Source: Christiangramia portivictoriae DSM 23547 (GTDB lineage: Bacteria > Bacteroidota > Bacteroidia > Flavobacteriales > Flavobacteriaceae). Taken from it: DNA of 64,000 bases. This document shows positions 1-64,000 of the stretch, piece after piece (position 1 is the stretch's first letter; every line of letters starts with the position of its first letter). Below the pieces are notes generated by a model. It ran no database searches. It saw nothing but the letters and a program-made list of their open reading frames with translations, and was not told the origin of the DNA. Where the stretch lies: contig NZ_KE383971.1 of assembly GCF_000423045.1 (NCBI RefSeq), positions 692,092 through 756,091 of the forward strand, read 5' to 3'. The translations under genes were made by a program, and so were the position numbers.

Positions 1-1208
1 AGATGATACAGGAACTCACGATGAATACCCTAACCGGATTGGGGATCAATGTGATCGACCTGGGACTGTCTACCACTCCAACGGTAGAAGTCGCCGTGCC
101 TCTGGAAAAAGCTGATGGTGGAATCATTCTTACCGCAAGTCATAATCCAAAGCAATGGAATGCTTTAAAATTATTAAACAGCAGGGGCGAATTTCTTGAT
201 GGTGAAGCAGGAGCCGTGATTCTTGAAATAGCAGAACAGGAAAATTTTGATTTTGCCGAAGTAGACGACCTCGGTACCATCACAGTGATCGATGATTATA
301 TCGAAAGGCATATTGAAGAAGTTCTAAAACTGAAACTGGTAGATGCCGATAAAGTCTCCGCTGCAAAATTTAAAGTTGCTGTAGATGCTGTAAATTCTAC
401 TGGCGGGATTGCCATACCTGCTCTTTTAAAAAAGATGGGAGTGGAGGTAATCGAATTATACTGCGAGCCAAACGGACATTTCCCACACAACCCAGAACCT
501 TTAAAAGAGCACTTAACCGACATCTGTGACTTGATGAAAAAAGAGAAGGCAGATCTTGGAATCGTGGTAGATCCCGATGTAGATCGTCTTGCGTTTATAG
601 ATGAGAACGGGGAAATGTTTGGGGAAGAGTATACATTGGTAGCTTGTGCAGATTATGTTTTGTCTAAAACTGCCGGGAACACTGTAAGTAATCTGAGTTC
701 CTCCAGAGCTTTAAGAGATATTACAGAAAAGCATGGTGGTCAATACAATGCCAGTGCCGTAGGTGAAGTGAATGTAGTTCAGCTAATGAAAGATAAAAAC
801 GCGATCATAGGTGGTGAAGGTAATGGCGGTATCATCTATCCTGAAGCTCATTATGGCAGAGATAGTCTGGTGGGAACAGCGTTATTCCTTACGTATCTTG
901 CAGAGAAGAAGATGTCTGTGTCTTCGATCAGAGATAGCTATCCATCATATTATATGAGTAAAAATAAAATTCAATTAACTCCAGATCTGGATGTGGACGG
1001 AGTGTTGAAAGCAGTTGAAAAGAGACATTCTTCAGAAGAAATATCAACTGTGGACGGAGTTAAGATCGATTTTCCGGAGAATTGGGTTCACTTGAGAAAA
1101 TCTAATACAGAGCCGATCATCAGGATCTATACGGAAGCAAAATCTCAACAGGAAGCAGATGAGCTGGCGCAAAAGATGATTTCTGAAATTGAACAGATCA
1201 TAGCTTAA
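1..1208 (+). CDS. glmM: Phosphoglucosamine mutase, 5' end cut by the window
   Basis: Phosphohexomutase converting glucosamine-6-phosphate to glucosamine-1-phosphate on the way to UDP-GlcNAc, in the cytoplasm. Visible in the reading frame from base 3: the phosphoserine loop TASHNP (Ser46 of the visible part), the metal-binding loop DPDVDR, the sugar-binding loop EGNGG and the phosphate-binding C-terminal loop RKSNTEP. About 401 residues are visible; the family is usually near 460, so roughly 60 N-terminal residues, including the GRD region, lie outside the window and the first in-frame ATG at base 3 is not the true start. The stop codon overlaps the stop of the convergent acyltransferase gene in the sequence TTAA (1205-1208). 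The product feeds all the UDP-GlcNAc-derived sugars of the locus downstream, but the gene is a housekeeping gene. Confidence 0.93.
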   Translation, partial: MIQELTMNTLTGLGINVIDLGLSTTPTVEVAVPLEKADGGIILTASHNPKQWNALKLLNSRGEFLDGEAGAVILEIAEQENFDFAEVDDLGTITVIDDYIERHIEEVLKLKLVDADKVSAAKFKVAVDAVNSTGGIAIPALLKKMGVEVIELYCEPNGHFPHNPEPLKEHLTDICDLMKKEKADLGIVVDPDVDRLAFIDENGEMFGEEYTLVACADYVLSKTAGNTVSNLSSSRALRDITEKHGGQYNASAVGEVNVVQLMKDKNAIIGGEGNGGIIYPEAHYGRDSLVGTALFLTYLAEKKMSVSSIRDSYPSYYMSKNKIQLTPDLDVDGVLKAVEKRHSSEEISTVDGVKIDFPENWVHLRKSNTEPIIRIYTEAKSQQEADELAQKMISEIEQIIA

Positions 1209-2110
1209 CTGACTCTGGTAGCTCCTTCTGGGACAGGTTCATTTTTATGTTTCCAGCGCTTATGCGTCCATAGATAGTACTCTGGTTTCTCACGAATTTG
1301 CTTTTCAAGAAGTTCAAAAAACTTTTGAGTAATAAAATGCTCCGGTTCTTCCGGGGCATTTTCAGTAATGGGAACCAGAGTAGCTTCATAAAACCCTCTA
1401 CCAGTCTTTTCCACATGCAGGTAGATCACATTTAAATCCAGGCCACGCGCGAGCTTTTCAGAGCCTTCAAAGACGGGGACAGATATTCCCATGAATTTCA
1501 TCCATAAGTTTGACCGCTGTAGTCTGGGAGATTGGTCGGCGATCATGGCGTAATTACCGCGTAATCCTTCCCGCTCATTCTGAATAATTCTCTTCGTCGC
1601 TTTGTGCGTATCCACCAGTTCACCGTCGAACTTGCTACGAATATTTCGAACCATATCATCAAAATACCTGTTTCGTATCTTCTTGTAGATTCCGAAGGAC
1701 TTATATTTGAGTCCGTAGAGCTGCAAGGCGATAATCCATTCATAACTGGCATAATGTGCACACATCAGAACAATGCTTTTGTTTCTGCTCTCAATATTTC
1801 TCAAAACTTCAAGATTAGTAAATTTGAAGCGTTTTTGAAGTTCCTCATTACTAATGGAGATGCTTTTAATCATTTCCAGGAACATGTCACACATATGGCA
1901 GTAAAAAGCCTTTTCGATATGTTTTAATTCTTCGGAAGTTTTCTTAGGAAATACCAGTTTTAAATTTTTTTGAACTGTTTTCCGGCGATATCCAATAACT
2001 CTGAAGACCAGGAAATAAATAAGATCCGAGAATTTGTAGAAAACAGGAAACGGAAGAATGGAAATAAGCCAGAGAAGAGGATAAACAAGCCAGAAAACTA
2101 ATCCTTGCAT
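1205..2110 (-). CDS. LpxL/HtrB-family lipid A biosynthesis acyltransferase
   Basis: Membrane-anchored acyltransferase that adds a secondary acyl chain to lipid A precursor, or a close relative. 301 residues, normal for the family. A hydrophobic N-terminus (about residues 3-38) with the usual LPLP-like start is followed by the catalytic HX4E motif HYASYE near residue 118 and by the later conserved segment IADQSP. The C-terminus ends in a WTHKRWK motif typical of the family in Bacteroidota. The gene converges on glmM with a 4-base overlap of stop codons and is divergent from the rhomboid gene, with a 52-base shared promoter region. Acyl donor and position cannot be read from the sequence. Start is the ATG complementary to 2108-2110. 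Confidence 0.88.
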   Translation of the reverse strand: MQGLVFWLVYPLLWLISILPFPVFYKFSDLIYFLVFRVIGYRRKTVQKNLKLVFPKKTSEELKHIEKAFYCHMCDMFLEMIKSISISNEELQKRFKFTNLEVLRNIESRNKSIVLMCAHYASYEWIIALQLYGLKYKSFGIYKKIRNRYFDDMVRNIRSKFDGELVDTHKATKRIIQNEREGLRGNYAMIADQSPRLQRSNLWMKFMGISVPVFEGSEKLARGLDLNVIYLHVEKTGRGFYEATLVPITENAPEEPEHFITQKFFELLEKQIREKPEYYLWTHKRWKHKNEPVPEGATRVS

Positions 2111-2124
2111 AAAAAAACTTTCCG

Positions 2125-2143
2125 CAAATATATGGTATATTTG
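2125..2143. promoter_or_regulatory. Palindrome of two back-to-back -7 boxes (divergent promoter)
   Basis: CAAATATA-TGG-TATATTTG is a perfect inverted repeat with 8-base arms. Each arm is an exact Bacteroidota -7 box (TAnnTTTG), one on each strand: 2136-2143 reads toward the rhomboid gene, 2132-2125 reads toward the acyltransferase. Start codons lie about 20 and 15 bases beyond. No clear -33 TTG was found on either strand, so the strength is uncertain. Confidence 0.5.
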
Positions 2144-2162
2144 AAATTAAACTTCAGTAAAA

Positions 2163-2816
2163 ATGGGAGAATTGAGCCTGGTGACCCTGGTGATCATAGC
2201 GGCAAATGCATTGATTTCTTTTAAGGGTTTTAGCGATGAAAGCTTTTTTAACAAATACAAATTCAGTACTTCCGATATTAAAAAGGGTTCAATATTTCAA
2301 ATATTGACATCGGGTTTTCTTCATGTAGATACCAGCCATCTTTTTGTAAATATGCTAACACTGTACTTCTTTGCCAACGTAGTGATCTGGCAGCTGGGAT
2401 CTGCCGCTTTCCTAATTATTTACCTTGGTAGTTTATTATTGGGAAATCTCCTGTCTTACTATTTTCATAAAGATGACCCATATTTTACTGCGGTAGGGGC
2501 AAGCGGTGCGGTCATGGGCATCCTTTATTCTGCGATATTGCTTCAGCCAGATATGACGCTCGGCCTGTTCTTTATCATTCCCGTTCCTGCTTATATCTTC
2601 GGAATTGGATATTTATTGTACACGATCTATGGAATGAAGCGCAGAACAGATAATATTGGTCATGATGCACACTTTGGAGGAGCAACAGGGGGATATATTT
2701 TAACGATGATCCTGGCCCCTTGGGTACTGCAAAGTCATTTGCTAATGGTTATTTTACTTGCAGTTCCAATCGTGATTTTATTTTTTCTTCAAAGAACCGG
2801 TTATCTATCCAGGTAG
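2163..2816 (+). CDS. Rhomboid-family intramembrane serine protease
   Basis: Integral inner-membrane protease of the rhomboid family, cleaving transmembrane segments of client proteins. 217 residues with about six membrane segments. Family signature is complete: HxxxN in the second helix region (HLFVN, residues 59-63), the catalytic serine in GASGA (Ser114) and the catalytic histidine in AHFGG (His170). It has no extra cytoplasmic or zinc-finger domain, so it is the minimal six-helix type. It is transcribed alone from the divergent promoter and converges with the thioredoxin lipoprotein gene after a 6-base gap. The substrate cannot be predicted. Confidence 0.92.
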   Translation: MGELSLVTLVIIAANALISFKGFSDESFFNKYKFSTSDIKKGSIFQILTSGFLHVDTSHLFVNMLTLYFFANVVIWQLGSAAFLIIYLGSLLLGNLLSYYFHKDDPYFTAVGASGAVMGILYSAILLQPDMTLGLFFIIPVPAYIFGIGYLLYTIYGMKRRTDNIGHDAHFGGATGGYILTMILAPWVLQSHLLMVILLAVPIVILFFLQRTGYLSR

Positions 2817-2822
2817 GAGAAG

Positions 2823-3944
2823 TTAGTTAAGTAATTCACCAATCTTCTCAGCCAAAGCATCCCCACGAAGATTTTTCGCGACAATGACCCCGTCTTTATC
2901 GAGAATAAAGGTTGCGGGAATCGCTGAAATCCCATACAATCTTGCAACGGGATCCTGCCAGAACTGAAGATTGGAAACGTGATCCCATTGTTCCAGGTTG
3001 TCATCTTTAATAGCCTGTATCCATCGATCTTTCTGGCCCGGGCGGTCAAGACTTACGCTAATGATATTTAAACCTTTGTCTTTGTATTTATTATAGGTAT
3101 TCACCAAATTCGGATTTTCTACCCTACACGGCTTGCACCAGGCGGCCCAGAAATCCACTACAGTCACCTTACCCATATTGTCTGAAAGTGCCAGCATATC
3201 ACCATCTGGTGTAGGAGCTTCAAAATCTGGCGCTCTGGAACCTGTTTCAGCATTTTTCATTTTATCCAGCTCTTTCTTCAGGTCCTTCGCCATATCTGTT
3301 TGTTTGATACGATCTGAAACCTGGCCAAACATATCGCGAACTTCTTTCGAGCTATGACTTTTAGAGCTTAGCATATCGGCAAGTAATGTAACCGCTAGAA
3401 ACGTATCTGTGTTTCTACTGAAGATCTCTTTCTTAACATTACGATCGTTGTCTTTGAGTTCTGTTTCGGTTGCCTGCAGACTTTTGAGCTTTGCCGTGTC
3501 TTTTTGAATCATGGCTGTCCTAGCTTCCTTCTGCATCTTCCCGATCTTCCGGTTCATCTCCTTCATATGATCAAGGTATTCGTATAGCGCTTCGTTTTCC
3601 TGTCCACCACTCACGCGTGAACTACGAATACTGTCTTTATTGATATTGAATTTTAATTTCTCATTTTCAGCAATAAAAACCAGATTACCATTAACACCAT
3701 CTACGCGCAGGAAACTTAGTGCAGGAAGATCGATCTCTTCCATGTCCAGTTCAAACTTTTCGTCCTGAACAATTGCTGTGTCTTTTGGCTTTGGAGAACG
3801 CGTTTTTCCATCCAGTTCAGATATATAGATTTTAGTGCCATTTTCTACTCCCTTTACCTCACCGCTTAAAAAGTAACCTTTGTCTTCATTACATCCAGTA
3901 AACAGTAATAGTACAGCGCTGAATAAGAATAAGAATTTCTTCAT
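2823..3944 (-). CDS. TlpA-like thioredoxin lipoprotein with N-terminal DUF4369-type domain
   Basis: Periplasmic or membrane-anchored thiol-disulfide oxidoreductase. The N-terminus is a lipoprotein signal with the lipobox LLFTGC (Cys18). Residues about 25-110 look like the DUF4369 beta domain found before TlpA domains in Bacteroidota, followed by a helical, charged linker (about 115-235). The C-terminal thioredoxin fold starts with APDFEAPTPDG and carries the redox motif WCKPC (Cys270 and Cys273) and a cis-proline segment AIPATF. Family role is reduction or isomerisation of disulfides or cytochrome maturation; the client is not evident. Transcribed alone, convergent with the rhomboid gene. Confidence 0.9.
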   Translation of the reverse strand: MKKFLFLFSAVLLLFTGCNEDKGYFLSGEVKGVENGTKIYISELDGKTRSPKPKDTAIVQDEKFELDMEEIDLPALSFLRVDGVNGNLVFIAENEKLKFNINKDSIRSSRVSGGQENEALYEYLDHMKEMNRKIGKMQKEARTAMIQKDTAKLKSLQATETELKDNDRNVKKEIFSRNTDTFLAVTLLADMLSSKSHSSKEVRDMFGQVSDRIKQTDMAKDLKKELDKMKNAETGSRAPDFEAPTPDGDMLALSDNMGKVTVVDFWAAWCKPCRVENPNLVNTYNKYKDKGLNIISVSLDRPGQKDRWIQAIKDDNLEQWDHVSNLQFWQDPVARLYGISAIPATFILDKDGVIVAKNLRGDALAEKIGELLN

Positions 3945-3962
3945 TTTTTATATCTATTTCTG

Positions 3963-3970
3963 CAAAAATA
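3963..3970 (-). promoter_or_regulatory. Putative -7 box for the thioredoxin lipoprotein gene
   Basis: On the minus strand this reads TATTTTTG, an exact TAnnTTTG match, 19 bases upstream of the start codon at 3944. No convincing TTG at the -33 position was seen. Confidence 0.4.
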
Positions 3971-4079
3971 ATGAACTCACGTATCATTTATATGACGTTC
4001 TAATAAATAAATGTTAATTTCAGGTTGTTGCTCTTTCTAGGCTACATTTACATTTAATTTTACCTTAAATTATCAGGTT

Positions 4080-6443
4080 ATGTTGCAGCAATTAAAAGAT
4101 TTTCCATTCGATATTCAGATTAGCTTTCACAAAGTGATCGAAGAGTATCAAAAAGAGCTTGATGAGATAGAAAGTGAGATTTCCCGGGAGTATATGCAGA
4201 AAATGCTGGATCATGTGAGTCAGTTTCCCGAATTGGCAGAAGGGTTTTCCGACCCTAAATTATTGAAGAAATACCATGCTCCCATCAATATTTTACTGGA
4301 TGACCTGTTTCCAAATATTTTGTCCAATAATGAAATCAAAGCTGCCGCCGTACCCTTCCATAATATTCTGTTCAATGTTTCCAAACGATTGAAAGGGATA
4401 CTCAAAAATGCCGGAAAGGATTTTAAACTGATGTTCAGAAATATGGATGAAGAACTTATCTATATTTTTTCCAGTATCCAGATTTTAAAATCCTATGGTT
4501 ATAAAATTGATATTTCAAGACCGCTATACTATGATATTCCTGATGAGGATGGTATAAAACGACATTACCGGATATCGATGAATGCCGATTTTGTTGATAT
4601 TATCCGAAAGGAGGATGCACCGGAAATTACCCAGAAAGATGTGGATCTATTACTGCAAAATGTTGATAATATCGAACTCTGGAAGGAAAAAATTCCTCCG
4701 CACAGTTATATTTTTAAGGGTTTTACAATTGTAAATTTAACCGATGTTACTATAGATGATGCCATTTCAGAATTAAAGACCACTTTGCTTTTCGAAGAAG
4801 TGAATGAAGAGGAAGAATTGGCTAAACTTCAGGAGATATTCCGTTCGATTTATAATATATCAGACCTTAGAGTTGGTTTTACTGTTTTCAATAAAAAGGA
4901 AATGGTATTTGAAAGAATGGATAATAAGGAGGCCCAGAGCTTTATTCTGGACGAGGTTTTAATGAACGATTGCGAGTCGGGAATCTGTGAAAAAGGTTTT
5001 AAAGCGCTGATTGATGATAATGCGTATTTTACGATTTCAAACGTAGAATCCTATGCTCGCAAAAATGACAATCTTCTTTCCAAAAATCTTTTAAAGAACG
5101 ATGTTAAAAGCTGTCTTCTGGCACCTGTTGCCAAGAATGGTAATCTATTGGGAATTCTGGAGCTGGCTTCAAGCCGAAAGAATGAACTGAATAGCATCAA
5201 TGCGATCAAGCTGGATGATATCCTGCCTTATATCGTAACTACGGTAGAACGAAACCGGAACGACTTTGAAAACAGGATAAAAGCGGTTATTCAGAGCGAA
5301 TGCACTTCCATTCATCCAAGTGTTTTATGGGTATTTGAGAGGGAAGCTAAAAAGTTTATAAGAGATCTGGATAAAGATGGTCTGGCTTCTTTCAAGGATA
5401 TCACGTTTAAGGATGTCTTTCCATTGTACGGCCAGATCGACATTGTTGCATCTTCAGATGCACGGAATGATGCGATCAAACGTGACCTGATGGATCAACT
5501 GGAGATCATCATGAACATTATTGACAAGGCTTATAAAATTGAAGAATTACCTATCTATGACCAGGTTAAGTATCGCGTGGCAGATTTTAAAGAAGAACTA
5601 CAGGATAGATTGAATGCCAGCAGTGAACAGAAAGTTTTTAATCTGCTGAAGAAAGAAGTAAACCCTTTGATGAGCCATCTAAAAAAGCAGTCTGAAGAAA
5701 TCAGGGAGCTCGTTGAAGAGTATACCAGCATGCTGAATCCTGAAACTGGTTTAGTCTATAATCACCGAAAGAAATATGACGAGACAGTACAACAAATAAA
5801 CCGCACCATGTCGCGATATATCGATAAGCGACAGGTACAGGCGCAGAATATTTATCCGCATTACTTTGAGCGATATAAAACTGATGGTGTAGATCACAAC
5901 ATGTATATAGGCGCATCTATGGCTAACAAGCGGCCATTCAACAAAGTTTACTTATTCAACCTGAGATTGTGGCAGCTAAGTACGATGTGCGAAATGGAGA
6001 ACAGGTTCTATCAATTACAGGAAAGAACTCCGGTGATGTTGGAAGCGGCTTCGTTAATCCTGGTTTTTAATAGCACAATGTCTATTAGATATAGAATGGA
6101 TGAGAAAAAATTCGATGTGGATGGTACCTACAATGCTCGTTATGAGATCATCAAAAAACGTATCGACAAAGCGTTTGTGAAAGGTACAGAAGAGCGGGTA
6201 ACCCAGAAAGGAAAGCTAACTATTGTGTATTCACAAGCGAGTGATGAGAGAGAGTATTTACAGTATATCAAATATTTACAGGCGAAAAATTACTTTGGGG
6301 ACAATGTGGAATTGCTGGAACTGGAAGATGTTCAGGGTGTGGTAGGTCTGAAAGCAATAAGGGTGAACATACTATATTCACCCGATTCCAATCATCCAGA
6401 GAGAACGATCAATTATGAAGATCTCATGGAAGAATTACATTAG
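4080..6443 (+). CDS. Large GAF-domain protein of unknown function
   Basis: 787-residue soluble protein without signal peptide or clear membrane segment. The N-terminal third is helical and acidic. A GAF-like domain lies at about residues 245-400 (segments FTISNVESYAR, KSCLLAPV, GNLLGILELAS are the usual core strands). The C-terminal half is helical (about 500-600 probably coiled coil) and ends in an alpha/beta region. It resembles long GAF-containing proteins common in Flavobacteriia, annotated only by that domain; no catalytic motif was recognised. It is convergent with the HD-PycTM gene, with a 9-base overlap at the 3' ends. Start ATG at 4080 leaves 135 bases to the divergent neighbour. Ligand and output are unknown; a role in sensing is only a guess from the domain. 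Confidence 0.75.
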   Translation: MLQQLKDFPFDIQISFHKVIEEYQKELDEIESEISREYMQKMLDHVSQFPELAEGFSDPKLLKKYHAPINILLDDLFPNILSNNEIKAAAVPFHNILFNVSKRLKGILKNAGKDFKLMFRNMDEELIYIFSSIQILKSYGYKIDISRPLYYDIPDEDGIKRHYRISMNADFVDIIRKEDAPEITQKDVDLLLQNVDNIELWKEKIPPHSYIFKGFTIVNLTDVTIDDAISELKTTLLFEEVNEEEELAKLQEIFRSIYNISDLRVGFTVFNKKEMVFERMDNKEAQSFILDEVLMNDCESGICEKGFKALIDDNAYFTISNVESYARKNDNLLSKNLLKNDVKSCLLAPVAKNGNLLGILELASSRKNELNSINAIKLDDILPYIVTTVERNRNDFENRIKAVIQSECTSIHPSVLWVFEREAKKFIRDLDKDGLASFKDITFKDVFPLYGQIDIVASSDARNDAIKRDLMDQLEIIMNIIDKAYKIEELPIYDQVKYRVADFKEELQDRLNASSEQKVFNLLKKEVNPLMSHLKKQSEEIRELVEEYTSMLNPETGLVYNHRKKYDETVQQINRTMSRYIDKRQVQAQNIYPHYFERYKTDGVDHNMYIGASMANKRPFNKVYLFNLRLWQLSTMCEMENRFYQLQERTPVMLEAASLILVFNSTMSIRYRMDEKKFDVDGTYNARYEIIKKRIDKAFVKGTEERVTQKGKLTIVYSQASDEREYLQYIKYLQAKNYFGDNVELLELEDVQGVVGLKAIRVNILYSPDSNHPERTINYEDLMEELH

Positions 6444-7619
6444 GTAAAAAGCCAGTATGAAGGCGATTACCGATATAATGATTCCCAACATGAATACGGT
6501 ATAGGTCATTCTTAATAGGAAATACTTTCGGTGCAGCACCTTACCAAGTAAGTGCAGATCCAGCATCAGCATTTCATATACATAATCCTTATCCTTGATC
6601 AACTGGTTCATTCCCCATTTAAATTGATCGAAAGGCATCTTGTGGTAGTTTCCGAAGAACAGAAGATTTACATTCCGGTTTTTGACCTGCTCTTTGGTGA
6701 ACTCTCCCGTGGTAACATTGGGCCGGGTGGAGAGGATCGATAAAATAATGGACGCCACACTAAAAAGTACCAGAATCAAACTTGGGATCAGCAAATGTTT
6801 ATTGGACTCTGCTTCGAGTTTCGGGATGAGATTGGCCAGCGCAAGAGATATGATAATTGCGTTTACTGAGAGCAAAATGTTAGCTTTTGTATCTGCGATA
6901 TCACTTAGCTTTATATGGTTTCTAAGCGTAACTCTGAATAACGTCTGGATGCTTCGCTCAGGGTTTTCATTCTTGTACTTAGCCTTCATCCGAGCTTTAT
7001 GCTCTTCTTTTTTCAGCTTCTTTTCCTGTTTATTTTTGTCCTCTATAAGTTCCAGCAAGTTTTCCTCCTTTTTAGGATTCCATTCCTGTAAAGCATAATC
7101 GGTATAATAGGTGTGTTTTTCAGTAAATACATAAATGTTTTCCTCAAGCCATTCAGCATTCGTGAAATTCTTGATATTATGCATTTCGAGTTCCTGTCTC
7201 AAAAATTCACTGGTTTCCTCGAAATATTCCTTGCCAAAGTGAGAACTATCGGCATCGCGTATAATTTTTTCGCCTGGGGTTTTTGGAATATTACTGAAGT
7301 TGGTCACCAGGATATATTGCTTTACCAATTCTATAAGATCATCAGTAGCATTTTCCTTCCGAAGAAATTCTTCTGCGATCTCTGCGCTTTTATCTTCATG
7401 GCCCTTATAAGTATGAATATAACCGGTGTCGTGAAGCCATGCAGCCAGGAGTAAAGCCTCCTTGTCTTTAACATTAATTTCAGAATTCTCGATTAATTCT
7501 TTAGTACTTTTAACCACACGCTGAGTATGCTGGTAGTTATGATAAATAAAGGTGTTAGGTAACTTTTCTTTAAATAAATCTTCAACAAATTTTTCAGCTT
7601 TCTCAACGAGATTATTCAT
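6435..7619 (-). CDS. HD-domain hydrolase fused to a PycTM (DUF5706-like) membrane domain
   Basis: 394 residues from the ATG at 7619; a longer in-frame start at 7667 would add 16 residues that look unlike coding sequence and reach almost to the divergent gene. The N-terminal HD domain has His31, HD at 63-64, HE at 74-75 and a final Asp (Asp122 or Asp124), so a metal-dependent phosphohydrolase on nucleotides is expected. A charged coiled linker (about 190-225) leads to a membrane domain beginning with DTKANILLSVNAI, the hallmark of the PycTM family named from Pycsar effectors, with about three membrane helices. No nucleotide cyclase gene is next to it, so it may be a stand-alone signalling or housekeeping version. 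Confidence 0.85.
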   Translation of the reverse strand: MNNLVEKAEKFVEDLFKEKLPNTFIYHNYQHTQRVVKSTKELIENSEINVKDKEALLLAAWLHDTGYIHTYKGHEDKSAEIAEEFLRKENATDDLIELVKQYILVTNFSNIPKTPGEKIIRDADSSHFGKEYFEETSEFLRQELEMHNIKNFTNAEWLEENIYVFTEKHTYYTDYALQEWNPKKEENLLELIEDKNKQEKKLKKEEHKARMKAKYKNENPERSIQTLFRVTLRNHIKLSDIADTKANILLSVNAIIISLALANLIPKLEAESNKHLLIPSLILVLFSVASIILSILSTRPNVTTGEFTKEQVKNRNVNLLFFGNYHKMPFDQFKWGMNQLIKDKDYVYEMLMLDLHLLGKVLHRKYFLLRMTYTVFMLGIIISVIAFILAFYLM

Positions 7620-7675
7620 ACATGAATTTTTTATTCCAAAGACCAAATTACAAAAAATATTGACCACAGTTTTCT

Positions 7676-10600
7676 ATGAAAAAAGTTAAACTTTTCGCCG
7701 GTATCTTTGCTATTTTATTGGTTGTTTCCTGCGCCAGTCTGGAACCAAAATACAGGGATGGAGAGGCATCTTCAGATTTTGGTTATCCATCTTCAAAAGA
7801 AATCGAAAAATCCTTTTACCTGCTTGGTGATGGTGGATATTCACCTCCGGGAGGTTCTTCGCTGGGACTTCTGGCTTTCAAATCGTATCTGGATTCTGTC
7901 AAACAAACAGAGAATATTTCAATTTTCCTAGGTGATAATATCTATCCTGATGGAATGCCTGCGGAAGGTTCTTCGGAAAGAGAAGAGGCGGAGTATCGAT
8001 TGGATGCACAACTGGATGCAATAGAAAATTATGAGGGAAAAGTAGTTTTTATACCTGGTAATCATGATTGGTATAACGAAAAGCTGGAAGGACTGGACAG
8101 GCAGAAGGAATATTTGAAAAATAAATTTGAAGATATCCTGGTTTGGAGCCCGGAAATTGGCTGTGGCATGGAATCTATAGAAATTTCTGAGAACATCCAG
8201 ATGATTGTTATAGACTCACAATGGTACCTGGAAGACTGGGACGACAATCCTAAGATAAATGATAATTGTGAACAGATTAAGACCAGGGAAGCCATGTTTC
8301 TTGAGGTAGAATCTGAGATCAAGAAAAATCAGAATAAAACGATCCTAATCGCTTTACATCATCCAATCTATACGAACGGAGTTCACGGTGGTCAATATAC
8401 TTTTGACAGGCATATTTACCCTTCGCAAAAGAAAATTCCGCTTCCAATATTAGGTTCGCTAGCAACACTTATTAGAACCACAGGTGGAGTTTCTATTCAG
8501 GATGCTCAAAATAACCGCTATAAATCGCTGGCGACGCGTTTAAGTACCATCGCTCAGGGTTCATCACGGGTAATCTTTGCTTCTGGACATGAGCACTCGC
8601 TGCAGTATATCGAGCATGATAGTGTGAAGCAGATCGTTTCTGGTTCTGGTTCCAAAGCCTCTTATGCAACATTAAGTAATGATGGCCTCTTCGCTTACCC
8701 GGGGCAGGGGTTTGCCGTACTGGATGTTTTTAAGGATGGGTCTTCATGGGTAAGTTTCTACGGAAACCAGGACAATAAACCGAAGTTGCTTTATCAAAAA
8801 GAAGTGTTGGAAACACCTGTTCCGTTTGAACTTCAGCAATATCCTGACGAATTTCCGCAGACATTTACCACATCCATCTACCGTGAAGAAGAGACCGAAA
8901 AAAGTCCTGTTCATGAGACGCTTTGGGGTGAGAGATACCGTGAACTTTATGGTACAGAAATTACATTGCGAACTGCAGATCTGGATACTCTTTATGGTGG
9001 TCTTGAAGTTGTTCGCGAAGGTGGTGGCCATCAAACTGTATCACTTAGAGTTAAGGATAAGCAGGGAAGAGAATATAATATTCGAAGAGTGCGTAAGGAT
9101 GCGCTACGATTTCTACAGAGCGTGGCTTTTAAGAATCAGCCTGTAGAAAATAAGCTGGAGAACACGGTTGCTGAAAATTTACTGACAGATTTCTATACTG
9201 CCGCTCATCCGTTTGGATTTATGGCAATTCCAGAACTTAGTAAGGCTGCAGGAGTATACCATACCAACCCCGAGATCTTTTACCTGCCTAAACAGGAAGC
9301 GCTTGGGAAATACAATTCGGTGCATGGCGATGATATTTATATGATCGTTGAAAGGCCGGAGGAAGGCTGGACAGGTTACGAAGCCTTTGGTAGTCCAGAC
9401 CATGATATTGTAAGTACTTCAGATATGCTGGAAAGGCTGCGTAGAGATGAAAAGTATGTGCTCGACGAGTCCATTTATGTTCGTTCACGTTTATTCGATA
9501 TGCTTATTGGTGACTGGGACAGGCATCAGGATCAATGGAGATGGGCAGAAATTGAAGAGGGGGACAAGCATATCTTTAAAGCAATCCCACGAGACAGGGA
9601 TCAGGTTTTCAGCAATTTTGACGGAGCTTTTTTTGGCACCTTAAGAGCGATCACGGGATTTGCCAATCAATTTGCGGTTTATGGAGATGACATCAAGGAT
9701 GTGGAATGGTTCAATATCGCTGCGATGGGTCTGGATAGGTCACTTTTGCAAAATACAGGGAAAAGTACCTGGATAGAGCAGGCTGAATATCTTCGGGATC
9801 ATGTGACAGATGAGGCTATTGAAAAGGCTTTTGCGAAATTGCCCGAAGAGACCACAGGCGAAACCACTCAGGAACTTATTAAAAATGTACAGGGAAGGAG
9901 AGATAATTTAGTTGTTATTGCCAATAGATATTATGAGAAATTGGCAGATCTCGCTATTGTAACGGGAACAGATAAAGATGATTTCATTGATATCGAAAGA
10001 CTAACAGATGGAAACACACGCGTAACTATCACCAGAAACAAAGACGGGGAAAGAGCTGAAATTTTAAGTGATAAAACCTATCGAAATGATGAAACAACAG
10101 AGATTTGGGTGTATGGTCTTGACGATGATGACAAAATCTTTGTAAATGGTGATGCCAAAGCAGGAATATTTGTAAGACTTATAGGAGGACAGAACAATGA
10201 TGAGTATACCATCAGCAATGGTTCTAAACTAAAAGTATACGACCATAAATCTCTGCCCAACACTATCAATGAACTGGGTAATGCGAAACTTCGTCTGACA
10301 GATAATTATGAGATAAATACCTACGACAAGGATAAGAAGACCTTTGCTTCTGGATCGATTCTGCCTGACTTTAGTTACAATCCAGATGATGCCTTCAATT
10401 TTCAATTGGAATATGTAAAAGCGATCAACAGGTTCAAAAGAAATCCATTTACTTCCCAACATACTTTGGCTGCCGAATATCATTCAGCGACAAATGGTTT
10501 CGAATTGGGCTATGAGGCAGAGTTTGCTAATATTGTTGGCAAATACAATTTACAATTGGGGGCCAATTTTAAAAGTCCGGATTATTCAGATAACTTCTTC

Positions 10601-11392
10601 GGCTTCGGAAATGAGACCAATAATCCTGAAGATAAACTTGGGATGGATTATAATCGTGTTGGGATTAACGAAATTTCGGCAAAAGCCGCTTTAGTCAATA
10701 AGACTCCCTTCGGAAGCTTTTTTGGTTTTACGGCCAGTTTTGAGTCTATTGAAGTGACTGAAAATGACAACCGATTTATTGCTGAAATGTTCGCAAATTC
10801 AGAAGATAATATTTTTGAGCGGAAGTATTTTGCTGGTCTGGATGCCATGTATCGCTATGAAAGTTATGATGACGTACTGGTGCCTACAAGAGGGATGTTG
10901 TTCGAGTTGAATCTTGGGGCAAAATTAAATACTGCAGATGTAGAACGGCAGTTTGGTTATTTTAAACCTTATATGGGATTCTATAACGCACTTACCAGAG
11001 ATAGAAAACTTGTACTGAAAACCAGGGCAGAAGCCCACATTAATATTGGTGATGAATTTGAGTTCTATCAGTCGGCTCAATTGGGCGCCAATAGCGGATT
11101 AAGAGGGTATAGGTCTGAAAGGTTCTCGGGGAAAAGCTCATTTGGAACTGGAGCAGATCTTCGATATTCTTTCGATACGGTATCGACAAGTTTCTTGCCA
11201 TTTCAGCTAGGTATCTATGGCGGTTATGATCTAGGTAGAGTATGGCTTAAAGACCGGTCAAGTAACCAATGGCATGATAGCTACGGTGGAGGTCTCTGGA
11301 TAAATAGCGCAGATGCTATTCAGGCGAAGGCAAGTCTTTTTGCAGGAAGTGAAGGTCCGAGATTGCAATTTAGTCTGGGATTAAAATTCTAG
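7676..11392 (+). CDS. Outer-membrane metallophosphoesterase lipoprotein with kinase-like middle region and C-terminal beta-barrel
   Basis: 1238 residues. Lipobox VVSCAS (Cys19). Calcineurin-like phosphoesterase domain at about 45-340 with complete metal motifs: GDGGY, GDNIYP, GNHDW, HHPIY and GHEHS. The middle part (about 400-700) contains GDWDRHQDQW (Asp613-Trp621) and, 27 residues later, IPRDRDQVF (Asp640, Asp642); this pair resembles the catalytic loop and metal-binding Asp of CotH/Fam20-type kinases. From about residue 900 the sequence has alternating aromatic strands, RGxxxELNLG and GLRGYRSERF motifs and a terminal phenylalanine, as in Omp85/BamA-like surface-antigen barrels. Similar long proteins are frequent in Flavobacteriia and usually annotated only as metallophosphoesterase. 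Substrate unknown. Followed by a strong terminator. Confidence 0.85.
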   Translation: MKKVKLFAGIFAILLVVSCASLEPKYRDGEASSDFGYPSSKEIEKSFYLLGDGGYSPPGGSSLGLLAFKSYLDSVKQTENISIFLGDNIYPDGMPAEGSSEREEAEYRLDAQLDAIENYEGKVVFIPGNHDWYNEKLEGLDRQKEYLKNKFEDILVWSPEIGCGMESIEISENIQMIVIDSQWYLEDWDDNPKINDNCEQIKTREAMFLEVESEIKKNQNKTILIALHHPIYTNGVHGGQYTFDRHIYPSQKKIPLPILGSLATLIRTTGGVSIQDAQNNRYKSLATRLSTIAQGSSRVIFASGHEHSLQYIEHDSVKQIVSGSGSKASYATLSNDGLFAYPGQGFAVLDVFKDGSSWVSFYGNQDNKPKLLYQKEVLETPVPFELQQYPDEFPQTFTTSIYREEETEKSPVHETLWGERYRELYGTEITLRTADLDTLYGGLEVVREGGGHQTVSLRVKDKQGREYNIRRVRKDALRFLQSVAFKNQPVENKLENTVAENLLTDFYTAAHPFGFMAIPELSKAAGVYHTNPEIFYLPKQEALGKYNSVHGDDIYMIVERPEEGWTGYEAFGSPDHDIVSTSDMLERLRRDEKYVLDESIYVRSRLFDMLIGDWDRHQDQWRWAEIEEGDKHIFKAIPRDRDQVFSNFDGAFFGTLRAITGFANQFAVYGDDIKDVEWFNIAAMGLDRSLLQNTGKSTWIEQAEYLRDHVTDEAIEKAFAKLPEETTGETTQELIKNVQGRRDNLVVIANRYYEKLADLAIVTGTDKDDFIDIERLTDGNTRVTITRNKDGERAEILSDKTYRNDETTEIWVYGLDDDDKIFVNGDAKAGIFVRLIGGQNNDEYTISNGSKLKVYDHKSLPNTINELGNAKLRLTDNYEINTYDKDKKTFASGSILPDFSYNPDDAFNFQLEYVKAINRFKRNPFTSQHTLAAEYHSATNGFELGYEAEFANIVGKYNLQLGANFKSPDYSDNFFGFGNETNNPEDKLGMDYNRVGINEISAKAALVNKTPFGSFFGFTASFESIEVTENDNRFIAEMFANSEDNIFERKYFAGLDAMYRYESYDDVLVPTRGMLFELNLGAKLNTADVERQFGYFKPYMGFYNALTRDRKLVLKTRAEAHINIGDEFEFYQSAQLGANSGLRGYRSERFSGKSSFGTGADLRYSFDTVSTSFLPFQLGIYGGYDLGRVWLKDRSSNQWHDSYGGGLWINSADAIQAKASLFAGSEGPRLQFSLGLKF

Positions 11393-11404
11393 GTTTAGAA
11401 TAAA

Positions 11405-11438
11405 ATAAAAAAACCGGCTTTTAAGCCGGTTTTTTTTT
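11405..11438. terminator. Bidirectional rho-independent terminator
   Basis: Stem CCGGCTT (11414-11420) pairs with AAGCCGG (11423-11429). A run of A before and a run of nine T after the stem make it functional on both strands, ending the phosphoesterase gene (+) and mscS (-). Confidence 0.92.
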
Positions 11439-11455
11439 CGTGGAAACCCAGAATA

Positions 11456-12331
11456 TTATTCTTTAGATACCGATAATTTATTAGTGAAATCAATGGATCT
11501 AATTGGGAATGGAATATTGATACCTTCAGCGTCATAGGCTTTCTTGATTGCGATAATTGCGGTATTCTGGGCGATAAGTATATCCCTGTTCTTAGTGACA
11601 TCGGTCCAGAACCTCAGTACATAATTAATGGAGCTATCCCCAAATTCCTCAAACATTAGCTCAACCTCCTCATTTCCTCTCTGCGGAAATATATCTTCAA
11701 TCGTTTTTATGGTAAGTTCTCTAACCATTTCTAGGTCTGACGAATATCCAACTCCACAATTCACAAAAACTCTTGAACGATTGGTTCTGGAAAAGTTTTT
11801 AAATGGTTCTTCGATAATCTTTCCGTTTGGAATCACCACATAGTTATTATCAGACTGTTTGATAACGATATTTCTAAGGTTGATCTCCATAACCGAACCT
11901 GCAAATCCATTTGTTTCTACCCAATCACCAATTTGTAATTCAGGAAGAAAGCTAAGAATTAGTCCGGAAAAGGTATTGTTTAAAGTCCCCTGCAGAGCTA
12001 GACCAATAGCCAGTCCAACTACCCCTGCCGCTCCCAGGACAGACGTAAGAACGGTATCCAGATTGAGAAGACCAAGTGCGATGAAAAAACCTATCAGGAT
12101 TACGATAGCCTTAATTACTTTCGTAGCCATCTGGCGTATGGAATCCTGCTTAATGCTTCTGGCAAAGATCTTATCAAATATTTTACCGACATATTTCGCG
12201 ATAAAAATAAAGACGATAAAAACCACAACTGCCAGTAGAAAGTTTGGAAAACCTAAAATGATCGCATCCAACCATCCTTCTAGTTTATCCCATATACCTT
12301 TTACTGAATCCTGAAGATTAAATTGCTGCAT
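11456..12331 (-). CDS. mscS: MscS-family small mechanosensitive channel
   Basis: 291 residues, close to the E. coli MscS length. Three membrane segments at about 22-45, 62-85 and 90-115; the last is the Gly/Ala-rich pore helix (AAGVVGLAIGLALQGTLNNTFSG). A cytoplasmic beta domain follows (GDWVETNGFAGSVMEINLRN and VIPNGKI motifs) and an alpha/beta vestibule domain up to the C-terminus. The channel releases solutes on hypo-osmotic shock. It lies only 9 bases downstream of dps on the same strand, so the two are probably one transcript. Confidence 0.92.
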   Translation of the reverse strand: MQQFNLQDSVKGIWDKLEGWLDAIILGFPNFLLAVVVFIVFIFIAKYVGKIFDKIFARSIKQDSIRQMATKVIKAIVILIGFFIALGLLNLDTVLTSVLGAAGVVGLAIGLALQGTLNNTFSGLILSFLPELQIGDWVETNGFAGSVMEINLRNIVIKQSDNNYVVIPNGKIIEEPFKNFSRTNRSRVFVNCGVGYSSDLEMVRELTIKTIEDIFPQRGNEEVELMFEEFGDSSINYVLRFWTDVTKNRDILIAQNTAIIAIKKAYDAEGINIPFPIRSIDFTNKLSVSKE

Positions 12332-12340
12332 ACTTTAAGA

Positions 12341-12838
12341 TTATTTTTTTACTGGTTTGTGTTGATCTGAAGTTTTCATCTTCCATGCATCCAGCATCCA
12401 GCTAGTTTTTTCCAGTTCCCTGATGTAGGCACCAATTAGGTCAATAGTACCCTCATCACCAGATTTGTCTGCAATTTCAACCACTTTTCTCATTTGCTTT
12501 AATAGTAGCCCGTGATCTTCCAGTAAGATTTCGATCATTTTGCTATCTGAGATATCACTAGGTGATTCTTTTAAATTAGAATCTTTCAGGTACTCACTCA
12601 TATTACTTGTAGGCTGATACCTTAAGGTAAGTATACGTTCAGCAATCTCATCAACTTTAAGTTTGGCTTCGTCATACAACTCTTCGAATTTCTCGTGAAG
12701 GTCGAAAAAATTTTTTCCAATTACGTTCCAATGAAAGTTTCTAAGTTTCTGATAATATAAATGATAATCAGCAAGTAAAATGTTTAGTTCTGTAACTGTT
12801 TTGGCAGTCTTATCTTTGTCTAATCCTAAGTAATTCAT
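12341..12838 (-). CDS. dps: Dps-family DNA-protection ferritin
   Basis: 165-residue miniferritin that oxidises and stores iron with hydrogen peroxide and may protect DNA during stress. The inter-subunit ferroxidase ligands are all visible: His36, His48 (12 residues apart), Asp63 and Glu67, with Glu52 at the position of the additional Asp of the family. The four-helix bundle is of normal length; there is a short Lys-rich C-terminal tail that could contact DNA. It has its own well-formed promoter upstream and mscS follows after 9 bases. Confidence 0.93.
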   Translation of the reverse strand: MNYLGLDKDKTAKTVTELNILLADYHLYYQKLRNFHWNVIGKNFFDLHEKFEELYDEAKLKVDEIAERILTLRYQPTSNMSEYLKDSNLKESPSDISDSKMIEILLEDHGLLLKQMRKVVEIADKSGDEGTIDLIGAYIRELEKTSWMLDAWKMKTSDQHKPVKK

Positions 12839-12870
12839 AGTTTTTGTTTATAGTTTCAGTAATTTCGATA

Positions 12871-12901
12871 CAAAATTATGATGATTGAGTCTAACCCCCA
12901 A
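12871..12901 (-). promoter_or_regulatory. Promoter of dps-mscS
   Basis: On the minus strand: -33 TTG (12901-12899), 20-base spacer, -7 TAATTTTG (12878-12871), an exact Bacteroidota consensus. Expected transcription start near 12865, about 27 bases before the dps ATG. Confidence 0.62.
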
Positions 12902-12933
12902 TTTTAAAAATTGGTTTAGTAGAACTTTAACCA

Positions 12934-13254
12934 TTAATCGATTGGTCTATGATCTTTTAAGTCCAGTTTTTTCATCATTTCCTTTGAGATCTGACCACTT
13001 GAAATACCATAACCATCAGTTAAAATACCCTTCTGTCCATTTGTAGTTGTAATCGCATATAGAATGGAATTATCATCTGGATTACTCATTCCTTCGAAGC
13101 GTAGCACTTTATCCACTTCAAATTCTTCCACACCGAAGGTTTCATTCTCCGATTTTAATTCGATTTTCTCGTCCAGAAGATTAAAGTCATGCTTATAACC
13201 TTCTTCTAGTTTTAGTTTGTTTATCGCCTGTGATAATGTTCCGTAATCTTTCAT
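12934..13254 (-). CDS. Small conserved hypothetical protein
   Basis: 106 residues, acidic, without signal or membrane segment. Recognisable features are FRFEGMSNPDDxSILYAI-like (here LRFEGMSNPDDNSILYAI) and GILTDGYGISS. Proteins with this pattern are common in Bacteroidota and are sometimes labelled phosphoribosylpyrophosphate synthetase; the sequence is far too short and lacks the PRPP-binding motif, so that label is almost surely a database error. Function unknown. It lies upstream of dps on the same strand with a 95-base gap holding the dps promoter. Confidence 0.75.
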   Translation of the reverse strand: MKDYGTLSQAINKLKLEEGYKHDFNLLDEKIELKSENETFGVEEFEVDKVLRFEGMSNPDDNSILYAITTTNGQKGILTDGYGISSGQISKEMMKKLDLKDHRPID

Positions 13255-13582
13255 GGTTGTTTAAATTTAATTCATGTAAATTACGATGATAGCAGATGAT
13301 GAACAAAAGCTTCAAGATGTTTAGGATAAGTTTAACTGAGTGTTTATAGGGGTTTTCGTCCTTAAATGATGAAAATAAAGCTTTGTTGTAATCTGAAAAT
13401 GATCTAATCTTGATTTTGAAAATCAGAACATAATTCTAAATTCTGACGTATGTCTATTATCACCCTTCTTATGTCAAACCATCATAAAATCATTATTTAT
13501 TCATTTCTTTGCAGATTTGTATTTAAGAGGGAACTCATGATTTCCTAAGTGAAACCGAATCAATTTTTGTCAAAGTATTCCT
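13255..13582. other. Divergent intergenic region upstream of the LacI-type regulator
   Basis: 328 bases without a gene. It holds a perfect small palindrome TGATTTT-G-AAAATCA (13411-13425), a possible regulator site, and a near-consensus -7 box TTTCTTTG (13504-13511) about 70 bases before the regulator start. No exact TTG/TAnnTTTG promoter was found on either strand. Confidence 0.35.
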
Positions 13583-14587
13583 ATGAAGAGTAAAATCACC
13601 CTAAAAGAGCTTTCCAAATTACTGAACGTAAGTGTTTCCACGGTTTCCAAGGCACTTCATGATAGTCCGGAAATTAGTCCTAAAACTGCTGAAAGAGTCA
13701 AGGAACTGGCCAAGCTACATAATTATCGTCCGAATCCAGTGGCAGTAAACCTGAAAAAGAGTAAAACGGGCACCATTGGTGTCGTGATTCCCAATATATC
13801 GAATAGCTTTTTTGCCAGAGTCTTGTCTGGAATAGAAGCACAGGCACAGCAGCATGACCAGCAAATTATCACCTACATTTCCAATGAGTCTCTGGACCGT
13901 GAAAAACAAATCTGTGATCTCTTGACATCCGGAATGGTGGACGGAGTTTTAATCGCAGTTTCAGAAGAAACTCAAAAGAAAGCTGAGTATGATCACTTAT
14001 TCGGTCTTCTGGATTATGACATACCGGTAGTTGTTTATGATCGTATCAATTTGAACCTTCCTGCTGATAAGGTTGGAGTCGATGATGAAAAAAGTTTTTA
14101 CGATGCCACAAAATTTTTTCGAGCAAAAGGTTTGGAGAGAATAGGGATCGCTTCTGCAATTCATCACGTTGGAATCGGGAAGCTAAGAATTTCTGGTTAT
14201 CAAAAGGCGATGGAAAGTTTACAGGTTTTTACAGCGCGGAGCAGTAGTGAGGGTACCTTGAAATCCAAAATTGAAAAACTTTTAGTTACAGAAAGAGTTG
14301 AAGCTTTACTTTGTACAGATTTTGAAAGCGCAATAATCGCAACCAGAGTCGCTTATGAGCAAAAAATCAGTATCCCGGAAAACCTGAAGATTATTGGGTA
14401 TATTAATAAAGACATCGCGGAATATCTTACACCATCGCTCAGTTATATCGAACAGCATCCTTCAGAGCTTGGTACTAAGGCGGTAGAAGTGCTTAATCAA
14501 AGGATAGCCGGAGACATTCCCGCGGGCAAATTTGAAGAGAAGATAATAGCAACTACTATGGTTCATTTGGAATCAAGTAAGTTTTAG
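13583..14587 (+). CDS. LacI/GalR-family transcriptional regulator
   Basis: 334 residues, normal length. The N-terminal helix-turn-helix (TLKELSKLLNVSVSTVSKAL, residues 6-25) and hinge helix (YRPNPVAVNLKKSKTGTIGVV) are intact, followed by a periplasmic-binding-protein-like effector domain (IPNISNSFF, VVVYDRI, RIGIAS, IIGYI, EQHPSELG). Such regulators bind a sugar or sugar phosphate. It is followed after 82 bases by the first polysaccharide gene, separated by that gene's own -7 box. Control of the polysaccharide locus is possible because of position, but the family more often controls sugar catabolism. Confidence 0.9.
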   Translation: MKSKITLKELSKLLNVSVSTVSKALHDSPEISPKTAERVKELAKLHNYRPNPVAVNLKKSKTGTIGVVIPNISNSFFARVLSGIEAQAQQHDQQIITYISNESLDREKQICDLLTSGMVDGVLIAVSEETQKKAEYDHLFGLLDYDIPVVVYDRINLNLPADKVGVDDEKSFYDATKFFRAKGLERIGIASAIHHVGIGKLRISGYQKAMESLQVFTARSSSEGTLKSKIEKLLVTERVEALLCTDFESAIIATRVAYEQKISIPENLKIIGYINKDIAEYLTPSLSYIEQHPSELGTKAVEVLNQRIAGDIPAGKFEEKIIATTMVHLESSKF

Positions 14588-14635
14588 TAATGGATTTATT
14601 TAAAATTCCTTTAACAATACTTAGGATTGAAATTC

Positions 14636-14643
14636 TATCTTTG
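14636..14643 (+). promoter_or_regulatory. Putative -7 box for polysaccharide module A
   Basis: TATCTTTG, exact TAnnTTTG, 26 bases before the TTG start of the epimerase gene. The flanking TTCTATCTTTG is identical to the box before the ABC transporter gene (23320-23330). No clear -33 TTG. Confidence 0.5.
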
Positions 14644-14669
14644 CAAATTGATAATTTAAAATTTATAGT

Positions 14670-15668
14670 TTGATAACTGACTCTCAGAAGGATTTATTGA
14701 AAGCATCCAAAGTACTTGTCACAGGTGGAGCAGGATTTATTGGTTCTAATCTTTGTGAAAAGCTTTTGGAATTTGGTGCTGAAGTAACCTGCCTGGATAA
14801 TTTTGCCACAGGTCATAAACATAACATAGAGCCTTTTCTTGAAAATCCAAATTTTCATTTTATAGAGGGTGATATCAGAAATTTGGAAACTTGTATCAAA
14901 GCGACCAAAAATCAGGATTTTGTTCTGCATGAAGCAGCTTTGGGCTCCGTCCCAAGATCTATTAATGATCCAATTACTAGTAACGATGTCAATGTTTCTG
15001 GTTTCTTAAATATGCTTGTAGCATCTCGTGATAATAGTATAAAACGCTTCGTGTACGCTGCAAGTTCATCAACTTATGGAGATTCTGAAAACCTTCCGAA
15101 GGTAGAAGATGTTATCGGTAAGCCATTGTCTCCTTATGCGATCACAAAATACGTCAATGAACTTTATGCTAATATCTTTAATAAATCTTATGGTCTAAAT
15201 ACGATTGGACTCCGTTATTTTAATGTATTCGGAAGACGACAGGATCCAAATGGAGCGTATGCAGCAGTGATCCCGAAATTCGTAATGCAGCTAATGAGAA
15301 AGGAAAGTCCTGTGATCAATGGAGATGGGACTTATTCCCGAGACTTTACCTACATCGATAATGTAGTGCAGATGAATTTACTTTGCTTAACAACAGATAA
15401 TAAACAAGCGCTCAACGAAGTTTATAACACAGCAGTGGGTGATCGAACAAACTTGAAAGAGTTGACACATCTATTGAAACAAAATTTAGCTCAGTATGAT
15501 TCAGATATATCTAGAGTTGAAATAAAACATGGTCCAAACAGACCAGGGGATATACCTCATTCATTGGCATCGGTAGAAAAGGCTAAAAAATTACTTAACT
15601 ATAATCCCACACATAGAATAGAGGATGGTCTGAAAGAGGCTACTCACTGGTACTGGGATAATTTATAG
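14670..15668 (+). CDS. UDP-GlcNAc/UDP-GlcNAcA C4-epimerase (WbpP/TviC-type SDR)
   Basis: Extended short-chain dehydrogenase that interconverts C4 epimers of UDP-N-acetylhexosamines. Rossmann motif GGAGFIG at about 18-24, the catalytic serine region SSSTYG and YxxxK (Tyr156, Lys160), and the SVPRS and DFTYIDN segments of the WbpP/TviC/Gne group. 332 residues from a TTG start, placed 26 bases after the -7 box; the first in-frame ATG is far inside the conserved core. It forms an operon with the dehydrogenase 4 bases downstream, the same pairing as tviB/tviC of the Vi capsule and wbpO/wbpP of Pseudomonas O6, which points to UDP-GalNAcA. Exact substrate is inferred. Confidence 0.87.
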   Translation: MITDSQKDLLKASKVLVTGGAGFIGSNLCEKLLEFGAEVTCLDNFATGHKHNIEPFLENPNFHFIEGDIRNLETCIKATKNQDFVLHEAALGSVPRSINDPITSNDVNVSGFLNMLVASRDNSIKRFVYAASSSTYGDSENLPKVEDVIGKPLSPYAITKYVNELYANIFNKSYGLNTIGLRYFNVFGRRQDPNGAYAAVIPKFVMQLMRKESPVINGDGTYSRDFTYIDNVVQMNLLCLTTDNKQALNEVYNTAVGDRTNLKELTHLLKQNLAQYDSDISRVEIKHGPNRPGDIPHSLASVEKAKKLLNYNPTHRIEDGLKEATHWYWDNL

Positions 15669-15672
15669 ACAA

Positions 15673-16956
15673 ATGAAAGACACAAAGAAAATAGCAGTTA
15701 TAGGTTTAGGCTATGTTGGATTACCACTTGCGAGACTTTTTTCAACTAGATTTCCTGTAGTTGGTTTTGATATTAATTCAGCTAGAGTTAAGGAATTAAT
15801 GTCCGGTATGGATTCTACGCTCGAAGTTGAAGATAAAGTATTACAAGCTTCCCTTAAAAATGAAAATTCTGACGACAAAGGCTTGTATTGTTCAGCAGAT
15901 CTTGATGATATAAAAGATTGTAATTACTACATTATTACCGTGCCAACACCTGTGGATAAAAATAATAGACCAGATCTTACTCCTTTGTATAAAAGTAGTG
16001 AAACTGTTGCCAAGGTCTTGTCCAAAGGTGATATTGTGGTTTATGAATCAACCGTATACCCAGGAGTGACAGAGGATGAATGCGTGCCGGTTCTGGAAAA
16101 ATTTTCGGGGTTAAAATTCAACGAAGATTTCTTCGTAGGATACTCTCCGGAAAGGATTAATCCGGGAGATAAGGAGCATACTGTAGAGAAAATATTAAAA
16201 GTAACCGCAGGGTCAACACCTGAAATAGGAGAACAGGTTAACAATCTGTATGCTGAGGTTATTACTGCCGGAACACACCTGGCACCAACTATTAAAGTAG
16301 CTGAAGCAGCAAAAGTGATTGAAAACTCTCAGAGAGATATCAATATCGCATTTGTAAATGAGCTTGCCAAGATATTTAATATGATGGGCATTGATACTCA
16401 GGATGTTCTGGAAGCAGCAGGTACAAAATGGAACTTTTTACCTTTTAAACCTGGATTAGTTGGAGGTCACTGTATAGGTGTAGATCCATATTATCTTGCA
16501 CAAAAAGCACAGGAGATTGGATATCATCCCGAGATTATTCTTGCAGGTAGAAGAATGAATGACAGTATGGGCCAATATGTGGCTTCGGAACTTGTTAAAC
16601 TAATGCTGCAGAATGATATCAAAGTAAAGGCTTCCAAAATTTTGATATTAGGAATTACATTTAAGGAAAACTGTCCTGATGTTCGTAACACGAAAGTAGT
16701 TGATGTTATCAAAAGTTTGAAAGAGTACGGAGTAGACATCACGATCTTTGACCCTCTAGCAAATCCAGCAGAAGTAAAACACGAATATGGATTAAATACC
16801 GTTAAAGACTTACCAAACGGAAAGTTTGATGCTATCCTGCTAACAGTTGCTCATAGAGAATTTTTGGAGCTAGACCTCGAAGATTTAAAACAACCTAATT
16901 CAGTTGTTTATGACGTAAAAGGAGTTTTGGGTGATAAATGTGATAAAAAATTATAA
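15673..16956 (+). CDS. UDP-N-acetylhexosamine 6-dehydrogenase (WbpO/TviB-type)
   Basis: NAD-dependent four-electron oxidation of UDP-GlcNAc or UDP-GalNAc at C6 to the uronic acid. 427 residues with N-terminal Rossmann motif GLGYVGLPLA, the central domain, the catalytic cysteine in GGHCIGVDPYY (Cys267) and the C-terminal UDP-binding domain (TFKENCPDVRNTK). The GGHCIGVDPYY form separates this VipA/TviB/WbpO group from UDP-glucose dehydrogenases (GFGGSCF). Four bases after the epimerase and directly abutting the next dehydrogenase gene, so clearly one operon. Confidence 0.9.
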   Translation: MKDTKKIAVIGLGYVGLPLARLFSTRFPVVGFDINSARVKELMSGMDSTLEVEDKVLQASLKNENSDDKGLYCSADLDDIKDCNYYIITVPTPVDKNNRPDLTPLYKSSETVAKVLSKGDIVVYESTVYPGVTEDECVPVLEKFSGLKFNEDFFVGYSPERINPGDKEHTVEKILKVTAGSTPEIGEQVNNLYAEVITAGTHLAPTIKVAEAAKVIENSQRDINIAFVNELAKIFNMMGIDTQDVLEAAGTKWNFLPFKPGLVGGHCIGVDPYYLAQKAQEIGYHPEIILAGRRMNDSMGQYVASELVKLMLQNDIKVKASKILILGITFKENCPDVRNTKVVDVIKSLKEYGVDITIFDPLANPAEVKHEYGLNTVKDLPNGKFDAILLTVAHREFLELDLEDLKQPNSVVYDVKGVLGDKCDKKL

Positions 16957-18351
16957 ATGAAGATTAAGAATATTTGTTGTATAGGTGCGGGATATGTTGG
17001 TGGCCCTACAATGGCTGTAATTGCTCAAAAGTGTCCGGAAATCAATGTTACAGTTGTAGATATCAACGACAAAAGAATTGCGGCCTGGAATGATGACAAT
17101 GTTGATAATATTCCAATTTATGAGCCAGGTTTATCTAGAGTCGTAGAAGAGGCCAGGGGGCGGAATCTATTTTTCTCAACCGATGTTGAAAAAGCTATAG
17201 ATCAGGCAGATATGATTTTCATCTCTGTCAATACGCCTACCAAAACATATGGTATCGGAAAAGGTATGGCAGCTGATCTTAAATTTATAGAGTTATGCGC
17301 CAGGCAGATCGCCAGAGTTGCCACGACAGACAAAATTGTAGTTGAGAAATCTACTTTACCAGTTCGAACTGCGGAAGCACTTAGAAACATTTTAGATAAT
17401 ACTGGAAATGGAGTAAAGTATCAAATCTTATCTAACCCTGAATTTTTAGCTGAAGGAACTGCTGTGGATGATTTAATGAATCCAGACAGAGTGCTAATTG
17501 GAGGGGATATAGATACAACTGAAGGAGCTGAAGCTGTAGAAGCTTTAGTAGATGTTTATGCGCATTGGATCGATCGTGAAAGAATTTTAACCACAAATGT
17601 TTGGTCGTCCGAATTGTCAAAATTAACTGCCAATGCATTTCTGGCACAACGTGTCTCAAGTATTAATTCACTATCTGAATTATGCGAGAAAACTGGTGCA
17701 GACGTAAACGAAGTAGCAAAAGCTGTAGGTATGGATTCAAGGATTGGTCCGAAATTTCTGCAGTCATCTGTTGGATTTGGTGGTTCATGTTTCCAGAAAG
17801 ATCTTTTAAACTTGGTTTATATTGCTAAGTCTTATGGACTTAATGAAGTGGCGGATTACTGGGAACAGGTGATTATCATGAATGATCACCAGAAAAAGAG
17901 GTTTGCGGCTAATATTGTAAAGACTTTGTTTAATACAGTATCCGGAAAGAAAATCGGAGTTTTGGGTTGGGCATTTAAAAAAGATACGAACGATACGAGA
18001 GAATCTGCCGCGATATATGTGGTTGACTATTTGCTAAACGAACAGGCAGATGTAGTAGTTTATGATCCTAAAGTTAATGCCGAGCAAGTCTACGCTGATC
18101 TGGATCATCTAAATACCCGATCAGAAGCTGAAAACAGGGCTCGGGTAACAGTAGTTAATTCTGCTATGGATGTTACTAAGGATGCTCACGCTGTCGCTGT
18201 ATTGACAGAATGGGATGAATTTAAAAGTTTAGACTGGTCATTGATTTATGATGATATGCTAAAGCCGGCATTTTTATTCGACGGTAGACGATTATTGAAC
18301 CGCGCAGAAAAAGAGAAAATTGGATTTGAATTTTATGCCATAGGATCTTAA
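16957..18351 (+). CDS. ugd: UDP-glucose 6-dehydrogenase, eukaryote-like type
   Basis: Makes UDP-glucuronate from UDP-glucose. 464 residues, longer than the E. coli Ugd (about 390) and like the animal/plant enzyme and its bacterial relatives. Rossmann motif GAGYVGGPT, the [16 protein letters not shown] segment characteristic of this longer type, catalytic cysteine in [10 protein letters not shown] (Cys278) and C-terminal [13 protein letters not shown]. Starts at the base after the stop of the preceding gene. With the two upstream genes it provides two different uronic acid nucleotides, suggesting an acidic glycan. Confidence 0.93.
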
Positions 18352-18420
18352 GGGAAGTTTAATAACCTTTGGAAAGAGCCTCAAGATGTCTTAATTTAGT
18401 TTATTAAATCCTATATTATT

Positions 18421-19260
18421 TTGAATGAGAACAAAGTAGTAGTCAATTTTTGTCCAACAGGAATGGTTCCGACAAAAAAAATGACGCCCCATATTCCAAT
18501 ATCACCTAATGAGATAATTGAGCAAACCCATGAGGCTTATGAAATAGGTATTACTATTGCGCATCTCCATGCCCGTGAGGAGAGCGGTGAGCCAACCTGG
18601 AAACCAGAAATATATCAGGAAATTTTTGAGGGTGTACGTAAACACTGTCCCGATCTTATAGTTTGCGGAAGTACCTCAGGAAGAAAATTTCCGGAATTTG
18701 AAAAACGTTCAGCGGTAATTGAATTAAAGCCAGACATGTGTTCCCTTACATTATCAAGTCTCAATTTTATGCGTCAGGCTTCAATGAATTCTCCGGATAT
18801 TATCGTGGAACTGGCTGAAAAGATGAAGGATTACGGAGTAGTACCCGAACTGGAGTGTTTTGATTTAGGAATGATTAATTATGGAAAATATTTAATCAGA
18901 AAGAAGATCATCGAAGGGCCTTATTATTGGAATCTTTTATTTGGAAATATTGCCGGATTTCAGGCAACCTATTCTCAGATAGGTGTAGCATTAAATGAAA
19001 TTCCTGAAGATGATTTTGTGGCCTTAGCAGGTTTGGGTTCAGATCAATTAAAAGTGAACTCTTCAGCAATTGCGATGGGATATAATGTAAGAATAGGACT
19101 AGAGGATAACATCTGGCTGGATGGTAATAAGATAAAGCAAGTCACCAATTTAGATTTGGTAAGAAGAACTCATAAATTTATAGAGGATAATCAAAAGAAA
19201 TTTTGGTCTCCGAAAGAATTCGGGGAGTTAGGATTTTATAATCGGAAATTTCGTGTATAG
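18421..19260 (+). CDS. BKACE (beta-keto acid cleavage enzyme, DUF849 family)
   Basis: Family enzymes condense a beta-keto acid with acetyl-CoA and release acetoacetate plus a new acyl-CoA; the founding member (Kce) acts in lysine fermentation on 3-keto-5-aminohexanoate. Visible: the zinc-binding HLH (AHLHARE, about residues 48-54), the GSTSGR and PEFEKRS segments and the third zinc ligand in RIGLEDN. 279 residues, normal length. Start is TTG at 18421; the ATG at 18425 is out of frame. The next gene starts 8 bases before its stop (translational coupling) and encodes an acyltransferase. No lysine-fermentation gene is near, so a role in making an acyl-CoA for sugar acylation is my inference. Confidence 0.85.
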   Translation: MNENKVVVNFCPTGMVPTKKMTPHIPISPNEIIEQTHEAYEIGITIAHLHAREESGEPTWKPEIYQEIFEGVRKHCPDLIVCGSTSGRKFPEFEKRSAVIELKPDMCSLTLSSLNFMRQASMNSPDIIVELAEKMKDYGVVPELECFDLGMINYGKYLIRKKIIEGPYYWNLLFGNIAGFQATYSQIGVALNEIPEDDFVALAGLGSDQLKVNSSAIAMGYNVRIGLEDNIWLDGNKIKQVTNLDLVRRTHKFIEDNQKKFWSPKEFGELGFYNRKFRV

Positions 19261-19909
19261 TAGTATTCAAATACTTGGTTTTGGACCCTATTATATTCCA
19301 GTTCTTTATGACCTAATTAGGCAAAATCGAATCTCAGACAACATTGAAGTATTCAAAAATTTACCATCGGTAGTAAAACCGATTATCAATACGAAACCTT
19401 TTGATCTAGTTATTCATGAAGGGGAATTAGTTTTAAACAAAGAAAGTCCTTGCGTTTTTGGAGTATCTGGAGGTAATAATAAGCACGGTGTTTTCGATTA
19501 TTTTCAGAAGAAATTTGATGTTACGGAACAGGCTTATATATCCTTAATTGATAATTCATGTAGTATAGCCTTGAGTACAGAAATAGGTTTGGGGTGCGTT
19601 TTCGAACAAAATATAAGTGTCTCTGCTCAGACTAAAGTTGGGTTCGGAGTTTCTGTGAAGCGAGGTGTTAGCATTGGACACCATTGCGTAATAGGGAACT
19701 TTGTGGATATTAATCCAGGTACTACAGTAGCTGGAAAAGTTGAAATCGGCCATGGAACTATTATTGGCGCCGGCTCAGTGATTTTGGATGGAGTTCAGAT
19801 TGGTGAAAATTCGATCATTGGTGCAGGAAGTATTGTGACCAAAAATATACCTTCAAACGTTATAGCATATGGAAGTCCCTGTAAAGTTGTTAGGGAAAAT
19901 GAGGTCTGA
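19253..19909 (+). CDS. Hexapeptide-repeat sugar acyltransferase (PglD/NeuD-like)
   Basis: 218 residues. An N-terminal alpha/beta part (ILGFGPYYIPVLYDLI start) is followed from about residue 95 by left-handed beta-helix hexapeptide repeats (VGFGVSVKRGVSIGHHCVIGNFV, PGTTVAGKVEIGHGTIIGAGSVI) and ends in the usual YGSPCKVVRE segment. His143 or His144 is the likely catalytic base. Family members transfer acetyl or longer acyl groups from CoA to the amino group of UDP/TDP-4-amino-6-deoxysugars. Start is GTG inside the end of the BKACE gene (8-base overlap). A substrate made by the WecE-type aminotransferase two genes downstream fits well. Acyl chain is unknown. Confidence 0.82.
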   Translation: MYSSIQILGFGPYYIPVLYDLIRQNRISDNIEVFKNLPSVVKPIINTKPFDLVIHEGELVLNKESPCVFGVSGGNNKHGVFDYFQKKFDVTEQAYISLIDNSCSIALSTEIGLGCVFEQNISVSAQTKVGFGVSVKRGVSIGHHCVIGNFVDINPGTTVAGKVEIGHGTIIGAGSVILDGVQIGENSIIGAGSIVTKNIPSNVIAYGSPCKVVRENEV

Positions 19910-19949
19910 TGCCTAATAAACTTTATCTTAAAATTTGAAATAAATTAAT

Positions 19950-20882
19950 TTGGAGAAACTTTACTCGATAGTGATACCTGTATTCAAGAGTGCCCAAAGC
20001 TTAGAGATTTTAATTTCTAAATTGGAGCACATTTCTAGAGATTACAAATATCGGCTAGAAGTGATTTTTGTGAATGACAGTCCACTTGAGTTGAGTACGG
20101 TAGCTACTCTGGAAAAAGTTAGAAAAAATTATACCTATGTTAAAGTATTAACTTTGTATAAGAATCAAGGGCAACAGATTGCTACGCTTGCAGGTATGTC
20201 CCAGGCCACAGGAGATTTCGTAATCACCATGGACGATGATCTACAACACTCTCCAGATGATATACCACTTCTAATTCAGACGTTACAGGATAAGAAAAAT
20301 CTTGATGGAGTTTTTGCAGTTCCTAATTATCTTCAAAAAAAACATAAGCTCTGGAGAAATTTTGCAAGTTTTTTTCTAAAGAAAGTGGATACAATTTTCT
20401 TGAAAAAACCTAAAGGTCTTATGTTGTCATCTTTCCGGATTTTGACAAAAGATTTAAATAAACTGATTGTTGAAAACCATAATGCAATGCCTTCTGTATC
20501 AAGTTTGATACTAAATGCTACTAATAATCTAATCAGTATTCATGTCAAACACCATCAAAGGGGTTTTGATAAGAGTAATTATTCTTTACCTCAACTGATT
20601 ACTCTTGCATTAAATACTATTTTACATTACTCTTCCATACCCTTAAGGATTATGGCATTTGTTGGACTGCTGGGCTTTATAGGTTCTATGATATTTATAT
20701 TATCAATCATTATTCGAAAATTGATGCTAGATATTGAGATTCCCGGCTATGCCTCTATAGTAACCCTTATTAGTTTCTTTGGAGGATTGAATCTGTTCGC
20801 TCTTGGACTTATTGGAGAGTATCTTATTCGTGTCATAAAGGAACAGCAAAAGATGAAACTTCCTGATCTAATAAAATCCTGA
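19950..20882 (+). CDS. Polyprenyl-phosphate glycosyltransferase (ArnC/GtrB/DPM1-like, GT2)
   Basis: 310 residues. N-terminal GT-A domain with SIVIPVFKS, FVNDSP and the metal-binding MDDDLQHSPDD, then two C-terminal membrane helices (about 232-257 and 268-292). This architecture is that of ArnC, GtrB and dolichol-phosphate-mannose synthase-like enzymes, which load a sugar from a nucleotide onto undecaprenyl phosphate for use outside the membrane. Start TTG at 19950. The GT-C gene two positions downstream is the expected partner that would use the lipid-linked sugar in the periplasm. Confidence 0.87.
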   Translation: MEKLYSIVIPVFKSAQSLEILISKLEHISRDYKYRLEVIFVNDSPLELSTVATLEKVRKNYTYVKVLTLYKNQGQQIATLAGMSQATGDFVITMDDDLQHSPDDIPLLIQTLQDKKNLDGVFAVPNYLQKKHKLWRNFASFFLKKVDTIFLKKPKGLMLSSFRILTKDLNKLIVENHNAMPSVSSLILNATNNLISIHVKHHQRGFDKSNYSLPQLITLALNTILHYSSIPLRIMAFVGLLGFIGSMIFILSIIIRKLMLDIEIPGYASIVTLISFFGGLNLFALGLIGEYLIRVIKEQQKMKLPDLIKS

Positions 20883-20887
20883 ACAAT

Positions 20888-22045
20888 ATGATTAATATTC
20901 CTTTTAATAAACCTTATTTAACAGGAAATGAAATCAAATACATCGAGGAAGCTGTTAAATCTGGAAAAATTTCAGGCAATGGGGACTTCACTAACAAATG
21001 TCAGAATTTCTTTCAGAAGAGATATGATTTCGGAAAATGCTTTTTAACTAGCTCCTGTACAGATGCTTTAGAGATGGCTGCTATTCTTTTAAATATTCAG
21101 CCAGGAGATGAAGTTATAATTCCTTCTTACACTTTTGTGAGTACTGCAAATGCTTTCGTTTTGAGAGGAGCTAAAATTGTATTTGTTGACAGCCGGGCTG
21201 ATCATCCCGGAATGGATGAAAAAAGTATTGAAGCTCTAATAACCTCAAAAACAAAAGTAATTGTTCCTGTTCATTATGCGGGTATTGCCTGTGATATGGA
21301 TATAATCATGGAGTTAGCAAAAAGGTATAATCTTGCAGTCGTTGAGGATGCGGCTCATGCTATAGATAGTTTTTATACAGGAAAAGATGGAGTGGAGAGA
21401 GCTTTGGGATCTATCGGTGATATGGCTGCCTTTTCTTTCCATGAGACAAAAAATATAATTTCTGGAGAGGGAGGTATGTTGGTTGTGAATAATAATAGAT
21501 ATCAAGAGAGAGCTGAAATTATTTGGGAAAAAGGAACAAACAGATCAGCATTTTATAGAGGAGAGGTAGACAAATATAATTGGGTTGATATAGGAAGTTC
21601 TTTTTTGCCTTCTGAAGTAACAGCCGCTTTTTTATGGGCTCAGTTAGAGAATCTCGAAAGAATCCAGTCAAAACGACTTCAGCTTTGGAAAAAATACAAT
21701 GAGGCTTTAAATTCTGTAGATATCAGGCATACTTTGAATCTTCCGGTAATTCCCAAATATGCTACAAATAATGCACATATATTTTATATTGTAACTTTAA
21801 ATACTCAGCATAGAGATGAAATAATACAGAGATTAAAATCAAAAGGTATTCTGGCAGTTTTTCATTATGTTAGTTTGCATGAAAGTCCATTTTACAGATC
21901 AAAAGTAAAGGATGAAAACCAGAATTTATCAAATTCGGCAAGGTATACAGAGTGTTTGTTAAGGCTTCCCTTATTTTTTGAATTACAACCGGAAATAATA
22001 AATCAAATAAGTAAAACCATAGATGAGGCTGCTGAAATTTTCTAA
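20888..22045 (+). CDS. wecE: dTDP-4-amino-4,6-dideoxygalactose transaminase (WecE/RffA-type)
   Basis: PLP enzyme converting dTDP-4-keto-6-deoxyglucose to dTDP-4-amino-4,6-dideoxygalactose (Fuc4N). 385 residues. The internal lysine lies in FSFHETKNIISGEGG (Lys188), where the HETKN form is typical for WecE rather than for Pgl/Leg/perosamine aminotransferases; also PGDEVIIPSYTF, EDAAHAID and the WVDIGSSFLPSE region. Five bases after the glycosyltransferase; the next gene overlaps its end by 23 bases. No rmlA/rmlB gene for the dTDP-sugar precursor is in this window, so it must come from elsewhere. Confidence 0.88.
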   Translation: MINIPFNKPYLTGNEIKYIEEAVKSGKISGNGDFTNKCQNFFQKRYDFGKCFLTSSCTDALEMAAILLNIQPGDEVIIPSYTFVSTANAFVLRGAKIVFVDSRADHPGMDEKSIEALITSKTKVIVPVHYAGIACDMDIIMELAKRYNLAVVEDAAHAIDSFYTGKDGVERALGSIGDMAAFSFHETKNIISGEGGMLVVNNNRYQERAEIIWEKGTNRSAFYRGEVDKYNWVDIGSSFLPSEVTAAFLWAQLENLERIQSKRLQLWKKYNEALNSVDIRHTLNLPVIPKYATNNAHIFYIVTLNTQHRDEIIQRLKSKGILAVFHYVSLHESPFYRSKVKDENQNLSNSARYTECLLRLPLFFELQPEIINQISKTIDEAAEIF

Positions 22046-23231
22046 TTTTTTATGGGGTTTTGTATTAGCCCTTTTGCTTGTCTTAAGTATAGCTTATTCA
22101 TTTATAAGTACAGATGCACCCTATTATTTATCTATGGCGCGAGATGTCTCCCGTGGTTATGCACCTTATAAAGATATTTTCACCAGTTACACGCCGGTAA
22201 TGATGTATCTTAATTCACTCGTCCATTATTTTATTGATACTCCATCTTACAAGCTTCTATTAACTTTTCAATATTTTGTTATAACAATAGGTGTAGTTTT
22301 TTTTTACCAAATATGCAGGAAAGAAGAGCTTGAAAGAAACCTATCCATTTTTCTAAGTCTACTATTGTTTATTGCTATTTTAAGTTCAGACGGGAGCTAT
22401 ATAAACCTCGAGGTTTATGTACTACTATTTACTTTCATTGCGTATTATCTTTTGATAAAAAAGAAATTCTTTTGGTGCGGTGTGTTTCTTGCTCTAGGTT
22501 TTTTTTCAAAGCAATATGGCGTCTTCAATTTTCTACCTTTTTTTCTGTTGATTATCGCTTACCATGGGTCTCATAGGAGTTATTTAGGCAAATTCATATT
22601 AGGGGGAGTTTTACCTTTATTAGTATTTCTAGCATACTTTGTCATCATAGAACAAGTAGAGTTTACAGATTTAGTTTTACAGTTAACAGGATCGGGATAT
22701 GATGATGAAATGATAGAATTAGAGACGACCTGGTTTAGGTTTCTCGCTGGGTCTAAAATTTTTTTATTATTATTGGTGCCTTTATTTTTTTCTGGCATTA
22801 AGCCATTTCGGAATAATATTGACATAATATTGATAATCGGAATTTTAGTTAATTTCTTACCCCTGTACATTCAGACGGTATCTCATTATTTTCTGCTGAC
22901 ATTTCCTTACGTGTTCATTTTAATGGCCCGAAATTTAAACTTATCAAATAAAAGATTCCTGGTAATGTCCAATCTAATATTGATTTTAATAGCAGGATTA
23001 TTGTTCACCCGAATATATAAATATAGAGATGTTTATAGTGAACAGCTGAAGCTCGCAATAGAAACCAGAAAGCAATACCCGGTAGGATCTGACGTTTTTC
23101 TTTATAAACACTTCAGGTTTCTATATATTCTTAATGATTACCGAAATCCTGTTCTTGAAGAAATAGGCTATAGGTATGGGTTTGAACCCGATGATGAGTT
23201 TAAAAAACGATACAAAGTTTTATCAAGATAA
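22023..23231 (+). CDS. GT-C-type membrane glycosyltransferase candidate
   Basis: 402-residue polytopic membrane protein with about ten hydrophobic helices. After the first helix comes a loop with STDAPYYLSMARDVSRGYAPYKD, the position and style (acidic residue, aromatic, later GxxPYxD) of the first periplasmic loop of GT39/GT83-type enzymes such as ArnT, which use undecaprenyl-phosphate sugars. A further FFSKQYG segment is reminiscent of that superfamily. A C-terminal soluble tail (about 330-402) is present. The start ATG lies inside wecE (23-base overlap). I infer it transfers the sugar loaded by the ArnC-like enzyme; acceptor is unknown. It ends module A. Confidence 0.7.
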   Translation: MRLLKFSNFLWGFVLALLLVLSIAYSFISTDAPYYLSMARDVSRGYAPYKDIFTSYTPVMMYLNSLVHYFIDTPSYKLLLTFQYFVITIGVVFFYQICRKEELERNLSIFLSLLLFIAILSSDGSYINLEVYVLLFTFIAYYLLIKKKFFWCGVFLALGFFSKQYGVFNFLPFFLLIIAYHGSHRSYLGKFILGGVLPLLVFLAYFVIIEQVEFTDLVLQLTGSGYDDEMIELETTWFRFLAGSKIFLLLLVPLFFSGIKPFRNNIDIILIIGILVNFLPLYIQTVSHYFLLTFPYVFILMARNLNLSNKRFLVMSNLILILIAGLLFTRIYKYRDVYSEQLKLAIETRKQYPVGSDVFLYKHFRFLYILNDYRNPVLEEIGYRYGFEPDDEFKKRYKVLSR

Positions 23232-23310
23232 TCATAAAAGAACTTTTGTGTAAAGAACGGAATTAAATAATCACTTTGTATTTTCTTTAAGAAAGAATAA
23301 TTTTTCCCTA

Positions 23311-23330
23311 AGATAGAAGTTCTATCTTTG
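23311..23330 (+). promoter_or_regulatory. Palindromic operator candidate overlapping a -7 box
   Basis: AGATAGAA-G-TTCTATCT (23311-23327) is a perfect inverted repeat with 8-base arms; its right arm overlaps an exact -7 box TATCTTTG (23323-23330). The start codon of the ABC transporter gene lies 80 bases downstream. No -33 TTG is in place, which fits an activator- or repressor-controlled promoter. Confidence 0.5.
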
Positions 23331-23409
23331 TCGCCTGAATTTTAGAAGTTAAAATTAGCTTCTGTGAATGATTTCTTAATAACTTTTCTTGTAGTTAAAT
23401 AAGCTGCTA

Positions 23410-25200
23410 TTGCTAAAGAAAATTGCCTATAAATATTTTGAAAGCCTGGTCTATTTTTATAGACACCTGGGATACAAGGTTTTTATTGTTTTTGGATTCA
23501 GCATTGTTATTGGTGTTTTGGATAGCTTAGGTTTAACTATGTTTTTGCCTTTGCTGCAAATGGTAAATGATTCTTCAGCTATTAGTGCTGAGGAACTCGG
23601 CCGATTAAGTTTCTTATTGGATATATTCGAATCTGCCAGGATAGATTTAACTCTCCTGTCTGTATTATTAATTATGTCTTCTTTTTTTCTTGTGAAGGGG
23701 CTAGTTTATTATCTAGCTGGAATTTATAGAGTAAATGTGCAAGAAGGATTTATTGATCGCTTAAGAACAACAAATCTAAAAGGTTTAAATTCTATAACAT
23801 ATAAATATTTTATTGGTTCTGATGTTGGGCGAATTCAGAATACTTTGACCGGCGAGGTAGACAGAGTTGCAAATGCTTTTAAATTTTATTTTCGAGCATT
23901 GCAGAATGTGATTATGATTATGATTTATATGGTCTTTGCCTTTCTAATAGATGCTCAATTTGCCATATTGGTTACAATAGGTGGAGTTATTGCTAATTTT
24001 TTATATAAAAGATTCTACGATCAAACAAAGAAATCATCTCGAATACTTACTGGAGAGGCTAATACCTTTCAGAGTCTTGTAATTCAAAATGTAGCAAATT
24101 ATAAATATTTAAAAGCAACCGGATCTTTGAGTGTTTATCAACAAAAACTTCTTGGATACATAGAAAAAATAAAGGATAGTAATAAGCGTATTGGGAAGCT
24201 GGATGCATCATTAACAGCAGGAAGGGAGCCACTACTGGTTTTGATAGTAGTAAGTATAATTTACATACAAACAAGTTTGCTTGGATCTGGGCTTGGACCT
24301 ATTCTAATAAGTCTTATTTTCTTCTACAGGGCCCTTAATTATCTTCTTCAAATGCAAATGGATTGGAATCGATTTTTAGCAGTCTCTGGTTCCGTTGAAA
24401 ATATCACCTCCTTTGAGAAAGAAATGAGGAAAAATAAGGAAGATATTGGAGCTCATGAGGTTACCGAACCTATTGAAAGTTTGTCATTACGAAATATTTC
24501 TTTTGAATATGGGAATACTGTGGTGCTGAAAAATATTGATCTTGAGATCTCAAAGTGCCAAACGATCGGTTTTGTAGGGGAAAGTGGTAGTGGTAAAACA
24601 ACTTTAATTAATATTATTGCAGGCTTACTGACTGTTAACAGCGGTCAGTATTTGATTAATGGTATAAATAGTGACAATTTGAATCTTGAAACCTTTCAGA
24701 AAAAGATTGGTTACATTACTCAGGATTCGATTATTTTTAATGATTCTTTATTTAATAACATAACTTTCTGGGCTGAAAAAACAGAAGAAAACCTACAAAA
24801 ATTTTGGGAAGTTATAACTAAAACTGCTTTATTAAATTTTGTGAATTCACTGCCAGAGAAGGAGAACGAAGTTCTAGAGCATAATGGGATCAATTTAAGC
24901 GGAGGGCAAAAACAACGAATTTCTATAGCACGGGAACTATTTAAAGAAGTGGATATATTGCTTCTAGACGAAGCTACTTCAGCCTTGGATTCAGAGACTG
25001 AAAGTATAATTCAGAGAAATATGGAAGACCTGAAAGGGGACTACATTATCCTGGTAGTTGCACATCGGATCGCCACAATTAAAAATGCCGATAAGATTTT
25101 GGTTGTTGAAAAAGGTAAGATTATCAAATCTGGTAATTATGAAGATCTAATTAAGAAATCAGAATATTTTAAAAACCTCGTTAGATTGCAACAATTATAA
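23410..25200 (+). CDS. ABC exporter, membrane and ATPase domains fused (MsbA/PglK-like)
   Basis: 596 residues: six-helix membrane domain (about 20-320) and ATPase domain (about 355-596) with Walker A GESGSGKTT (Lys396), signature LSGGQKQR, Walker B ILLLDEATSALD and the switch His in VVAHR. This half-transporter forms a dimer. Relatives flip lipid A (MsbA), lipid-linked oligosaccharides (PglK) or other lipids. Being first in the module next to a Wzx-type flippase, a PglK-like role is likely. Start TTG at 23410; an upstream leader of about 75 bases carries a palindrome at its promoter. Confidence 0.85.
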   Translation: MLKKIAYKYFESLVYFYRHLGYKVFIVFGFSIVIGVLDSLGLTMFLPLLQMVNDSSAISAEELGRLSFLLDIFESARIDLTLLSVLLIMSSFFLVKGLVYYLAGIYRVNVQEGFIDRLRTTNLKGLNSITYKYFIGSDVGRIQNTLTGEVDRVANAFKFYFRALQNVIMIMIYMVFAFLIDAQFAILVTIGGVIANFLYKRFYDQTKKSSRILTGEANTFQSLVIQNVANYKYLKATGSLSVYQQKLLGYIEKIKDSNKRIGKLDASLTAGREPLLVLIVVSIIYIQTSLLGSGLGPILISLIFFYRALNYLLQMQMDWNRFLAVSGSVENITSFEKEMRKNKEDIGAHEVTEPIESLSLRNISFEYGNTVVLKNIDLEISKCQTIGFVGESGSGKTTLINIIAGLLTVNSGQYLINGINSDNLNLETFQKKIGYITQDSIIFNDSLFNNITFWAEKTEENLQKFWEVITKTALLNFVNSLPEKENEVLEHNGINLSGGQKQRISIARELFKEVDILLLDEATSALDSETESIIQRNMEDLKGDYIILVVAHRIATIKNADKILVVEKGKIIKSGNYEDLIKKSEYFKNLVRLQQL

Positions 25201-25227
25201 TATGAAGGGGTTTAATAAAAGATTTAT

Positions 25228-26664
25228 ATGTCGTTAAGAAAACAGGCGCAGTCTGGAATGGTATGGACCTTTGCGGAGCAGTTCGGCAATCAGATTATTG
25301 GTTTTATTGTATCCTTGATTTTAGCAAGGATTCTCATGCCAGCAGAGTTTGGATTAATAGGAATGATTGCTATTCTCGTTGGTCTGGGCAGAGTATTAGT
25401 TGATTCTGGTCTGACCCAATCTTTAATTAGAAACAAGGATTGCGATCAGGAAGATTATTCTACTGTTTTTTATTTCAACCTCGCTAGTAGTATATTAATA
25501 TATGCGATAGTGTATTTTTTAGCTCCTTTGGTAGCAGACTTTTATGATCAAATAATTTTAATTGATATAATTAGGATATATTGTTTGACATTCATACTAT
25601 CTGCCTTTTCAGCTGTGCAACTTGCAAGATTAACAAAAAAAATGAATTTCAAAGTTCAAACTCTTATAACTCTTCCTGCAAATATTGTTGGTGGTGGCGT
25701 GGGAATTGCTATGGCCTATGGAGGTTATGGGGTTTTTAGCTTAGTATGGAGCCAGGTCCTTATTTCTGCGATTAGTACGGTCCAGTTGTGGTTTTATTCT
25801 AGATGGAAACCAGATCTATCTTTCAGTATTTCCAAATTCAAAGAACATTTCAACTATGGCTACAAATTGGCTATTTCAGGAGTTATGGATGTTCTATTTA
25901 AAAATGCATATATATTAGTAATTGGTAAATTCTTTTCTGCTTCTCAGGTTGGTTTTTATACTCGGGCAGAAACAATGAAGCAATTACCAGTTAATAATAT
26001 CAGCAATGCTCTTAAGAAGGTTACTTTTCCCTTATTCGCTTCTATTCAGGAGGATAATTTGAGATTAAAGCGTGTTAGTAAGAATCTCATGCAAATGGTA
26101 GTTTATGTATTAACTCCACTTCTAATATTAGTGGCTGTATTGGGAGAGCCAATATTTCGCTTTCTTTTTACCGAGAAGTGGCTGCCGGCCGTTCCCTATT
26201 TTCAAATATTGTGCGTTACGGGAATTTTGCGCCCAGTAATTTCTTATAACTTAAATGTATTAAAAGTAAAAGGACGAAGCGACCTTATTTTGAAATTGAA
26301 GGTATTTGAAAAACTTTTTATAGTGGCTGGTATATTAATTGGTTTACAATTTGGCATTTACGGTCTTTTGTATTCACAGGTTATTGTAATCTTCATTACA
26401 TTTTTGATGAATGCATTTTATGTTAATAAATTTATAGATTTTCCAGTGTTGGAACAATTAATTGCCATAGCACCTATATTAATTCTTTCCATTGGATGTG
26501 GTATTGGCGTTTATTTTTTAGATTCGTTTTTACAGACCTATGCAGATTTTATTAGAATTATATCCGGAGGAAGTTTAGGTCTTATTGCTTACATAGGTAT
26601 TAGCTGGATTTCTAAGATGGAAAGTTTTCTTTATTTTAAAAACCTGGTATTTAAAAAAATATAA
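25228..26664 (+). CDS. Wzx-type polysaccharide flippase (WzxC/TuaB-like)
   Basis: 478-residue membrane protein with about 14 helices, MOP superfamily. The start region (AQSGMVWTFAEQFGNQIIGFIVSLILARIL followed by PAEFGLIGM) is characteristic of WzxC/TuaB/MviN-like exporters. It would flip undecaprenyl-linked oligosaccharide units to the periplasmic face. 27 bases downstream of the ABC exporter gene and 13 bases upstream of the legB-like gene, so in the same transcript. Two different flipping proteins in a row is unusual. Confidence 0.88.
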   Translation: MSLRKQAQSGMVWTFAEQFGNQIIGFIVSLILARILMPAEFGLIGMIAILVGLGRVLVDSGLTQSLIRNKDCDQEDYSTVFYFNLASSILIYAIVYFLAPLVADFYDQIILIDIIRIYCLTFILSAFSAVQLARLTKKMNFKVQTLITLPANIVGGGVGIAMAYGGYGVFSLVWSQVLISAISTVQLWFYSRWKPDLSFSISKFKEHFNYGYKLAISGVMDVLFKNAYILVIGKFFSASQVGFYTRAETMKQLPVNNISNALKKVTFPLFASIQEDNLRLKRVSKNLMQMVVYVLTPLLILVAVLGEPIFRFLFTEKWLPAVPYFQILCVTGILRPVISYNLNVLKVKGRSDLILKLKVFEKLFIVAGILIGLQFGIYGLLYSQVIVIFITFLMNAFYVNKFIDFPVLEQLIAIAPILILSIGCGIGVYFLDSFLQTYADFIRIISGGSLGLIAYIGISWISKMESFLYFKNLVFKKI

Positions 26665-26677
26665 TAGTTAAGACAAA

Positions 26678-27865
26678 ATGAAAACTTTAGAATTAATAGG
26701 TCGATCAGAACCTTTATTTAAAAAAGATTTACTATCTAATAAAAAGGAGTTAGAACAAATAGTCGCAGGCTCTAGCTTTTTGGTATTGGGGGGTGCAGGT
26801 TCAATTGGCCAAGCAGTAACCAAAGAAATCTTCAAAAGAAATCCAAAGAAACTTCATGTCGTAGATATTAGTGAAAATAATATGGTAGAACTGGTAAGGG
26901 ACATCCGAAGTTCTTTTGGTTATATAGATGGAGACTTTCAGACCTTTGCCCTGGATATAGGTTCCCTGGAATACGAAGCTTTTATTAAGGCTGATGGAAA
27001 ATATGATTACGTTCTAAATTTATCGGCTTTAAAACATGTGAGGAGTGAAAAAGATCCATTTACCTTGATGCGAATGATAGATGTAAATATCTTTAATACC
27101 GATAGAACCATTGAACAGAGTATCAAAAATGGCACAAAAAAATATTTTTGCGTTTCTACAGATAAGGCAGCCAATCCTGTGAATATGATGGGGGCATCAA
27201 AGCGGATTATGGAAATGTTTTTGATGCGAAGAAGTAAAGAGATAAATATTTCCACAGCTCGTTTCGCTAACGTAGCATTTTCTGATGGATCATTGCTTCA
27301 CGGTTTCAATCAAAGGATTCAAAAAAAACAACCCATAGTTGCTCCAAATGATGTGAAGCGCTATTTCGTTACCCCACAGGAAAGTGGTGAATTATGTTTA
27401 ATGTCCTGCATCTTTGGAGAAAACAGAGATGTTTTTTTTCCAAAATTGAGTGAAAAGCTTCATCTAATATCTTTTGCAGATGTTGCAGTGAAGTATTTAG
27501 CACAATTAGGTTATAAGGCCCATTTATGTAAAGATGAGGAGGAGGCAAGGAGTTTAATTCATAGCCTACCCGAAAAGGGAAAATGGCCATGTCTTTTTAC
27601 CGGAAGCGATACCACAGGAGAGAAAAATTTTGAAGAGTTTTTTACTGATGAAGAAATTTTAGATCTTAAAAGCTTTAAAAACCTTGGGGTTATTAAAAAT
27701 GAATTAAATATAGAAGAAGAAAAATTAAATTTGTTTGAGGATAAAATAAAGGAGTTAAGAGATACTAAAGTCTGGAAAAAAGATGAAATAGTAGATTTGT
27801 TCCTCAAAATGATTCCCGACTTCGGTCATAAAGAGACCGGAAAATATCTAGATTCTAAAATGTAA
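26678..27865 (+). CDS. legB: Nucleotide-sugar 4,6-dehydratase, LegB-like
   Basis: SDR-family 4,6-dehydratase starting the nonulosonate pathway by making a 4-keto-6-deoxy-GlcNAc nucleotide. 395 residues; Rossmann motif GGAGSIGQA near residue 39 and STDKAANPVNMMGASK, in which methionine replaces the SDR tyrosine, as in PglF/WbpM-type dehydratases and unlike PseB (tyrosine). This fits retention of the C5 configuration and hence legionaminic rather than pseudaminic acid. A C-terminal extension (about 310-395) is charged. Overlaps the aminotransferase gene by one base (TAATG). Whether the nucleotide is GDP (as in Campylobacter Leg synthesis) or UDP is not visible, though ptmE in the operon suggests GDP. 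Confidence 0.82.
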   Translation: MKTLELIGRSEPLFKKDLLSNKKELEQIVAGSSFLVLGGAGSIGQAVTKEIFKRNPKKLHVVDISENNMVELVRDIRSSFGYIDGDFQTFALDIGSLEYEAFIKADGKYDYVLNLSALKHVRSEKDPFTLMRMIDVNIFNTDRTIEQSIKNGTKKYFCVSTDKAANPVNMMGASKRIMEMFLMRRSKEINISTARFANVAFSDGSLLHGFNQRIQKKQPIVAPNDVKRYFVTPQESGELCLMSCIFGENRDVFFPKLSEKLHLISFADVAVKYLAQLGYKAHLCKDEEEARSLIHSLPEKGKWPCLFTGSDTTGEKNFEEFFTDEEILDLKSFKNLGVIKNELNIEEEKLNLFEDKIKELRDTKVWKKDEIVDLFLKMIPDFGHKETGKYLDSKM

Positions 27866-29007
27866 TGAAAGAATTTAAAGAGACTATTTCCTTTATTCAG
27901 GATTATTATAAAACCAAAGATTTTATTCCTCTACACGAACCTCGTTTTCGGGGTAACGAGAAAAAATATGTGATGGATGCGGTTAATTCTACTTTTGTTT
28001 CCTCAGTGGGAGCTTATGTTGATAAGTTTGAAGAAATGATGGAAAGTATCAGTAGAGCCAAAAAAGCAGTAGCGGTTGTAAACGGAACTTCGGGATTACA
28101 AGTAGCCCTACGTTTGGCTGGTGTTAGTTCGGGAGACGAGGTAATTACTCAAGCACTTACTTTCGTAGCGACTGCAAATGCTATTGCCTACAATAATGCC
28201 CACCCCGTTTTTCTTGATGTTGATTTAGATACAATGGGTCTTTCACCGGATGCCGTAGAGAATTTTCTAGAAGAGTATGGGGAAATTAGGGGGGGAGCTT
28301 GTTTTAATAAAAGAACCAAAAAGAAAATTGCAGCCTGTATGCCTATGCATACTTTTGGTTTTCCTGTTAAAATAGATGAGCTTTTAGAAATTTGTAAGCA
28401 ATGGAAAATCCCGGTTGTTGAGGATGCCGCAGAGTCCCTGGGAAGTTATTATAAAGATCAACCTACAGGATCATTTGGAAAACTAGGGGTGTTTTCATTT
28501 AATGGTAACAAAATTGTAACTAGTGGCGGTGGTGGTGCAATAGTTACAAATAATATTGGACTTGGAGAAAAAGCAAAATACCTGACTACCACAGCAAAAA
28601 AGCCGCATACCTATGAATATGTGCATGATGAGTTAGGGTATAATTACAGAATGCCTAACTTAAATGCTGCCTTAGCTTGTGCGCAGTTGGAAAATCTCAA
28701 TATGTTTATTGAAAAGAAAAGAGAGTTAGCAGGAAAATATATCAGTTTCTTTGAAAATACTAATATTAAGTTTAGACAGGAAATGAAGGGAACGAAAACA
28801 AATTATTGGTTAATGGCTATACAATTGGAAAACAGAGAGGAACGAGATTTATTTCTTCAAACTACCAATGAAGCTAAAGTTATGACTCGTCCGATTTGGC
28901 AGCTTATGTATAAGCTGCCTATGTATCAGGACTGCTTTAAGGATGATCAAAAGAATGCGGAATTTCTGGAAGATAGAATAGTAAATATTTCAAGTAGTGT
29001 TCAATAA
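27865..29007 (+). CDS. legC: LegC-family aminotransferase
   Basis: PLP-dependent aminotransferase adding the 4-amino group to the product of the LegB-like dehydratase. 380 residues, DegT/DnrJ/EryC1 fold with PGDEV-like SSGDEVITQALTF, the EDAAESLGS aspartate motif and the internal lysine in FNGNKIVTSGGGG (Lys216). The N-terminus (FIQDYYKTKDFIPLHEPRF) is characteristic of LegC proteins, which differ from PglE in an extra insert with a CMPMHTFG segment, seen here. Coupled to the dehydratase by a 1-base overlap; next gene 5 bases on. Confidence 0.88.
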   Translation: MKEFKETISFIQDYYKTKDFIPLHEPRFRGNEKKYVMDAVNSTFVSSVGAYVDKFEEMMESISRAKKAVAVVNGTSGLQVALRLAGVSSGDEVITQALTFVATANAIAYNNAHPVFLDVDLDTMGLSPDAVENFLEEYGEIRGGACFNKRTKKKIAACMPMHTFGFPVKIDELLEICKQWKIPVVEDAAESLGSYYKDQPTGSFGKLGVFSFNGNKIVTSGGGGAIVTNNIGLGEKAKYLTTTAKKPHTYEYVHDELGYNYRMPNLNAALACAQLENLNMFIEKKRELAGKYISFFENTNIKFRQEMKGTKTNYWLMAIQLENREERDLFLQTTNEAKVMTRPIWQLMYKLPMYQDCFKDDQKNAEFLEDRIVNISSSVQ

Positions 29008-29012
29008 ATAAA

Positions 29013-29651
29013 ATGACATATTTAATTTTTTCAGATATCCACGGGAATCTTCCGGCTTTTGAAGCTGTTTTACATCATGAGTCAAACGTTGAGGGTTACA
29101 TTAATTTGGGTGACGTAGTAAATTATGGGCCCTGGAGTAATGAATGTGTACAAATTATAGATTCCCTTCATAATTGTTATAATATAATTGGTAACCACGA
29201 AACTTATTTCAAATCAGGCATATGTGATGTTGAAAATCAACTAGTGCAATCTTTTTTTAACCAAACTTTTAAATCCTTTAAGGAAAATTCTAAAATAAAA
29301 AAATATGAAACAAGCATTAATTTAGAGGGATTTGAACTAGTTCATACATTAAATCAAAAGGAGTACATATTTCGAGATTCACAAATAGAAGTTCATAAGA
29401 ATACAATGTTGGGGCATTCTCACCAGCAGTACTTACGATATTTTGGAGATAAACTTCTTCTAAACCCAGGCAGTATAGGACAAAATAGAAAATTCATTAA
29501 TCTAAGTAATTATGCTCTATGGAATATTGATACTGGGGAAATTCAATTGAAAATGAAAAAATATAATATAGATCACCTACTGGATAAAATGAGAGAGGAA
29601 GATTATCCTAAAGAGTGTCTGGCGTATTATAATAATAAAAAACGATATTAA
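29013..29651 (+). CDS. YfcE/MJ0936-like metallophosphoesterase
   Basis: 212 residues, no signal peptide. Calcineurin-like metal motifs SDIHGN (residues 7-12), GDVVNYGP, GNHE and the C-terminal GHSHQQ are present, so it should be an active two-metal phosphoesterase or phosphodiesterase in the cytoplasm. It lies inside the nonulosonate operon, between legC and an ATP-grasp gene, with a 1-base overlap to the latter. No known nonulosonate pathway step needs such an enzyme; substrate could be a phosphorylated or nucleotide-linked sugar intermediate. Base composition is strongly AT-rich by eye, as in the following genes. Confidence 0.83.
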   Translation: MTYLIFSDIHGNLPAFEAVLHHESNVEGYINLGDVVNYGPWSNECVQIIDSLHNCYNIIGNHETYFKSGICDVENQLVQSFFNQTFKSFKENSKIKKYETSINLEGFELVHTLNQKEYIFRDSQIEVHKNTMLGHSHQQYLRYFGDKLLLNPGSIGQNRKFINLSNYALWNIDTGEIQLKMKKYNIDHLLDKMREEDYPKECLAYYNNKKRY

Positions 29652-30625
29652 TGGTATATAATGTTGGTATAACAGGGACGGGAAGCTTAATAGGTCAAGG
29701 CATAATCAAAAGTATTCAGGATGATTCGATTTCAGAGAAATGCCACTTAGTAGGGTTTGATTATTTTGAAAATACGGTGGGATCATTTTGGTGCCACAAA
29801 AATTATATATTACCAGATATATTAAAGTCAGAAGTTACTGAAGATCAATGGTTAGGTGAATTATTAGAAACTATTAAGCAGGAAAGAATTCAAATACTAT
29901 TCATTGGAGTGGATTTTGAACTACCAATTTTGGCAAAGCATAGGGAATCTATAAGGGAAAAATACGGATGTGAGGTGATAGTTAGTAGTCCAGATGTTAT
30001 TAGAATTGGTAATGATAAGTTTAATACTTATGAATTTCTAAAAGAGCATAACCTCTACTATCCTAAGACTTCAATAGCCAAGGAAACTATTTCCGATGAA
30101 ATTGAATATCCAGTAATTATGAAACCACGTGTAGGAGCAAGGAGCGTAGGTGTTTATAAAATCAAAAACCAAAATGATTTTAAAGATAAGATTGGTAAAG
30201 TAAACGGAGCAATTATCCAAGAGTTAATTGGGGATGATTATACAGAATACACTTGTGGTATTCTATGCATTGAAGGAGAAATTAAAGGAAGTATTATTTT
30301 AAATAGAAGTTTAAAAGGAGGAAATACATTCACAAGTGAGTATAGAAAAGATTATCCGGAAATTATAATAGAATATATAGAAGAAATAGCAAAGAATCTG
30401 AAGCCACATGGATCTTGCAATTTACAGCTTCGACTTGGCACTGATGGGATCCCAAAACTTTTTGAAATTAATCCCAGGCACTCTGGTACAACCTATATGA
30501 GGACATTATTTGGATATAAAGAAGTGGTGTTTTTGCTTAAGTATTATCTGGAAAAAACTGAGATTTCTTTTGACCTGAAGCCAGGAAAAGCTCTCCGTTT
30601 CTACCAAGAAAAACTCATTAAATGA
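29651..30625 (+). CDS. ATP-grasp ligase of unknown substrate
   Basis: 324 residues with a pre-ATP-grasp domain (GITGTGSLIGQGI start; about 1-115) and an ATP-grasp domain (about 116-300): YPVIMKPRVGARSVGVY is the nucleotide-binding lysine and glycine loop, IIQELIGDDYTEYT the adenine region, and CNLQLRLG and FEINPRHSG the metal-binding end. Similar to carbamoyl-phosphate-synthase-like ATP-grasp proteins of surface polysaccharide loci. Expected chemistry is ATP-driven bond formation between a carboxylate and an amine; a candidate job is amide-linking an acid or amino acid to an amino sugar. Translationally coupled on both sides. Confidence 0.83.
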   Translation: MVYNVGITGTGSLIGQGIIKSIQDDSISEKCHLVGFDYFENTVGSFWCHKNYILPDILKSEVTEDQWLGELLETIKQERIQILFIGVDFELPILAKHRESIREKYGCEVIVSSPDVIRIGNDKFNTYEFLKEHNLYYPKTSIAKETISDEIEYPVIMKPRVGARSVGVYKIKNQNDFKDKIGKVNGAIIQELIGDDYTEYTCGILCIEGEIKGSIILNRSLKGGNTFTSEYRKDYPEIIIEYIEEIAKNLKPHGSCNLQLRLGTDGIPKLFEINPRHSGTTYMRTLFGYKEVVFLLKYYLEKTEISFDLKPGKALRFYQEKLIK

Positions 30626-31434
30626 AAATTTTAATTTTAGGAGTAAGTGGGTTTATAGGGGGAAATCTATATAAGAAATTGAGCGAGAAAGCAACTGTTT
30701 ATGGTCTATCTCGTTCTAAGGTGGCCCTGGAAAGATGTAAGACAGCTGATTTTTCAAAGGAATTTAATATCGACAAATTATTTCCTAATATTAAGTTTGA
30801 CGTTGTTATAAATTTGGCTTCTGTAATGGCAAATAGCAAGAATTTACAGGATTTGGAAGATTTGCTCATTGGAAACATCAAAATGACGGGTAATATAATC
30901 GAAGCCTTAAGGTCTCAACCAAATAGTTATCTTATCAATTTTTCTAGTACAGCAGTCTACCCTAACATCACGGGAATTTTTACTGAGGCATCGATTGTAG
31001 ACCCCTCAAAAAATACAGATGCTTTATACGGCTTGTCTAAGTTTAATAGCGAAGTTCTTTTTAATTATTTGCTTTCGGAAGGACAAAAAGTAATTCACCT
31101 TAGAACTTCATATGTTTATGGTGAAGGAATGGATGAAACTAGAATTCATAAAATGTTTGAGAAGGAACTCAAAGCTAAAAATACTATTACCATTTTTGGA
31201 AATGGAGAAAGGATGATTCCTCAAGTGAGTATTTCTTACCTAGTTGAAAAAGTTTCATTTATAATACAAAACAAACCTGTGGGGATTAAGAATTTGGTTG
31301 AAGAGAATATTCTTTTACAGGATTATGCCAAGCGTTTAGTTGACAAATTTGGTAATGAAAAGAGCACTTTAATTTTTGTAGAAAAGGGCAACCGTCAAAA
31401 ATTTCAAGTAGAATCTATAAATCACGAAAAATGA
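30622..31434 (+). CDS. NAD(P)-dependent epimerase/dehydratase-family protein
   Basis: 270-residue extended SDR. Nucleotide-binding motif GVSGFIGG (residues 7-14), active-site serine in NFSSTAVYP, and YGLSKFNSE giving YxxxK. Later segments GNGERMIPQVSISYL match the substrate-binding part of sugar-nucleotide epimerases or reductases. Shorter than the usual 300-340. ATGA overlap with both neighbours. Could be a C4 epimerase, or a 4-keto reductase of RmlD type; substrate not readable. It is one of the four additional genes in the legionaminic-type operon. Confidence 0.82.
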   Translation: MKILILGVSGFIGGNLYKKLSEKATVYGLSRSKVALERCKTADFSKEFNIDKLFPNIKFDVVINLASVMANSKNLQDLEDLLIGNIKMTGNIIEALRSQPNSYLINFSSTAVYPNITGIFTEASIVDPSKNTDALYGLSKFNSEVLFNYLLSEGQKVIHLRTSYVYGEGMDETRIHKMFEKELKAKNTITIFGNGERMIPQVSISYLVEKVSFIIQNKPVGIKNLVEENILLQDYAKRLVDKFGNEKSTLIFVEKGNRQKFQVESINHEK

Positions 31435-31979
31435 TTAAACACTTAAAGTATATACTTACGGGGCCTAAAATAGGTCCAGATATGTATTTTACTCATTGGT
31501 TATTATTTTTCAAACCTTTAAGAATATTGTTTCAGAAGAAAAAAATAAAGAAAATTGGCGAGAATTCTGAAATAAGGCCTTACTGTACCATTATAGGTAC
31601 AAATAATGTAATAATTGGAAAGAATGTTATTATTCCGCCGGGTACAACGTTGGTCACTTTACCCAGTAATAAGGAGGCAATAATTAATATTGAAGACGAC
31701 GTTTTATTGGGGCCCAATGTTGCAATTTATTGTAGTACTCATAACTTTGAAAACATTAAAGTTCCAATAAAATCTCAGGGATATAAGGTTGCTTCAGTCA
31801 ATTTAAAATCAGGCTGTTGGATAGGCATAAACTCTGTGATTTTACCTGGAGTTACAATCGGTAAAAATAGTGTTGTGGGTGCAAATTCTTTAGTTAACAG
31901 GGATATTCCAGATTATTGTATAGCTGTAGGTTCACCCGCGAAAGTAATTAGAAATCTAAATACGGAAAATGAGAAATAA
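31431..31979 (+). CDS. Hexapeptide-repeat acyltransferase (WbbJ/LacA-like)
   Basis: 182 residues. After a basic, partly hydrophobic N-terminus come hexapeptide repeats (ENSEIRPYCTIIG, NNVIIGKNVIIPPG) and the catalytic STHNF histidine near residue 105, then SGCWIGINSVILPGVTIGKNSVVGANSLV and the closing GSPAKVI. This is the xenobiotic/maltose acetyltransferase-like form, not the PglD form with a nucleotide-binding N-terminal domain. It could be the N-acetyltransferase (LegH role) that is otherwise missing from the operon, or an O-acetyltransferase. Overlaps the upstream SDR by 4 bases and neuB by 11. Confidence 0.83.
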   Translation: MIKHLKYILTGPKIGPDMYFTHWLLFFKPLRILFQKKKIKKIGENSEIRPYCTIIGTNNVIIGKNVIIPPGTTLVTLPSNKEAIINIEDDVLLGPNVAIYCSTHNFENIKVPIKSQGYKVASVNLKSGCWIGINSVILPGVTIGKNSVVGANSLVNRDIPDYCIAVGSPAKVIRNLNTENEK

Positions 31980-32976
31980 AGTAATAATCATTGCTGAAGC
32001 AGGCGTAAACCATAATGGTGACATATCTATTGCCAAGAAGTTGATTGAAGCAGCTGCCATTGCGAAAGCTGACTATGTAAAGTTTCAGACTTTCATTGCA
32101 GAGGAAGTAATAAGTAAGAATGCTGTAAAAGCTGATTATCAAATAGAAAATACCGGAAATAGTGGAGAATCACAGTTGGAAATGGTTAAAAAGTTACAGC
32201 TGTCACCAGAAATGCATTTGGAGCTTATATCTCATTGCAATAAACATGATATTAAATTTCTATCCACAGCTTTTGATTTAAAAAGTATTGAGCATTTAGA
32301 AGGTTATAAATTGGGATTGTTTAAAATCCCTTCGGGTGAAATTACTAATTTGCCTTATTTAGAAAAGATTGCCGCTGCCAATTACCCTCATTATGTTATG
32401 TCTACTGGTATGGCAAATCTGAGCGATATAGAAAATGCTCTAGGAATTCTTTTGAATCAAGGTATTTCTAGAAAGAATATTACTATTCTGCATTGCAATA
32501 CAGAATATCCTACACCTATGCTGGATGTAAATCTTAAGGCAATGAACACCATTGCTTCAGCCTTTCAAACGCCGGTTGGATACTCAGATCATACCTTAGG
32601 TATAGAAGTACCCATAGCTGCTGTGGCTATGGGAGCAAGTGTTATTGAAAAGCATTTTACTTTGGATAAAACAATGGAAGGCCCTGATCATAAGGCTTCT
32701 TTAGAGCCTTCGGAACTTACCGCTATGGTCTCAGCTATAAGAAATATAGAATTGGCACTGGGTGATGGTATAAAAGCACCCTCGGCCTCAGAAATTAAAA
32801 ATATTCCTATCGCACGTAAGAGTCTTGTGGCGAAAAAAGATATATCAGCCGGAGATATCTTTACTATAGATAATCTTGGAGTGAAGAGGCCTGGTAATGG
32901 TATTTCACCAATGCAGTTTCATAATTATATTGGTACCGTCGCAACGAAAGATTATAAAGAAGATAGTTTGATATGA
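31969..32976 (+). CDS. neuB: Nonulosonic acid synthase (NeuB/LegI)
   Basis: Condenses phosphoenolpyruvate with a 6-carbon sugar (2,4-diacetamido-2,4,6-trideoxymannose for legionaminate, ManNAc for sialic acid). 335 residues: TIM barrel with IIAEAGVNHNGD, KFQTF, KIPSGE, STGMA, HCNTEYPTP, GYSDHT and EKHFTLD, then a C-terminal SAF/antifreeze-like domain (about 275-335: ARKSLVAKKDISAGDIF). The context of legB and legC makes the legionaminate substrate likely. Overlaps the acyltransferase gene by 11 bases and neuC by 4. Confidence 0.93.
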   Translation: MRNKVIIIAEAGVNHNGDISIAKKLIEAAAIAKADYVKFQTFIAEEVISKNAVKADYQIENTGNSGESQLEMVKKLQLSPEMHLELISHCNKHDIKFLSTAFDLKSIEHLEGYKLGLFKIPSGEITNLPYLEKIAAANYPHYVMSTGMANLSDIENALGILLNQGISRKNITILHCNTEYPTPMLDVNLKAMNTIASAFQTPVGYSDHTLGIEVPIAAVAMGASVIEKHFTLDKTMEGPDHKASLEPSELTAMVSAIRNIELALGDGIKAPSASEIKNIPIARKSLVAKKDISAGDIFTIDNLGVKRPGNGISPMQFHNYIGTVATKDYKEDSLI

Positions 32977-34136
32977 GAAAAATGGCTGTCATCACAGGTA
33001 CGCGTGCGGAATATGGTTTGCTGAGACCTCTTATTGATTTAATCTCAAATTCTGAGGATACTGAGTTGTGTCTTATGGCTACAGGAATGCATCTTTCTCC
33101 AGAATTTGGTTTTACTATTAAAGAGATACTAAATGATGGATTTCATGTTGAGAAAGAAATTGAAATACTCTTATCTTCTAATTCTGGAATAGGAGTAGCC
33201 AAATCTATGGGGCTGGCCATGATATCTTTCTCCGAAGCTTTAAAGGATACGGCTCCTGATGTAGTTATAGTTCTTGGTGATAGGTCAGAGATATTTGCAG
33301 CTGTTACTGCTGCGTATATTTTAGGTATCCCCGTGGCCCATATATCAGGTGGAGAAACTACAGAAGGAGCGTATGACGAAGGTATAAGGCATGGTATTAC
33401 AAAGATGAGTTATTTCCATTTTCCATCTACCCATGAATATGCAAAAAGAATAATTCAACTTGGAGAAGATCCTGCTAGAGTTCGAAATGTGGGTGCAATG
33501 AGCCTGGACAGTATAAAGAAATTATCTCTGCTCGAAAAGACCGATTTCGAGAAGAGCATAAATTTTAAGGTTGATAACCGGACTATACTTCTTACTTATC
33601 ATCCGGTGACCCTTGAAAATAAATCTAGCAGAGAACAATTTGAATGTGTTTTAACGGCTCTTGATGATGTAAAAGATTTACGTATTATTTTTACAAAACC
33701 AAATTCTGATAAAGGTGGTAGGGAAATCATAGAAATGATAGACAATTACGTGCAATTTGGTAAGCATCCATCAGCTGCATTTATTTCATTAGGGCAATTA
33801 CGGTATCTTTCTGCTCTTAAACACGTAGTTTTAGTAATTGGGAATTCTTCAAGCGGTCTCGTAGAAGTACCACATTTTAATATTCCGACGATAAATATTG
33901 GTAATAGGCAGCGCGGAAGATTAATGCCTGAAACTGTAATGCAATCTTCTTTAAACAGTACGGAAATAAGTGATAAAATCGAAATAGCCCTCTCGGCAGA
34001 ATTCAAGAAGTCCTTAAAGAAATTTAAAAATCCTTATGGGGATGGAACTGCAAGTGAACAAATATTTTCAATTTTAAAAAATAAAGAAAATATTGATTTG
34101 TCTAAAAAATTCTATGATTTAGATTATAAAATATGA
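32973..34136 (+). CDS. neuC: Hydrolysing UDP/NDP-sugar 2-epimerase (NeuC/LegG)
   Basis: Inverts C2 and hydrolyses the nucleotide, producing the free manno-sugar for NeuB. 387 residues, GT-B-like fold; ITGTRAEYGLLRPL at the N-terminus is the typical NeuC start, with DVVIVLGDRSE, HISGGETTEGAYDEGIRHGITKMS, LLTYHPVT and GNSSSGLVEVP. In this operon it would act on the 2,4-diamino-trideoxy sugar nucleotide (LegG function). ATGA overlaps with both neighbours. Confidence 0.92.
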   Translation: MRKMAVITGTRAEYGLLRPLIDLISNSEDTELCLMATGMHLSPEFGFTIKEILNDGFHVEKEIEILLSSNSGIGVAKSMGLAMISFSEALKDTAPDVVIVLGDRSEIFAAVTAAYILGIPVAHISGGETTEGAYDEGIRHGITKMSYFHFPSTHEYAKRIIQLGEDPARVRNVGAMSLDSIKKLSLLEKTDFEKSINFKVDNRTILLTYHPVTLENKSSREQFECVLTALDDVKDLRIIFTKPNSDKGGREIIEMIDNYVQFGKHPSAAFISLGQLRYLSALKHVVLVIGNSSSGLVEVPHFNIPTINIGNRQRGRLMPETVMQSSLNSTEISDKIEIALSAEFKKSLKKFKNPYGDGTASEQIFSILKNKENIDLSKKFYDLDYKI

Positions 34137-35170
34137 AAGATATAATAATCCAACAAAAAGATCCAATACTTTCTGCCCTGAAACGCTTAAACACCATACG
34201 AGATGTAAGTAGGTTAATCTTATTTGTAGAAAATGAAAGAAATGAAATAATTGGCTCCCTTACCGATGGAGATATTAGACGATCTCTAGCGGAAAGTGCA
34301 GATTTAAGCATTCCTGTAGGAGAAATTTGCAACAGAAACTTTACCTACATCGGATCAAATGATTTCAATCCAGATTTAAAAATTTTCCGAAAGAAAAATC
34401 TTCTTATAATTCCAGTCCTAGATAAGGATAGGAAAATGACAAATGTTTTAGACTTGGAAAAAATTAAGGCCATGCTTCCTTTGGAATGTATGATAATGGC
34501 GGGAGGGCGAGGTAAAAGATTAAGTCCTCTTACAGATTCTGTTCCGAAACCGATGTTGCCCCTTGGATCAAAGCCTATAATAGAGCATAATATTGATAGG
34601 TTGATTTCTTTTGGAATTCAAAAAATTTATATCTCTGTAAAGTATCTTGGAAATCAAATAAAAGAATATTTCGGTGATGGAAGTAGTAAAGGAATTGCCA
34701 TAGAATATATTTGGGAAGATGAACCTTTAGGAACAGCCGGTGCTCTATCTTTGGTAGATAGGTTTGATTCGAATCATGTATTATTAATGAACAGTGATTT
34801 ATTTACTGACGTAGATTTTGAAGACTTATATCTGGATTTGATAAATCAAAATGCCGATATGGCGGTGGCATCTACAGAGTATAAAGTGGATGTGCCATAT
34901 GCCGTTTTTGAAACTGAGGAGAATAAGGTTGTCAATTTTAAGGAAAAGCCTTCTTACGTTTATCATTCAAATGCAGGTATTTATATTCTAAAAAGAGAAT
35001 TAATAGAAAAAATTCCCAAAAATGAATTTTTTGATATTACCGATCTAATGGAAAATTTAGTAGAAGAAGGAGGAAAACTCGTACATAATCCAATTACAGG
35101 TTTTTGGATAGATATTGGTAGTCCGGTAGATTATAAGCAAGCGCAAGAATTTGTAAAACATATTGAATAA
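34133..35170 (+). CDS. ptmE: CBS-domain sugar-1-phosphate nucleotidyltransferase (PtmE-like)
   Basis: 345 residues. N-terminal pair of CBS repeats (about 5-115, with GSLTDGDIRRSL and IIPVLDKDRKMTNVLDL), then a nucleotidyltransferase domain with the signature MAGGRGKRLSPLTDSVPKPMLP and GSKPIIEHNID, and metal-binding MNSDLF. In Campylobacter PtmE makes GDP-glucosamine, the entry point of the GDP-based legionaminate pathway; its presence here argues for the GDP route. Coupled by ATGA to neuC and TAATG to neuA. Confidence 0.85.
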   Translation: MKDIIIQQKDPILSALKRLNTIRDVSRLILFVENERNEIIGSLTDGDIRRSLAESADLSIPVGEICNRNFTYIGSNDFNPDLKIFRKKNLLIIPVLDKDRKMTNVLDLEKIKAMLPLECMIMAGGRGKRLSPLTDSVPKPMLPLGSKPIIEHNIDRLISFGIQKIYISVKYLGNQIKEYFGDGSSKGIAIEYIWEDEPLGTAGALSLVDRFDSNHVLLMNSDLFTDVDFEDLYLDLINQNADMAVASTEYKVDVPYAVFETEENKVVNFKEKPSYVYHSNAGIYILKRELIEKIPKNEFFDITDLMENLVEEGGKLVHNPITGFWIDIGSPVDYKQAQEFVKHIE

Positions 35171-35853
35171 TGTTAGTAATTATTCCTGCGAGAGGGGGGT
35201 CTAAAGGTGTTCCTGGAAAAAATATAAAGGAATTAGGGGGTAAACCTTTAATTCAATATACCATCGAAGCTGCTAAAGAGCTTTTTGAAGATAGTCAGAT
35301 AATTATTAGTACGGATTGCAATGATATAAAGGAAACTGTTGAAAATTTTGGTTTGAAGGTTCCTTTCTTGCGTCCTGCGCATTTAGCAACCGATACGGCA
35401 GGTACATATGAGGTGCTCTTACATGCATTAAAATACGCTGAAAATTATGGGTTTAATCCTGAAACCCTTTTACTATTACAACCTACTTCTCCATTTAGAA
35501 ATGCAGCGCATATAAGAGAAGCCGTAGAATTATATAATTCACTTAAGTCAGAATTGGAAATGCTGGTATCGGTTAAAGAAACAAAAGCTAATCCTTATTA
35601 TTTACTTAAGGAAGAAAACGAAAATGGATTCTTAGAGAACTCTAAGATCGGAAATTTTACTCGTAGACAGGATTGTCCTAAGGTTTGGGAGTTGAATGGA
35701 GCCATTTACATTATTAATGTAGCTAGTTTAAAGAAAAAAACAATAAGCGATTTTAAAAATGTGAAAAAATTTGTGATGGATGAATATTCTTCACATGATA
35801 TTGATACGATGATGGATTGGAAATTTGCTGAATTTTTAATTTCTAATATATAA
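35170..35853 (+). CDS. neuA: CMP-nonulosonate cytidylyltransferase (NeuA/LegF)
   Basis: Activates the nonulosonic acid with CTP to the CMP-sugar donor. 227 residues, normal. The signature IPARGGSKGVPGKNIKELGGKPLI is complete at the N-terminus; LLQPTSPFR, ELNGAIYI and the C-terminal SHDIDTMMDWKFAE (metal-binding DIDT) are present. Last gene of the legionaminic operon; a 96-base gap with a new promoter follows. Confidence 0.93.
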   Translation: MLVIIPARGGSKGVPGKNIKELGGKPLIQYTIEAAKELFEDSQIIISTDCNDIKETVENFGLKVPFLRPAHLATDTAGTYEVLLHALKYAENYGFNPETLLLLQPTSPFRNAAHIREAVELYNSLKSELEMLVSVKETKANPYYLLKEENENGFLENSKIGNFTRRQDCPKVWELNGAIYIINVASLKKKTISDFKNVKKFVMDEYSSHDIDTMMDWKFAEFLISNI

Positions 35854-35909
35854 ATATTACTTTAAAAATAACTTTTTGTTAATGCATCTTTAATATGATT
35901 TTGGATAAT

Positions 35910-35917
35910 TATATTTG
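35910..35917 (+). promoter_or_regulatory. Putative -7 box before the PhyH gene
   Basis: TATATTTG, exact TAnnTTTG, 32 bases before the ATG at 35950. No -33 TTG at the usual distance. It suggests that module C can be transcribed on its own. Confidence 0.42.
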
Positions 35918-35949
35918 TAAATGATATCCGAAAATCTAAAGTATAAAGA

Positions 35950-36738
35950 ATGAATTACAATAAAATCCTTAAGTCTACGAAGGTTGAACTAAATAATCTT
36001 CGATTAGATATACTTAACTCAGACAAATTTATAACTTCTAAAGAGGAGGAAGAGATTGTTAAATCAATAGAAGAAAAAGGTTATTGTGTATTAGAGAGCT
36101 TTTATCCAAAAGAATGGTGTGAAAAAGCAAAAAATGAAATAGATCGCTTAATCTTAGCTTACAATAAACAAATTTGGAAGGATGAAGCAGAATCGGATCA
36201 TCGAATTTTTGGTGCAGACAGAGTTAGTCCTTTTATTAAAAACTATTATGAAGATTCAAAGCTTTTATCTTTATTACAAACCTATGAAGGCAGGGAGGTG
36301 AAAGATGGATTTACTTTAGGCGCTAAATTAGAGGCGGCAGAAGGAAATAAAGGTTCCGGTGGGGGGTGGCATAGAGATCATCCGAATGTAAAACAATCCA
36401 AATCTATTGTTTATCTAACGGATGTAAGTTTAGAGAATGGACCATTTCAATATATTGAGGCCAGTCATACTTCTAAAATCCTTTATAGAGATTCTTTTAA
36501 TTATAAATATGACCAGTTTCAGAATCGATTTACAGAAGAAGAAATACAACGTCTTCTTGATAAAGAACCTGAAAGGCTTAAAACATTTACAGCCTCAGCA
36601 GGTACTGTAATATTAACTGATACTCGGGGAATCCATAGAGGTAAACCTATAGAGGATGGATTTCGCTATGCTTTAACTAACTATTTATGGATGCATTCCA
36701 ACATCCCCTCACATATAGCTAAAACCTTAGTTGGTTAA
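35950..36738 (+). CDS. Phytanoyl-CoA dioxygenase (PhyH) family protein
   Basis: 262 residues. Fe(II)/2-oxoglutarate oxygenase family with the metal triad visible as HxD (His141, Asp143 in GWHRDHP) and distal His229 (RGIHRGKP), and the arginine in GFRYALTN expected to bind 2-oxoglutarate. The family hydroxylates small molecules and, in several natural product and surface glycan loci, unknown substrates. Its place after a nonulosonate operon and before a glycosyltransferase-like gene suggests hydroxylation of a sugar or sugar substituent, which is an inference. Confidence 0.85.
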   Translation: MNYNKILKSTKVELNNLRLDILNSDKFITSKEEEEIVKSIEEKGYCVLESFYPKEWCEKAKNEIDRLILAYNKQIWKDEAESDHRIFGADRVSPFIKNYYEDSKLLSLLQTYEGREVKDGFTLGAKLEAAEGNKGSGGGWHRDHPNVKQSKSIVYLTDVSLENGPFQYIEASHTSKILYRDSFNYKYDQFQNRFTEEEIQRLLDKEPERLKTFTASAGTVILTDTRGIHRGKPIEDGFRYALTNYLWMHSNIPSHIAKTLVG

Positions 36739-36765
36739 ATTCTTAGCATTTCAGAATAAGAATTT

Positions 36766-38139
36766 ATGAATAGAGAAGAATTTGTTAACTGGGTTAATAA
36801 CCTAGAAAATAGTTACCCTGTAAATGAATGGCTTATTAATGAAGTACAGGTATGGCCACTGATTAAGGTTAAATTATTATTTTATTCTGGTAAAACCACT
36901 ATAAAAAAACAAAAGGGCTTGTCAAAATGGCAAAAACTCTTGAATTCAGTTAAAGGCGGTATTGATTACATTAATCTAACTGTAAAAGCTAAATCAAAAC
37001 ATTCTACTGTTTTGTATTCTATCGCTCCTCATTTTCGGTTTCTTAATGAGGATAAAATATATGTGAATAGGTATTATAATCAGTTAATAAGGAAATCCTT
37101 AATCTCAGAAAATAAAGATTTTAGAATATTTGACTACGGCGAAGTTGAACCTGATTATAAATTGAATACTGATTATGTAGAAAAAACAATTTTTTTAGGG
37201 AACTTAAAATATTTTGCTCTATTTAGGAGGGATTTATCTGTAGCATTTAAAAAAGAAGATATTCATTTGCCTGAATTTGATGACTTCTTAAAAGAGATAA
37301 CTAATAAAATTGGCCCAAATTCAATTAATAGACGCTCAATTTTAAAGCAAGTTGTTTATATTGAAAAGCTAAAAGACATTTATATAAAACTTCTTGTAAA
37401 ACTTAAAGTTGAAGAAGTTTATATTCTTTGTTATTATGTATCTGAAATGTATGCTATGGCAATGGCTGCAAATCAACTTGGAATTAGTAGTTGCGATATT
37501 CAACACGGAGGTCAGGGCAGGCTTCATTTGGCTTATAGTGGTTTCAATAGTATTCCTGAAAATGGTTATAAACTTCTACCAAAAAGATTTTGGGTTTGGG
37601 ATAAAGATTCCTATCTCGAAATTGAAAAATGGATTGCTAAGCAAAATTATCATGAGGTATTCATTAATGGCAATCCATGGATCGAATATTGTGTGAAGCA
37701 ATATACTTCTAAAGTAAATACTAATAAAAAAATTATATTGTATACAATGCAACCTGTCGGTGAGCATTTACTAGATCCTTATATTATTGAAGCTATAGAT
37801 AAAACCCCACCAGATTATATTTGGTGGCTAAGACTTCATCCCAGGCAATTAAAGCAAAAAGCAGAGCTAAATATTCTATTGGCTAAATATAGTTTATTGG
37901 ATAAGGTTAATATCGAAGATGCAACTAGATTACCTCTACCCGGTATTTTAATTAAAACGCATATACATCTTTCAAAATATTCTGGATCTATCTTAGAGGC
38001 TTATTTAATGAAAGTAAAAACTATAATTTTGAGTGACATTGGAGTAGAAAGTTTTCCTAATGTTGTGGAATCTGACTATGGTATTATTAATAAAGAAAAA
38101 GATGCAAACAAATTATTAGATCAAATAAGAAATATTTAA
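36766..38139 (+). CDS. GT-B-like transferase, possible nonulosonate transferase
   Basis: 457 residues, no membrane segment. N-terminal part divergent (EWLINEVQVWPLIK near residues 21-34 resembles a start seen in putative surface-carbohydrate proteins). The C-terminal half has DIQHGGQG (about 245-252), LRLHPRQ (about 352-358) and HLSKYSGSILEAYLMKVKTIIL (about 405-427). A HP motif and a Ser-containing motif near the C-terminus recall CMP-sialic acid transferases (GT38/GT52/GT80) and CDP-glycerol transferases. It could be the enzyme that uses the CMP-sugar made upstream, because no other sialyltransferase-like gene is in the window. Family identity is not certain. Confidence 0.6.
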   Translation: MNREEFVNWVNNLENSYPVNEWLINEVQVWPLIKVKLLFYSGKTTIKKQKGLSKWQKLLNSVKGGIDYINLTVKAKSKHSTVLYSIAPHFRFLNEDKIYVNRYYNQLIRKSLISENKDFRIFDYGEVEPDYKLNTDYVEKTIFLGNLKYFALFRRDLSVAFKKEDIHLPEFDDFLKEITNKIGPNSINRRSILKQVVYIEKLKDIYIKLLVKLKVEEVYILCYYVSEMYAMAMAANQLGISSCDIQHGGQGRLHLAYSGFNSIPENGYKLLPKRFWVWDKDSYLEIEKWIAKQNYHEVFINGNPWIEYCVKQYTSKVNTNKKIILYTMQPVGEHLLDPYIIEAIDKTPPDYIWWLRLHPRQLKQKAELNILLAKYSLLDKVNIEDATRLPLPGILIKTHIHLSKYSGSILEAYLMKVKTIILSDIGVESFPNVVESDYGIINKEKDANKLLDQIRNI

Positions 38140-38167
38140 AGATAAATAAGGTTTTTGGGAATTGAAG

Positions 38168-38800
38168 ATGGAAAATAAACTTATTGAAATTAAAAAATAT
38201 ATCTATCGGAGTGCGGTAGGATTTGAGAATAAAATTAAATATGGCAAAAATGGCCCTGAATTTGGCGAATTAATATATATAAACCCCCAGGAACATGATA
38301 CTTATCTGTCGTTCAAACACCGTTCATTTTCAGGTCGAATTTTAGAAGGAGATTGGGATTTGCAAGCCCAACAAGGAATTGAAAAAAACATAATTTATCA
38401 AGCGTGTATTGAGCATTGGGAATATGATGTTCCATGGGAAGAAACCGGAATTTATGATTTTATGATAAATAAAATCGAAAAATTTGGAGGATTTGTCGAT
38501 GGTTGCGGGAATTTAAAGGATGTTATAATAAGATATGAGAAATTAGACAATCTATTTCAAGTAATTAAATCATCCCGTACTTTTAAAACACAAAAAGAAT
38601 TAAATCCTAAGTCATTTAATGAGAATGGAGGTCTTTTGTTTCATATAGGACGAGATGGTAAACCTATTTTTGGAGGTGGTGGAATGCATAGGTTTTCTAT
38701 GGCTAAAATATTGAAATTAAGGAATATTCCTGCGCAAATAGGAGTGATTCATCCGGATGCAATTGAAGTATGGAAGAAGCATAAAGGGTTAGGTATTTAA
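38168..38800 (+). CDS. ParB-like (GxHR motif) protein of unknown function
   Basis: 210 residues from the ATG at 38168; an in-frame TTG at 38162 would add two residues. Not recognised as a known enzyme. The C-terminal part HIGRDGKPIFGGGGMHRFSMAKIL followed by IPAQIGVIHP has the form of the ParB/sulfiredoxin-like core (h.R.dG....dG.HR...A..l....i.v.v), in which the His-Arg pair contacts a nucleotide triphosphate. The N-terminal half is rich in aromatic residues. There is no DNA-binding helix-turn-helix. Proteins with this core are sometimes next to glycan genes. Function unknown. Confidence 0.6.
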   Translation: MENKLIEIKKYIYRSAVGFENKIKYGKNGPEFGELIYINPQEHDTYLSFKHRSFSGRILEGDWDLQAQQGIEKNIIYQACIEHWEYDVPWEETGIYDFMINKIEKFGGFVDGCGNLKDVIIRYEKLDNLFQVIKSSRTFKTQKELNPKSFNENGGLLFHIGRDGKPIFGGGGMHRFSMAKILKLRNIPAQIGVIHPDAIEVWKKHKGLGI

Positions 38801-38808
38801 AATGCATT

Positions 38809-38853
38809 TAATAAACTTAGTTTATTATTGTTACTTCAACATTTTAGAATGTT
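38809..38853. terminator. Two small hairpins between convergent genes, possible terminator
   Basis: AATAAAC-TTA-GTTTATT (38810-38826) and AACATT-TTAG-AATGTT (38838-38853), both perfect but AT-rich. They lie exactly in the short gap between the convergent genes ending at 38800 (+) and 38858 (-). No long T-run follows. Confidence 0.35.
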
Positions 38854-38857
38854 AAGG

Positions 38858-39886
38858 TTAGTCTGGTAATAAAATTTTTTGCATTGCGGTTCTTTTTGGA
38901 TGTGTTTCATCAGAAAACTCCCTTGGGCCTAATTTATCTTTTTCTGGATTAAATGATCCATATAATGGGATATTGGAGTGGTTCGCAAATTTTAAAATTT
39001 TTTCTTCCTCTTCGTTGATGATAGGAAATTGATTTGTCATTTCTTTATAAACAAGTGGGTGGAATGGGGATAGGACAAAAATTATCTCAATATTATTCTT
39101 TTTTATGTCGGCAATTAACGACCGAAACTCGTTCCATTTAGGTTGGAGGGAATTAAAATTCTGGTATCTTTCTACCATACCACCAGCGGTCCAAACTTGT
39201 GCACGTTCTTCCACTAATTTAGCAGATATGTTTCGCCTTTGTTTTCCGTAGGTTATGGAACCGTCGGCTATTTTAGTTAGATTTGAGTTTTCTGAAGTGT
39301 TCACAGCTAACGGTTCGTGCTTTCCGATTAATTTATCATATAGCGTGGGTAATGAATTTTGGAAATAGGATAAAGAAATGAGTTGATCTATAGTTAATAG
39401 GGTTTCGGTTTCGTTAATATTTTTAAAACTGTAATAATATTTGCCTATGGATTTCCATCGAGTACGTTTGTCATCAACCTGAAAGGTCCAAGGGTCTATA
39501 CCTAAGACTATTTTTTTTGGTAAATTATTAGTGGTTTTGTATAACTCGTAGATGGCAATTAGATCTTCTAAACTTGCTCCACTTACAGAACTATTCATGA
39601 ATTTTGATTCTGGAAAAAAATCTTTACTTATTTGCATTGCTCTACTAGAACCTATAACGACAACTTCTGGTTTATACTTTAAATTAAAAATAATTTCTTC
39701 CTGTAACAATCTTTCATCATAATTTGAAATATTAGTCACATTCTTTCCTGCTGCCAATATTTTCGCTATTTTCTTTTCATAATTTCTATTATAAATATTA
39801 GCTGCATCTCCAAAGTAATTGGTAAGTACAATTAGTAGTAGCACTGGTAAACTAAATAAGAATATTTTATTCAAGAAGTATTTCAT
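38858..39886 (-). CDS. SGNH-like membrane-anchored partner of MBOAT acyltransferase (AlgJ/AlgX-like role)
   Basis: 342 residues from the ATG at 39886, which follows the MBOAT stop by one base; a start 36 bases upstream would overlap the MBOAT gene. One N-terminal membrane anchor (MKYFLNKIFLFSLPVLLLIVL), then an extracytoplasmic domain with GSSRAMQ (nucleophile Ser region), GxxxxD-like GIDPWTF and the late DETHPKR, giving the Ser and Asp-His positions of an SGNH hydrolase fold. Such proteins paired with an AlgI-type MBOAT finish O-acetyl transfer to a glycan in the periplasm. Transcribed with the MBOAT gene on the minus strand. Confidence 0.75.
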   Translation of the reverse strand: MKYFLNKIFLFSLPVLLLIVLTNYFGDAANIYNRNYEKKIAKILAAGKNVTNISNYDERLLQEEIIFNLKYKPEVVVIGSSRAMQISKDFFPESKFMNSSVSGASLEDLIAIYELYKTTNNLPKKIVLGIDPWTFQVDDKRTRWKSIGKYYYSFKNINETETLLTIDQLISLSYFQNSLPTLYDKLIGKHEPLAVNTSENSNLTKIADGSITYGKQRRNISAKLVEERAQVWTAGGMVERYQNFNSLQPKWNEFRSLIADIKKNNIEIIFVLSPFHPLVYKEMTNQFPIINEEEEKILKFANHSNIPLYGSFNPEKDKLGPREFSDETHPKRTAMQKILLPD

Positions 39887-39887
39887 A

Positions 39888-41339
39888 TTAAAATTGAAAA
39901 TAAATGAATTGGTTGTTTTCAAAGTTACCGAAAATTAATATTGTAATGATAATGAGGTAATAGAATCCATATCTGGTAGTTCTTTTCCAACTATTCCCGA
40001 TTTCTTCAATAGCGAATTCCTTTTCTCTGCCAATCCACTCTATGAGCATAAATAGAATGATAAGAATTAAAGTTGTAAGAGCTCCTGTTTTACCCATAAA
40101 TTCTGGTGAAGAGAAAAGGGATTTTGAGAAAACACCTGATAAATAACTTATAGCATGACTTATGTTTTCAGCTCTAAAGAAGATCCATGCAAGTACGGTA
40201 AGTCCAAAAGTAGTAAGAATAGAAGTTATCTCTTTTATGTTGGGGAAATTTCTATCTTCCGCAACATTTCCTAAGTGATGGCGGTTCTTTTTTGCTAATA
40301 AAAGTGGAAGAAAATAAATTGCATTTAAAGCCCCCCAAACTAAGAAAGTCCAGTTTGCTCCATGCCAAAAACCACTCACAAGAAAAATTATAAAAGTATT
40401 TCTTATTTTCATCCATAACCCCCCGCGGCTTCCTCCTAATGGTATATAAAGATAATCCCGAAACCAGGTAGAAAGAGAAATGTGCCATCTCCTCCAAAAT
40501 TCCGCCATGTCACGTGAGAAATATGGAAAGGCAAAATTTTTCATTAAATCAAATCCAAAAAGCCGGGATGTACCTATTGCAATATCAGAATAACCCGAAA
40601 AGTCACCATAGATTTGGAAAGTAAAAAACAAAGCGCCAAGTAAAAGTGTACTACCGTTATAGTTGGCTGAATCATTAAAAATAAGATTCGCATATTTTGC
40701 GCAATTATCGGCAATCACAATTTTTTTGAACAGACCCCATAGTATTTGTTTTAATCCATTAACAGCCAGAGCATAATCAAAGTGTCTTTTTTTATAGAAT
40801 TGGGGTAGTAAATGAGTAGCTCTTTCAATAGGTCCCGCGACTAATTGAGGAAAAAAACAAACAAAAGCTGAAAAAGCTATTATGTCTTTCGTAGGTTCGA
40901 GTCTACCTTTGTATACATCTATTGTGTAACTAAGAGTTTGGAAGGTATAAAAACTAATTCCTACAGGTAAAATTATTTCAAGAGTATTAAAACCAATAGT
41001 CGACTGGATTCCTGGGATCAAATCATACAATGAATCAAGAAAAAAATTGTAATATTTAAATACGCCTAAAAACCCCAGATTTACTATAATACTGGTCCAA
41101 AGTAATGCTTTTCTTTTTAATCGATTTTCCTCAGTTTTCAGTAAACGGCCCACCGTGTAATCTATGAAAGTACTAAAAATTATTAAAGATAAAAATCTCC
41201 AATCCCACCATCCATAAAAAATATAACTCGCTAGAACGATTAGAAGATTTTGTATTTTTAAATTTTTCCCGGTAACAAACCAATAGAGTATAAATACTAC
41301 AGGGAGAAAAATGGCGAATTCTAGGGAATTAAAAAGCAT
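39888..41339 (-). CDS. MBOAT-family O-acyltransferase (AlgI/DltB-like)
   Basis: 483-residue polytopic membrane protein. Family landmarks: WRRWHISLSTWFRDYLYIPLGG (about 272-293) with the first conserved His, and FLVSGFWHGANWTFLVWG (about 314-331) with the second, catalytic His. It moves an acyl group from a cytoplasmic donor across the inner membrane to a periplasmic acceptor; in alginate systems it works with AlgJ/AlgX. It heads a two-gene minus-strand operon with its own consensus promoter, inside a mostly plus-strand locus, so acetylation may be regulated apart from synthesis. Confidence 0.92.
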   Translation of the reverse strand: MLFNSLEFAIFLPVVFILYWFVTGKNLKIQNLLIVLASYIFYGWWDWRFLSLIIFSTFIDYTVGRLLKTEENRLKRKALLWTSIIVNLGFLGVFKYYNFFLDSLYDLIPGIQSTIGFNTLEIILPVGISFYTFQTLSYTIDVYKGRLEPTKDIIAFSAFVCFFPQLVAGPIERATHLLPQFYKKRHFDYALAVNGLKQILWGLFKKIVIADNCAKYANLIFNDSANYNGSTLLLGALFFTFQIYGDFSGYSDIAIGTSRLFGFDLMKNFAFPYFSRDMAEFWRRWHISLSTWFRDYLYIPLGGSRGGLWMKIRNTFIIFLVSGFWHGANWTFLVWGALNAIYFLPLLLAKKNRHHLGNVAEDRNFPNIKEITSILTTFGLTVLAWIFFRAENISHAISYLSGVFSKSLFSSPEFMGKTGALTTLILIILFMLIEWIGREKEFAIEEIGNSWKRTTRYGFYYLIIITILIFGNFENNQFIYFQF

Positions 41340-41357
41340 TTAATGAAATTTTGGAGG

Positions 41358-41386
41358 CAAAAATAATATAAAAAGTTTGGAGACAA
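41358..41386 (-). promoter_or_regulatory. Promoter of the MBOAT-SGNH operon
   Basis: On the minus strand: -33 TTG (41386-41384), 18-base spacer, -7 TATTTTTG (41365-41358), exact consensus. Predicted start near 41353, about 14 bases before the ATG. Confidence 0.6.
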
Positions 41387-41625
41387 ATCAATTAAATTTT
41401 TAATCTGTTTTGTTCTAATTAACTTGCCTTCGGAGGTAGACTTAGTTTGCTTAATCTTAAAAATCCAGTTTTTCCTTTCTTAAGCCGACTGAAGGGCACT
41501 GAATGATTTTTTAATAATTTCGGAAATGTAATACAAGCAGTTTAAGTTTTTGGTAGCTACATGAACATAACATTTGAAATAAAGTTTTACCAGTAAATAG
41601 AATCATAGCCTAATTAAATTCAAAT

Positions 41626-41661
41626 AAAAAAGCTGTCCCAAATGAAGGTGACAGCTTTTTT
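41626..41661. terminator. Rho-independent terminator
   Basis: AGCTGTC (41631-41637) pairs with GACAGCT (41650-41656), extended by flanking A and T runs, with a 12-base loop and T-run. Functional on both strands; it lies 22 bases after the stop of the TSP3 lipoprotein gene on the minus strand. Confidence 0.85.
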
Positions 41662-41682
41662 ATTTTTATATTAAGGTAGAAT

Positions 41683-42768
41683 TTAAATTGGTATATTAGC
41701 TTGTCCAGCGCAATCTTGTATTGCCTCCTTTTCATTCTCAGTTATTAACCCTGCTTCAATCCACTCTCTTAATTTGCTGGAAATAGTTCTAGCGAACTGT
41801 CCATGATTTTTATAATCCCCAGCCTCAATTTGATCAATAATGTCTGATTTGGTATAGCCTACGCTTTCTGGAATTAGTGAATTTTCTATTCTCGTGTCAC
41901 AACCATCAATTATTATTGTTTCTTCTATATTGGAATTATCAAAATTATCTTCATCATCATTAACGCCATCATTGTCGTCATCATTATCGCATACATTTCC
42001 AGAACCATCTTCATCGTTATCTGCCTGATCAACATTTGGAATTGCTGGACAATTATCTAAATTATCAACGATGCCGTCTGTGTCTTTATCCGGACAAAAG
42101 TAAATATCATCAATAAAAATAGAATTATTATATTCCAGAGCAATGCTTGTTACCTCCACAGATTTAATCCCTAAACCAGAAACTTCAAAACTAATAAACT
42201 CTGGTTCATCGCCACTAGTCTCTACAGTTTTACTATCTATAACATTCCCACTGGCGTCCTTTGCACTATAAGCCGTTACCGTTATAATGTCGGCATCTTT
42301 TGCTCCACCACCCTTATCGCCTGCAATCAGGGAAACAGATAAAACACTTTCCTCAAAGTTTATTAACTTAGATGCCCCATAAGGAAAATCTGATCCTAAT
42401 AACCCTTTGAAAATATAAGGTTCGTCGGAACGTATTCTCATATCCTGGTTCGTTCCATTTGGACCTGCCTTAAAGGTTATACCTAAAGAAGGGTAATTAA
42501 TTTGCGGATAGTCCCCTTCATTGATCTCATTGAAATCAATAAAATAACAACCTGTATCATCGGGGGTAAAACTAATTGAAGACTTATTTGCAGGGTTTGA
42601 TCTTTTTGATTCAATCCACGGACCAATCCCTGCTGGATCAACATTTCCAATTGGTTCGTGAGAAATTTCCATCTCATTCGAATTTAGATTTTCTACTTCC
42701 TGTTTCTCGCACCCCTCAAATAATATGATTAATAAGGTCATGAAAATCCCAAACTTTAAATTTTTCAC
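41683..42768 (-). CDS. Lipoprotein with thrombospondin type 3 calcium-binding repeats
   Basis: 361 residues from a GTG start (complement of 42766-42768). Signal peptide with lipobox ILFEGC (Cys20). Residues about 70-225 form a beta-rich domain ([21 protein letters not shown] resembles calcium-dependent carbohydrate-binding-like folds). Residues about 227-280 are Asp/Asn-rich TSP3 repeats ([38 protein letters not shown]) expected to bind calcium. The C-terminal 60 residues are helical. Presumably on the outer membrane surface. No enzymatic motif. Divergent from the PhoX-like gene and ended by a strong terminator. Confidence 0.82.
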
Positions 42769-42889
42769 AATTTTTACAATTTTGATTAATAAATAATTAC
42801 CGAACTTTTAAGAATACAGTGGTATAGTAGAAAAAGGGGGTAGGGATATAGATAAATATATGTTTATAAAATATATACCTTATTTAAAA

Positions 42890-42919
42890 TTGGAAATATT
42901 GGATAAAATGATAGTTTTG
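42890..42919 (+). promoter_or_regulatory. Promoter of the PhoX-like / peroxidase pair
   Basis: -33 TTG (42890-42892), 19-base spacer, -7 TAGTTTTG (42912-42919), exact consensus. Predicted leader of about 85 bases before the ATG at 43009. Confidence 0.6.
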
Positions 42920-43008
42920 TTCGATAAAAAGATCAGTTTAAGATAATTATACTCATTTGTGCAAAACTTTATTCTTATTGAATAATATATTAAGTTAAAT
43001 CTTATAAA

Positions 43009-44463
43009 ATGAAAATTTTTAATAAATATACTATCAACATAATAGGTTTATTTTTTCTCTTCTTTCTGTATTCCTGTAGTGAGGATGAAGCGGTGTTGGC
43101 CGAAGAAACTACTGAAGAGCCCGACGAAAATGTTATTGACTCGAAAAAAATGGATAAAATTTTTCAAAATAAATCCCATACCAAGCCACTGGTAAATGTA
43201 TTTGAAGAATTTTCTTTTTTAGAGGCTTATTCCATGGTGAGCACAGCTGATACGCTTGGTGGAAATTTTAGAATTGGGGGAACGGCAGATGGAGCGGGAT
43301 TCTTAAAGGATGGAGAGAATTTCATATATGTCGTAAATTTTGAAAGCGACCGATCTATTGGACGTATAAGGTTTGATGAATTTTTGAACCCAGTTTCAGG
43401 AGATTATCTCCTTGACGGGGGAGTAGCCGATTATGCCCGACAATGTTCTGCAACTATGTGGGAATCTGCGATAAACGGCGGAGATAAGGATATATTTTTA
43501 TCTGCTTCAGAATCTTATCACTATCAGGTTAAGGCACTAGACCCTCGAATAGAAATACCAACGCCTACAGCTTCTTTTGGGCTAGAGGCTTTAGGTGAAT
43601 TCGCCTGGGAGAACGCCGTTCCTCTTCCTCAAAAAACCTATGCAGGGAAAACGGTAATTTTGGGGGGAGATGACGACAGTACAGATTCTGCTGGTCAGGT
43701 CGTTCTATATTATTCAGAAAATGGCGATGCAGATCTTGAAAATGGTAAAATATATGTATTAAAAGCAAAACAAGTTTCAGATGGTGCTGGATCGCAGCAG
43801 TTAGCTAATAGTGACGAAATTTATACCGAAGCTAGTTTTGATTTTAAAGAAACATATAATGTCGAATTCGTTGAGATTGAAGATGGAAGAAATCTCACTC
43901 AGGATGAAATGGAAAAAGCCTGTATCGATGTTTCTGCTATCCAATTTATGCGAGTAGAAGATCTTGATTATCAAAAAGGGACTGATGAGAATGCAAGAAA
44001 TATTTATTTCGCCGTAACCGGTGGGGGAGGACCTGCATCAGGTACCTATAATGATTGGGGTACAGTTTATAAATTAGAGTTAGATAAGGAGTCACCCTTG
44101 AAAGGTAAATTAACTCAAATTGTTAGTGGCAATACCGACTCTAATAACAGAGATGGGAACTTTGATCAATTAGAAAGTCCTGATAACATCTGTGTGACTG
44201 AAAATTTTGTATATATCCAGGAGGATCCCAGATCCTTTCTGCGCGGGCATTCAGCATCCATTTATCAAAGTGATCTTAATGGAAATAACATAAAAAAGGT
44301 TCTGGAAATGTCTCCTCTTGATGACGGCCGGTTCAAGGGGGAATTTGGCTCCTTAATAGATATTTCTGGTAAGGTAGGAATCGATAACACTTTTATGCTA
44401 GCATTAATGCCGAAGAGAGCGGTTAAATCTCAGATTGTTCTCTTGAAAAATCTCCCCAGGTAA
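43009..44463 (+). CDS. PhoX-like (DUF839) secreted lipoprotein
   Basis: 484 residues. Lipoprotein signal with lipobox FLYSCS (Cys23). The body has the PhoX-type beta-propeller pattern: FMRVEDLDYQKG, NIYFAVTGGGG, WGTVYKLELD and LESPDNICVTENFVYIQED, corresponding to the RPED, YFA-TGG, GxIYRL and NPDNL segments of PhoX alkaline phosphatases. Whether all metal and haem-like cofactor ligands of PhoX are kept cannot be settled by eye, so phosphatase activity is uncertain. It is 24 bases upstream of a di-heme peroxidase gene and shares its promoter. Confidence 0.75.
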   Translation: MKIFNKYTINIIGLFFLFFLYSCSEDEAVLAEETTEEPDENVIDSKKMDKIFQNKSHTKPLVNVFEEFSFLEAYSMVSTADTLGGNFRIGGTADGAGFLKDGENFIYVVNFESDRSIGRIRFDEFLNPVSGDYLLDGGVADYARQCSATMWESAINGGDKDIFLSASESYHYQVKALDPRIEIPTPTASFGLEALGEFAWENAVPLPQKTYAGKTVILGGDDDSTDSAGQVVLYYSENGDADLENGKIYVLKAKQVSDGAGSQQLANSDEIYTEASFDFKETYNVEFVEIEDGRNLTQDEMEKACIDVSAIQFMRVEDLDYQKGTDENARNIYFAVTGGGGPASGTYNDWGTVYKLELDKESPLKGKLTQIVSGNTDSNNRDGNFDQLESPDNICVTENFVYIQEDPRSFLRGHSASIYQSDLNGNNIKKVLEMSPLDDGRFKGEFGSLIDISGKVGIDNTFMLALMPKRAVKSQIVLLKNLPR

Positions 44464-44487
44464 CTTGTTATCTAATTTCTGACTCTT

Positions 44488-46323
44488 GTGGATGGTAATA
44501 ATTTAAAATTAGCTGGATTTTTGTTTAGTATACTTACAAGTTTTCTATTTTTTTCTTGTAAGGAAGATAATAAATATAGCCACATACCTAAAGAAAAATC
44601 AGGTCTAAAGGAAGTGCAATGGGAGGAAACAAAACAGCTTTACCTTACATCGCTTCAAGAAGCAAATGATCTTCTTGAGCAATTGGAAAATTATGATCCT
44701 GGTGCTCCCCAATCAAAAGAAATTTTCGGGAATTTAAGAAAAGCCTGGAAAATAGCTGAGCCCTTTGCAGCCTATTTAAACCCTGAGGTAGGTCATAGAA
44801 TAAACGGCCCTGCTTTGCCTGTTTTTATTGAAGACAACCAACGTGTTCTCCCGCCAATTGGCTTACAGAAAATTGAAGAAAGTATTTTTCTGGGAGACAC
44901 TTCAAAGGAAGATTATCTCAAGGAAGTACAGGTTACTAGAGGTATGATGAATATTTTGCTGGACCAAATGCAAAATAGGAAACTTACTCCAGACAGGTTC
45001 TTTATCTCAGTTCACCAACAACTTTTGCGCATTATAAGTTTTTCTATTTCAGGATTTGATACTCCTGTAACTTCAATGGGCCTCACTGAAGCGATCATTT
45101 CCCTCGAAAGTTTGGAAGCCGTCTATAATAGTAGTATTCGCCAGATTATAACAAAGAATAATAAAAAACTTGATGATGATTTTCTGGAGTCTATTTGGGA
45201 AGCTAATAAATTTCTTGATAGCGATGATTTTCAAAATTTTAACCGATATACTTTCATTAGGGAATACTTCAATCCATTGATGAGTCACTGGGTGAGAATT
45301 ATTAAAGAGACTGGTTGGAATGGAGATAGTAATTTAGTTTTTAATTTTAAATCACCAACATTTTTTGAGGATGATTCGTTCAATACCAAATTTTTTAGCC
45401 CACCTGTAAATAAAAAGTATTCGACTGAACAAATCGAATTAGGAAAAGAGTTGTTTTATGATAGAAATCTTTCTCAGGATAAAAGTATGTCATGTGCAAC
45501 CTGCCATATTCCTGAAAATGCCTTTGCGGATAGAGTTCAGTTTAATTTGAATAATAAAGAAGAAAAACTTTCCCGAAATACACCTACATTAATTAATTCA
45601 ATTTATCAAAAAGCCTTTTTTTGGGATGGTAGGTCAAATAGCATTTTAGATCAAGTTTCTGCAGTATTTTCGAATAAGGATGAATTTAATATAGGAGTAC
45701 ATCAGTTTTCCGATGAAATTTTAAATGATTCTATTTACAAGACGAAAATGTCTCAAATTCTACAGGGTTCTAAGGGAACAAGTAAAGATTTAGTCAAAGC
45801 AATTTCGGCATATGTGTCCACCTTGAATAGTTTTAATTCAAAGTTTGATCAAAACATAAGAAAGGAGAAAAATACCTACACCAAAACCGAAATAAACGGC
45901 TTCAATTTATATATGGGTAAAGCAATGTGTGCAACCTGCCATTTTCTTCCTTTGACAAATGGTACTTTACCGCCGTTTTATAAAATTTCTGAAAGAGAGG
46001 TGCTTGGAGTTCCGAAGTCAGCAAGGGAAAATAAATTAGATGATGACTTAGGCTTTTACTGGAAATATCAAGTGGAGATCCATCTAGGTGCATTTAAAAC
46101 TCCTACTTTACGTAATATTTCAGAGACAGCTCCCTATATGCATAATGGTGTATATAAAACGTTAGAGGAAGTTGTAGATTTTTATAATAAAGGAGGCGGT
46201 CGAGGCTTAGGATTTCAAGTCCCAAATCAGACTTTACCTTCTGATGAATTAAAGCTTACACAAAGTGAAATGTCAGATTTAATATCTTTTATGAAAACTT
46301 TAAAGGATTTGGAGATTAAATAA
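44488..46323 (+). CDS. Imelysin-like domain fused to a di-heme cytochrome c peroxidase
   Basis: 611 residues from a GTG start; lipobox FLFFSC (Cys24). Residues about 40-270 are helical and contain GLQKIEESIF, the place where imelysins have GxHxxE, so an imelysin-like iron-regulated domain is likely, though the His is replaced by Gln. The C-terminal part (about 310-611) is a MauG/CcpA-type peroxidase with two haem sites CATCH (Cys336-His340 and Cys481-His485) and the closing APYMHNG and FYNKGGG segments. Acts in the periplasm or at the outer membrane. Partner gene is the PhoX-like lipoprotein. Confidence 0.83.
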   Translation: MDGNNLKLAGFLFSILTSFLFFSCKEDNKYSHIPKEKSGLKEVQWEETKQLYLTSLQEANDLLEQLENYDPGAPQSKEIFGNLRKAWKIAEPFAAYLNPEVGHRINGPALPVFIEDNQRVLPPIGLQKIEESIFLGDTSKEDYLKEVQVTRGMMNILLDQMQNRKLTPDRFFISVHQQLLRIISFSISGFDTPVTSMGLTEAIISLESLEAVYNSSIRQIITKNNKKLDDDFLESIWEANKFLDSDDFQNFNRYTFIREYFNPLMSHWVRIIKETGWNGDSNLVFNFKSPTFFEDDSFNTKFFSPPVNKKYSTEQIELGKELFYDRNLSQDKSMSCATCHIPENAFADRVQFNLNNKEEKLSRNTPTLINSIYQKAFFWDGRSNSILDQVSAVFSNKDEFNIGVHQFSDEILNDSIYKTKMSQILQGSKGTSKDLVKAISAYVSTLNSFNSKFDQNIRKEKNTYTKTEINGFNLYMGKAMCATCHFLPLTNGTLPPFYKISEREVLGVPKSARENKLDDDLGFYWKYQVEIHLGAFKTPTLRNISETAPYMHNGVYKTLEEVVDFYNKGGGRGLGFQVPNQTLPSDELKLTQSEMSDLISFMKTLKDLEIK

Positions 46324-46445
46324 TTTTAATTTAGCATTAGAGTTTTTAGGCTTTTGTATATACTAACCAATATCGAAAATTTAAAACAAGTACTTATTAA
46401 AACTATTAAAGATGAAATATTATAAATTTTAGTTAAAAATTTTAA

Positions 46446-47345
46446 ATGACACCAAAAATCAGTGTTATAATTCCTACTAAAAATAGAAAAGCATCCTTAC
46501 TACGATGTCTTAATTCTGTTTTTTCTCAAACTTTAAAGCCTTTTGAGGTAATAGTCGTTGATGATGGATCATCCATTAATACTTCAGAATTTGTTTTAAA
46601 AAAATTCCCTCAAACCAAGCTAATTACAAATAAAAATTCACATGGCGGAGCTGTGGCCAGAAATCAGGGTGCTATCGCTGCAGAAGGGGATTATATAGCT
46701 TTTATTGATAGTGATGATGAGTGGCTTTCAGAACATCTAGCAGGAAAATTAGATTTATTGAATCGTAGTAATGCTGATGGTGTGTTTGGAACCTTTTATC
46801 TTTTAAAAGGAGAAGAGGAGGAAGAAATTGTTTTTGAAAAAAATATTTCACATAATAGGAATATTGGAAATGCTATTTTAGATATTAAGCGTTTTGATGC
46901 CAGGACTTCAACCTTCTTTTTTAGAAAAGAGGCTTTTAACAATATAAGATTTGATGAGAATTTAAAAAAACATCAAGATTGGGATCTGGCGATTAATTTT
47001 GATAATCACTATAAATTTGTTTTAGATGAAACTCCTTCTGTGAAAATTTATGTTGAACAAGGTGAAGATAGAATGAGCCAAAAGCTTCAACACAAGTCGA
47101 GCTTTTATTTTATTGATAAAAATTCTAAACATATTGAAGCTAATAACATATTTATGTTTTGCCTTAAACAGATAATGCGTTCACAATTGGCAAACGAATC
47201 AAAAGAGATAATTGATAAATATATAATAGTCGCTCAGCCATATTTTAAAAAGTTAAGTATAAGAAATAAGATTTTATTTAGTCTTTTGAAAAACAGGCTA
47301 TTAAATATTGGGAAGGTTTATAATTTGAGAAGTAAGATTAAATAG
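46446..47345 (+). CDS. Family 2 glycosyltransferase
   Basis: 299 residues. GT-A fold with SVIIPTKNRKASLLRCL at the start, VVDDGS, the GGAVARNQGA region and the metal-binding IDSDDEW. The C-terminal third (about 210-299) is basic and contains hydrophobic patches but no clear membrane helix. Typical inverting cytoplasmic transferase adding one sugar to a lipid-linked oligosaccharide. It stands apart from neighbours: 122 bases after the peroxidase gene and 198 bases before the next glycosyltransferase, with no consensus promoter visible in front. Confidence 0.9.
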   Translation: MTPKISVIIPTKNRKASLLRCLNSVFSQTLKPFEVIVVDDGSSINTSEFVLKKFPQTKLITNKNSHGGAVARNQGAIAAEGDYIAFIDSDDEWLSEHLAGKLDLLNRSNADGVFGTFYLLKGEEEEEIVFEKNISHNRNIGNAILDIKRFDARTSTFFFRKEAFNNIRFDENLKKHQDWDLAINFDNHYKFVLDETPSVKIYVEQGEDRMSQKLQHKSSFYFIDKNSKHIEANNIFMFCLKQIMRSQLANESKEIIDKYIIVAQPYFKKLSIRNKILFSLLKNRLLNIGKVYNLRSKIK

Positions 47346-47374
47346 TTAGTTAAAATAAGTAATCAACTAATGCC

Positions 47375-47404
47375 TTGTGCAAGTTAAGAATAAGATTATT
47401 TTTG
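47375..47404 (+). promoter_or_regulatory. Promoter with long leader before GT4 gene
   Basis: -33 TTG (47375-47377), 19-base spacer, -7 TATTTTTG (47397-47404), exact consensus. The start codon is at 47544, so the mRNA would have an untranslated leader of about 135 bases. Confidence 0.6.
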
Positions 47405-47543
47405 CAAAGCGCCTTACAATATCATAATATACCCTACAAAAAATATTTTTTCAAATTTTAATTTGTCAACTTGGGAATAAAAATTTACCAGAAAAAAAAT
47501 TCAGAAGACTTGTTTTCTACCTTTTCAAAAATGAAAAGTTAAC

Positions 47544-48656
47544 ATGAAGGTTTTACAGTTAGTTACTAGAAGACAATATAGAGGAGCAGAATTATTTGCT
47601 GCAGATCTCAGTGCAGAATTAATAAAACTGGGACATCATGTTTTATTTGTAGGTATCTATGAAAATTCGTCAGATGTTTTAGAAGTGGAAGGTGCAATAA
47701 ATCAAGACCTGGTTCCTGCAAAAACAAATGTATTTTCCATAGAGATTACACGTAAGCTTATTAAATTGATCAATGAGGAGAAACCAGACATTATTCAATG
47801 TAATGGTTCAGATACTCTCAAATATACCTATGCGGCTTCTTTTTTTGTTGAGAAAATTCCAATTGTTTATAGAAATATAAGTATTATAAGCGAATGGGTC
47901 TCAGACAGGCCCAAAAAAATGATTTATAAACGTATTTTTAATCGAGTTGCGCATGTCACTTCTGTTGGAGATGAAGCGTTGACAGATTTTATAGAAACTT
48001 ATAATTTTCCACGAAAACATGCAGAAGTAATTCGGAGAGGTATTCCAGTTAAAAGTATAGATAAATTTACTTTTTCAAAAAAATTCAGGCAAGAGTTAGG
48101 TTTCGATGATTCTACTAAAATAGCAGTTCATATTGGAAATTTTAGTCCAGAAAAAAACCATGAATTTTTAATAAATGTCTTTAAAGATTTAAGAGTAAAT
48201 TATCCTGGAATTAAATTAGTATGCGTAGGTAGTGGGATTCTATATGAGAGTGTTAGCAATATCATAAAGGAAAATGGACTGGAGAATACTATTTACCTAT
48301 TAGGTTTTCGGAAAGATATCCCTGAAATTTTAGCGGCATCTGATTGTTTAGTTTTATGCAGCAAAATAGAAGGTGTACCTGGAGTTATTCTGGAAGCCGG
48401 AACTCAAAAAACACCTTCGATAGCTACAAATGTTGGTGGAGTAAAAGAGGCTTTAATCGATGGAGAAACAGGATTTCTTATTGATAATTTTGATATAGAG
48501 GAATTTCGTATTAAACTTATCCAATTAATGGAAGATCAGAATTTGAGAGAACGGTTAGGGGAGAATGCTTATGAAATGATATCTAAAGGTTATGATCCAA
48601 AGCTTAACGCCAAGAAATTTGAAAAGCTTTATCAAAGGCTTATTAATGAGTATTGA
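47544..48656 (+). CDS. Family 4 glycosyltransferase
   Basis: 370 residues, GT-B fold. N-terminal acceptor domain starts VLQLVTRRQYRGAELFAADL; the C-terminal donor domain has HIGNFSPEKNHEFLI and the EX7E-type motif EGVPGVILEAG (about 272-282). Retaining transferase on a nucleotide sugar. Followed after 72 bases by the FkbM methyltransferase gene. Confidence 0.9.
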   Translation: MKVLQLVTRRQYRGAELFAADLSAELIKLGHHVLFVGIYENSSDVLEVEGAINQDLVPAKTNVFSIEITRKLIKLINEEKPDIIQCNGSDTLKYTYAASFFVEKIPIVYRNISIISEWVSDRPKKMIYKRIFNRVAHVTSVGDEALTDFIETYNFPRKHAEVIRRGIPVKSIDKFTFSKKFRQELGFDDSTKIAVHIGNFSPEKNHEFLINVFKDLRVNYPGIKLVCVGSGILYESVSNIIKENGLENTIYLLGFRKDIPEILAASDCLVLCSKIEGVPGVILEAGTQKTPSIATNVGGVKEALIDGETGFLIDNFDIEEFRIKLIQLMEDQNLRERLGENAYEMISKGYDPKLNAKKFEKLYQRLINEY

Positions 48657-48734
48657 AGTAAGTAGCTGTTTTTTTCTCCATTTTGAGGTTTGTGACCTGG
48701 CTTACAGTCATCCTTTCTTTATTAATTATTGTAT

Positions 48735-49490
48735 ATGCTGAACCTTAGAAAACATAGTTTCTTAAGACGTAGTAATATGTTTGGAATGCTACTGAGATTA
48801 CCATTCCTGCTGATTCCTAAAAAAATGGTCATTCCAATACTTTCCGGTCCACTGAGAGGAAAGAAATGGATCGTAGGTTCTCATAATCATAGTGCCTGGC
48901 TGGGCACCTATGAAAGAAGTCAGACTTTAACTTTTTTGGATAAATGTAAAGGTCAAAAAATATTTTGGGACTTAGGAGCTCATTCAGGGTATTATACCCT
49001 CTTGTTTAAAACTATAAATAGTAACTCAACTATTTATAGTTTTGAACCCATAGAAAGTAATTACATTAATTTTGAAAGACATCTAAAACTTAATAATCTC
49101 AACAAAGTATTTTTAATTAAAAAAGCAGTATCAGATAAAGAAGGTAGTTTCAAATTTGCAAGAGGTAATTCTGTAGGAGGCAAGTTAAGTGAAACCGGAG
49201 ATATGACGGTTCCTGTAGTAAAGTTAAGTAGTTTGCTTAAGAAAGGAGCTATCGAGTTCCCGGATGTAATCAAGATGGATGTTGAAGGAGCAGAACTTCA
49301 GGTTCTCGAGGATATTAAATTCATTTTGATGTCTGAAATAAAGCCTATAATTTTTCTTTCCACACATGGTAAATATATTCATGATGCCTGTCTGGATCTT
49401 ATTAATTCCATGAGCTATAAGATAACACCTATAGATGATAAAAAAATTAATGGGGCTAGGGAATTTTTAATAGAACCACCTTCATTATAA
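48735..49490 (+). CDS. FkbM-family methyltransferase
   Basis: 252 residues from the ATG at 48735; an in-frame TTG at 48729 would add two residues. SAM-binding motif DLGAHSGYYTLLF, then FEPIESNYINFE, and VIKMDVEGAELQVLED, the hallmark of the FkbM family. Usually an O-methyltransferase acting on sugars or lipid-linked glycans. Convergent with another methyltransferase gene 49 bases downstream. Confidence 0.88.
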   Translation: MLNLRKHSFLRRSNMFGMLLRLPFLLIPKKMVIPILSGPLRGKKWIVGSHNHSAWLGTYERSQTLTFLDKCKGQKIFWDLGAHSGYYTLLFKTINSNSTIYSFEPIESNYINFERHLKLNNLNKVFLIKKAVSDKEGSFKFARGNSVGGKLSETGDMTVPVVKLSSLLKKGAIEFPDVIKMDVEGAELQVLEDIKFILMSEIKPIIFLSTHGKYIHDACLDLINSMSYKITPIDDKKINGAREFLIEPPSL

Positions 49491-49539
49491 ATCTATTTTC
49501 CCTAAGCCTATTAAATTCTTGAGACTAATTTTGAGAGAG

Positions 49540-50286
49540 TCATTTTTTTGTTAAAATTAGTACCAGTTCCTCACCATTTTCCTTAGTAGCCTTAGAATAT
49601 TTAGCTTTTACTAATCTCCAGATAAAATTTCTAAGGGGCTTTATGTCAATGATCCAGAATTTGTTCTGAGTTAATTTTGAATAAAGTTTGAGGAGGTAAG
49701 AAGATTTATAAACGTACTCTACGTGTTTGATTTCCAAGTTAATATTGGCATTCTCTAACTGTTGTTCAAGAATTTCCAGTGTATAATGGCGATAGTGTTT
49801 CTCGGATACTGGAAGAACTGTTGTGGGTACTGAAATTATAATCTTTCCACTTTCTTTAATCCGTTTTTCTAAAATTATCAGAAAATTAGTAACCTGCTCA
49901 TCGGGAACATGTTCTAAAACTTCAATAGCAGTCACTACATCAAACTCTTCCTTTAATTGGTTTGCATCTGTACAATGAAATTCAATATCTGGATGAAATG
50001 CCTGAGCAAATTTTATAGGTCTTGGGGAAAGATCGACTCCAACCTTGCGAATGCGATTTCCTAAAAGACCTAAAAACCTCCCTTCGCCACATCCTACGTC
50101 CAATATTGAGTCAGGATTAATCTCCTCTACAAGTTCTTTTATTCTCAATAAGTAGGTGAAATATTTAAAACCCCACCCCAATGAACGATGATTTACTACA
50201 TTGTTTTCACTATCTAAATAAGGTATATGATGGTAAGGGAAAATATATTGATTTTCCTGGTATTCGAACTTTTTTTCTTTTTTCAT
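49540..50286 (-). CDS. Class I SAM-dependent methyltransferase
   Basis: 248 residues. Motif I ILDVGCGEGRFLGLL (about residues 61-75), acidic strand-2 end GVDLSP, and the TAIEVLEHVPDEQ segment typical of UbiE/Coq3-like sugar or glycolipid methyltransferases. C-terminal helical extension with a cluster of basic residues. Minus strand; 155 bases downstream of the GNAT gene stop, with an inverted repeat in the gap. Substrate unknown. Confidence 0.87.
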   Translation of the reverse strand: MKKEKKFEYQENQYIFPYHHIPYLDSENNVVNHRSLGWGFKYFTYLLRIKELVEEINPDSILDVGCGEGRFLGLLGNRIRKVGVDLSPRPIKFAQAFHPDIEFHCTDANQLKEEFDVVTAIEVLEHVPDEQVTNFLIILEKRIKESGKIIISVPTTVLPVSEKHYRHYTLEILEQQLENANINLEIKHVEYVYKSSYLLKLYSKLTQNKFWIIDIKPLRNFIWRLVKAKYSKATKENGEELVLILTKK

Positions 50287-50356
50287 TTATTTAGATGGAG
50301 CTTTGGTTTGCCAGTACTAAGACCTCAATAATTCTTGATAAAACTTCTCTTAGAAC

Positions 50357-50397
50357 AGGTCTTACCAATTCGTTTTTTTAATTTTTTCTGGTAAGAC
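50357..50397. repeat. Perfect 10-base inverted repeat with 21-base loop
   Basis: GGTCTTACCA (50357-50366) and TGGTAAGACC (50388-50397) are exact inverse complements. The loop is T-rich. It lies between the GNAT stop (50442, minus strand) and the methyltransferase start (50286, minus strand), so it may be a transcription terminator/attenuator or a protein-binding site. Confidence 0.7.
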
Positions 50398-50441
50398 CAT
50401 AAGCGAAATTACTAATTAAAACTCATAAATTCGAATGAGGA

Positions 50442-51320
50442 TTAAACCGTCCCCTCCAGATCAGCAAGAGAAAATCTTATTTTTTTAATAATATTCGGCT
50501 CTCTCTCAGTATAAGTAACCATTACCTTACGGTGCCGTTTAGTGAATAGAAAATTTATTTTTGAAGTCGTATCATTCTTCATAAAATAAACGAACCAGGT
50601 ACCTTCTATCATACACGCTTTTCTAATAGCCTGATTAATATATAACTCATCCCCACAGTAATCACACAAAATGATAGATTTGATATTTTTTAATTTTGAC
50701 ACTCTATAAATGATATAATTTTCAGTACTTCCAGTGTTAAATTTCTGAATGATGTATCTTTTATCCTGATATCTCCAATTAATAAATTCTGTGGTACCTG
50801 CAGAAACGTAATCTTCATGTGAAAATTTTAAATCCCTTGATAAAGAGTTGCCAGATTTGGATTCAAAATCTAGTCTGCTTTTAAGACTAAAGGGGGAAAT
50901 GACTCCAATATAATATCCATAAACTAATTCTTTCCATCCCATTTTTAAAAATTCTGGATGACTAAATCTATTCGGATTGGCGAAAAGAAATTTGTAATCC
51001 TTCTGATAGGATTCTAAGCAAAACTTCATGAGCTTTTTAAAGATGCCTTTACCTCTGTACCTAGGATCTGTACACCCACCAACAGGTCTGGCAGCCTGAA
51101 TCATTTGTCCGTTATTATAAAAATTGAATGGCAGATAAAAAACAACTGCTACAATTTTTTTATCCATAACTGCGACAGCACCTACAGAGCTACCCCCTGG
51201 ATAATTGAGGTATTTCCAATCAAAGAACTCATCAGTATTCCTGGGGGTTAGGTTTTGATTTAATAGTTTTAATACGTATTCACGGTCGGTACTATAATTA
51301 ATAAGTCTATATGCTACCAT
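50442..51320 (-). CDS. GNAT-family N-acetyltransferase-like protein
   Basis: 292 residues. GNAT core with TDPRYRGKGIFKKLM (acetyl-CoA loop, about 89-103) and the FLFANPNRFSHPEFLKMGW segment. The N-terminus FDWKYLNYPGG resembles other GNAT-like proteins in surface polysaccharide loci and the same organisation is seen in the gene at 53547-54494 (WRYKHIDNPFG, THPKHQGKGVFKKL, NTPNEQSKPGYIKMGW). It overlaps the deacetylase start gene by 14 bases (translational coupling). Likely acylates an amino sugar, perhaps the product of the deacetylase. Confidence 0.82.
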   Translation of the reverse strand: MVAYRLINYSTDREYVLKLLNQNLTPRNTDEFFDWKYLNYPGGSSVGAVAVMDKKIVAVVFYLPFNFYNNGQMIQAARPVGGCTDPRYRGKGIFKKLMKFCLESYQKDYKFLFANPNRFSHPEFLKMGWKELVYGYYIGVISPFSLKSRLDFESKSGNSLSRDLKFSHEDYVSAGTTEFINWRYQDKRYIIQKFNTGSTENYIIYRVSKLKNIKSIILCDYCGDELYINQAIRKACMIEGTWFVYFMKNDTTSKINFLFTKRHRKVMVTYTEREPNIIKKIRFSLADLEGTV

Positions 51321-52191
51321 ATCGAATTAATGTAAGGTTGGAAATTAATGAATGTAGTCCTGAAGCTTTGACTTTTAATTCAGATAAAGGCATACCTGCA
51401 TTGGTTCTAATCCGAGAAATACCCATTGAAGAAATATTAGTTGCATTGATTCTATGATCAAATAGAAATGCCAGTTTTATATGGTTTTTTAATAGTATAT
51501 CATCTGTCTTTTCAGTTCTATCCCCATTTGGATAAGCAAAGACTTCAAACCCTTCAATCTTCCATTGATCAAATAAAGATTTGGATACCTCCAATTCGTT
51601 TTCAATCTCATCATCAGAACAATTATTTAGCATTGGATGATTATGAGTATGACTGCCTATATACATTTTATTTCTTTTCATGTATAGCAGTTCTTCAGAA
51701 GTTATTTGCTTTCGTTTTGTTGAGGGAATTTTATTTAAGATTGCGATTCTTTCTTTATTTGTCATTTTTTTCAATGCATTGATGGTTTGGCGAATTTCTT
51801 TTGAAGACTCACCCCTTACTTTACCGTTTACCTCAACATCTTTCCACCAAAAATTAACAGTTGTATCTATATAACGAGTTATTATAAAAATACAGCTACT
51901 AATTTTATTATTAATTAAAACTGGCAATCCGTTTTCTAAGACATTTCTGTAGCCATCATCAAAGGTTATTAATAATGAATAATTTGGTAGTTTAACATCG
52001 TCATTAAGTAATGACTCTCGCAAAGTCTCAATGCTAATAATATTGTAGTGCGATTTAAGGTATTGTATATGACTGGAAAAAATAGTTTTATTGGGAACAT
52101 CGTGATAAGCCAAAACACGGAGGTTTTTACGAAAATAGAATTTTACTATTCCGCTAATAAAACTCAATATTTGGTAATATAATTTTCTCAT
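51307..52191 (-). CDS. Polysaccharide deacetylase (NodB-like)
   Basis: 294 residues, with an N-terminal hydrophobic stretch (ILSFISGIVKFYF) but no clear cleavage site. NodB motifs: TFDDGY (motif 1), SHTHNHP (metal His pair, motif 2) and FAYPNGDRT (motif 3). Removes N- or O-acetyl groups from a glycan or amino sugar. Coupled with the GNAT gene by a 14-base overlap, an arrangement suggesting de-acetylation followed by re-acylation. Divergent from the plus-strand GT4 gene. Confidence 0.87.
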   Translation of the reverse strand: MRKLYYQILSFISGIVKFYFRKNLRVLAYHDVPNKTIFSSHIQYLKSHYNIISIETLRESLLNDDVKLPNYSLLITFDDGYRNVLENGLPVLINNKISSCIFIITRYIDTTVNFWWKDVEVNGKVRGESSKEIRQTINALKKMTNKERIAILNKIPSTKRKQITSEELLYMKRNKMYIGSHTHNHPMLNNCSDDEIENELEVSKSLFDQWKIEGFEVFAYPNGDRTEKTDDILLKNHIKLAFLFDHRINATNISSMGISRIRTNAGMPLSELKVKASGLHSLISNLTLIRYGSI

Positions 52192-52297
52192 GAAGCTGAA
52201 AACTGTATAACGTATGATTGAGGATGGTTGAATCGTCTCATAATCACCGAAAAAATTAGTGAAATTGGAGATTATACTATTGATTTAGTTTCTACCT

Positions 52298-52330
52298 CAA
52301 ATCTACATCTATTATAGGTAAATTCGACAA
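52298..52330 (-). promoter_or_regulatory. Possible promoter of the deacetylase-GNAT pair
   Basis: On the minus strand: -7 TAGATTTG (52305-52298), exact consensus; a TTG at 52330-52328 with a 22-base spacer, longer than usual. Leader of about 100 bases to the ATG at 52191. Confidence 0.35.
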
Positions 52331-52368
52331 TTTCTTCCTTGGGTATTCCAAACTTTATCTTATAATTC

Positions 52369-52398
52369 TTGCAGTCTTACCTAAATAGGATAATTTTG
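52369..52398 (+). promoter_or_regulatory. Promoter of the GT4-GNAT-Wzy operon
   Basis: -33 TTG (52369-52371), 19-base spacer, -7 TAATTTTG (52391-52398), exact consensus. Start codon at 52420, leader of about 17 bases. Confidence 0.62.
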
Positions 52399-52419
52399 CT
52401 GAATAGCTTAAAAAATTAG

Positions 52420-53544
52420 ATGGGCAAAATTAAGATTCTTCATATAATTAAATCTCTTGGACGCGGAGGTGCAGAAATGTTACTACCTGAAACGCTTAAG
52501 ATTCATGACAAAGATAATTTTGAATTTCATACAGCATATTTTCTTCCCTGGAAAGATCAAATGGTTGAAAGCATCAAGAATGCCGGAGGAAAAGTCACTT
52601 GTTTTTCAGCAAATAATAATATTCGCTTGTTGCAACAATATTCTAAAATAATTGAGTATTGTAAAACAAATCATATAGATGTTATCCATTGTCACCTACC
52701 CTGGGCTGGGTTTTTAGGAAGGCTGGTTTATTCTAAGACTGGAATACCTACAGTCTATAGTGAACACAATATGCAAGAGCGGTATCATATAGCAACAAAA
52801 GTTATAAATAAGATCAGTTTTAATTCTCAGAGTGTTGCGCTCGCTGTTTCTGCAGATGTCAAACGCTCCATTGAACATAACATTAATCCTAAAATTCCAG
52901 TTGAAGTTTTGCTCAATGGAGTTAATACATATGATTTTGTTAAAGATCCTTCAGAAGGTCTTGGTATGAAGAAACAATTAGGTATTCCTAAGGAGTCGAT
53001 AGTGTTGGGGAATGTGGCGGTTTTCAGGTTTCAGAAAAGATTGGTAGAATGGCTTCAAATCTTCAAGAAATTAAGTAGCGAAAATGAAAATTTATATGGA
53101 ATTATTGTTGGAGCAGGACCATTGGAAGAAGAGATAAAGGCGGAACTAGAAAAATTAGAATTAGTAGGAAGGGTATTGCTACCGGGATTAATGACAAATG
53201 TGAAACCCTATTTTTCAGCAATGGATATATTTATGATGAGCTCTTCCTTTGAGGGCCTTCCAATTGCATTACTGGAAGCCATGAGCATGGAGTGCGCTGT
53301 TGTTTCTACAGATGCCGGAGGTATTAAAGAAGTGATTCGAAATCAAAAGGATGGTCTTATCTGTCCTGTGGATAAATGGGAAACCCTTGGCGAACTTTGT
53401 CAAACTTTAATGGATTCTCCGGAGAAATTGATTAAGTTTAAAAAAGCTTCCAGAACACGAGTTATTGAAAGTTTTAGTCTTGAAAGAATGGTCAATGAGC
53501 TAGAAAGTATTTATAAAGAACTCGCCAAGAGAAAAATAGTTTAA
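52420..53544 (+). CDS. Family 4 glycosyltransferase
   Basis: 374 residues. GT-B fold with ILHIIKSLGRGGAEMLLPE at the N-terminus, YSEHNMQERYH, the donor-domain start VAVFRFQKRLVEWL and SSFEGLPIALLEAM (EX7E motif, about 279-292). Retaining transferase. First gene of an operon with a GNAT gene (2-base gap), the Wzy candidate (abutting) and a deacetylase. Confidence 0.9.
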   Translation: MGKIKILHIIKSLGRGGAEMLLPETLKIHDKDNFEFHTAYFLPWKDQMVESIKNAGGKVTCFSANNNIRLLQQYSKIIEYCKTNHIDVIHCHLPWAGFLGRLVYSKTGIPTVYSEHNMQERYHIATKVINKISFNSQSVALAVSADVKRSIEHNINPKIPVEVLLNGVNTYDFVKDPSEGLGMKKQLGIPKESIVLGNVAVFRFQKRLVEWLQIFKKLSSENENLYGIIVGAGPLEEEIKAELEKLELVGRVLLPGLMTNVKPYFSAMDIFMMSSSFEGLPIALLEAMSMECAVVSTDAGGIKEVIRNQKDGLICPVDKWETLGELCQTLMDSPEKLIKFKKASRTRVIESFSLERMVNELESIYKELAKRKIV

Positions 53545-53546
53545 AA

Positions 53547-54494
53547 ATGGATATTAGAGAGGCTACTGATGAGGACATACCTGAGATTTTAGAGGTTTTG
53601 AAGGCAAGTTTAGGAGAAACTTCTTCTAAAAAATCTGAAGAGGTTTGGCGTTACAAACATATCGACAATCCTTTTGGTAGATCTCTTGTGCTTGTAGCAA
53701 TTGAAGGTTCAAAAATAATAGGGGTGCGTGCCTTTATGCGATGGAAGTGGCAAAAGACAGATGAGGTTTTATCTGTATTTCGGGCTGTAGATACGGCTAC
53801 ACATCCAAAGCATCAGGGAAAAGGAGTTTTTAAGAAACTTACTTTAAAAGCATTAGAGATAGCTAAACAAAACGGAGATCATTTTGTTTTTAATACTCCT
53901 AATGAGCAAAGTAAACCCGGTTATATTAAAATGGGTTGGGAAGAGGTAGCGAAAATTAAAGTAAGGATAAAGCCGATCAACCCTATTTATTGGCGATATT
54001 CTAATGTAACAGATCAGTTTGCAAAGGATATAGAATTTACAGAAATTTCATTTCAGCATCTGACTGAAGAAAGGAATGCTCAAATGAAAAGTTCTGGTAA
54101 ATTTTTTACTCCTAAAACCCCTGAATATTTTAAATGGCGCTATGAAAATAATACGCTTCAGGACTATATTATTAAGGCTACAGATGATATTTACATTGCC
54201 GGATATGTTAAGACCCATTCAAAATTTAGAGAATTACGAATAGTTGAAGCAATAACATTATCTGCTTTGAGTGTCAAATCTATTAAAATAACTATCGATA
54301 AACTTGCTAAAGATTTTGGCGTACAATTCGTTAGCTTTGCACCATCTGAAAATTTGAAATTTTTTAATAGTTTTTCTGGGAAATTTGGACCGGTACTTAC
54401 TGTTAAAGAAATTAATCTTATAGACAATCAGAAGAAAGGTTTATTAAATTTAAATAACTGGATTTATAGTTTGGGGGATCTGGAACTTTTTTAA
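53547..54494 (+). CDS. GNAT-family N-acetyltransferase-like protein, paralogue of the gene at 50442
   Basis: 315 residues. REATDEDIPEILEVL start, acetyl-CoA loop THPKHQGKGVFKKLT (about 88-102), NTPNEQSKPGYIKMGW. The pattern of motifs and their spacing match the GNAT protein at 50442-51320, so the two are likely paralogues. The C-terminal half (about 180-315) may be a second, degenerate GNAT domain, as in FemAB-like or double-GNAT proteins. Next to a GT4 and a polymerase candidate. Substrate is probably an amino sugar, not proven. Confidence 0.83.
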   Translation: MDIREATDEDIPEILEVLKASLGETSSKKSEEVWRYKHIDNPFGRSLVLVAIEGSKIIGVRAFMRWKWQKTDEVLSVFRAVDTATHPKHQGKGVFKKLTLKALEIAKQNGDHFVFNTPNEQSKPGYIKMGWEEVAKIKVRIKPINPIYWRYSNVTDQFAKDIEFTEISFQHLTEERNAQMKSSGKFFTPKTPEYFKWRYENNTLQDYIIKATDDIYIAGYVKTHSKFRELRIVEAITLSALSVKSIKITIDKLAKDFGVQFVSFAPSENLKFFNSFSGKFGPVLTVKEINLIDNQKKGLLNLNNWIYSLGDLELF

Positions 54495-55691
54495 ATGCTA
54501 GGAGCTGTTTTTTTAATATTCATTTTACTTGCTATAAACCAGGGTTTTTATAGTTCATTTTTCAAAAAACACAAATGGTTTTCGAAAAAATTGATGAAAA
54601 ATCTCTTTTTATATCATCTATTTTTCTTTGGAGTTTACTATACCTATGCCCAATTTAATAGATCTGATTCTCGAAGTTATTTTTCCAGACCACAAATGAG
54701 CGATAACTGGTTTGATTATTATGGAACCAGTACTACATTTATAGATTTTTTATCCTGGCCATTTATCAATATTTTAAATTTTAATTATGAAATGATGATG
54801 GTCTTTTTCTCTTGGATGGGCTATTTAGGATTCGTATATGCCTATATGTTTTTCAGAGAGAATATCCCCATAAAAATAAGGATTTTTAAAAATTTCGATT
54901 TTCTTATTTTGACCTTATTCTTGCCTAACATGCATTTTTGGACTGCTTCTCTAGGCAAAGGAGCACCGATTTTTCTGGGGCTTATGATGTTCGCCTATGC
55001 TATAAAAGAGCCTAAATCAAGATTAATAACTTTATTAATAGGATCTGCTCTAATATACTTTATAAGACCTCACGTGTTCTTTTTTGTTGCAGCAGGGACT
55101 GTTCTCGGTTATATGACCGGAAGGGAGAAAATATCATTATGGAAAAAACTTTTGGTTTGCTTTGGAATGATTGGTGGACTTGTTTTAGTGCAGGATCAAA
55201 TTTTAGGTATCGCGGGATTAGAGGACTCGAATAATTTAGTTTCCGATTTTGAAAATTTCGCCGATGATAGAGCAGAAGGTCTTAGTGATTCCGGATCAGG
55301 AGTAGATATAGCTAACTACCCTTTACTATTAAAACTTTTTACTTTTTGGTTTAGACCATTATTTTTTGATGCTCCTGGTTTCTTAGGTTTAATTGTTTCA
55401 GTTGAAAATCTGATATATTTATTAATCTTTTTCAAAATAATTAAAAAAGATTTTGTAAGATTTATAAAAAAATCTCCAGTGGCTGTTAAAATGAGCCTAG
55501 TAGTTTTTTTATTATCCTCTTTAGCTTTAACCTTCGTAATGTCTAATCTTGGAATTATCATGAGACAGAAGTCCATGGTAATGTACTTTCTTTTTTTTGT
55601 TATTTACTATTACCTAGCTCAGAGAAAATATGATAGGATTATTAAAAAGAGGAAACTTCAGAAAGCTAAAAATAGTTTACAGGTGACATGA
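54495..55691 (+). CDS. Polytopic membrane protein, Wzy-type polymerase candidate
   Basis: 398 residues, about 10-11 membrane helices, no signal peptide. A large hydrophilic loop at about 235-275 (EDSNNLVSDFENFADDRAEGLSDSG) lies between helices, as in Wzy/O-antigen polymerases, and RPHVF and SLGKGAP are reminiscent of EpsG/Wzy-like proteins. It is the only good candidate for the polymerase or ligase in the window. Begins directly after the GNAT stop codon. Sequence of this class is poorly conserved, so assignment is by topology and context. Confidence 0.6.
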   Translation: MLGAVFLIFILLAINQGFYSSFFKKHKWFSKKLMKNLFLYHLFFFGVYYTYAQFNRSDSRSYFSRPQMSDNWFDYYGTSTTFIDFLSWPFINILNFNYEMMMVFFSWMGYLGFVYAYMFFRENIPIKIRIFKNFDFLILTLFLPNMHFWTASLGKGAPIFLGLMMFAYAIKEPKSRLITLLIGSALIYFIRPHVFFFVAAGTVLGYMTGREKISLWKKLLVCFGMIGGLVLVQDQILGIAGLEDSNNLVSDFENFADDRAEGLSDSGSGVDIANYPLLLKLFTFWFRPLFFDAPGFLGLIVSVENLIYLLIFFKIIKKDFVRFIKKSPVAVKMSLVVFLLSSLALTFVMSNLGIIMRQKSMVMYFLFFVIYYYLAQRKYDRIIKKRKLQKAKNSLQVT

Positions 55692-55739
55692 TCTACAGAA
55701 ATTTTATGTCTCAATCATTGCCTATTCATATTTTATGTA

Positions 55740-56753
55740 ATGCACATAAACACTGTCTTAAAAACGCAAAACTCTTCTCAAAATAGAAATTTCATGAAAG
55801 GTTGTTTAGTCATATCCCTGGACTTTGAACTCATTTGGGGTGTTTTTGATAAGGTTGATCACAATAATAAACTGGAGTATTTTGAAAATACTCGAAAACT
55901 CATTCCTGAACTATTAAAATTATTTAGAAAACATGACATTCATTGTACTTGGGCGACTGTTGGAATGCTTTTCAATGAAAGTTGGGACGAATGGATGGAA
56001 AATCTCCCACAGTATTTTCCTAAATACACTAAACAGAAATTATCAGCTTATAATTACGGTAAAGAACATAAGACTAGTATAAACGAAAAGCTATGTTGGG
56101 CTAGTGAATTGATTGACCTTATTACCCAGTCTGATCATCAGGAGTTGGCCACTCATACATATTCTCATTATTATTGTCTGGAAGAGGGTCAGAACAGGAA
56201 GAGTTTTGCATCAGATCTCAAGCTAGTGCACAAACTAGCTCTTAAAAAAGGTCTAGCATTAAAAAGTCTTGTTTTTCCAAGAAATCAATTTAATGAATCA
56301 TATCAGGATATTTGTGTGAACCATGGGATTAAAACTATTAGAATAAATCCTGAAAATTGGTATTGGAAAAATACGCAAAGAGATTCTTTGGCTGATAAAA
56401 TATTTCGAACTGGTGATGCATATATTGGGTTGAATGATAAATCTTATGATTTTAGCTCTATCCAGATTGGTAAGGTAGTTCAGCAAAAAGCGTCCAGGCT
56501 TCTTAGGCCAGTAGAAAATAGCGTTAAGGATTCTTTAAGGATGAATAGAATTAAAGATGAAATAGAGTATGCTGCTAAGAATGATAAAGTATATCATTTA
56601 TGGTGGCATCCCCACAATTTTGGTGCTAATCCTGAAGCTAATCTGAAAGATCTTAACAAAATTTTAGAGCATTTTTCAAAGTGTCAGGACAAGTACGGAA
56701 TGAAGTCATTTACAATGGATGAACTAACTGATTTAAGACTAAATTTGCAGTAG
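55740..56753 (+). CDS. Polysaccharide deacetylase-family protein (NodB fold, divergent)
   Basis: 337 residues from ATG at 55740; the ATG at 55794 (MKGCLVISLDFE) would give a 319-residue protein and fits the fold better. Motif 1 is DFE instead of DDG (SLDFELIWGVFD), the metal His pair is in ATHTYSHYYC, and FPRNQ and WWHPHNFG follow. The DFE form is seen in a subgroup of deacetylases found in exopolysaccharide loci. Cytoplasmic, no signal. Second deacetylase of the locus. Confidence 0.8.
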   Translation: MHINTVLKTQNSSQNRNFMKGCLVISLDFELIWGVFDKVDHNNKLEYFENTRKLIPELLKLFRKHDIHCTWATVGMLFNESWDEWMENLPQYFPKYTKQKLSAYNYGKEHKTSINEKLCWASELIDLITQSDHQELATHTYSHYYCLEEGQNRKSFASDLKLVHKLALKKGLALKSLVFPRNQFNESYQDICVNHGIKTIRINPENWYWKNTQRDSLADKIFRTGDAYIGLNDKSYDFSSIQIGKVVQQKASRLLRPVENSVKDSLRMNRIKDEIEYAAKNDKVYHLWWHPHNFGANPEANLKDLNKILEHFSKCQDKYGMKSFTMDELTDLRLNLQ

Positions 56754-56775
56754 TTTAATTACCAAAATTATTAGT

Positions 56776-57939
56776 TTGAAAAAACTCATCCGCGTTACTA
56801 CCATTCCCTTATCTCTGGAAAAACTGCTTGAAGGACAGCTTACCTTCATGAGTCAGCACTATCGTGTAACGGCTGTCTCGGCAGCTGAGTCCAGACTTCA
56901 AAAATATGGTGTAGATAATCATGTTGGCACCTATTTTGTAGAGCTTTCCAGAGCTATAACACCTGTTGCTGATCTTAAAGCTGTTTTGAAACTCACTCGT
57001 TATTTACGCAAAGAAAAGCCTTTGATTATTCATAGTCATACTCCCAAGGCGGGCATAATAAGCATGCTGGCTGGTTGGCTGGCTGGTGTTCCAATTAGGC
57101 TGCATACAGTTGCGGGTTTACCATTATTAGAGGTTCAGGGATTCAAACGAAAAATCCTGGACCTTGTAGAAAAAATAACTTACAAACTGGCACATCGAGT
57201 ATTTCCCAATTCATTTGAGCTCAAGAAAATCATTCTGGATTTGGATTTCGCAGAAGAATCTAAGTTAAAGGTGTTAGGGAACGGTAGTTCCAACGGTATT
57301 GACACGACTTATTTTGATCCCAAACAATTTTCATCAGAGTACAAATCAGAGCTTAAGAACAGCTTAGCAATCCCGCAGGATGATGTCATTTTTGTATTCG
57401 TGGGAAGACTCGTTAAAGAGAAAGGGATTGAAGAGCTAATTCTAGCCTTTAACGAACTCAGAGAAAATTTTCCGGACTGCAGTTTACTTTTAATCGGACC
57501 TTATGAACAGGATTTGGATCCAATTTCAGACGAAACAATTAAGAAAATTGAAAATGATCCCAAAATTATCACGACGGGATACCAGCCTGATGTGAGACCT
57601 TATTTTGCAATCGCAGATGCTCTAGCTTTTCCATCATATCGAGAGGGATTTCCAAACGTGGTGCTACAGGCGGGAGCCATGTCGTTGCCAGCTATTGTAA
57701 CAAATATTAATGGTTGCAACGAAATAATTCAGGATTCTGAAAATGGCCTGATCATACCAGTAAAGTCTCATAAAGCGTTGTATAAAGCCATGAAAAAACT
57801 GTTAGAAGACAGTAATTTTAGACATCAGCTTACGTTGAATGCCCGGAATACCATTCAGAAAAAATATGAAAGGGAGTACTTTTGGCAAATTTTGTTAAAA
57901 GAATACAAAGAGTTAGAAAGCTCTCTAAAACATGATTAA
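56776..57939 (+). CDS. Family 4 glycosyltransferase (probably second sugar, PglA-like)
   Basis: 387 residues from a TTG start. GT-B fold with HSHTPKAGIISMLAGWLAGVP, the VGRLVKEKGIEELI donor loop and SYREGFPNVVLQAGAM (EX7E-type, with Gln at the second acidic place). The HSHTPKAG signature is typical for transferases acting next to PglC-type priming enzymes (PglA, CapM-like). 37 bases upstream of pglC, so it probably adds the second sugar to lipid-linked bacillosamine. Confidence 0.9.
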   Translation: MKKLIRVTTIPLSLEKLLEGQLTFMSQHYRVTAVSAAESRLQKYGVDNHVGTYFVELSRAITPVADLKAVLKLTRYLRKEKPLIIHSHTPKAGIISMLAGWLAGVPIRLHTVAGLPLLEVQGFKRKILDLVEKITYKLAHRVFPNSFELKKIILDLDFAEESKLKVLGNGSSNGIDTTYFDPKQFSSEYKSELKNSLAIPQDDVIFVFVGRLVKEKGIEELILAFNELRENFPDCSLLLIGPYEQDLDPISDETIKKIENDPKIITTGYQPDVRPYFAIADALAFPSYREGFPNVVLQAGAMSLPAIVTNINGCNEIIQDSENGLIIPVKSHKALYKAMKKLLEDSNFRHQLTLNARNTIQKKYEREYFWQILLKEYKELESSLKHD

Positions 57940-57975
57940 ATTCGCGGCCCACTAAAGTAAACCTCAACTTTTTGA

Positions 57976-58581
57976 ATGTATAGAAATATAATTAAACCAA
58001 CTTTTGATTTCTTAGCTGCTGTAGTAGCTTTACTCATTCTGAGTCCGGTTTTAATTATTGTTACTATTTTGTTGTATCGGGCAAATACTGGTAAACCCTT
58101 TTTTTATCAGTCCAGACCTGGTAAAAATGGTGACATTTTTAAGATAGTGAAGTATAAAACTATGACCGATGAAAAGGACGACCAGGGTGATTTGTTGCCT
58201 GACTCTGAGCGTTTAACGAAAATTGGTAGCTTTGTTCGAAAGACTTCCATTGATGAAATACCGCAATTGTTTAATGTGTTGAAGGGAGATATGAGCATTG
58301 TGGGGCCAAGACCTTTACTGCCCCAGTACCTAAAATTATACAATGAAGAACAATTAAAACGACATGAAGTCAAGCCGGGGATCACCGGTTGGGCACAGGT
58401 GAACGGAAGAAATGCCATTAGCTGGTTGAAAAAATTTGAATATGATGTGTGGTACGTGAAAAATCAGTCTTTCGGTCTTGACCTAAAAATTTTGTTTAAA
58501 ACGATTAAGAAGGTTGTCATTTCTGAAGGTATTACGGCGGAAAATATGGCAACTACTGAACCATTTAACGGTAGGAATTGA
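57976..58581 (+). CDS. pglC: Undecaprenyl-phosphate bacillosamine-phosphate transferase (PglC-like)
   Basis: 201 residues, the small monotopic form with one re-entrant membrane helix (about 8-32) and the catalytic domain: [38 protein letters not shown] (catalytic Asp-Glu), [12 protein letters not shown] and [14 protein letters not shown]. Transfers a phospho-sugar from UDP to undecaprenyl phosphate, starting the oligosaccharide. The stop codon shares one base with the start of pglD (TGATG). Confidence 0.93.
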
Positions 58582-59204
58582 TGATCTTATTTGGGGCAAG
58601 TGGACATGCGAAGGTTATACTCGATATATTGAACTCAGGAACAAACACTGAAGTTTCTTATATTTTAGATGATAATCCTGCAATTACTGAACTAGCTGGG
58701 TTTAAAGTTGATCATGATATTGAAAGAAATATTGTTCAGGATATCAACACTATAATAGCAATTGGAGACAATAGGATTCGGAAGCATATTTTCATGAAGT
58801 ACAATGTGAAACTAAATAAAGCTCTAATTCATAATAGGGCAGTAGTTTCAGATAACGCTTTAGTTTCAAACGGATCTGTTGTAATGGCGGGAGCGGTTAT
58901 AAACCATTCTGCGAACATAGGTGAAAACAGTATTATTAATTCGAATGCTGTTATTGAACATGATGTAAGCATTGCTAATTTTGCACACATATCACCCGGT
59001 GCGATTATTACCGGGGGCGTGCAGATTGGAGAAGGAACGCATATAGGAGCTGGAGTCTCCGTTATCCCAGGTGTCAAAATTGGCAAATGGGTGACCGTTG
59101 GTGCGGGTGCAGTGATAATAAAGGATGTGCCGGATTACGCAGTAGTTGTAGGCAATCCGGGGAACATTATTAAATACAATAATACAAACGATGACAAACG
59201 ATAA
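58581..59204 (+). CDS. pglD: UDP-4-amino-sugar N-acetyltransferase (PglD-like)
   Basis: 207 residues from the ATG at 58581 (TGATG overlap with pglC). N-terminal nucleotide-sugar-binding fold with LFGASGHAKVILDIL, C-terminal hexapeptide repeats (VNHS-like VINHSANIGENSIINSNAVIEHDVSI, GVQIGEGTHIGAGVSVIPGVKIG) and the closing VVGNPGNIIK. The catalytic His is in EHDVS (about residue 128). Acetylates UDP-4-amino-4,6-dideoxy-GlcNAc to UDP-diNAc-bacillosamine. Overlaps pglE by 14 bases. Confidence 0.92.
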   Translation: MILFGASGHAKVILDILNSGTNTEVSYILDDNPAITELAGFKVDHDIERNIVQDINTIIAIGDNRIRKHIFMKYNVKLNKALIHNRAVVSDNALVSNGSVVMAGAVINHSANIGENSIINSNAVIEHDVSIANFAHISPGAIITGGVQIGEGTHIGAGVSVIPGVKIGKWVTVGAGAVIIKDVPDYAVVVGNPGNIIKYNNTNDDKR

Positions 59205-60330
59205 GATCTGGCTTTCTTCTCCACACATGGGTGGAAACGAATTAAAATACATTCATGAAGCATTTGCTGAGAATTGGATCGCACCATTGGGGCCCAATGT
59301 CTCTGGATTTGAAAGTGATATCCAAAAATATCTCAAAGGAAATGTAGAAGTAGCCGCATTAAGCTCTGGTACTGCTGCACTTCATCTGGCATTGATCATG
59401 TTAGGTGTGTCTCAGGATGATGAAGTACTATGCCAGAGTATGACTTTTGCAGCTTCTGCCAATCCTATCAGATATTTAGGTGCTAATCCAGTCTTTATTG
59501 ATAGTGAATCCAAAACTTTAAATATCTGTCCTGAGCAATTGGAGAATGCCATAGAAGATAGAATTAAGAAGGGTAAGAAGCCAAAGGCTATTGTGGCTGT
59601 TCACTTATATGGAATGCCCTACCAGGTAGATGAGGTCCATAAAATCGCAGCGAAATATGATATCCCAGTAATTGAGGATGCTGCTGAAGCTTTAGGAAGT
59701 ACTTATAAAGGGAAAAATTGTGGTACCTTCGGCGAATTGGCTATTCTATCATTTAACGGTAATAAAATCATTACTACTTCAGGTGGTGGTGCATTGGTCG
59801 CAAAAACAGAACAGATGAAGCAAAAGGCTGTTTTTCTCGCAACACAGGCTCGAGATAATGCTCCACATTACCAGCATAGCGAAATAGGTTACAATTACCG
59901 ATTGAGTAATATTTCCGCAGGAATTGGACGCGGACAGATGGAAGTTCTTGATGATAGAGTACATACCAGAAGAGAAATGTTCGATTTTTATGTAAATTTA
60001 TTCCGTGATATTGATGGGGTGCGTTTGTTCTCTGAACCATCAGCTGATTATTTCAGTAATCATTGGTTGAGCGTGATAACAATTGATAGCGAGGTTACTG
60101 GATTTTCAAGAGAAGATTTAAGAGAGGCACTGGCTGCTTTGAATATTGAATGTCGACCACTATGGAAACCTATGCACATGCAACCAGTTTTTGCAGATAG
60201 TCCGTTTTACGGCACGGGAGTTGCTGAAAGGATGTTCGAGGATGGATTATGCTTGCCAAGTGGTAGTAATTTGTCAGATAGCGACAGATCGAGAATCAGT
60301 ACTGCTATCAAAAGTCATTTGAAAAAATAA
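59191..60330 (+). CDS. pglE: UDP-4-amino-4,6-dideoxy-GlcNAc aminotransferase (PglE-like)
   Basis: 379 residues. PLP enzyme with SSGTAALHLALIMLG, EDAAEALGS, and the lysine in FNGNKIITTSGGGA (Lys192). N-terminus WLSSPHMGGNELKYI is the PglE/GDP-perosamine-type start. Adds the 4-amino group to the 4-keto sugar made by PglF. Distinct from the LegC and WecE-type aminotransferases in modules B and A, so the locus has three different sugar aminotransferases. Confidence 0.93.
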   Translation: MTNDKIWLSSPHMGGNELKYIHEAFAENWIAPLGPNVSGFESDIQKYLKGNVEVAALSSGTAALHLALIMLGVSQDDEVLCQSMTFAASANPIRYLGANPVFIDSESKTLNICPEQLENAIEDRIKKGKKPKAIVAVHLYGMPYQVDEVHKIAAKYDIPVIEDAAEALGSTYKGKNCGTFGELAILSFNGNKIITTSGGGALVAKTEQMKQKAVFLATQARDNAPHYQHSEIGYNYRLSNISAGIGRGQMEVLDDRVHTRREMFDFYVNLFRDIDGVRLFSEPSADYFSNHWLSVITIDSEVTGFSREDLREALAALNIECRPLWKPMHMQPVFADSPFYGTGVAERMFEDGLCLPSGSNLSDSDRSRISTAIKSHLKK

Positions 60331-60339
60331 CAATAGATT

Positions 60340-62313
60340 ATGGGGAGCATAAGAAAAGCCCTTTCTAACATAATTTCAGGTCCCGATAACTCTCTGGATA
60401 TACGTAATTTACGATACCTTCCCAGGTGGGCGATTTTGATCATAGACATAGCTTTAGTTACGATTTCTACAATCTTAACTATTTTTATTCTTCTGGATCT
60501 ATCTCCCTTTCAATATACGCTATTGAATTTTTACGAAAAAGCAGTCGTGGTCATAGCCATGAATATTGTTTTCTTTTTTGTTTTTAAGACATATGCCGGG
60601 ATCATACGCTATTCCTCAAATGTAGATGCTTTAAAACTTTTGCTAGCAACTTGCAGTGCTTTCATCGGATTGCTCGTCCTTAATTATGCTGCTTACTTTA
60701 TAGTTGGCCAGAAGATATTCCTGATTGGTGGCTTATTGATTAATTTATGGATCTCCTTTTCACTTTTGTTTCTCTTCAGGCTCAGTGTCAAACAATTCTA
60801 TGAGTATTTCAAAATCTTGCAGAAGAATGAATCTCTGATTAATGCTGTAATTCTGGGAGTGGACGAGAATGCTATTTCGATAGCTGGAGCGCTGGAGATT
60901 GAACATCCTCGTCGATTTCGTATCGTAGGATTTCTGACTCAGGATTCCCATAAAAGGTTAAGGGTTCTGGATAAACCAGTTCTACGACATACAAAAAAGA
61001 TTCATGAAGAGTTAAACTCGTTGGGAGCAGAAGCCATCATCTTTTCTGAGCATACTCTTTCTTCGGAAGAGAAATTTAAGCTCGTAGAAGAGTGCCTGGA
61101 ACACGATATTACCATATATAACGCTCCTCTGGTATCAACCTGGGGTGGGGAACCAATTGCGAATAAAGTAAAGACATTGCAAATTGAAGATTTGCTGGAT
61201 AGAGAACCTATTAATCTTGAAACACAGAATAAAATCGAACAATTAACAGATCGAACGATACTGGTGACAGGTGCAGCTGGATCTATTGGAAGTGAAATTG
61301 TTCGACAGGTTGCTAAATATGATCCCAAACGATTGATCATTCTGGACCAGGCGGAAACGCCCTTGCATAACTTACAGCTGGAGGTAGAGTCCAAGTTTCC
61401 TGACTTAAATTTTAAGGTAATTGTTTGTGATGTTGGGAACCAGAAAAGACTGGAATTAATGTTCCAGAACCAGAATATAGATGTTGTTTATCACGCTGCT
61501 GCCTATAAGCATGTGCCGCTTATGGAAAGTAATCCTCACGAAGCGGTGTTTGTCAATATTCTTGGTACAAAAAACCTGGCTGATCTTGCAGTGAAGTATA
61601 ACGTTGGTCATTTTGTAATGGTTTCAACAGATAAGGCTGTAAATCCAAGTAATGTGATGGGTGCATCTAAGCGCGCTGCTGAAATGTATGTGCAGTCCTT
61701 ATTTCACAATCAACTTCAAACCGGGATTGGTTCAACAAAATTTATTACCACACGCTTTGGAAATGTTTTAGGTTCTAATGGTTCGGTAGTACCATTATTT
61801 AAAAAACAGATTGAAAAAGGAGGTCCTGTTACGATTACTCATCCAGATATCATCAGATATTTCATGACGATCCCGGAAGCATGTCAGCTCGTATTGGAAG
61901 CTGGTGCTATGGGTAAAGGTGGGGAGATATTCGTATTTGATATGGGAGAACCGGTCAAAATTATGGACCTTGCGATCAAAATGATCAAGCTAGCAGGTTA
62001 TCAGCCGAATAAGCATATCAAAATTCGAATTACAGGTTTAAGACCAGGTGAGAAATTATACGAAGAATTGCTGAATGATGAGTGCAAGACATTGCCTACT
62101 CATCATAAGAAAATCATGATTGGACAGGAAGTTGTTAGAGATTATGAAGGTATTAACGAGAACATTATAAAGATTGTGAAATCTGCAACCAAGTTGAAAA
62201 ATGATAAAGTTGTAGCTAAACTGAAGGAGCTGATTCCGGAATTTAAAAGTAATAATTCTTCATATGAAAAACTGGATCAAATCTCAGAAACCAAAAAATC
62301 AGAAATCAATTGA
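60340..62313 (+). CDS. pglF: Membrane-bound UDP-GlcNAc 4,6-dehydratase (PglF/WbpM-like)
   Basis: 657 residues. Four membrane helices in the first 155 residues, a CoA-binding-like middle domain (VILGVDENAISIAGAL), and a C-terminal SDR domain with TGAAGSIGSE and STDKAVNPSNVMGASKR, where Met replaces the SDR Tyr as in the WbpM/PglF group; also TRFGNVLGSNGSV and RPGEKLYEELL. First step of bacillosamine synthesis. 9 bases after pglE and overlapping the Wza gene by one base. Confidence 0.94.
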   Translation: MGSIRKALSNIISGPDNSLDIRNLRYLPRWAILIIDIALVTISTILTIFILLDLSPFQYTLLNFYEKAVVVIAMNIVFFFVFKTYAGIIRYSSNVDALKLLLATCSAFIGLLVLNYAAYFIVGQKIFLIGGLLINLWISFSLLFLFRLSVKQFYEYFKILQKNESLINAVILGVDENAISIAGALEIEHPRRFRIVGFLTQDSHKRLRVLDKPVLRHTKKIHEELNSLGAEAIIFSEHTLSSEEKFKLVEECLEHDITIYNAPLVSTWGGEPIANKVKTLQIEDLLDREPINLETQNKIEQLTDRTILVTGAAGSIGSEIVRQVAKYDPKRLIILDQAETPLHNLQLEVESKFPDLNFKVIVCDVGNQKRLELMFQNQNIDVVYHAAAYKHVPLMESNPHEAVFVNILGTKNLADLAVKYNVGHFVMVSTDKAVNPSNVMGASKRAAEMYVQSLFHNQLQTGIGSTKFITTRFGNVLGSNGSVVPLFKKQIEKGGPVTITHPDIIRYFMTIPEACQLVLEAGAMGKGGEIFVFDMGEPVKIMDLAIKMIKLAGYQPNKHIKIRITGLRPGEKLYEELLNDECKTLPTHHKKIMIGQEVVRDYEGINENIIKIVKSATKLKNDKVVAKLKELIPEFKSNNSSYEKLDQISETKKSEIN

Positions 62314-63077
62314 TGAGAAAATTTTTATTTCTATTACTCATTTGTGGTAGTCTATTTAGTTGTGCTACTAAAGATCAGGTAGTTTACTTCAATAATGTAC
62401 AGAACCTGGAGGGGCAGGAAAATCTTTTGGATTACGAACCCAAAATTGAAAAGAACGATGTCCTTCGAATCAATGTTTCCTCATCTTCAGTTAATCCCGA
62501 AATCGTAGCGCCCTTTCAAATGAATCGAGAGGGAGGACAGTCCGGTGGAGGTGGGCAGAATTTATCACTTACCGGATATTTAGTGAGTCCCGATGGAACT
62601 ATCAATTTCCCAGTTTTGGGAAGCATCGAGGTAAGAGGTTTAACAAGAACTCAGATACAGGAGAAACTTGAAGATCAGATTTCAGATTATGTAAGAGATC
62701 CAGTTGTTGATGTAAGAATAGTTAATTTCAGTATTACCGTATTGGGTGAAGTAGGATCTCCGGGAAGGGTTCAGATTACTGACGGGAGAATCACTATGCC
62801 CGAATTACTTGCCATGAGCGGGGATGTAAGTTACACAGGAAAAAGACAAAACATTCGTGTGATTAGAGAGGAGGATGGTGTTAAGTCGGTTGGATTTATT
62901 GATATGACTGAAACAGATCTATTTAGTAGTCCTTATTATTATCTAAAACAAAACGATATAGTCTATGTAGAGCCTACTTATGCTCGAATGAAATCTGCTG
63001 GATTCTTCGGTAGTCCTGGAGCTATACTTGGTCTTGTTAGTTCGGTAATAGGTTTAATTTTAATTTTCGTACGCTAA
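62313..63077 (+). CDS. wza: Polysaccharide export lipoprotein (Wza-like)
   Basis: 254 residues from the ATG at 62313 (TGATG overlap with pglF; a TTG just upstream adds one residue). Lipobox SLFSCA (Cys17 by this start). Poly_export domain (KNDVLRINV, SPDGTINFPVLGSIEVRGLTRTQI) and one SLBB domain (FSITVLGEVGSPGRVQI, PELLAMSGDV). A C-terminal hydrophobic helix (GSPGAILGLVSSVIGLILIFVR) is the feature of Bacteroidota homologues. Outer membrane export channel subunit. Wzc follows directly. Confidence 0.92.
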   Translation: MRKFLFLLLICGSLFSCATKDQVVYFNNVQNLEGQENLLDYEPKIEKNDVLRINVSSSSVNPEIVAPFQMNREGGQSGGGGQNLSLTGYLVSPDGTINFPVLGSIEVRGLTRTQIQEKLEDQISDYVRDPVVDVRIVNFSITVLGEVGSPGRVQITDGRITMPELLAMSGDVSYTGKRQNIRVIREEDGVKSVGFIDMTETDLFSSPYYYLKQNDIVYVEPTYARMKSAGFFGSPGAILGLVSSVIGLILIFVR

Positions 63078-64000
63078 ATGGATGAATTAAACGATTTTAC
63101 TGAAGAGAAAGAAGAATCAAATTTTGATCTTAAAGCCGAATTATTTAAATATCTGGCATATTGGAAATGGATTTTGCTTGGCTTAATTCTAGGGGGTGTA
63201 CTGGCCTATTTGTATAATAGGTATACTATACCTCAATATAGTACTGAAGCTACTATGATCATCGTTGATGACGAAAAGCAGAATGCAATGAATGCTACCC
63301 CATCAGGTGGTGGCGCTATTTTCTCCCTGGAAGATGATGGTATACAGAACCATATAGAAAAGTTGAAATCCAAGCAGCTTGTAGAAAGCGTAGTTGATGA
63401 GCTCAATCATAATGTAAGCTATTTCATCGAAGGTAATGTCATCACGGTGGAGGCTTATCAATCAAGTCCTGTTCTAATTGAATTTATAACCAGTGACAGT
63501 GTGGTGAATACGATTTCGAGAGATTTTGTGGTAACACCAACCTCCGAGACATCATTTAGACTTGAAGACGAAAGCCTCGGGTATAACGCCAATCATAAAA
63601 TTGGTGAAATAATTAATCTGGAAGGTTTAAGTTTTATCGTATTACCAAAATCAGGCAAGGAGCAGGGAAGTTTTGGTAAGACTAATTCAGTAAATATTAT
63701 AATAGAGCCAGTAAGAGATGTTGCTGCTCAATACATCTCAAAATTGCAAATTAGTCAGAAGGGTCAGGCAAAGGATATATTGTCGCTCAGCGTTGTTCAG
63801 AATACACCTGAAAAATCTCAGGATTTTCTGAGCAAACTGATGGAGCGGTTTAATGAAGAGGGCGTAAAAGATAATCAGGAAGTTGCAGAAAACACTACAA
63901 AGTTTATTCAGGACAGACTGGAAATGATCACTTCAGAATTAGATTCTGTAGAAGTTAATATTGCCGATTTCAAGAGAGATAATCGAATCATGGACATCAG
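63078..64000 (+). CDS. wzc: Wzc-type polysaccharide co-polymerase/tyrosine kinase, 3' end outside the window
   Basis: Open reading frame from the ATG at 63078, one base after the Wza stop, running off the right edge (about 307 residues visible). Cytoplasmic acidic start, first membrane helix WKWILLGLILGGVLAYLY (about residues 31-48), then the periplasmic Wzz-like domain (YSTEATMIIVDDEKQ) and a region ending in the coiled-coil (FIQDRLEMITSELDSVE). The second helix and the BY-kinase domain are expected beyond base 64000. Regulates chain length and export with Wza. Confidence 0.88.
   Translation, partial: MDELNDFTEEKEESNFDLKAELFKYLAYWKWILLGLILGGVLAYLYNRYTIPQYSTEATMIIVDDEKQNAMNATPSGGGAIFSLEDDGIQNHIEKLKSKQLVESVVDELNHNVSYFIEGNVITVEAYQSSPVLIEFITSDSVVNTISRDFVVTPTSETSFRLEDESLGYNANHKIGEIINLEGLSFIVLPKSGKEQGSFGKTNSVNIIIEPVRDVAAQYISKLQISQKGQAKDILSLSVVQNTPEKSQDFLSKLMERFNEEGVKDNQEVAENTTKFIQDRLEMITSELDSVEVNIADFKRDNRIMDI

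Follow-up and report, generated by a model that had tools for sequence, protein, structure and literature searches.

A recurrent gene pair of a BKACE-family enzyme and a PglD-like acyltransferase in Bacteroidota, most likely a portable module for acyl-CoA supply and N-acylation

Here we show that a clade of DUF849 (BKACE) enzymes is accompanied, at every one of its 30 loci, by a divergent acyltransferase of the NeuD/PglD family (hereafter AT), a neighbourhood that goes beyond chance. The most likely interpretation is a portable module of acyl-CoA supply and N-acyltransferase, which in the genome studied here would probably act on TDP-Fuc4N. The sources of odd acyl groups on bacterial surface sugars are known in few cases, and a strict, portable enzyme pair provides a direct handle on them; acyl group and acceptor, once established, could predict part of the glycans of about 30 strains. 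If this interpretation is true, DUF849 enzymes become tied to glycan synthesis, a link for which we found no report in the open-access literature, judged mostly from brief entries.

The gene cluster and its genomic setting

The window, i.e. the whole stretch of 64,000 nucleotides that was analysed, belongs to the marine Bacteroidota strain Christiangramia portivictoriae DSM 23547, in whose 3.27 Mb genome the BKACE is the sole PF05853 match. All five ORFs of the run from the BKACE to a membrane protein were found in the order given by the first-pass annotation, within a larger glycan locus:

14670..18351, + strand: upstream nucleotide-sugar genes, coding for a TviC-like epimerase and for TviB-like and Ugd-like dehydrogenases; order shared with Gillisia (L002)
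18421..19260, + strand: BKACE (DUF849) of the acyltransferase-linked clade, TTG start; PF05853 256 bits, passing the curated cut-off of 24.8; conserved Zn ligands and Glu; clade support 100/97
19253..19909, + strand: AT, divergent NeuD/PglD-family left-handed beta-helix acyltransferase, GTG start; TIGR03570 120 bits; nearest solved chains; R137 and H143-H144
19950..20882, + strand: GT2 glycosyltransferase, ArnC/sll0501-like, with about 2 membrane segments by hydropathy; PF00535 (Glycos_transf_2); PRK10714 115 bits, below cut-off; PDB 5ekp, 9bhc
20888..22045, + strand: WecE-family TDP-4-keto-6-deoxyglucose 4-aminotransferase, expected product TDP-Fuc4N; TIGR02379, PRK11706; PDB 4piw, 6blg
22023..23231, + strand: polytopic membrane protein, a putative GT-C judged by its position alone; about 8 membrane segments; 70% identical Gillisia protein
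23410..26664, + strand: downstream ABC transporter (PF00005/PF00664) and Wzx-type flippase (PF13440) of the same glycan locus

The AT starts at the GTG at 19253 and the BKACE stops with the TAG at 19258-19260, so that 8 bases are common to both genes, an overlap also present in L002, L003, L015 and L017. The aminotransferase exceeds the cut-offs of both TIGR02379 (518.5 bits vs 434.85) and PRK11706 (563 vs 375) and is therefore a true WecE-family member. The GT2 reaches 114.7 of the 529 bits needed for PRK10714 (ArnC), which makes it an ArnC-like relative rather than ArnC; its solved relatives are the glycosyltransferase sll0501 and ArnC, and it is probably a polyprenyl-phosphate sugar synthase. 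The overlap, the ArnC-like GT2 and the WecE thus stand as first described, while the GT-C label of the last protein could not be confirmed. Its segments come from a simple hydropathy count, the similar Gillisia protein occupies the same place, there was no Pfam match listed up to E 10 and no PDB relative at E 1, and an AlphaFold model from two sequences only (pLDDT 45.6) was too low to use.

Pairing of BKACE and AT and their conserved residues

The clade that contains the window BKACE comprises 30 loci in 29 genomes, 28 of these loci in Bacteroidota, and an AT adjoins the BKACE in all 30, two of the ATs being broken (decayed in L012, frameshifted in L024). Gene order is flexible, with a GT2 between the two genes in L010, L012 and L014, and the AT preceding the BKACE in L052 and, across an ATP-grasp gene, in L019. 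Outside the clade, none of 50 BKACE loci showed a linked-type AT, most of these stretches covering only about 1.5 kb per side. This outside set consists of nine fusions (about 450-510 aa, which from their length we take to be Kal-Kce), 27 of 34 non-clade matches (seven had no locus), four near-clade loci (L027-L030) and 10 of 582 plasmid records; the weak fragments L071-L074 were omitted, the L028 stretch stops 60 bases past the BKACE, and those of L029 and L030 start inside it. In the reverse direction, a search with the AT profile in 59 relatives put the two BKACE carriers on top (281 and 300 bits), while the next best AT reached 138. The proposal that BKACE and AT go together, for which the first-pass annotation had made recurrence in other genomes the test, is hence borne out.

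In a BKACE tree of 79 rows (L030 was left out as too short), one label change suffices to account for AT linkage, 29 of the 30 linked enzymes form a clade at 100/97, and the plasmid BKACEs fall in another clade. The linked ATs form a single group at 69/39, a weak support caused by the long branch of L052; 23 of 24 hold together at 96/93. Distances among ATs and BKACEs are correlated over 24 loci (r 0.66; 0 of 2000 permutations), and two odd pairs appear in both trees, L015 with L025 (99/95 and 96/88) and L013 with L020 (84/89 and 83/71); the trees conflict for L018. Judged from these sequence comparisons, it is very likely that BKACE and AT are functionally coupled.

The window BKACE shares its family, Zn ligands and catalytic Glu with Kce, BKACE15 and 3-oxoadipate:acetyl-CoA acetyltransferase. 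In the alignment, the Zn ligands H48, H50 and E228 as well as E145 are kept in 30 of 30 clade members, with roles taken from the available parts of PMC12871164 and PMC11961710 and positions transferred by alignment; E145 is the kept equivalent of E171, described in the latter as the catalytic base of BKACE15. Acyl-CoA and acetoacetate are the predicted products. In the sources consulted, DUF849 roles are catabolic, engineered or, for BsfD, part of a phosphonate pathway, whereas the window clade stands out by its link with an acyltransferase and, in many loci, with glycan genes. The clade carries Q181 where fusions and plasmid enzymes have Pro. Glu14 of Kce corresponds to V/I in the clade; deducing the substrate from this site was abandoned, since V/I also occurs in the nine long fusions, so that an aminoacyl product is not excluded.

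The AT scores 120.4 bits against TIGR03570 (NeuD/PglB/VioB sugar acetyltransferase; cut-off 160.8) over residues 63-211 only, and because the model aligns from residue 63 onwards its nucleotide-sugar binding is putative. By profile it is homologous to the N-acetyltransferases PerB, PglB, VioB and PglD, its nearest solved chains (E to 1e-29). The top Foldseek matches of its model (pLDDT 72) are PglB, PglD, PerB, VioB and WeeI, which modestly suggests a PglD/PerB-type fold (E 1e-3 or higher, TM 0.37-0.57, rmsd 6.5-10). The linked ATs have in common R137 and H143-H144, a signature absent from 28 paralogues, these being the relatives that yielded a locus out of 57 without a BKACE. The AT alignment holds 24 of the 30 sequences, leaving out the two broken ones and L008, L009, L026 and L048; the signature is likewise present in these last four and in the first piece of the frameshifted AT. 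In all 28 intact linked ATs H143 is followed directly by H, and the decayed remnant has H-R instead of H-H. H143 aligns with H141 of PerB, a protein also solved as its H141N and H141A mutants, whereas H144 is replaced by D in PerB and PglB and by G in VioB, and R137 by T in all three.

Glycan context and possible acceptors

Of the 30 loci, 19 have glycan genes in the vicinity of the pair and 13 a DegT-family sugar aminotransferase. WecE proper, above cut-off, is found near the pair in four loci (the window, L002, L013 and L048). Aminotransferases of other types occur in L017, L019, L052 and L051, the last of which has FdtA, a DegT aminotransferase, a GT2, GtrA and PMT_2 beside the pair. In six Marinifilum loci no glycan gene was seen next to the pair, and the scanned neighbours of L003, L018, L020 and L024 likewise included no recognisable one. 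At the level of genomes, WecE above cut-off was present in 4 of 6 carriers vs 46 of 389 others from the same sample (Fisher one-sided p 0.003, kinship ignored), on a different contig from the pair in two of the four (G111 and G158), and in 5 of 15 further carrier genomes (0 of 4 in Marinifilum).

In Escherichia coli, WecE acts on TDP-4-keto-6-deoxyglucose in the WecE-WecD pathway, which leads to Fuc4NAc, and the models of that pathway (TIGR02379 for WecE, and TIGR02382) were applied here. The window shares the WecE step, but its acyltransferase differs in fold and is partnered by a BKACE. RmlA and RmlB, the makers of the WecE substrate, are present in the genome, and together with the genuine WecE and the kinship of the AT to PerB, PglB, VioB and PglD they are in line with the earlier Fuc4N reading for this host. 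Against a fixed link stand the Marinifilum loci and the WecE genes that have another acyltransferase next to them. The cassette of Algoriphagus kandeliae runs GT2, GNAT (best match WecD, below cut-off), WecE and membrane protein, with the GNAT in the slot held by the AT in the window. A WecD-like GNAT or a formyltransferase is found near WecE in A. kandeliae, a Winogradskyella MAG (L154) and G203 (L048), so the pair may serve a different acceptor there; in the first two it lies elsewhere than WecE.

As to the beta-keto acid, no recurrent gene for making one was seen beside the pair among the neighbours scanned, which are part of all neighbours. A uronic-acid substrate via TviB/Ugd was rejected, such genes standing beside the pair in only 2 of 30 loci. 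PF09043, a marker of a lysine route, was found in 0 of 7 carriers, 0 of 4 genomes with a fusion and 0 of 14 controls alike, and this test is therefore uninformative.

Proposed mechanism and alternative explanations

We propose that the BKACE would convert a cellular beta-keto acid and acetyl-CoA into acetoacetate and a specific non-acetyl acyl-CoA, and that the AT, which would be a remodelled enzyme of the PglD, PerB and VioB kind, would use this acyl group to N-acylate a nucleotide-linked amino-deoxysugar. The likeliest acceptor in the host genome would be TDP-Fuc4N made by RmlA, RmlB and the cluster WecE. The ArnC-like GT2 would then load the acylated sugar onto polyprenyl phosphate; its transfer to the glycan, at the outer side, may fall to the membrane protein at 22023-23231. 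Acyl supply for an amino sugar appears probable, Fuc4N as its acceptor in this genome has about an even chance, and the lipid-carrier step falls slightly short of that; the scheme as a whole is evenly balanced. A comparable system, WfpG, is described in the available part of PMC6519341, in which the O-antigen of Flavobacterium psychrophilum carries 3,5-dihydroxyhexanoyl on Qui2NAc4N. There too, a PglD-like acyltransferase comes with its own genes for making an unusual acyl donor, which is predicted to derive from fatty-acid-type synthesis on acyl carrier protein, in place of BKACE and CoA (PMC6519341).

The pair could instead acylate a target other than a TDP-Fuc4N-type sugar nucleotide, for instance a lipid, a small metabolite or some other amino sugar, with the WecE neighbourhood as only one of several glycan contexts. 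We consider this rather unlikely but a serious alternative: it would accommodate the Marinifilum loci, the 10 of 15 further carrier genomes lacking WecE proper, the other aminotransferase types and an AT unlike the NeuD model ahead of residue 63, whereas the frequency of aminotransferases and glycan genes around the pair, and closest solved AT relatives that are amino-deoxysugar N-acetyltransferases, speak against it.

Two further explanations concern the BKACE itself. Chemistry like that of BsfD in place of beta-keto acid cleavage (a 1,3-diketone formed by acetyl transfer with decarboxylation), leaving the AT to another substrate, is improbable. It draws on a preprint, PMC12871164, which in its available part calls Tyr145 of Kce general and ties loss of its equivalent in BsfD to divergent chemistry. 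Kce (2y7d) and 3lot carry this Tyr, and the window BKACE has F147. However, F occupies the place in all 80 DUF849 rows compared, including the nine presumed Kal-Kce fusions and eight plasmid enzymes, four of them in protocatechuate operons; the diagnostic value of the Tyr is therefore doubtful and F is no mark of BsfD chemistry. The base Glu of BKACE15 is also kept. Least plausible is a catabolic BKACE, for amino acid or aromatic breakdown, that sits in a glycan locus by accident: plasmid BKACEs outside riboflavin clusters do show such a setting (besides the four in protocatechuate operons, two more of the eight lie by ring-cleavage dioxygenases), but they belong to another clade, and the window enzyme is the only one of its genome and of a clade with an AT at each locus.

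More tentatively, an entire DUF849 subfamily may have been recruited to glycan biosynthesis, where it would turn a beta-keto acid into an acyl-CoA reserved for a co-inherited acyltransferase, so that surface amino sugars across Bacteroidota would receive an acyl group not known from these bacteria so far, with relatives near the clade paired with a GNAT. Among BKACEs near the clade, those of L054 and L055 have a methyltransferase, not an acyltransferase, as neighbour, and in L027, L029 and L030, just outside it, a GNAT, which is an acyltransferase of a different fold, follows the BKACE.

Conservation and joint inheritance of the pair

BKACE and the divergent acyltransferase (AT) form a real, conserved pair. 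In the Bacteroidota genome containing the window (3.27 Mb, 8 contigs), both genes lie where the first-pass annotation placed them, with 8 bases common to both, at the head of a five-gene block:

18421-19260: BKACE (DUF849/PF05853)
19253-19909: AT, NeuD/PglD-type
19950-20882: ArnC-like GT2
20888-22045: WecE
22023-23231: membrane protein

The expected recurrence in other genomes was borne out. Among genome contigs we found 29 BKACE relatives, 25 of them with an AT, and genome searches added four further BKACE-AT loci; in the clade of AT-linked BKACEs, an AT homologue adjoins BKACE at 30 of 30 loci (the window's own, L002-L026, L048, L050, L051 and L052). These represent 29 genomes, because L007 and L012 come from one, and extend to Balneolota (L019) and a Sericytochromatia MAG (L024). 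The two genes usually overlap or lie a few bases apart; a GT2 gene separates them in L010, L012 and L014, and AT precedes BKACE in L019 and L052, with an intervening ATP-grasp gene in L019. Outside the clade, no AT was seen beside BKACE at any of 50 loci (9 long fusions, 27 other Bacteroidia, 4 near the clade and 10 on plasmids), most viewed over ~1.5 kb on each side. When the AT profile was searched against 59 relatives, only the two BKACE carriers stood out, at 300 and 281 bits against 138 for the next best.

In a tree of 79 BKACEs, the AT-linked sequences fell on one side of a branch with support of 78/72 when the long-branched L052 was included, and the other 29 grouped at 100/97. The AT tree (24 linked ATs and six others) repeats unexpected pairs of the BKACE tree, such as that of Winogradskyella and Chitinophaga and that of L013 (Saprospiraceae) and L020 (Flavobacteriaceae); the two trees differ in the placement of L018. 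Support for the linked ATs as a whole is weak (69/39), rising to 96/93 without L052. AT and BKACE distances correlate (r 0.66, 0/2000 permutations), with a contribution from species kinship. From these comparisons we infer that the BKACE and AT of the clade are co-inherited. The pair occurs in 2/24 genomes of the genus and 6/395 of a phylum-wide sample, a distribution that fits a patchy surface-glycan trait; among the 23 further genus members searched, only G413 has a BKACE gene. BKACE and AT do not differ between G413 and a Christiangramia MAG (L003), so Christiangramia is the probable genus.

The two enzymes and precedents for an unusual acyl group

Profile searches place PerB, PglB, VioB and PglD as the top relatives of the AT, and its predicted structure (pLDDT 72) matched these and WeeI with modest scores; the AT itself scores under the NeuD cut-off, the NeuD model aligning only from residue 63 onward. 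H143 aligns with PerB H141 and is followed by a second His in 28/28 intact linked ATs, with R137 upstream of both. None of 28 paralogues from relatives without BKACE has this Arg plus His-His signature, one having His-His without the Arg. We read the signature as a remodelling of the active site, and do not take it to prove that the acyl group is larger. Two clade copies are damaged: the second Algoriphagus yeomjeoni AT (L012, 11650-12500) has decayed, with a stop codon and loss of the signature, and that of the Sericytochromatia MAG (L024, 10700-11700) is frameshifted.

The Zn ligands and catalytic Glu of BKACE are kept in the alignment of all 30 clade members. Phe occupies the Kce Tyr145 position in 80/80 DUF849 rows compared and, since these include fusions and protocatechuate-operon enzymes, it was not taken as a mark of other chemistry. 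The finding conflicts with the claim, in the excerpted text of a 2026 preprint (PMC12871164), that all BKACEs have Tyr there; the preprint gives Phe for the divergent enzyme BsfD, and Kce itself has the Tyr. Reported family substrates, in the portions of the articles consulted, include 5-hydroxy-beta-ketohexanoate, which would yield 3-hydroxybutyryl-CoA, and malonate semialdehyde, converted to formyl-CoA in a new-to-nature reaction (both PMC11961710); for deoxyribonate use, glyceryl-CoA was proposed (PMC6365646).

Two precedents, as described in extracts of the respective papers, show that amino sugars of this kind can carry unusual N-acyl groups: a 3,5-dihydroxyhexanoyl group in F. psychrophilum, for which dedicated genes and a PglD homologue were predicted to be necessary (PMC6519341), and 3-hydroxybutyryl or 3-hydroxy-3-methylbutyryl, depending on medium, on Qui4N of a Shewanella glycan (PMC3210612). 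In the open-access literature, judged mostly by listings, we found no report of BKACE as the acyl-donor source. The proposed mechanism, in which the pair makes an unusual N-acyl group, is plausible and partly tested.

Sugar-gene context and the proposed tie to Fuc4N

The WecE label proved genuine, the protein passing the family cut-off (TIGR02379); the GT2, annotated as ArnC-like, is indeed an ArnC relative, but its score under the ArnC cut-off does not extend to full membership. The last protein, labelled GT-C in the first-pass annotation, has ~8 membrane segments and matched no known family in profile and solved-structure comparisons, which leaves the GT-C label a tentative one. RmlA and RmlB are adjacent to each other elsewhere in the genome. 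ORFs at 26678-36738 resemble what we take to be a legionaminic-acid synthesis set (LegB, LegC, NeuB, NeuC, PtmE-like, CMP-sugar synthetase), presumably with phosphoesterase-like, ATP-grasp-like and dioxygenase-like ORFs inserted.

At 19/30 loci the pair has a glycosyltransferase, sugar-aminotransferase or nonulosonate gene no more than about eight genes away (the window's own, L002, L007, L010-L015, L017, L019, L021-L023, L025, L048 and L050-L052). DegT aminotransferases occur at 13 (two as fragments, that of L011 by BLAST only); WecE proper is found at the window's locus, L002, L013 and L048, and two Lacibacter aminotransferases pass PRK11706 only. Gillisia (L002) retains the window's block in order, and L013 has WecE, a PMT_2 protein, ArnC-like GT2, BKACE and AT in a different order. 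FdtA, a DegT aminotransferase, GT2, GtrA and a PMT_2 protein adjoin the pair in L051, which suggests a 3-amino sugar there. WecE passes the cut-off in 4/6 carriers of the pair versus 46/389 other genomes; it adjoins the pair in G000 and G203 and lies on a separate contig in G111 and G158.

Other results bear against a strict tie to TDP-Fuc4N. At the six Marinifilum loci we saw no glycan gene next to the pair, the neighbours scanned in L004 being dihydroorotate dehydrogenase and a DUF294/CBS protein. WecE over the cut-off was absent from 10/15 further carrier genomes searched, several of them partial MAGs and one (G790) being G111 again. A. kandeliae has a cassette of GT2, WecD-like GNAT, WecE and a membrane protein (without significant similarity to the window's) separate from the pair, a formyltransferase adjoins WecE in a Winogradskyella MAG, and a WecD-like GNAT adjoins the pair in G203. 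These arrangements show that WecE can have different acyltransferases next to it, in support of the role of AT in the window; they show equally that Fuc4N is not a fixed partner of the pair. Beside the G203 pair (L048, 2058-8202, and L164) are three similar proteins in tandem, the WecD-like GNAT and two LPG_synthase_TM proteins; the tandem proteins have weak LuxE/AMP-binding matches, under the cut-off in the one scanned.

Other partners of BKACE

Near the clade, in KSB1 and Acidobacteriota, a GNAT gene directly 3' of BKACE constitutes a second, unrelated BKACE-acyltransferase pairing; homologues also occur on plasmids.

L027, 344-3110: BKACE-GNAT
L029, 2-1360: BKACE-GNAT
L030, 2-1879: BKACE-GNAT
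L054, Salmonella plasmid pRSE21, 3474-9841: BKACE homologue, 46% identical
L055, Streptomyces plasmid, 1-7691: BKACE homologue, 39% identical

A methyltransferase follows the GNAT in L027 and L030. The ten plasmid loci comprise four protocatechuate operons, two with ring-cleavage dioxygenases, two riboflavin-type clusters and two with neither. In L054 and L055, which also lie near the clade, a methyltransferase directly follows BKACE; the annotated clusters hold RibA, riboflavin synthase, gamma-glutamyltransferase and a SAM methyltransferase, with RosB in L055, and are possible flavin-antimetabolite clusters.
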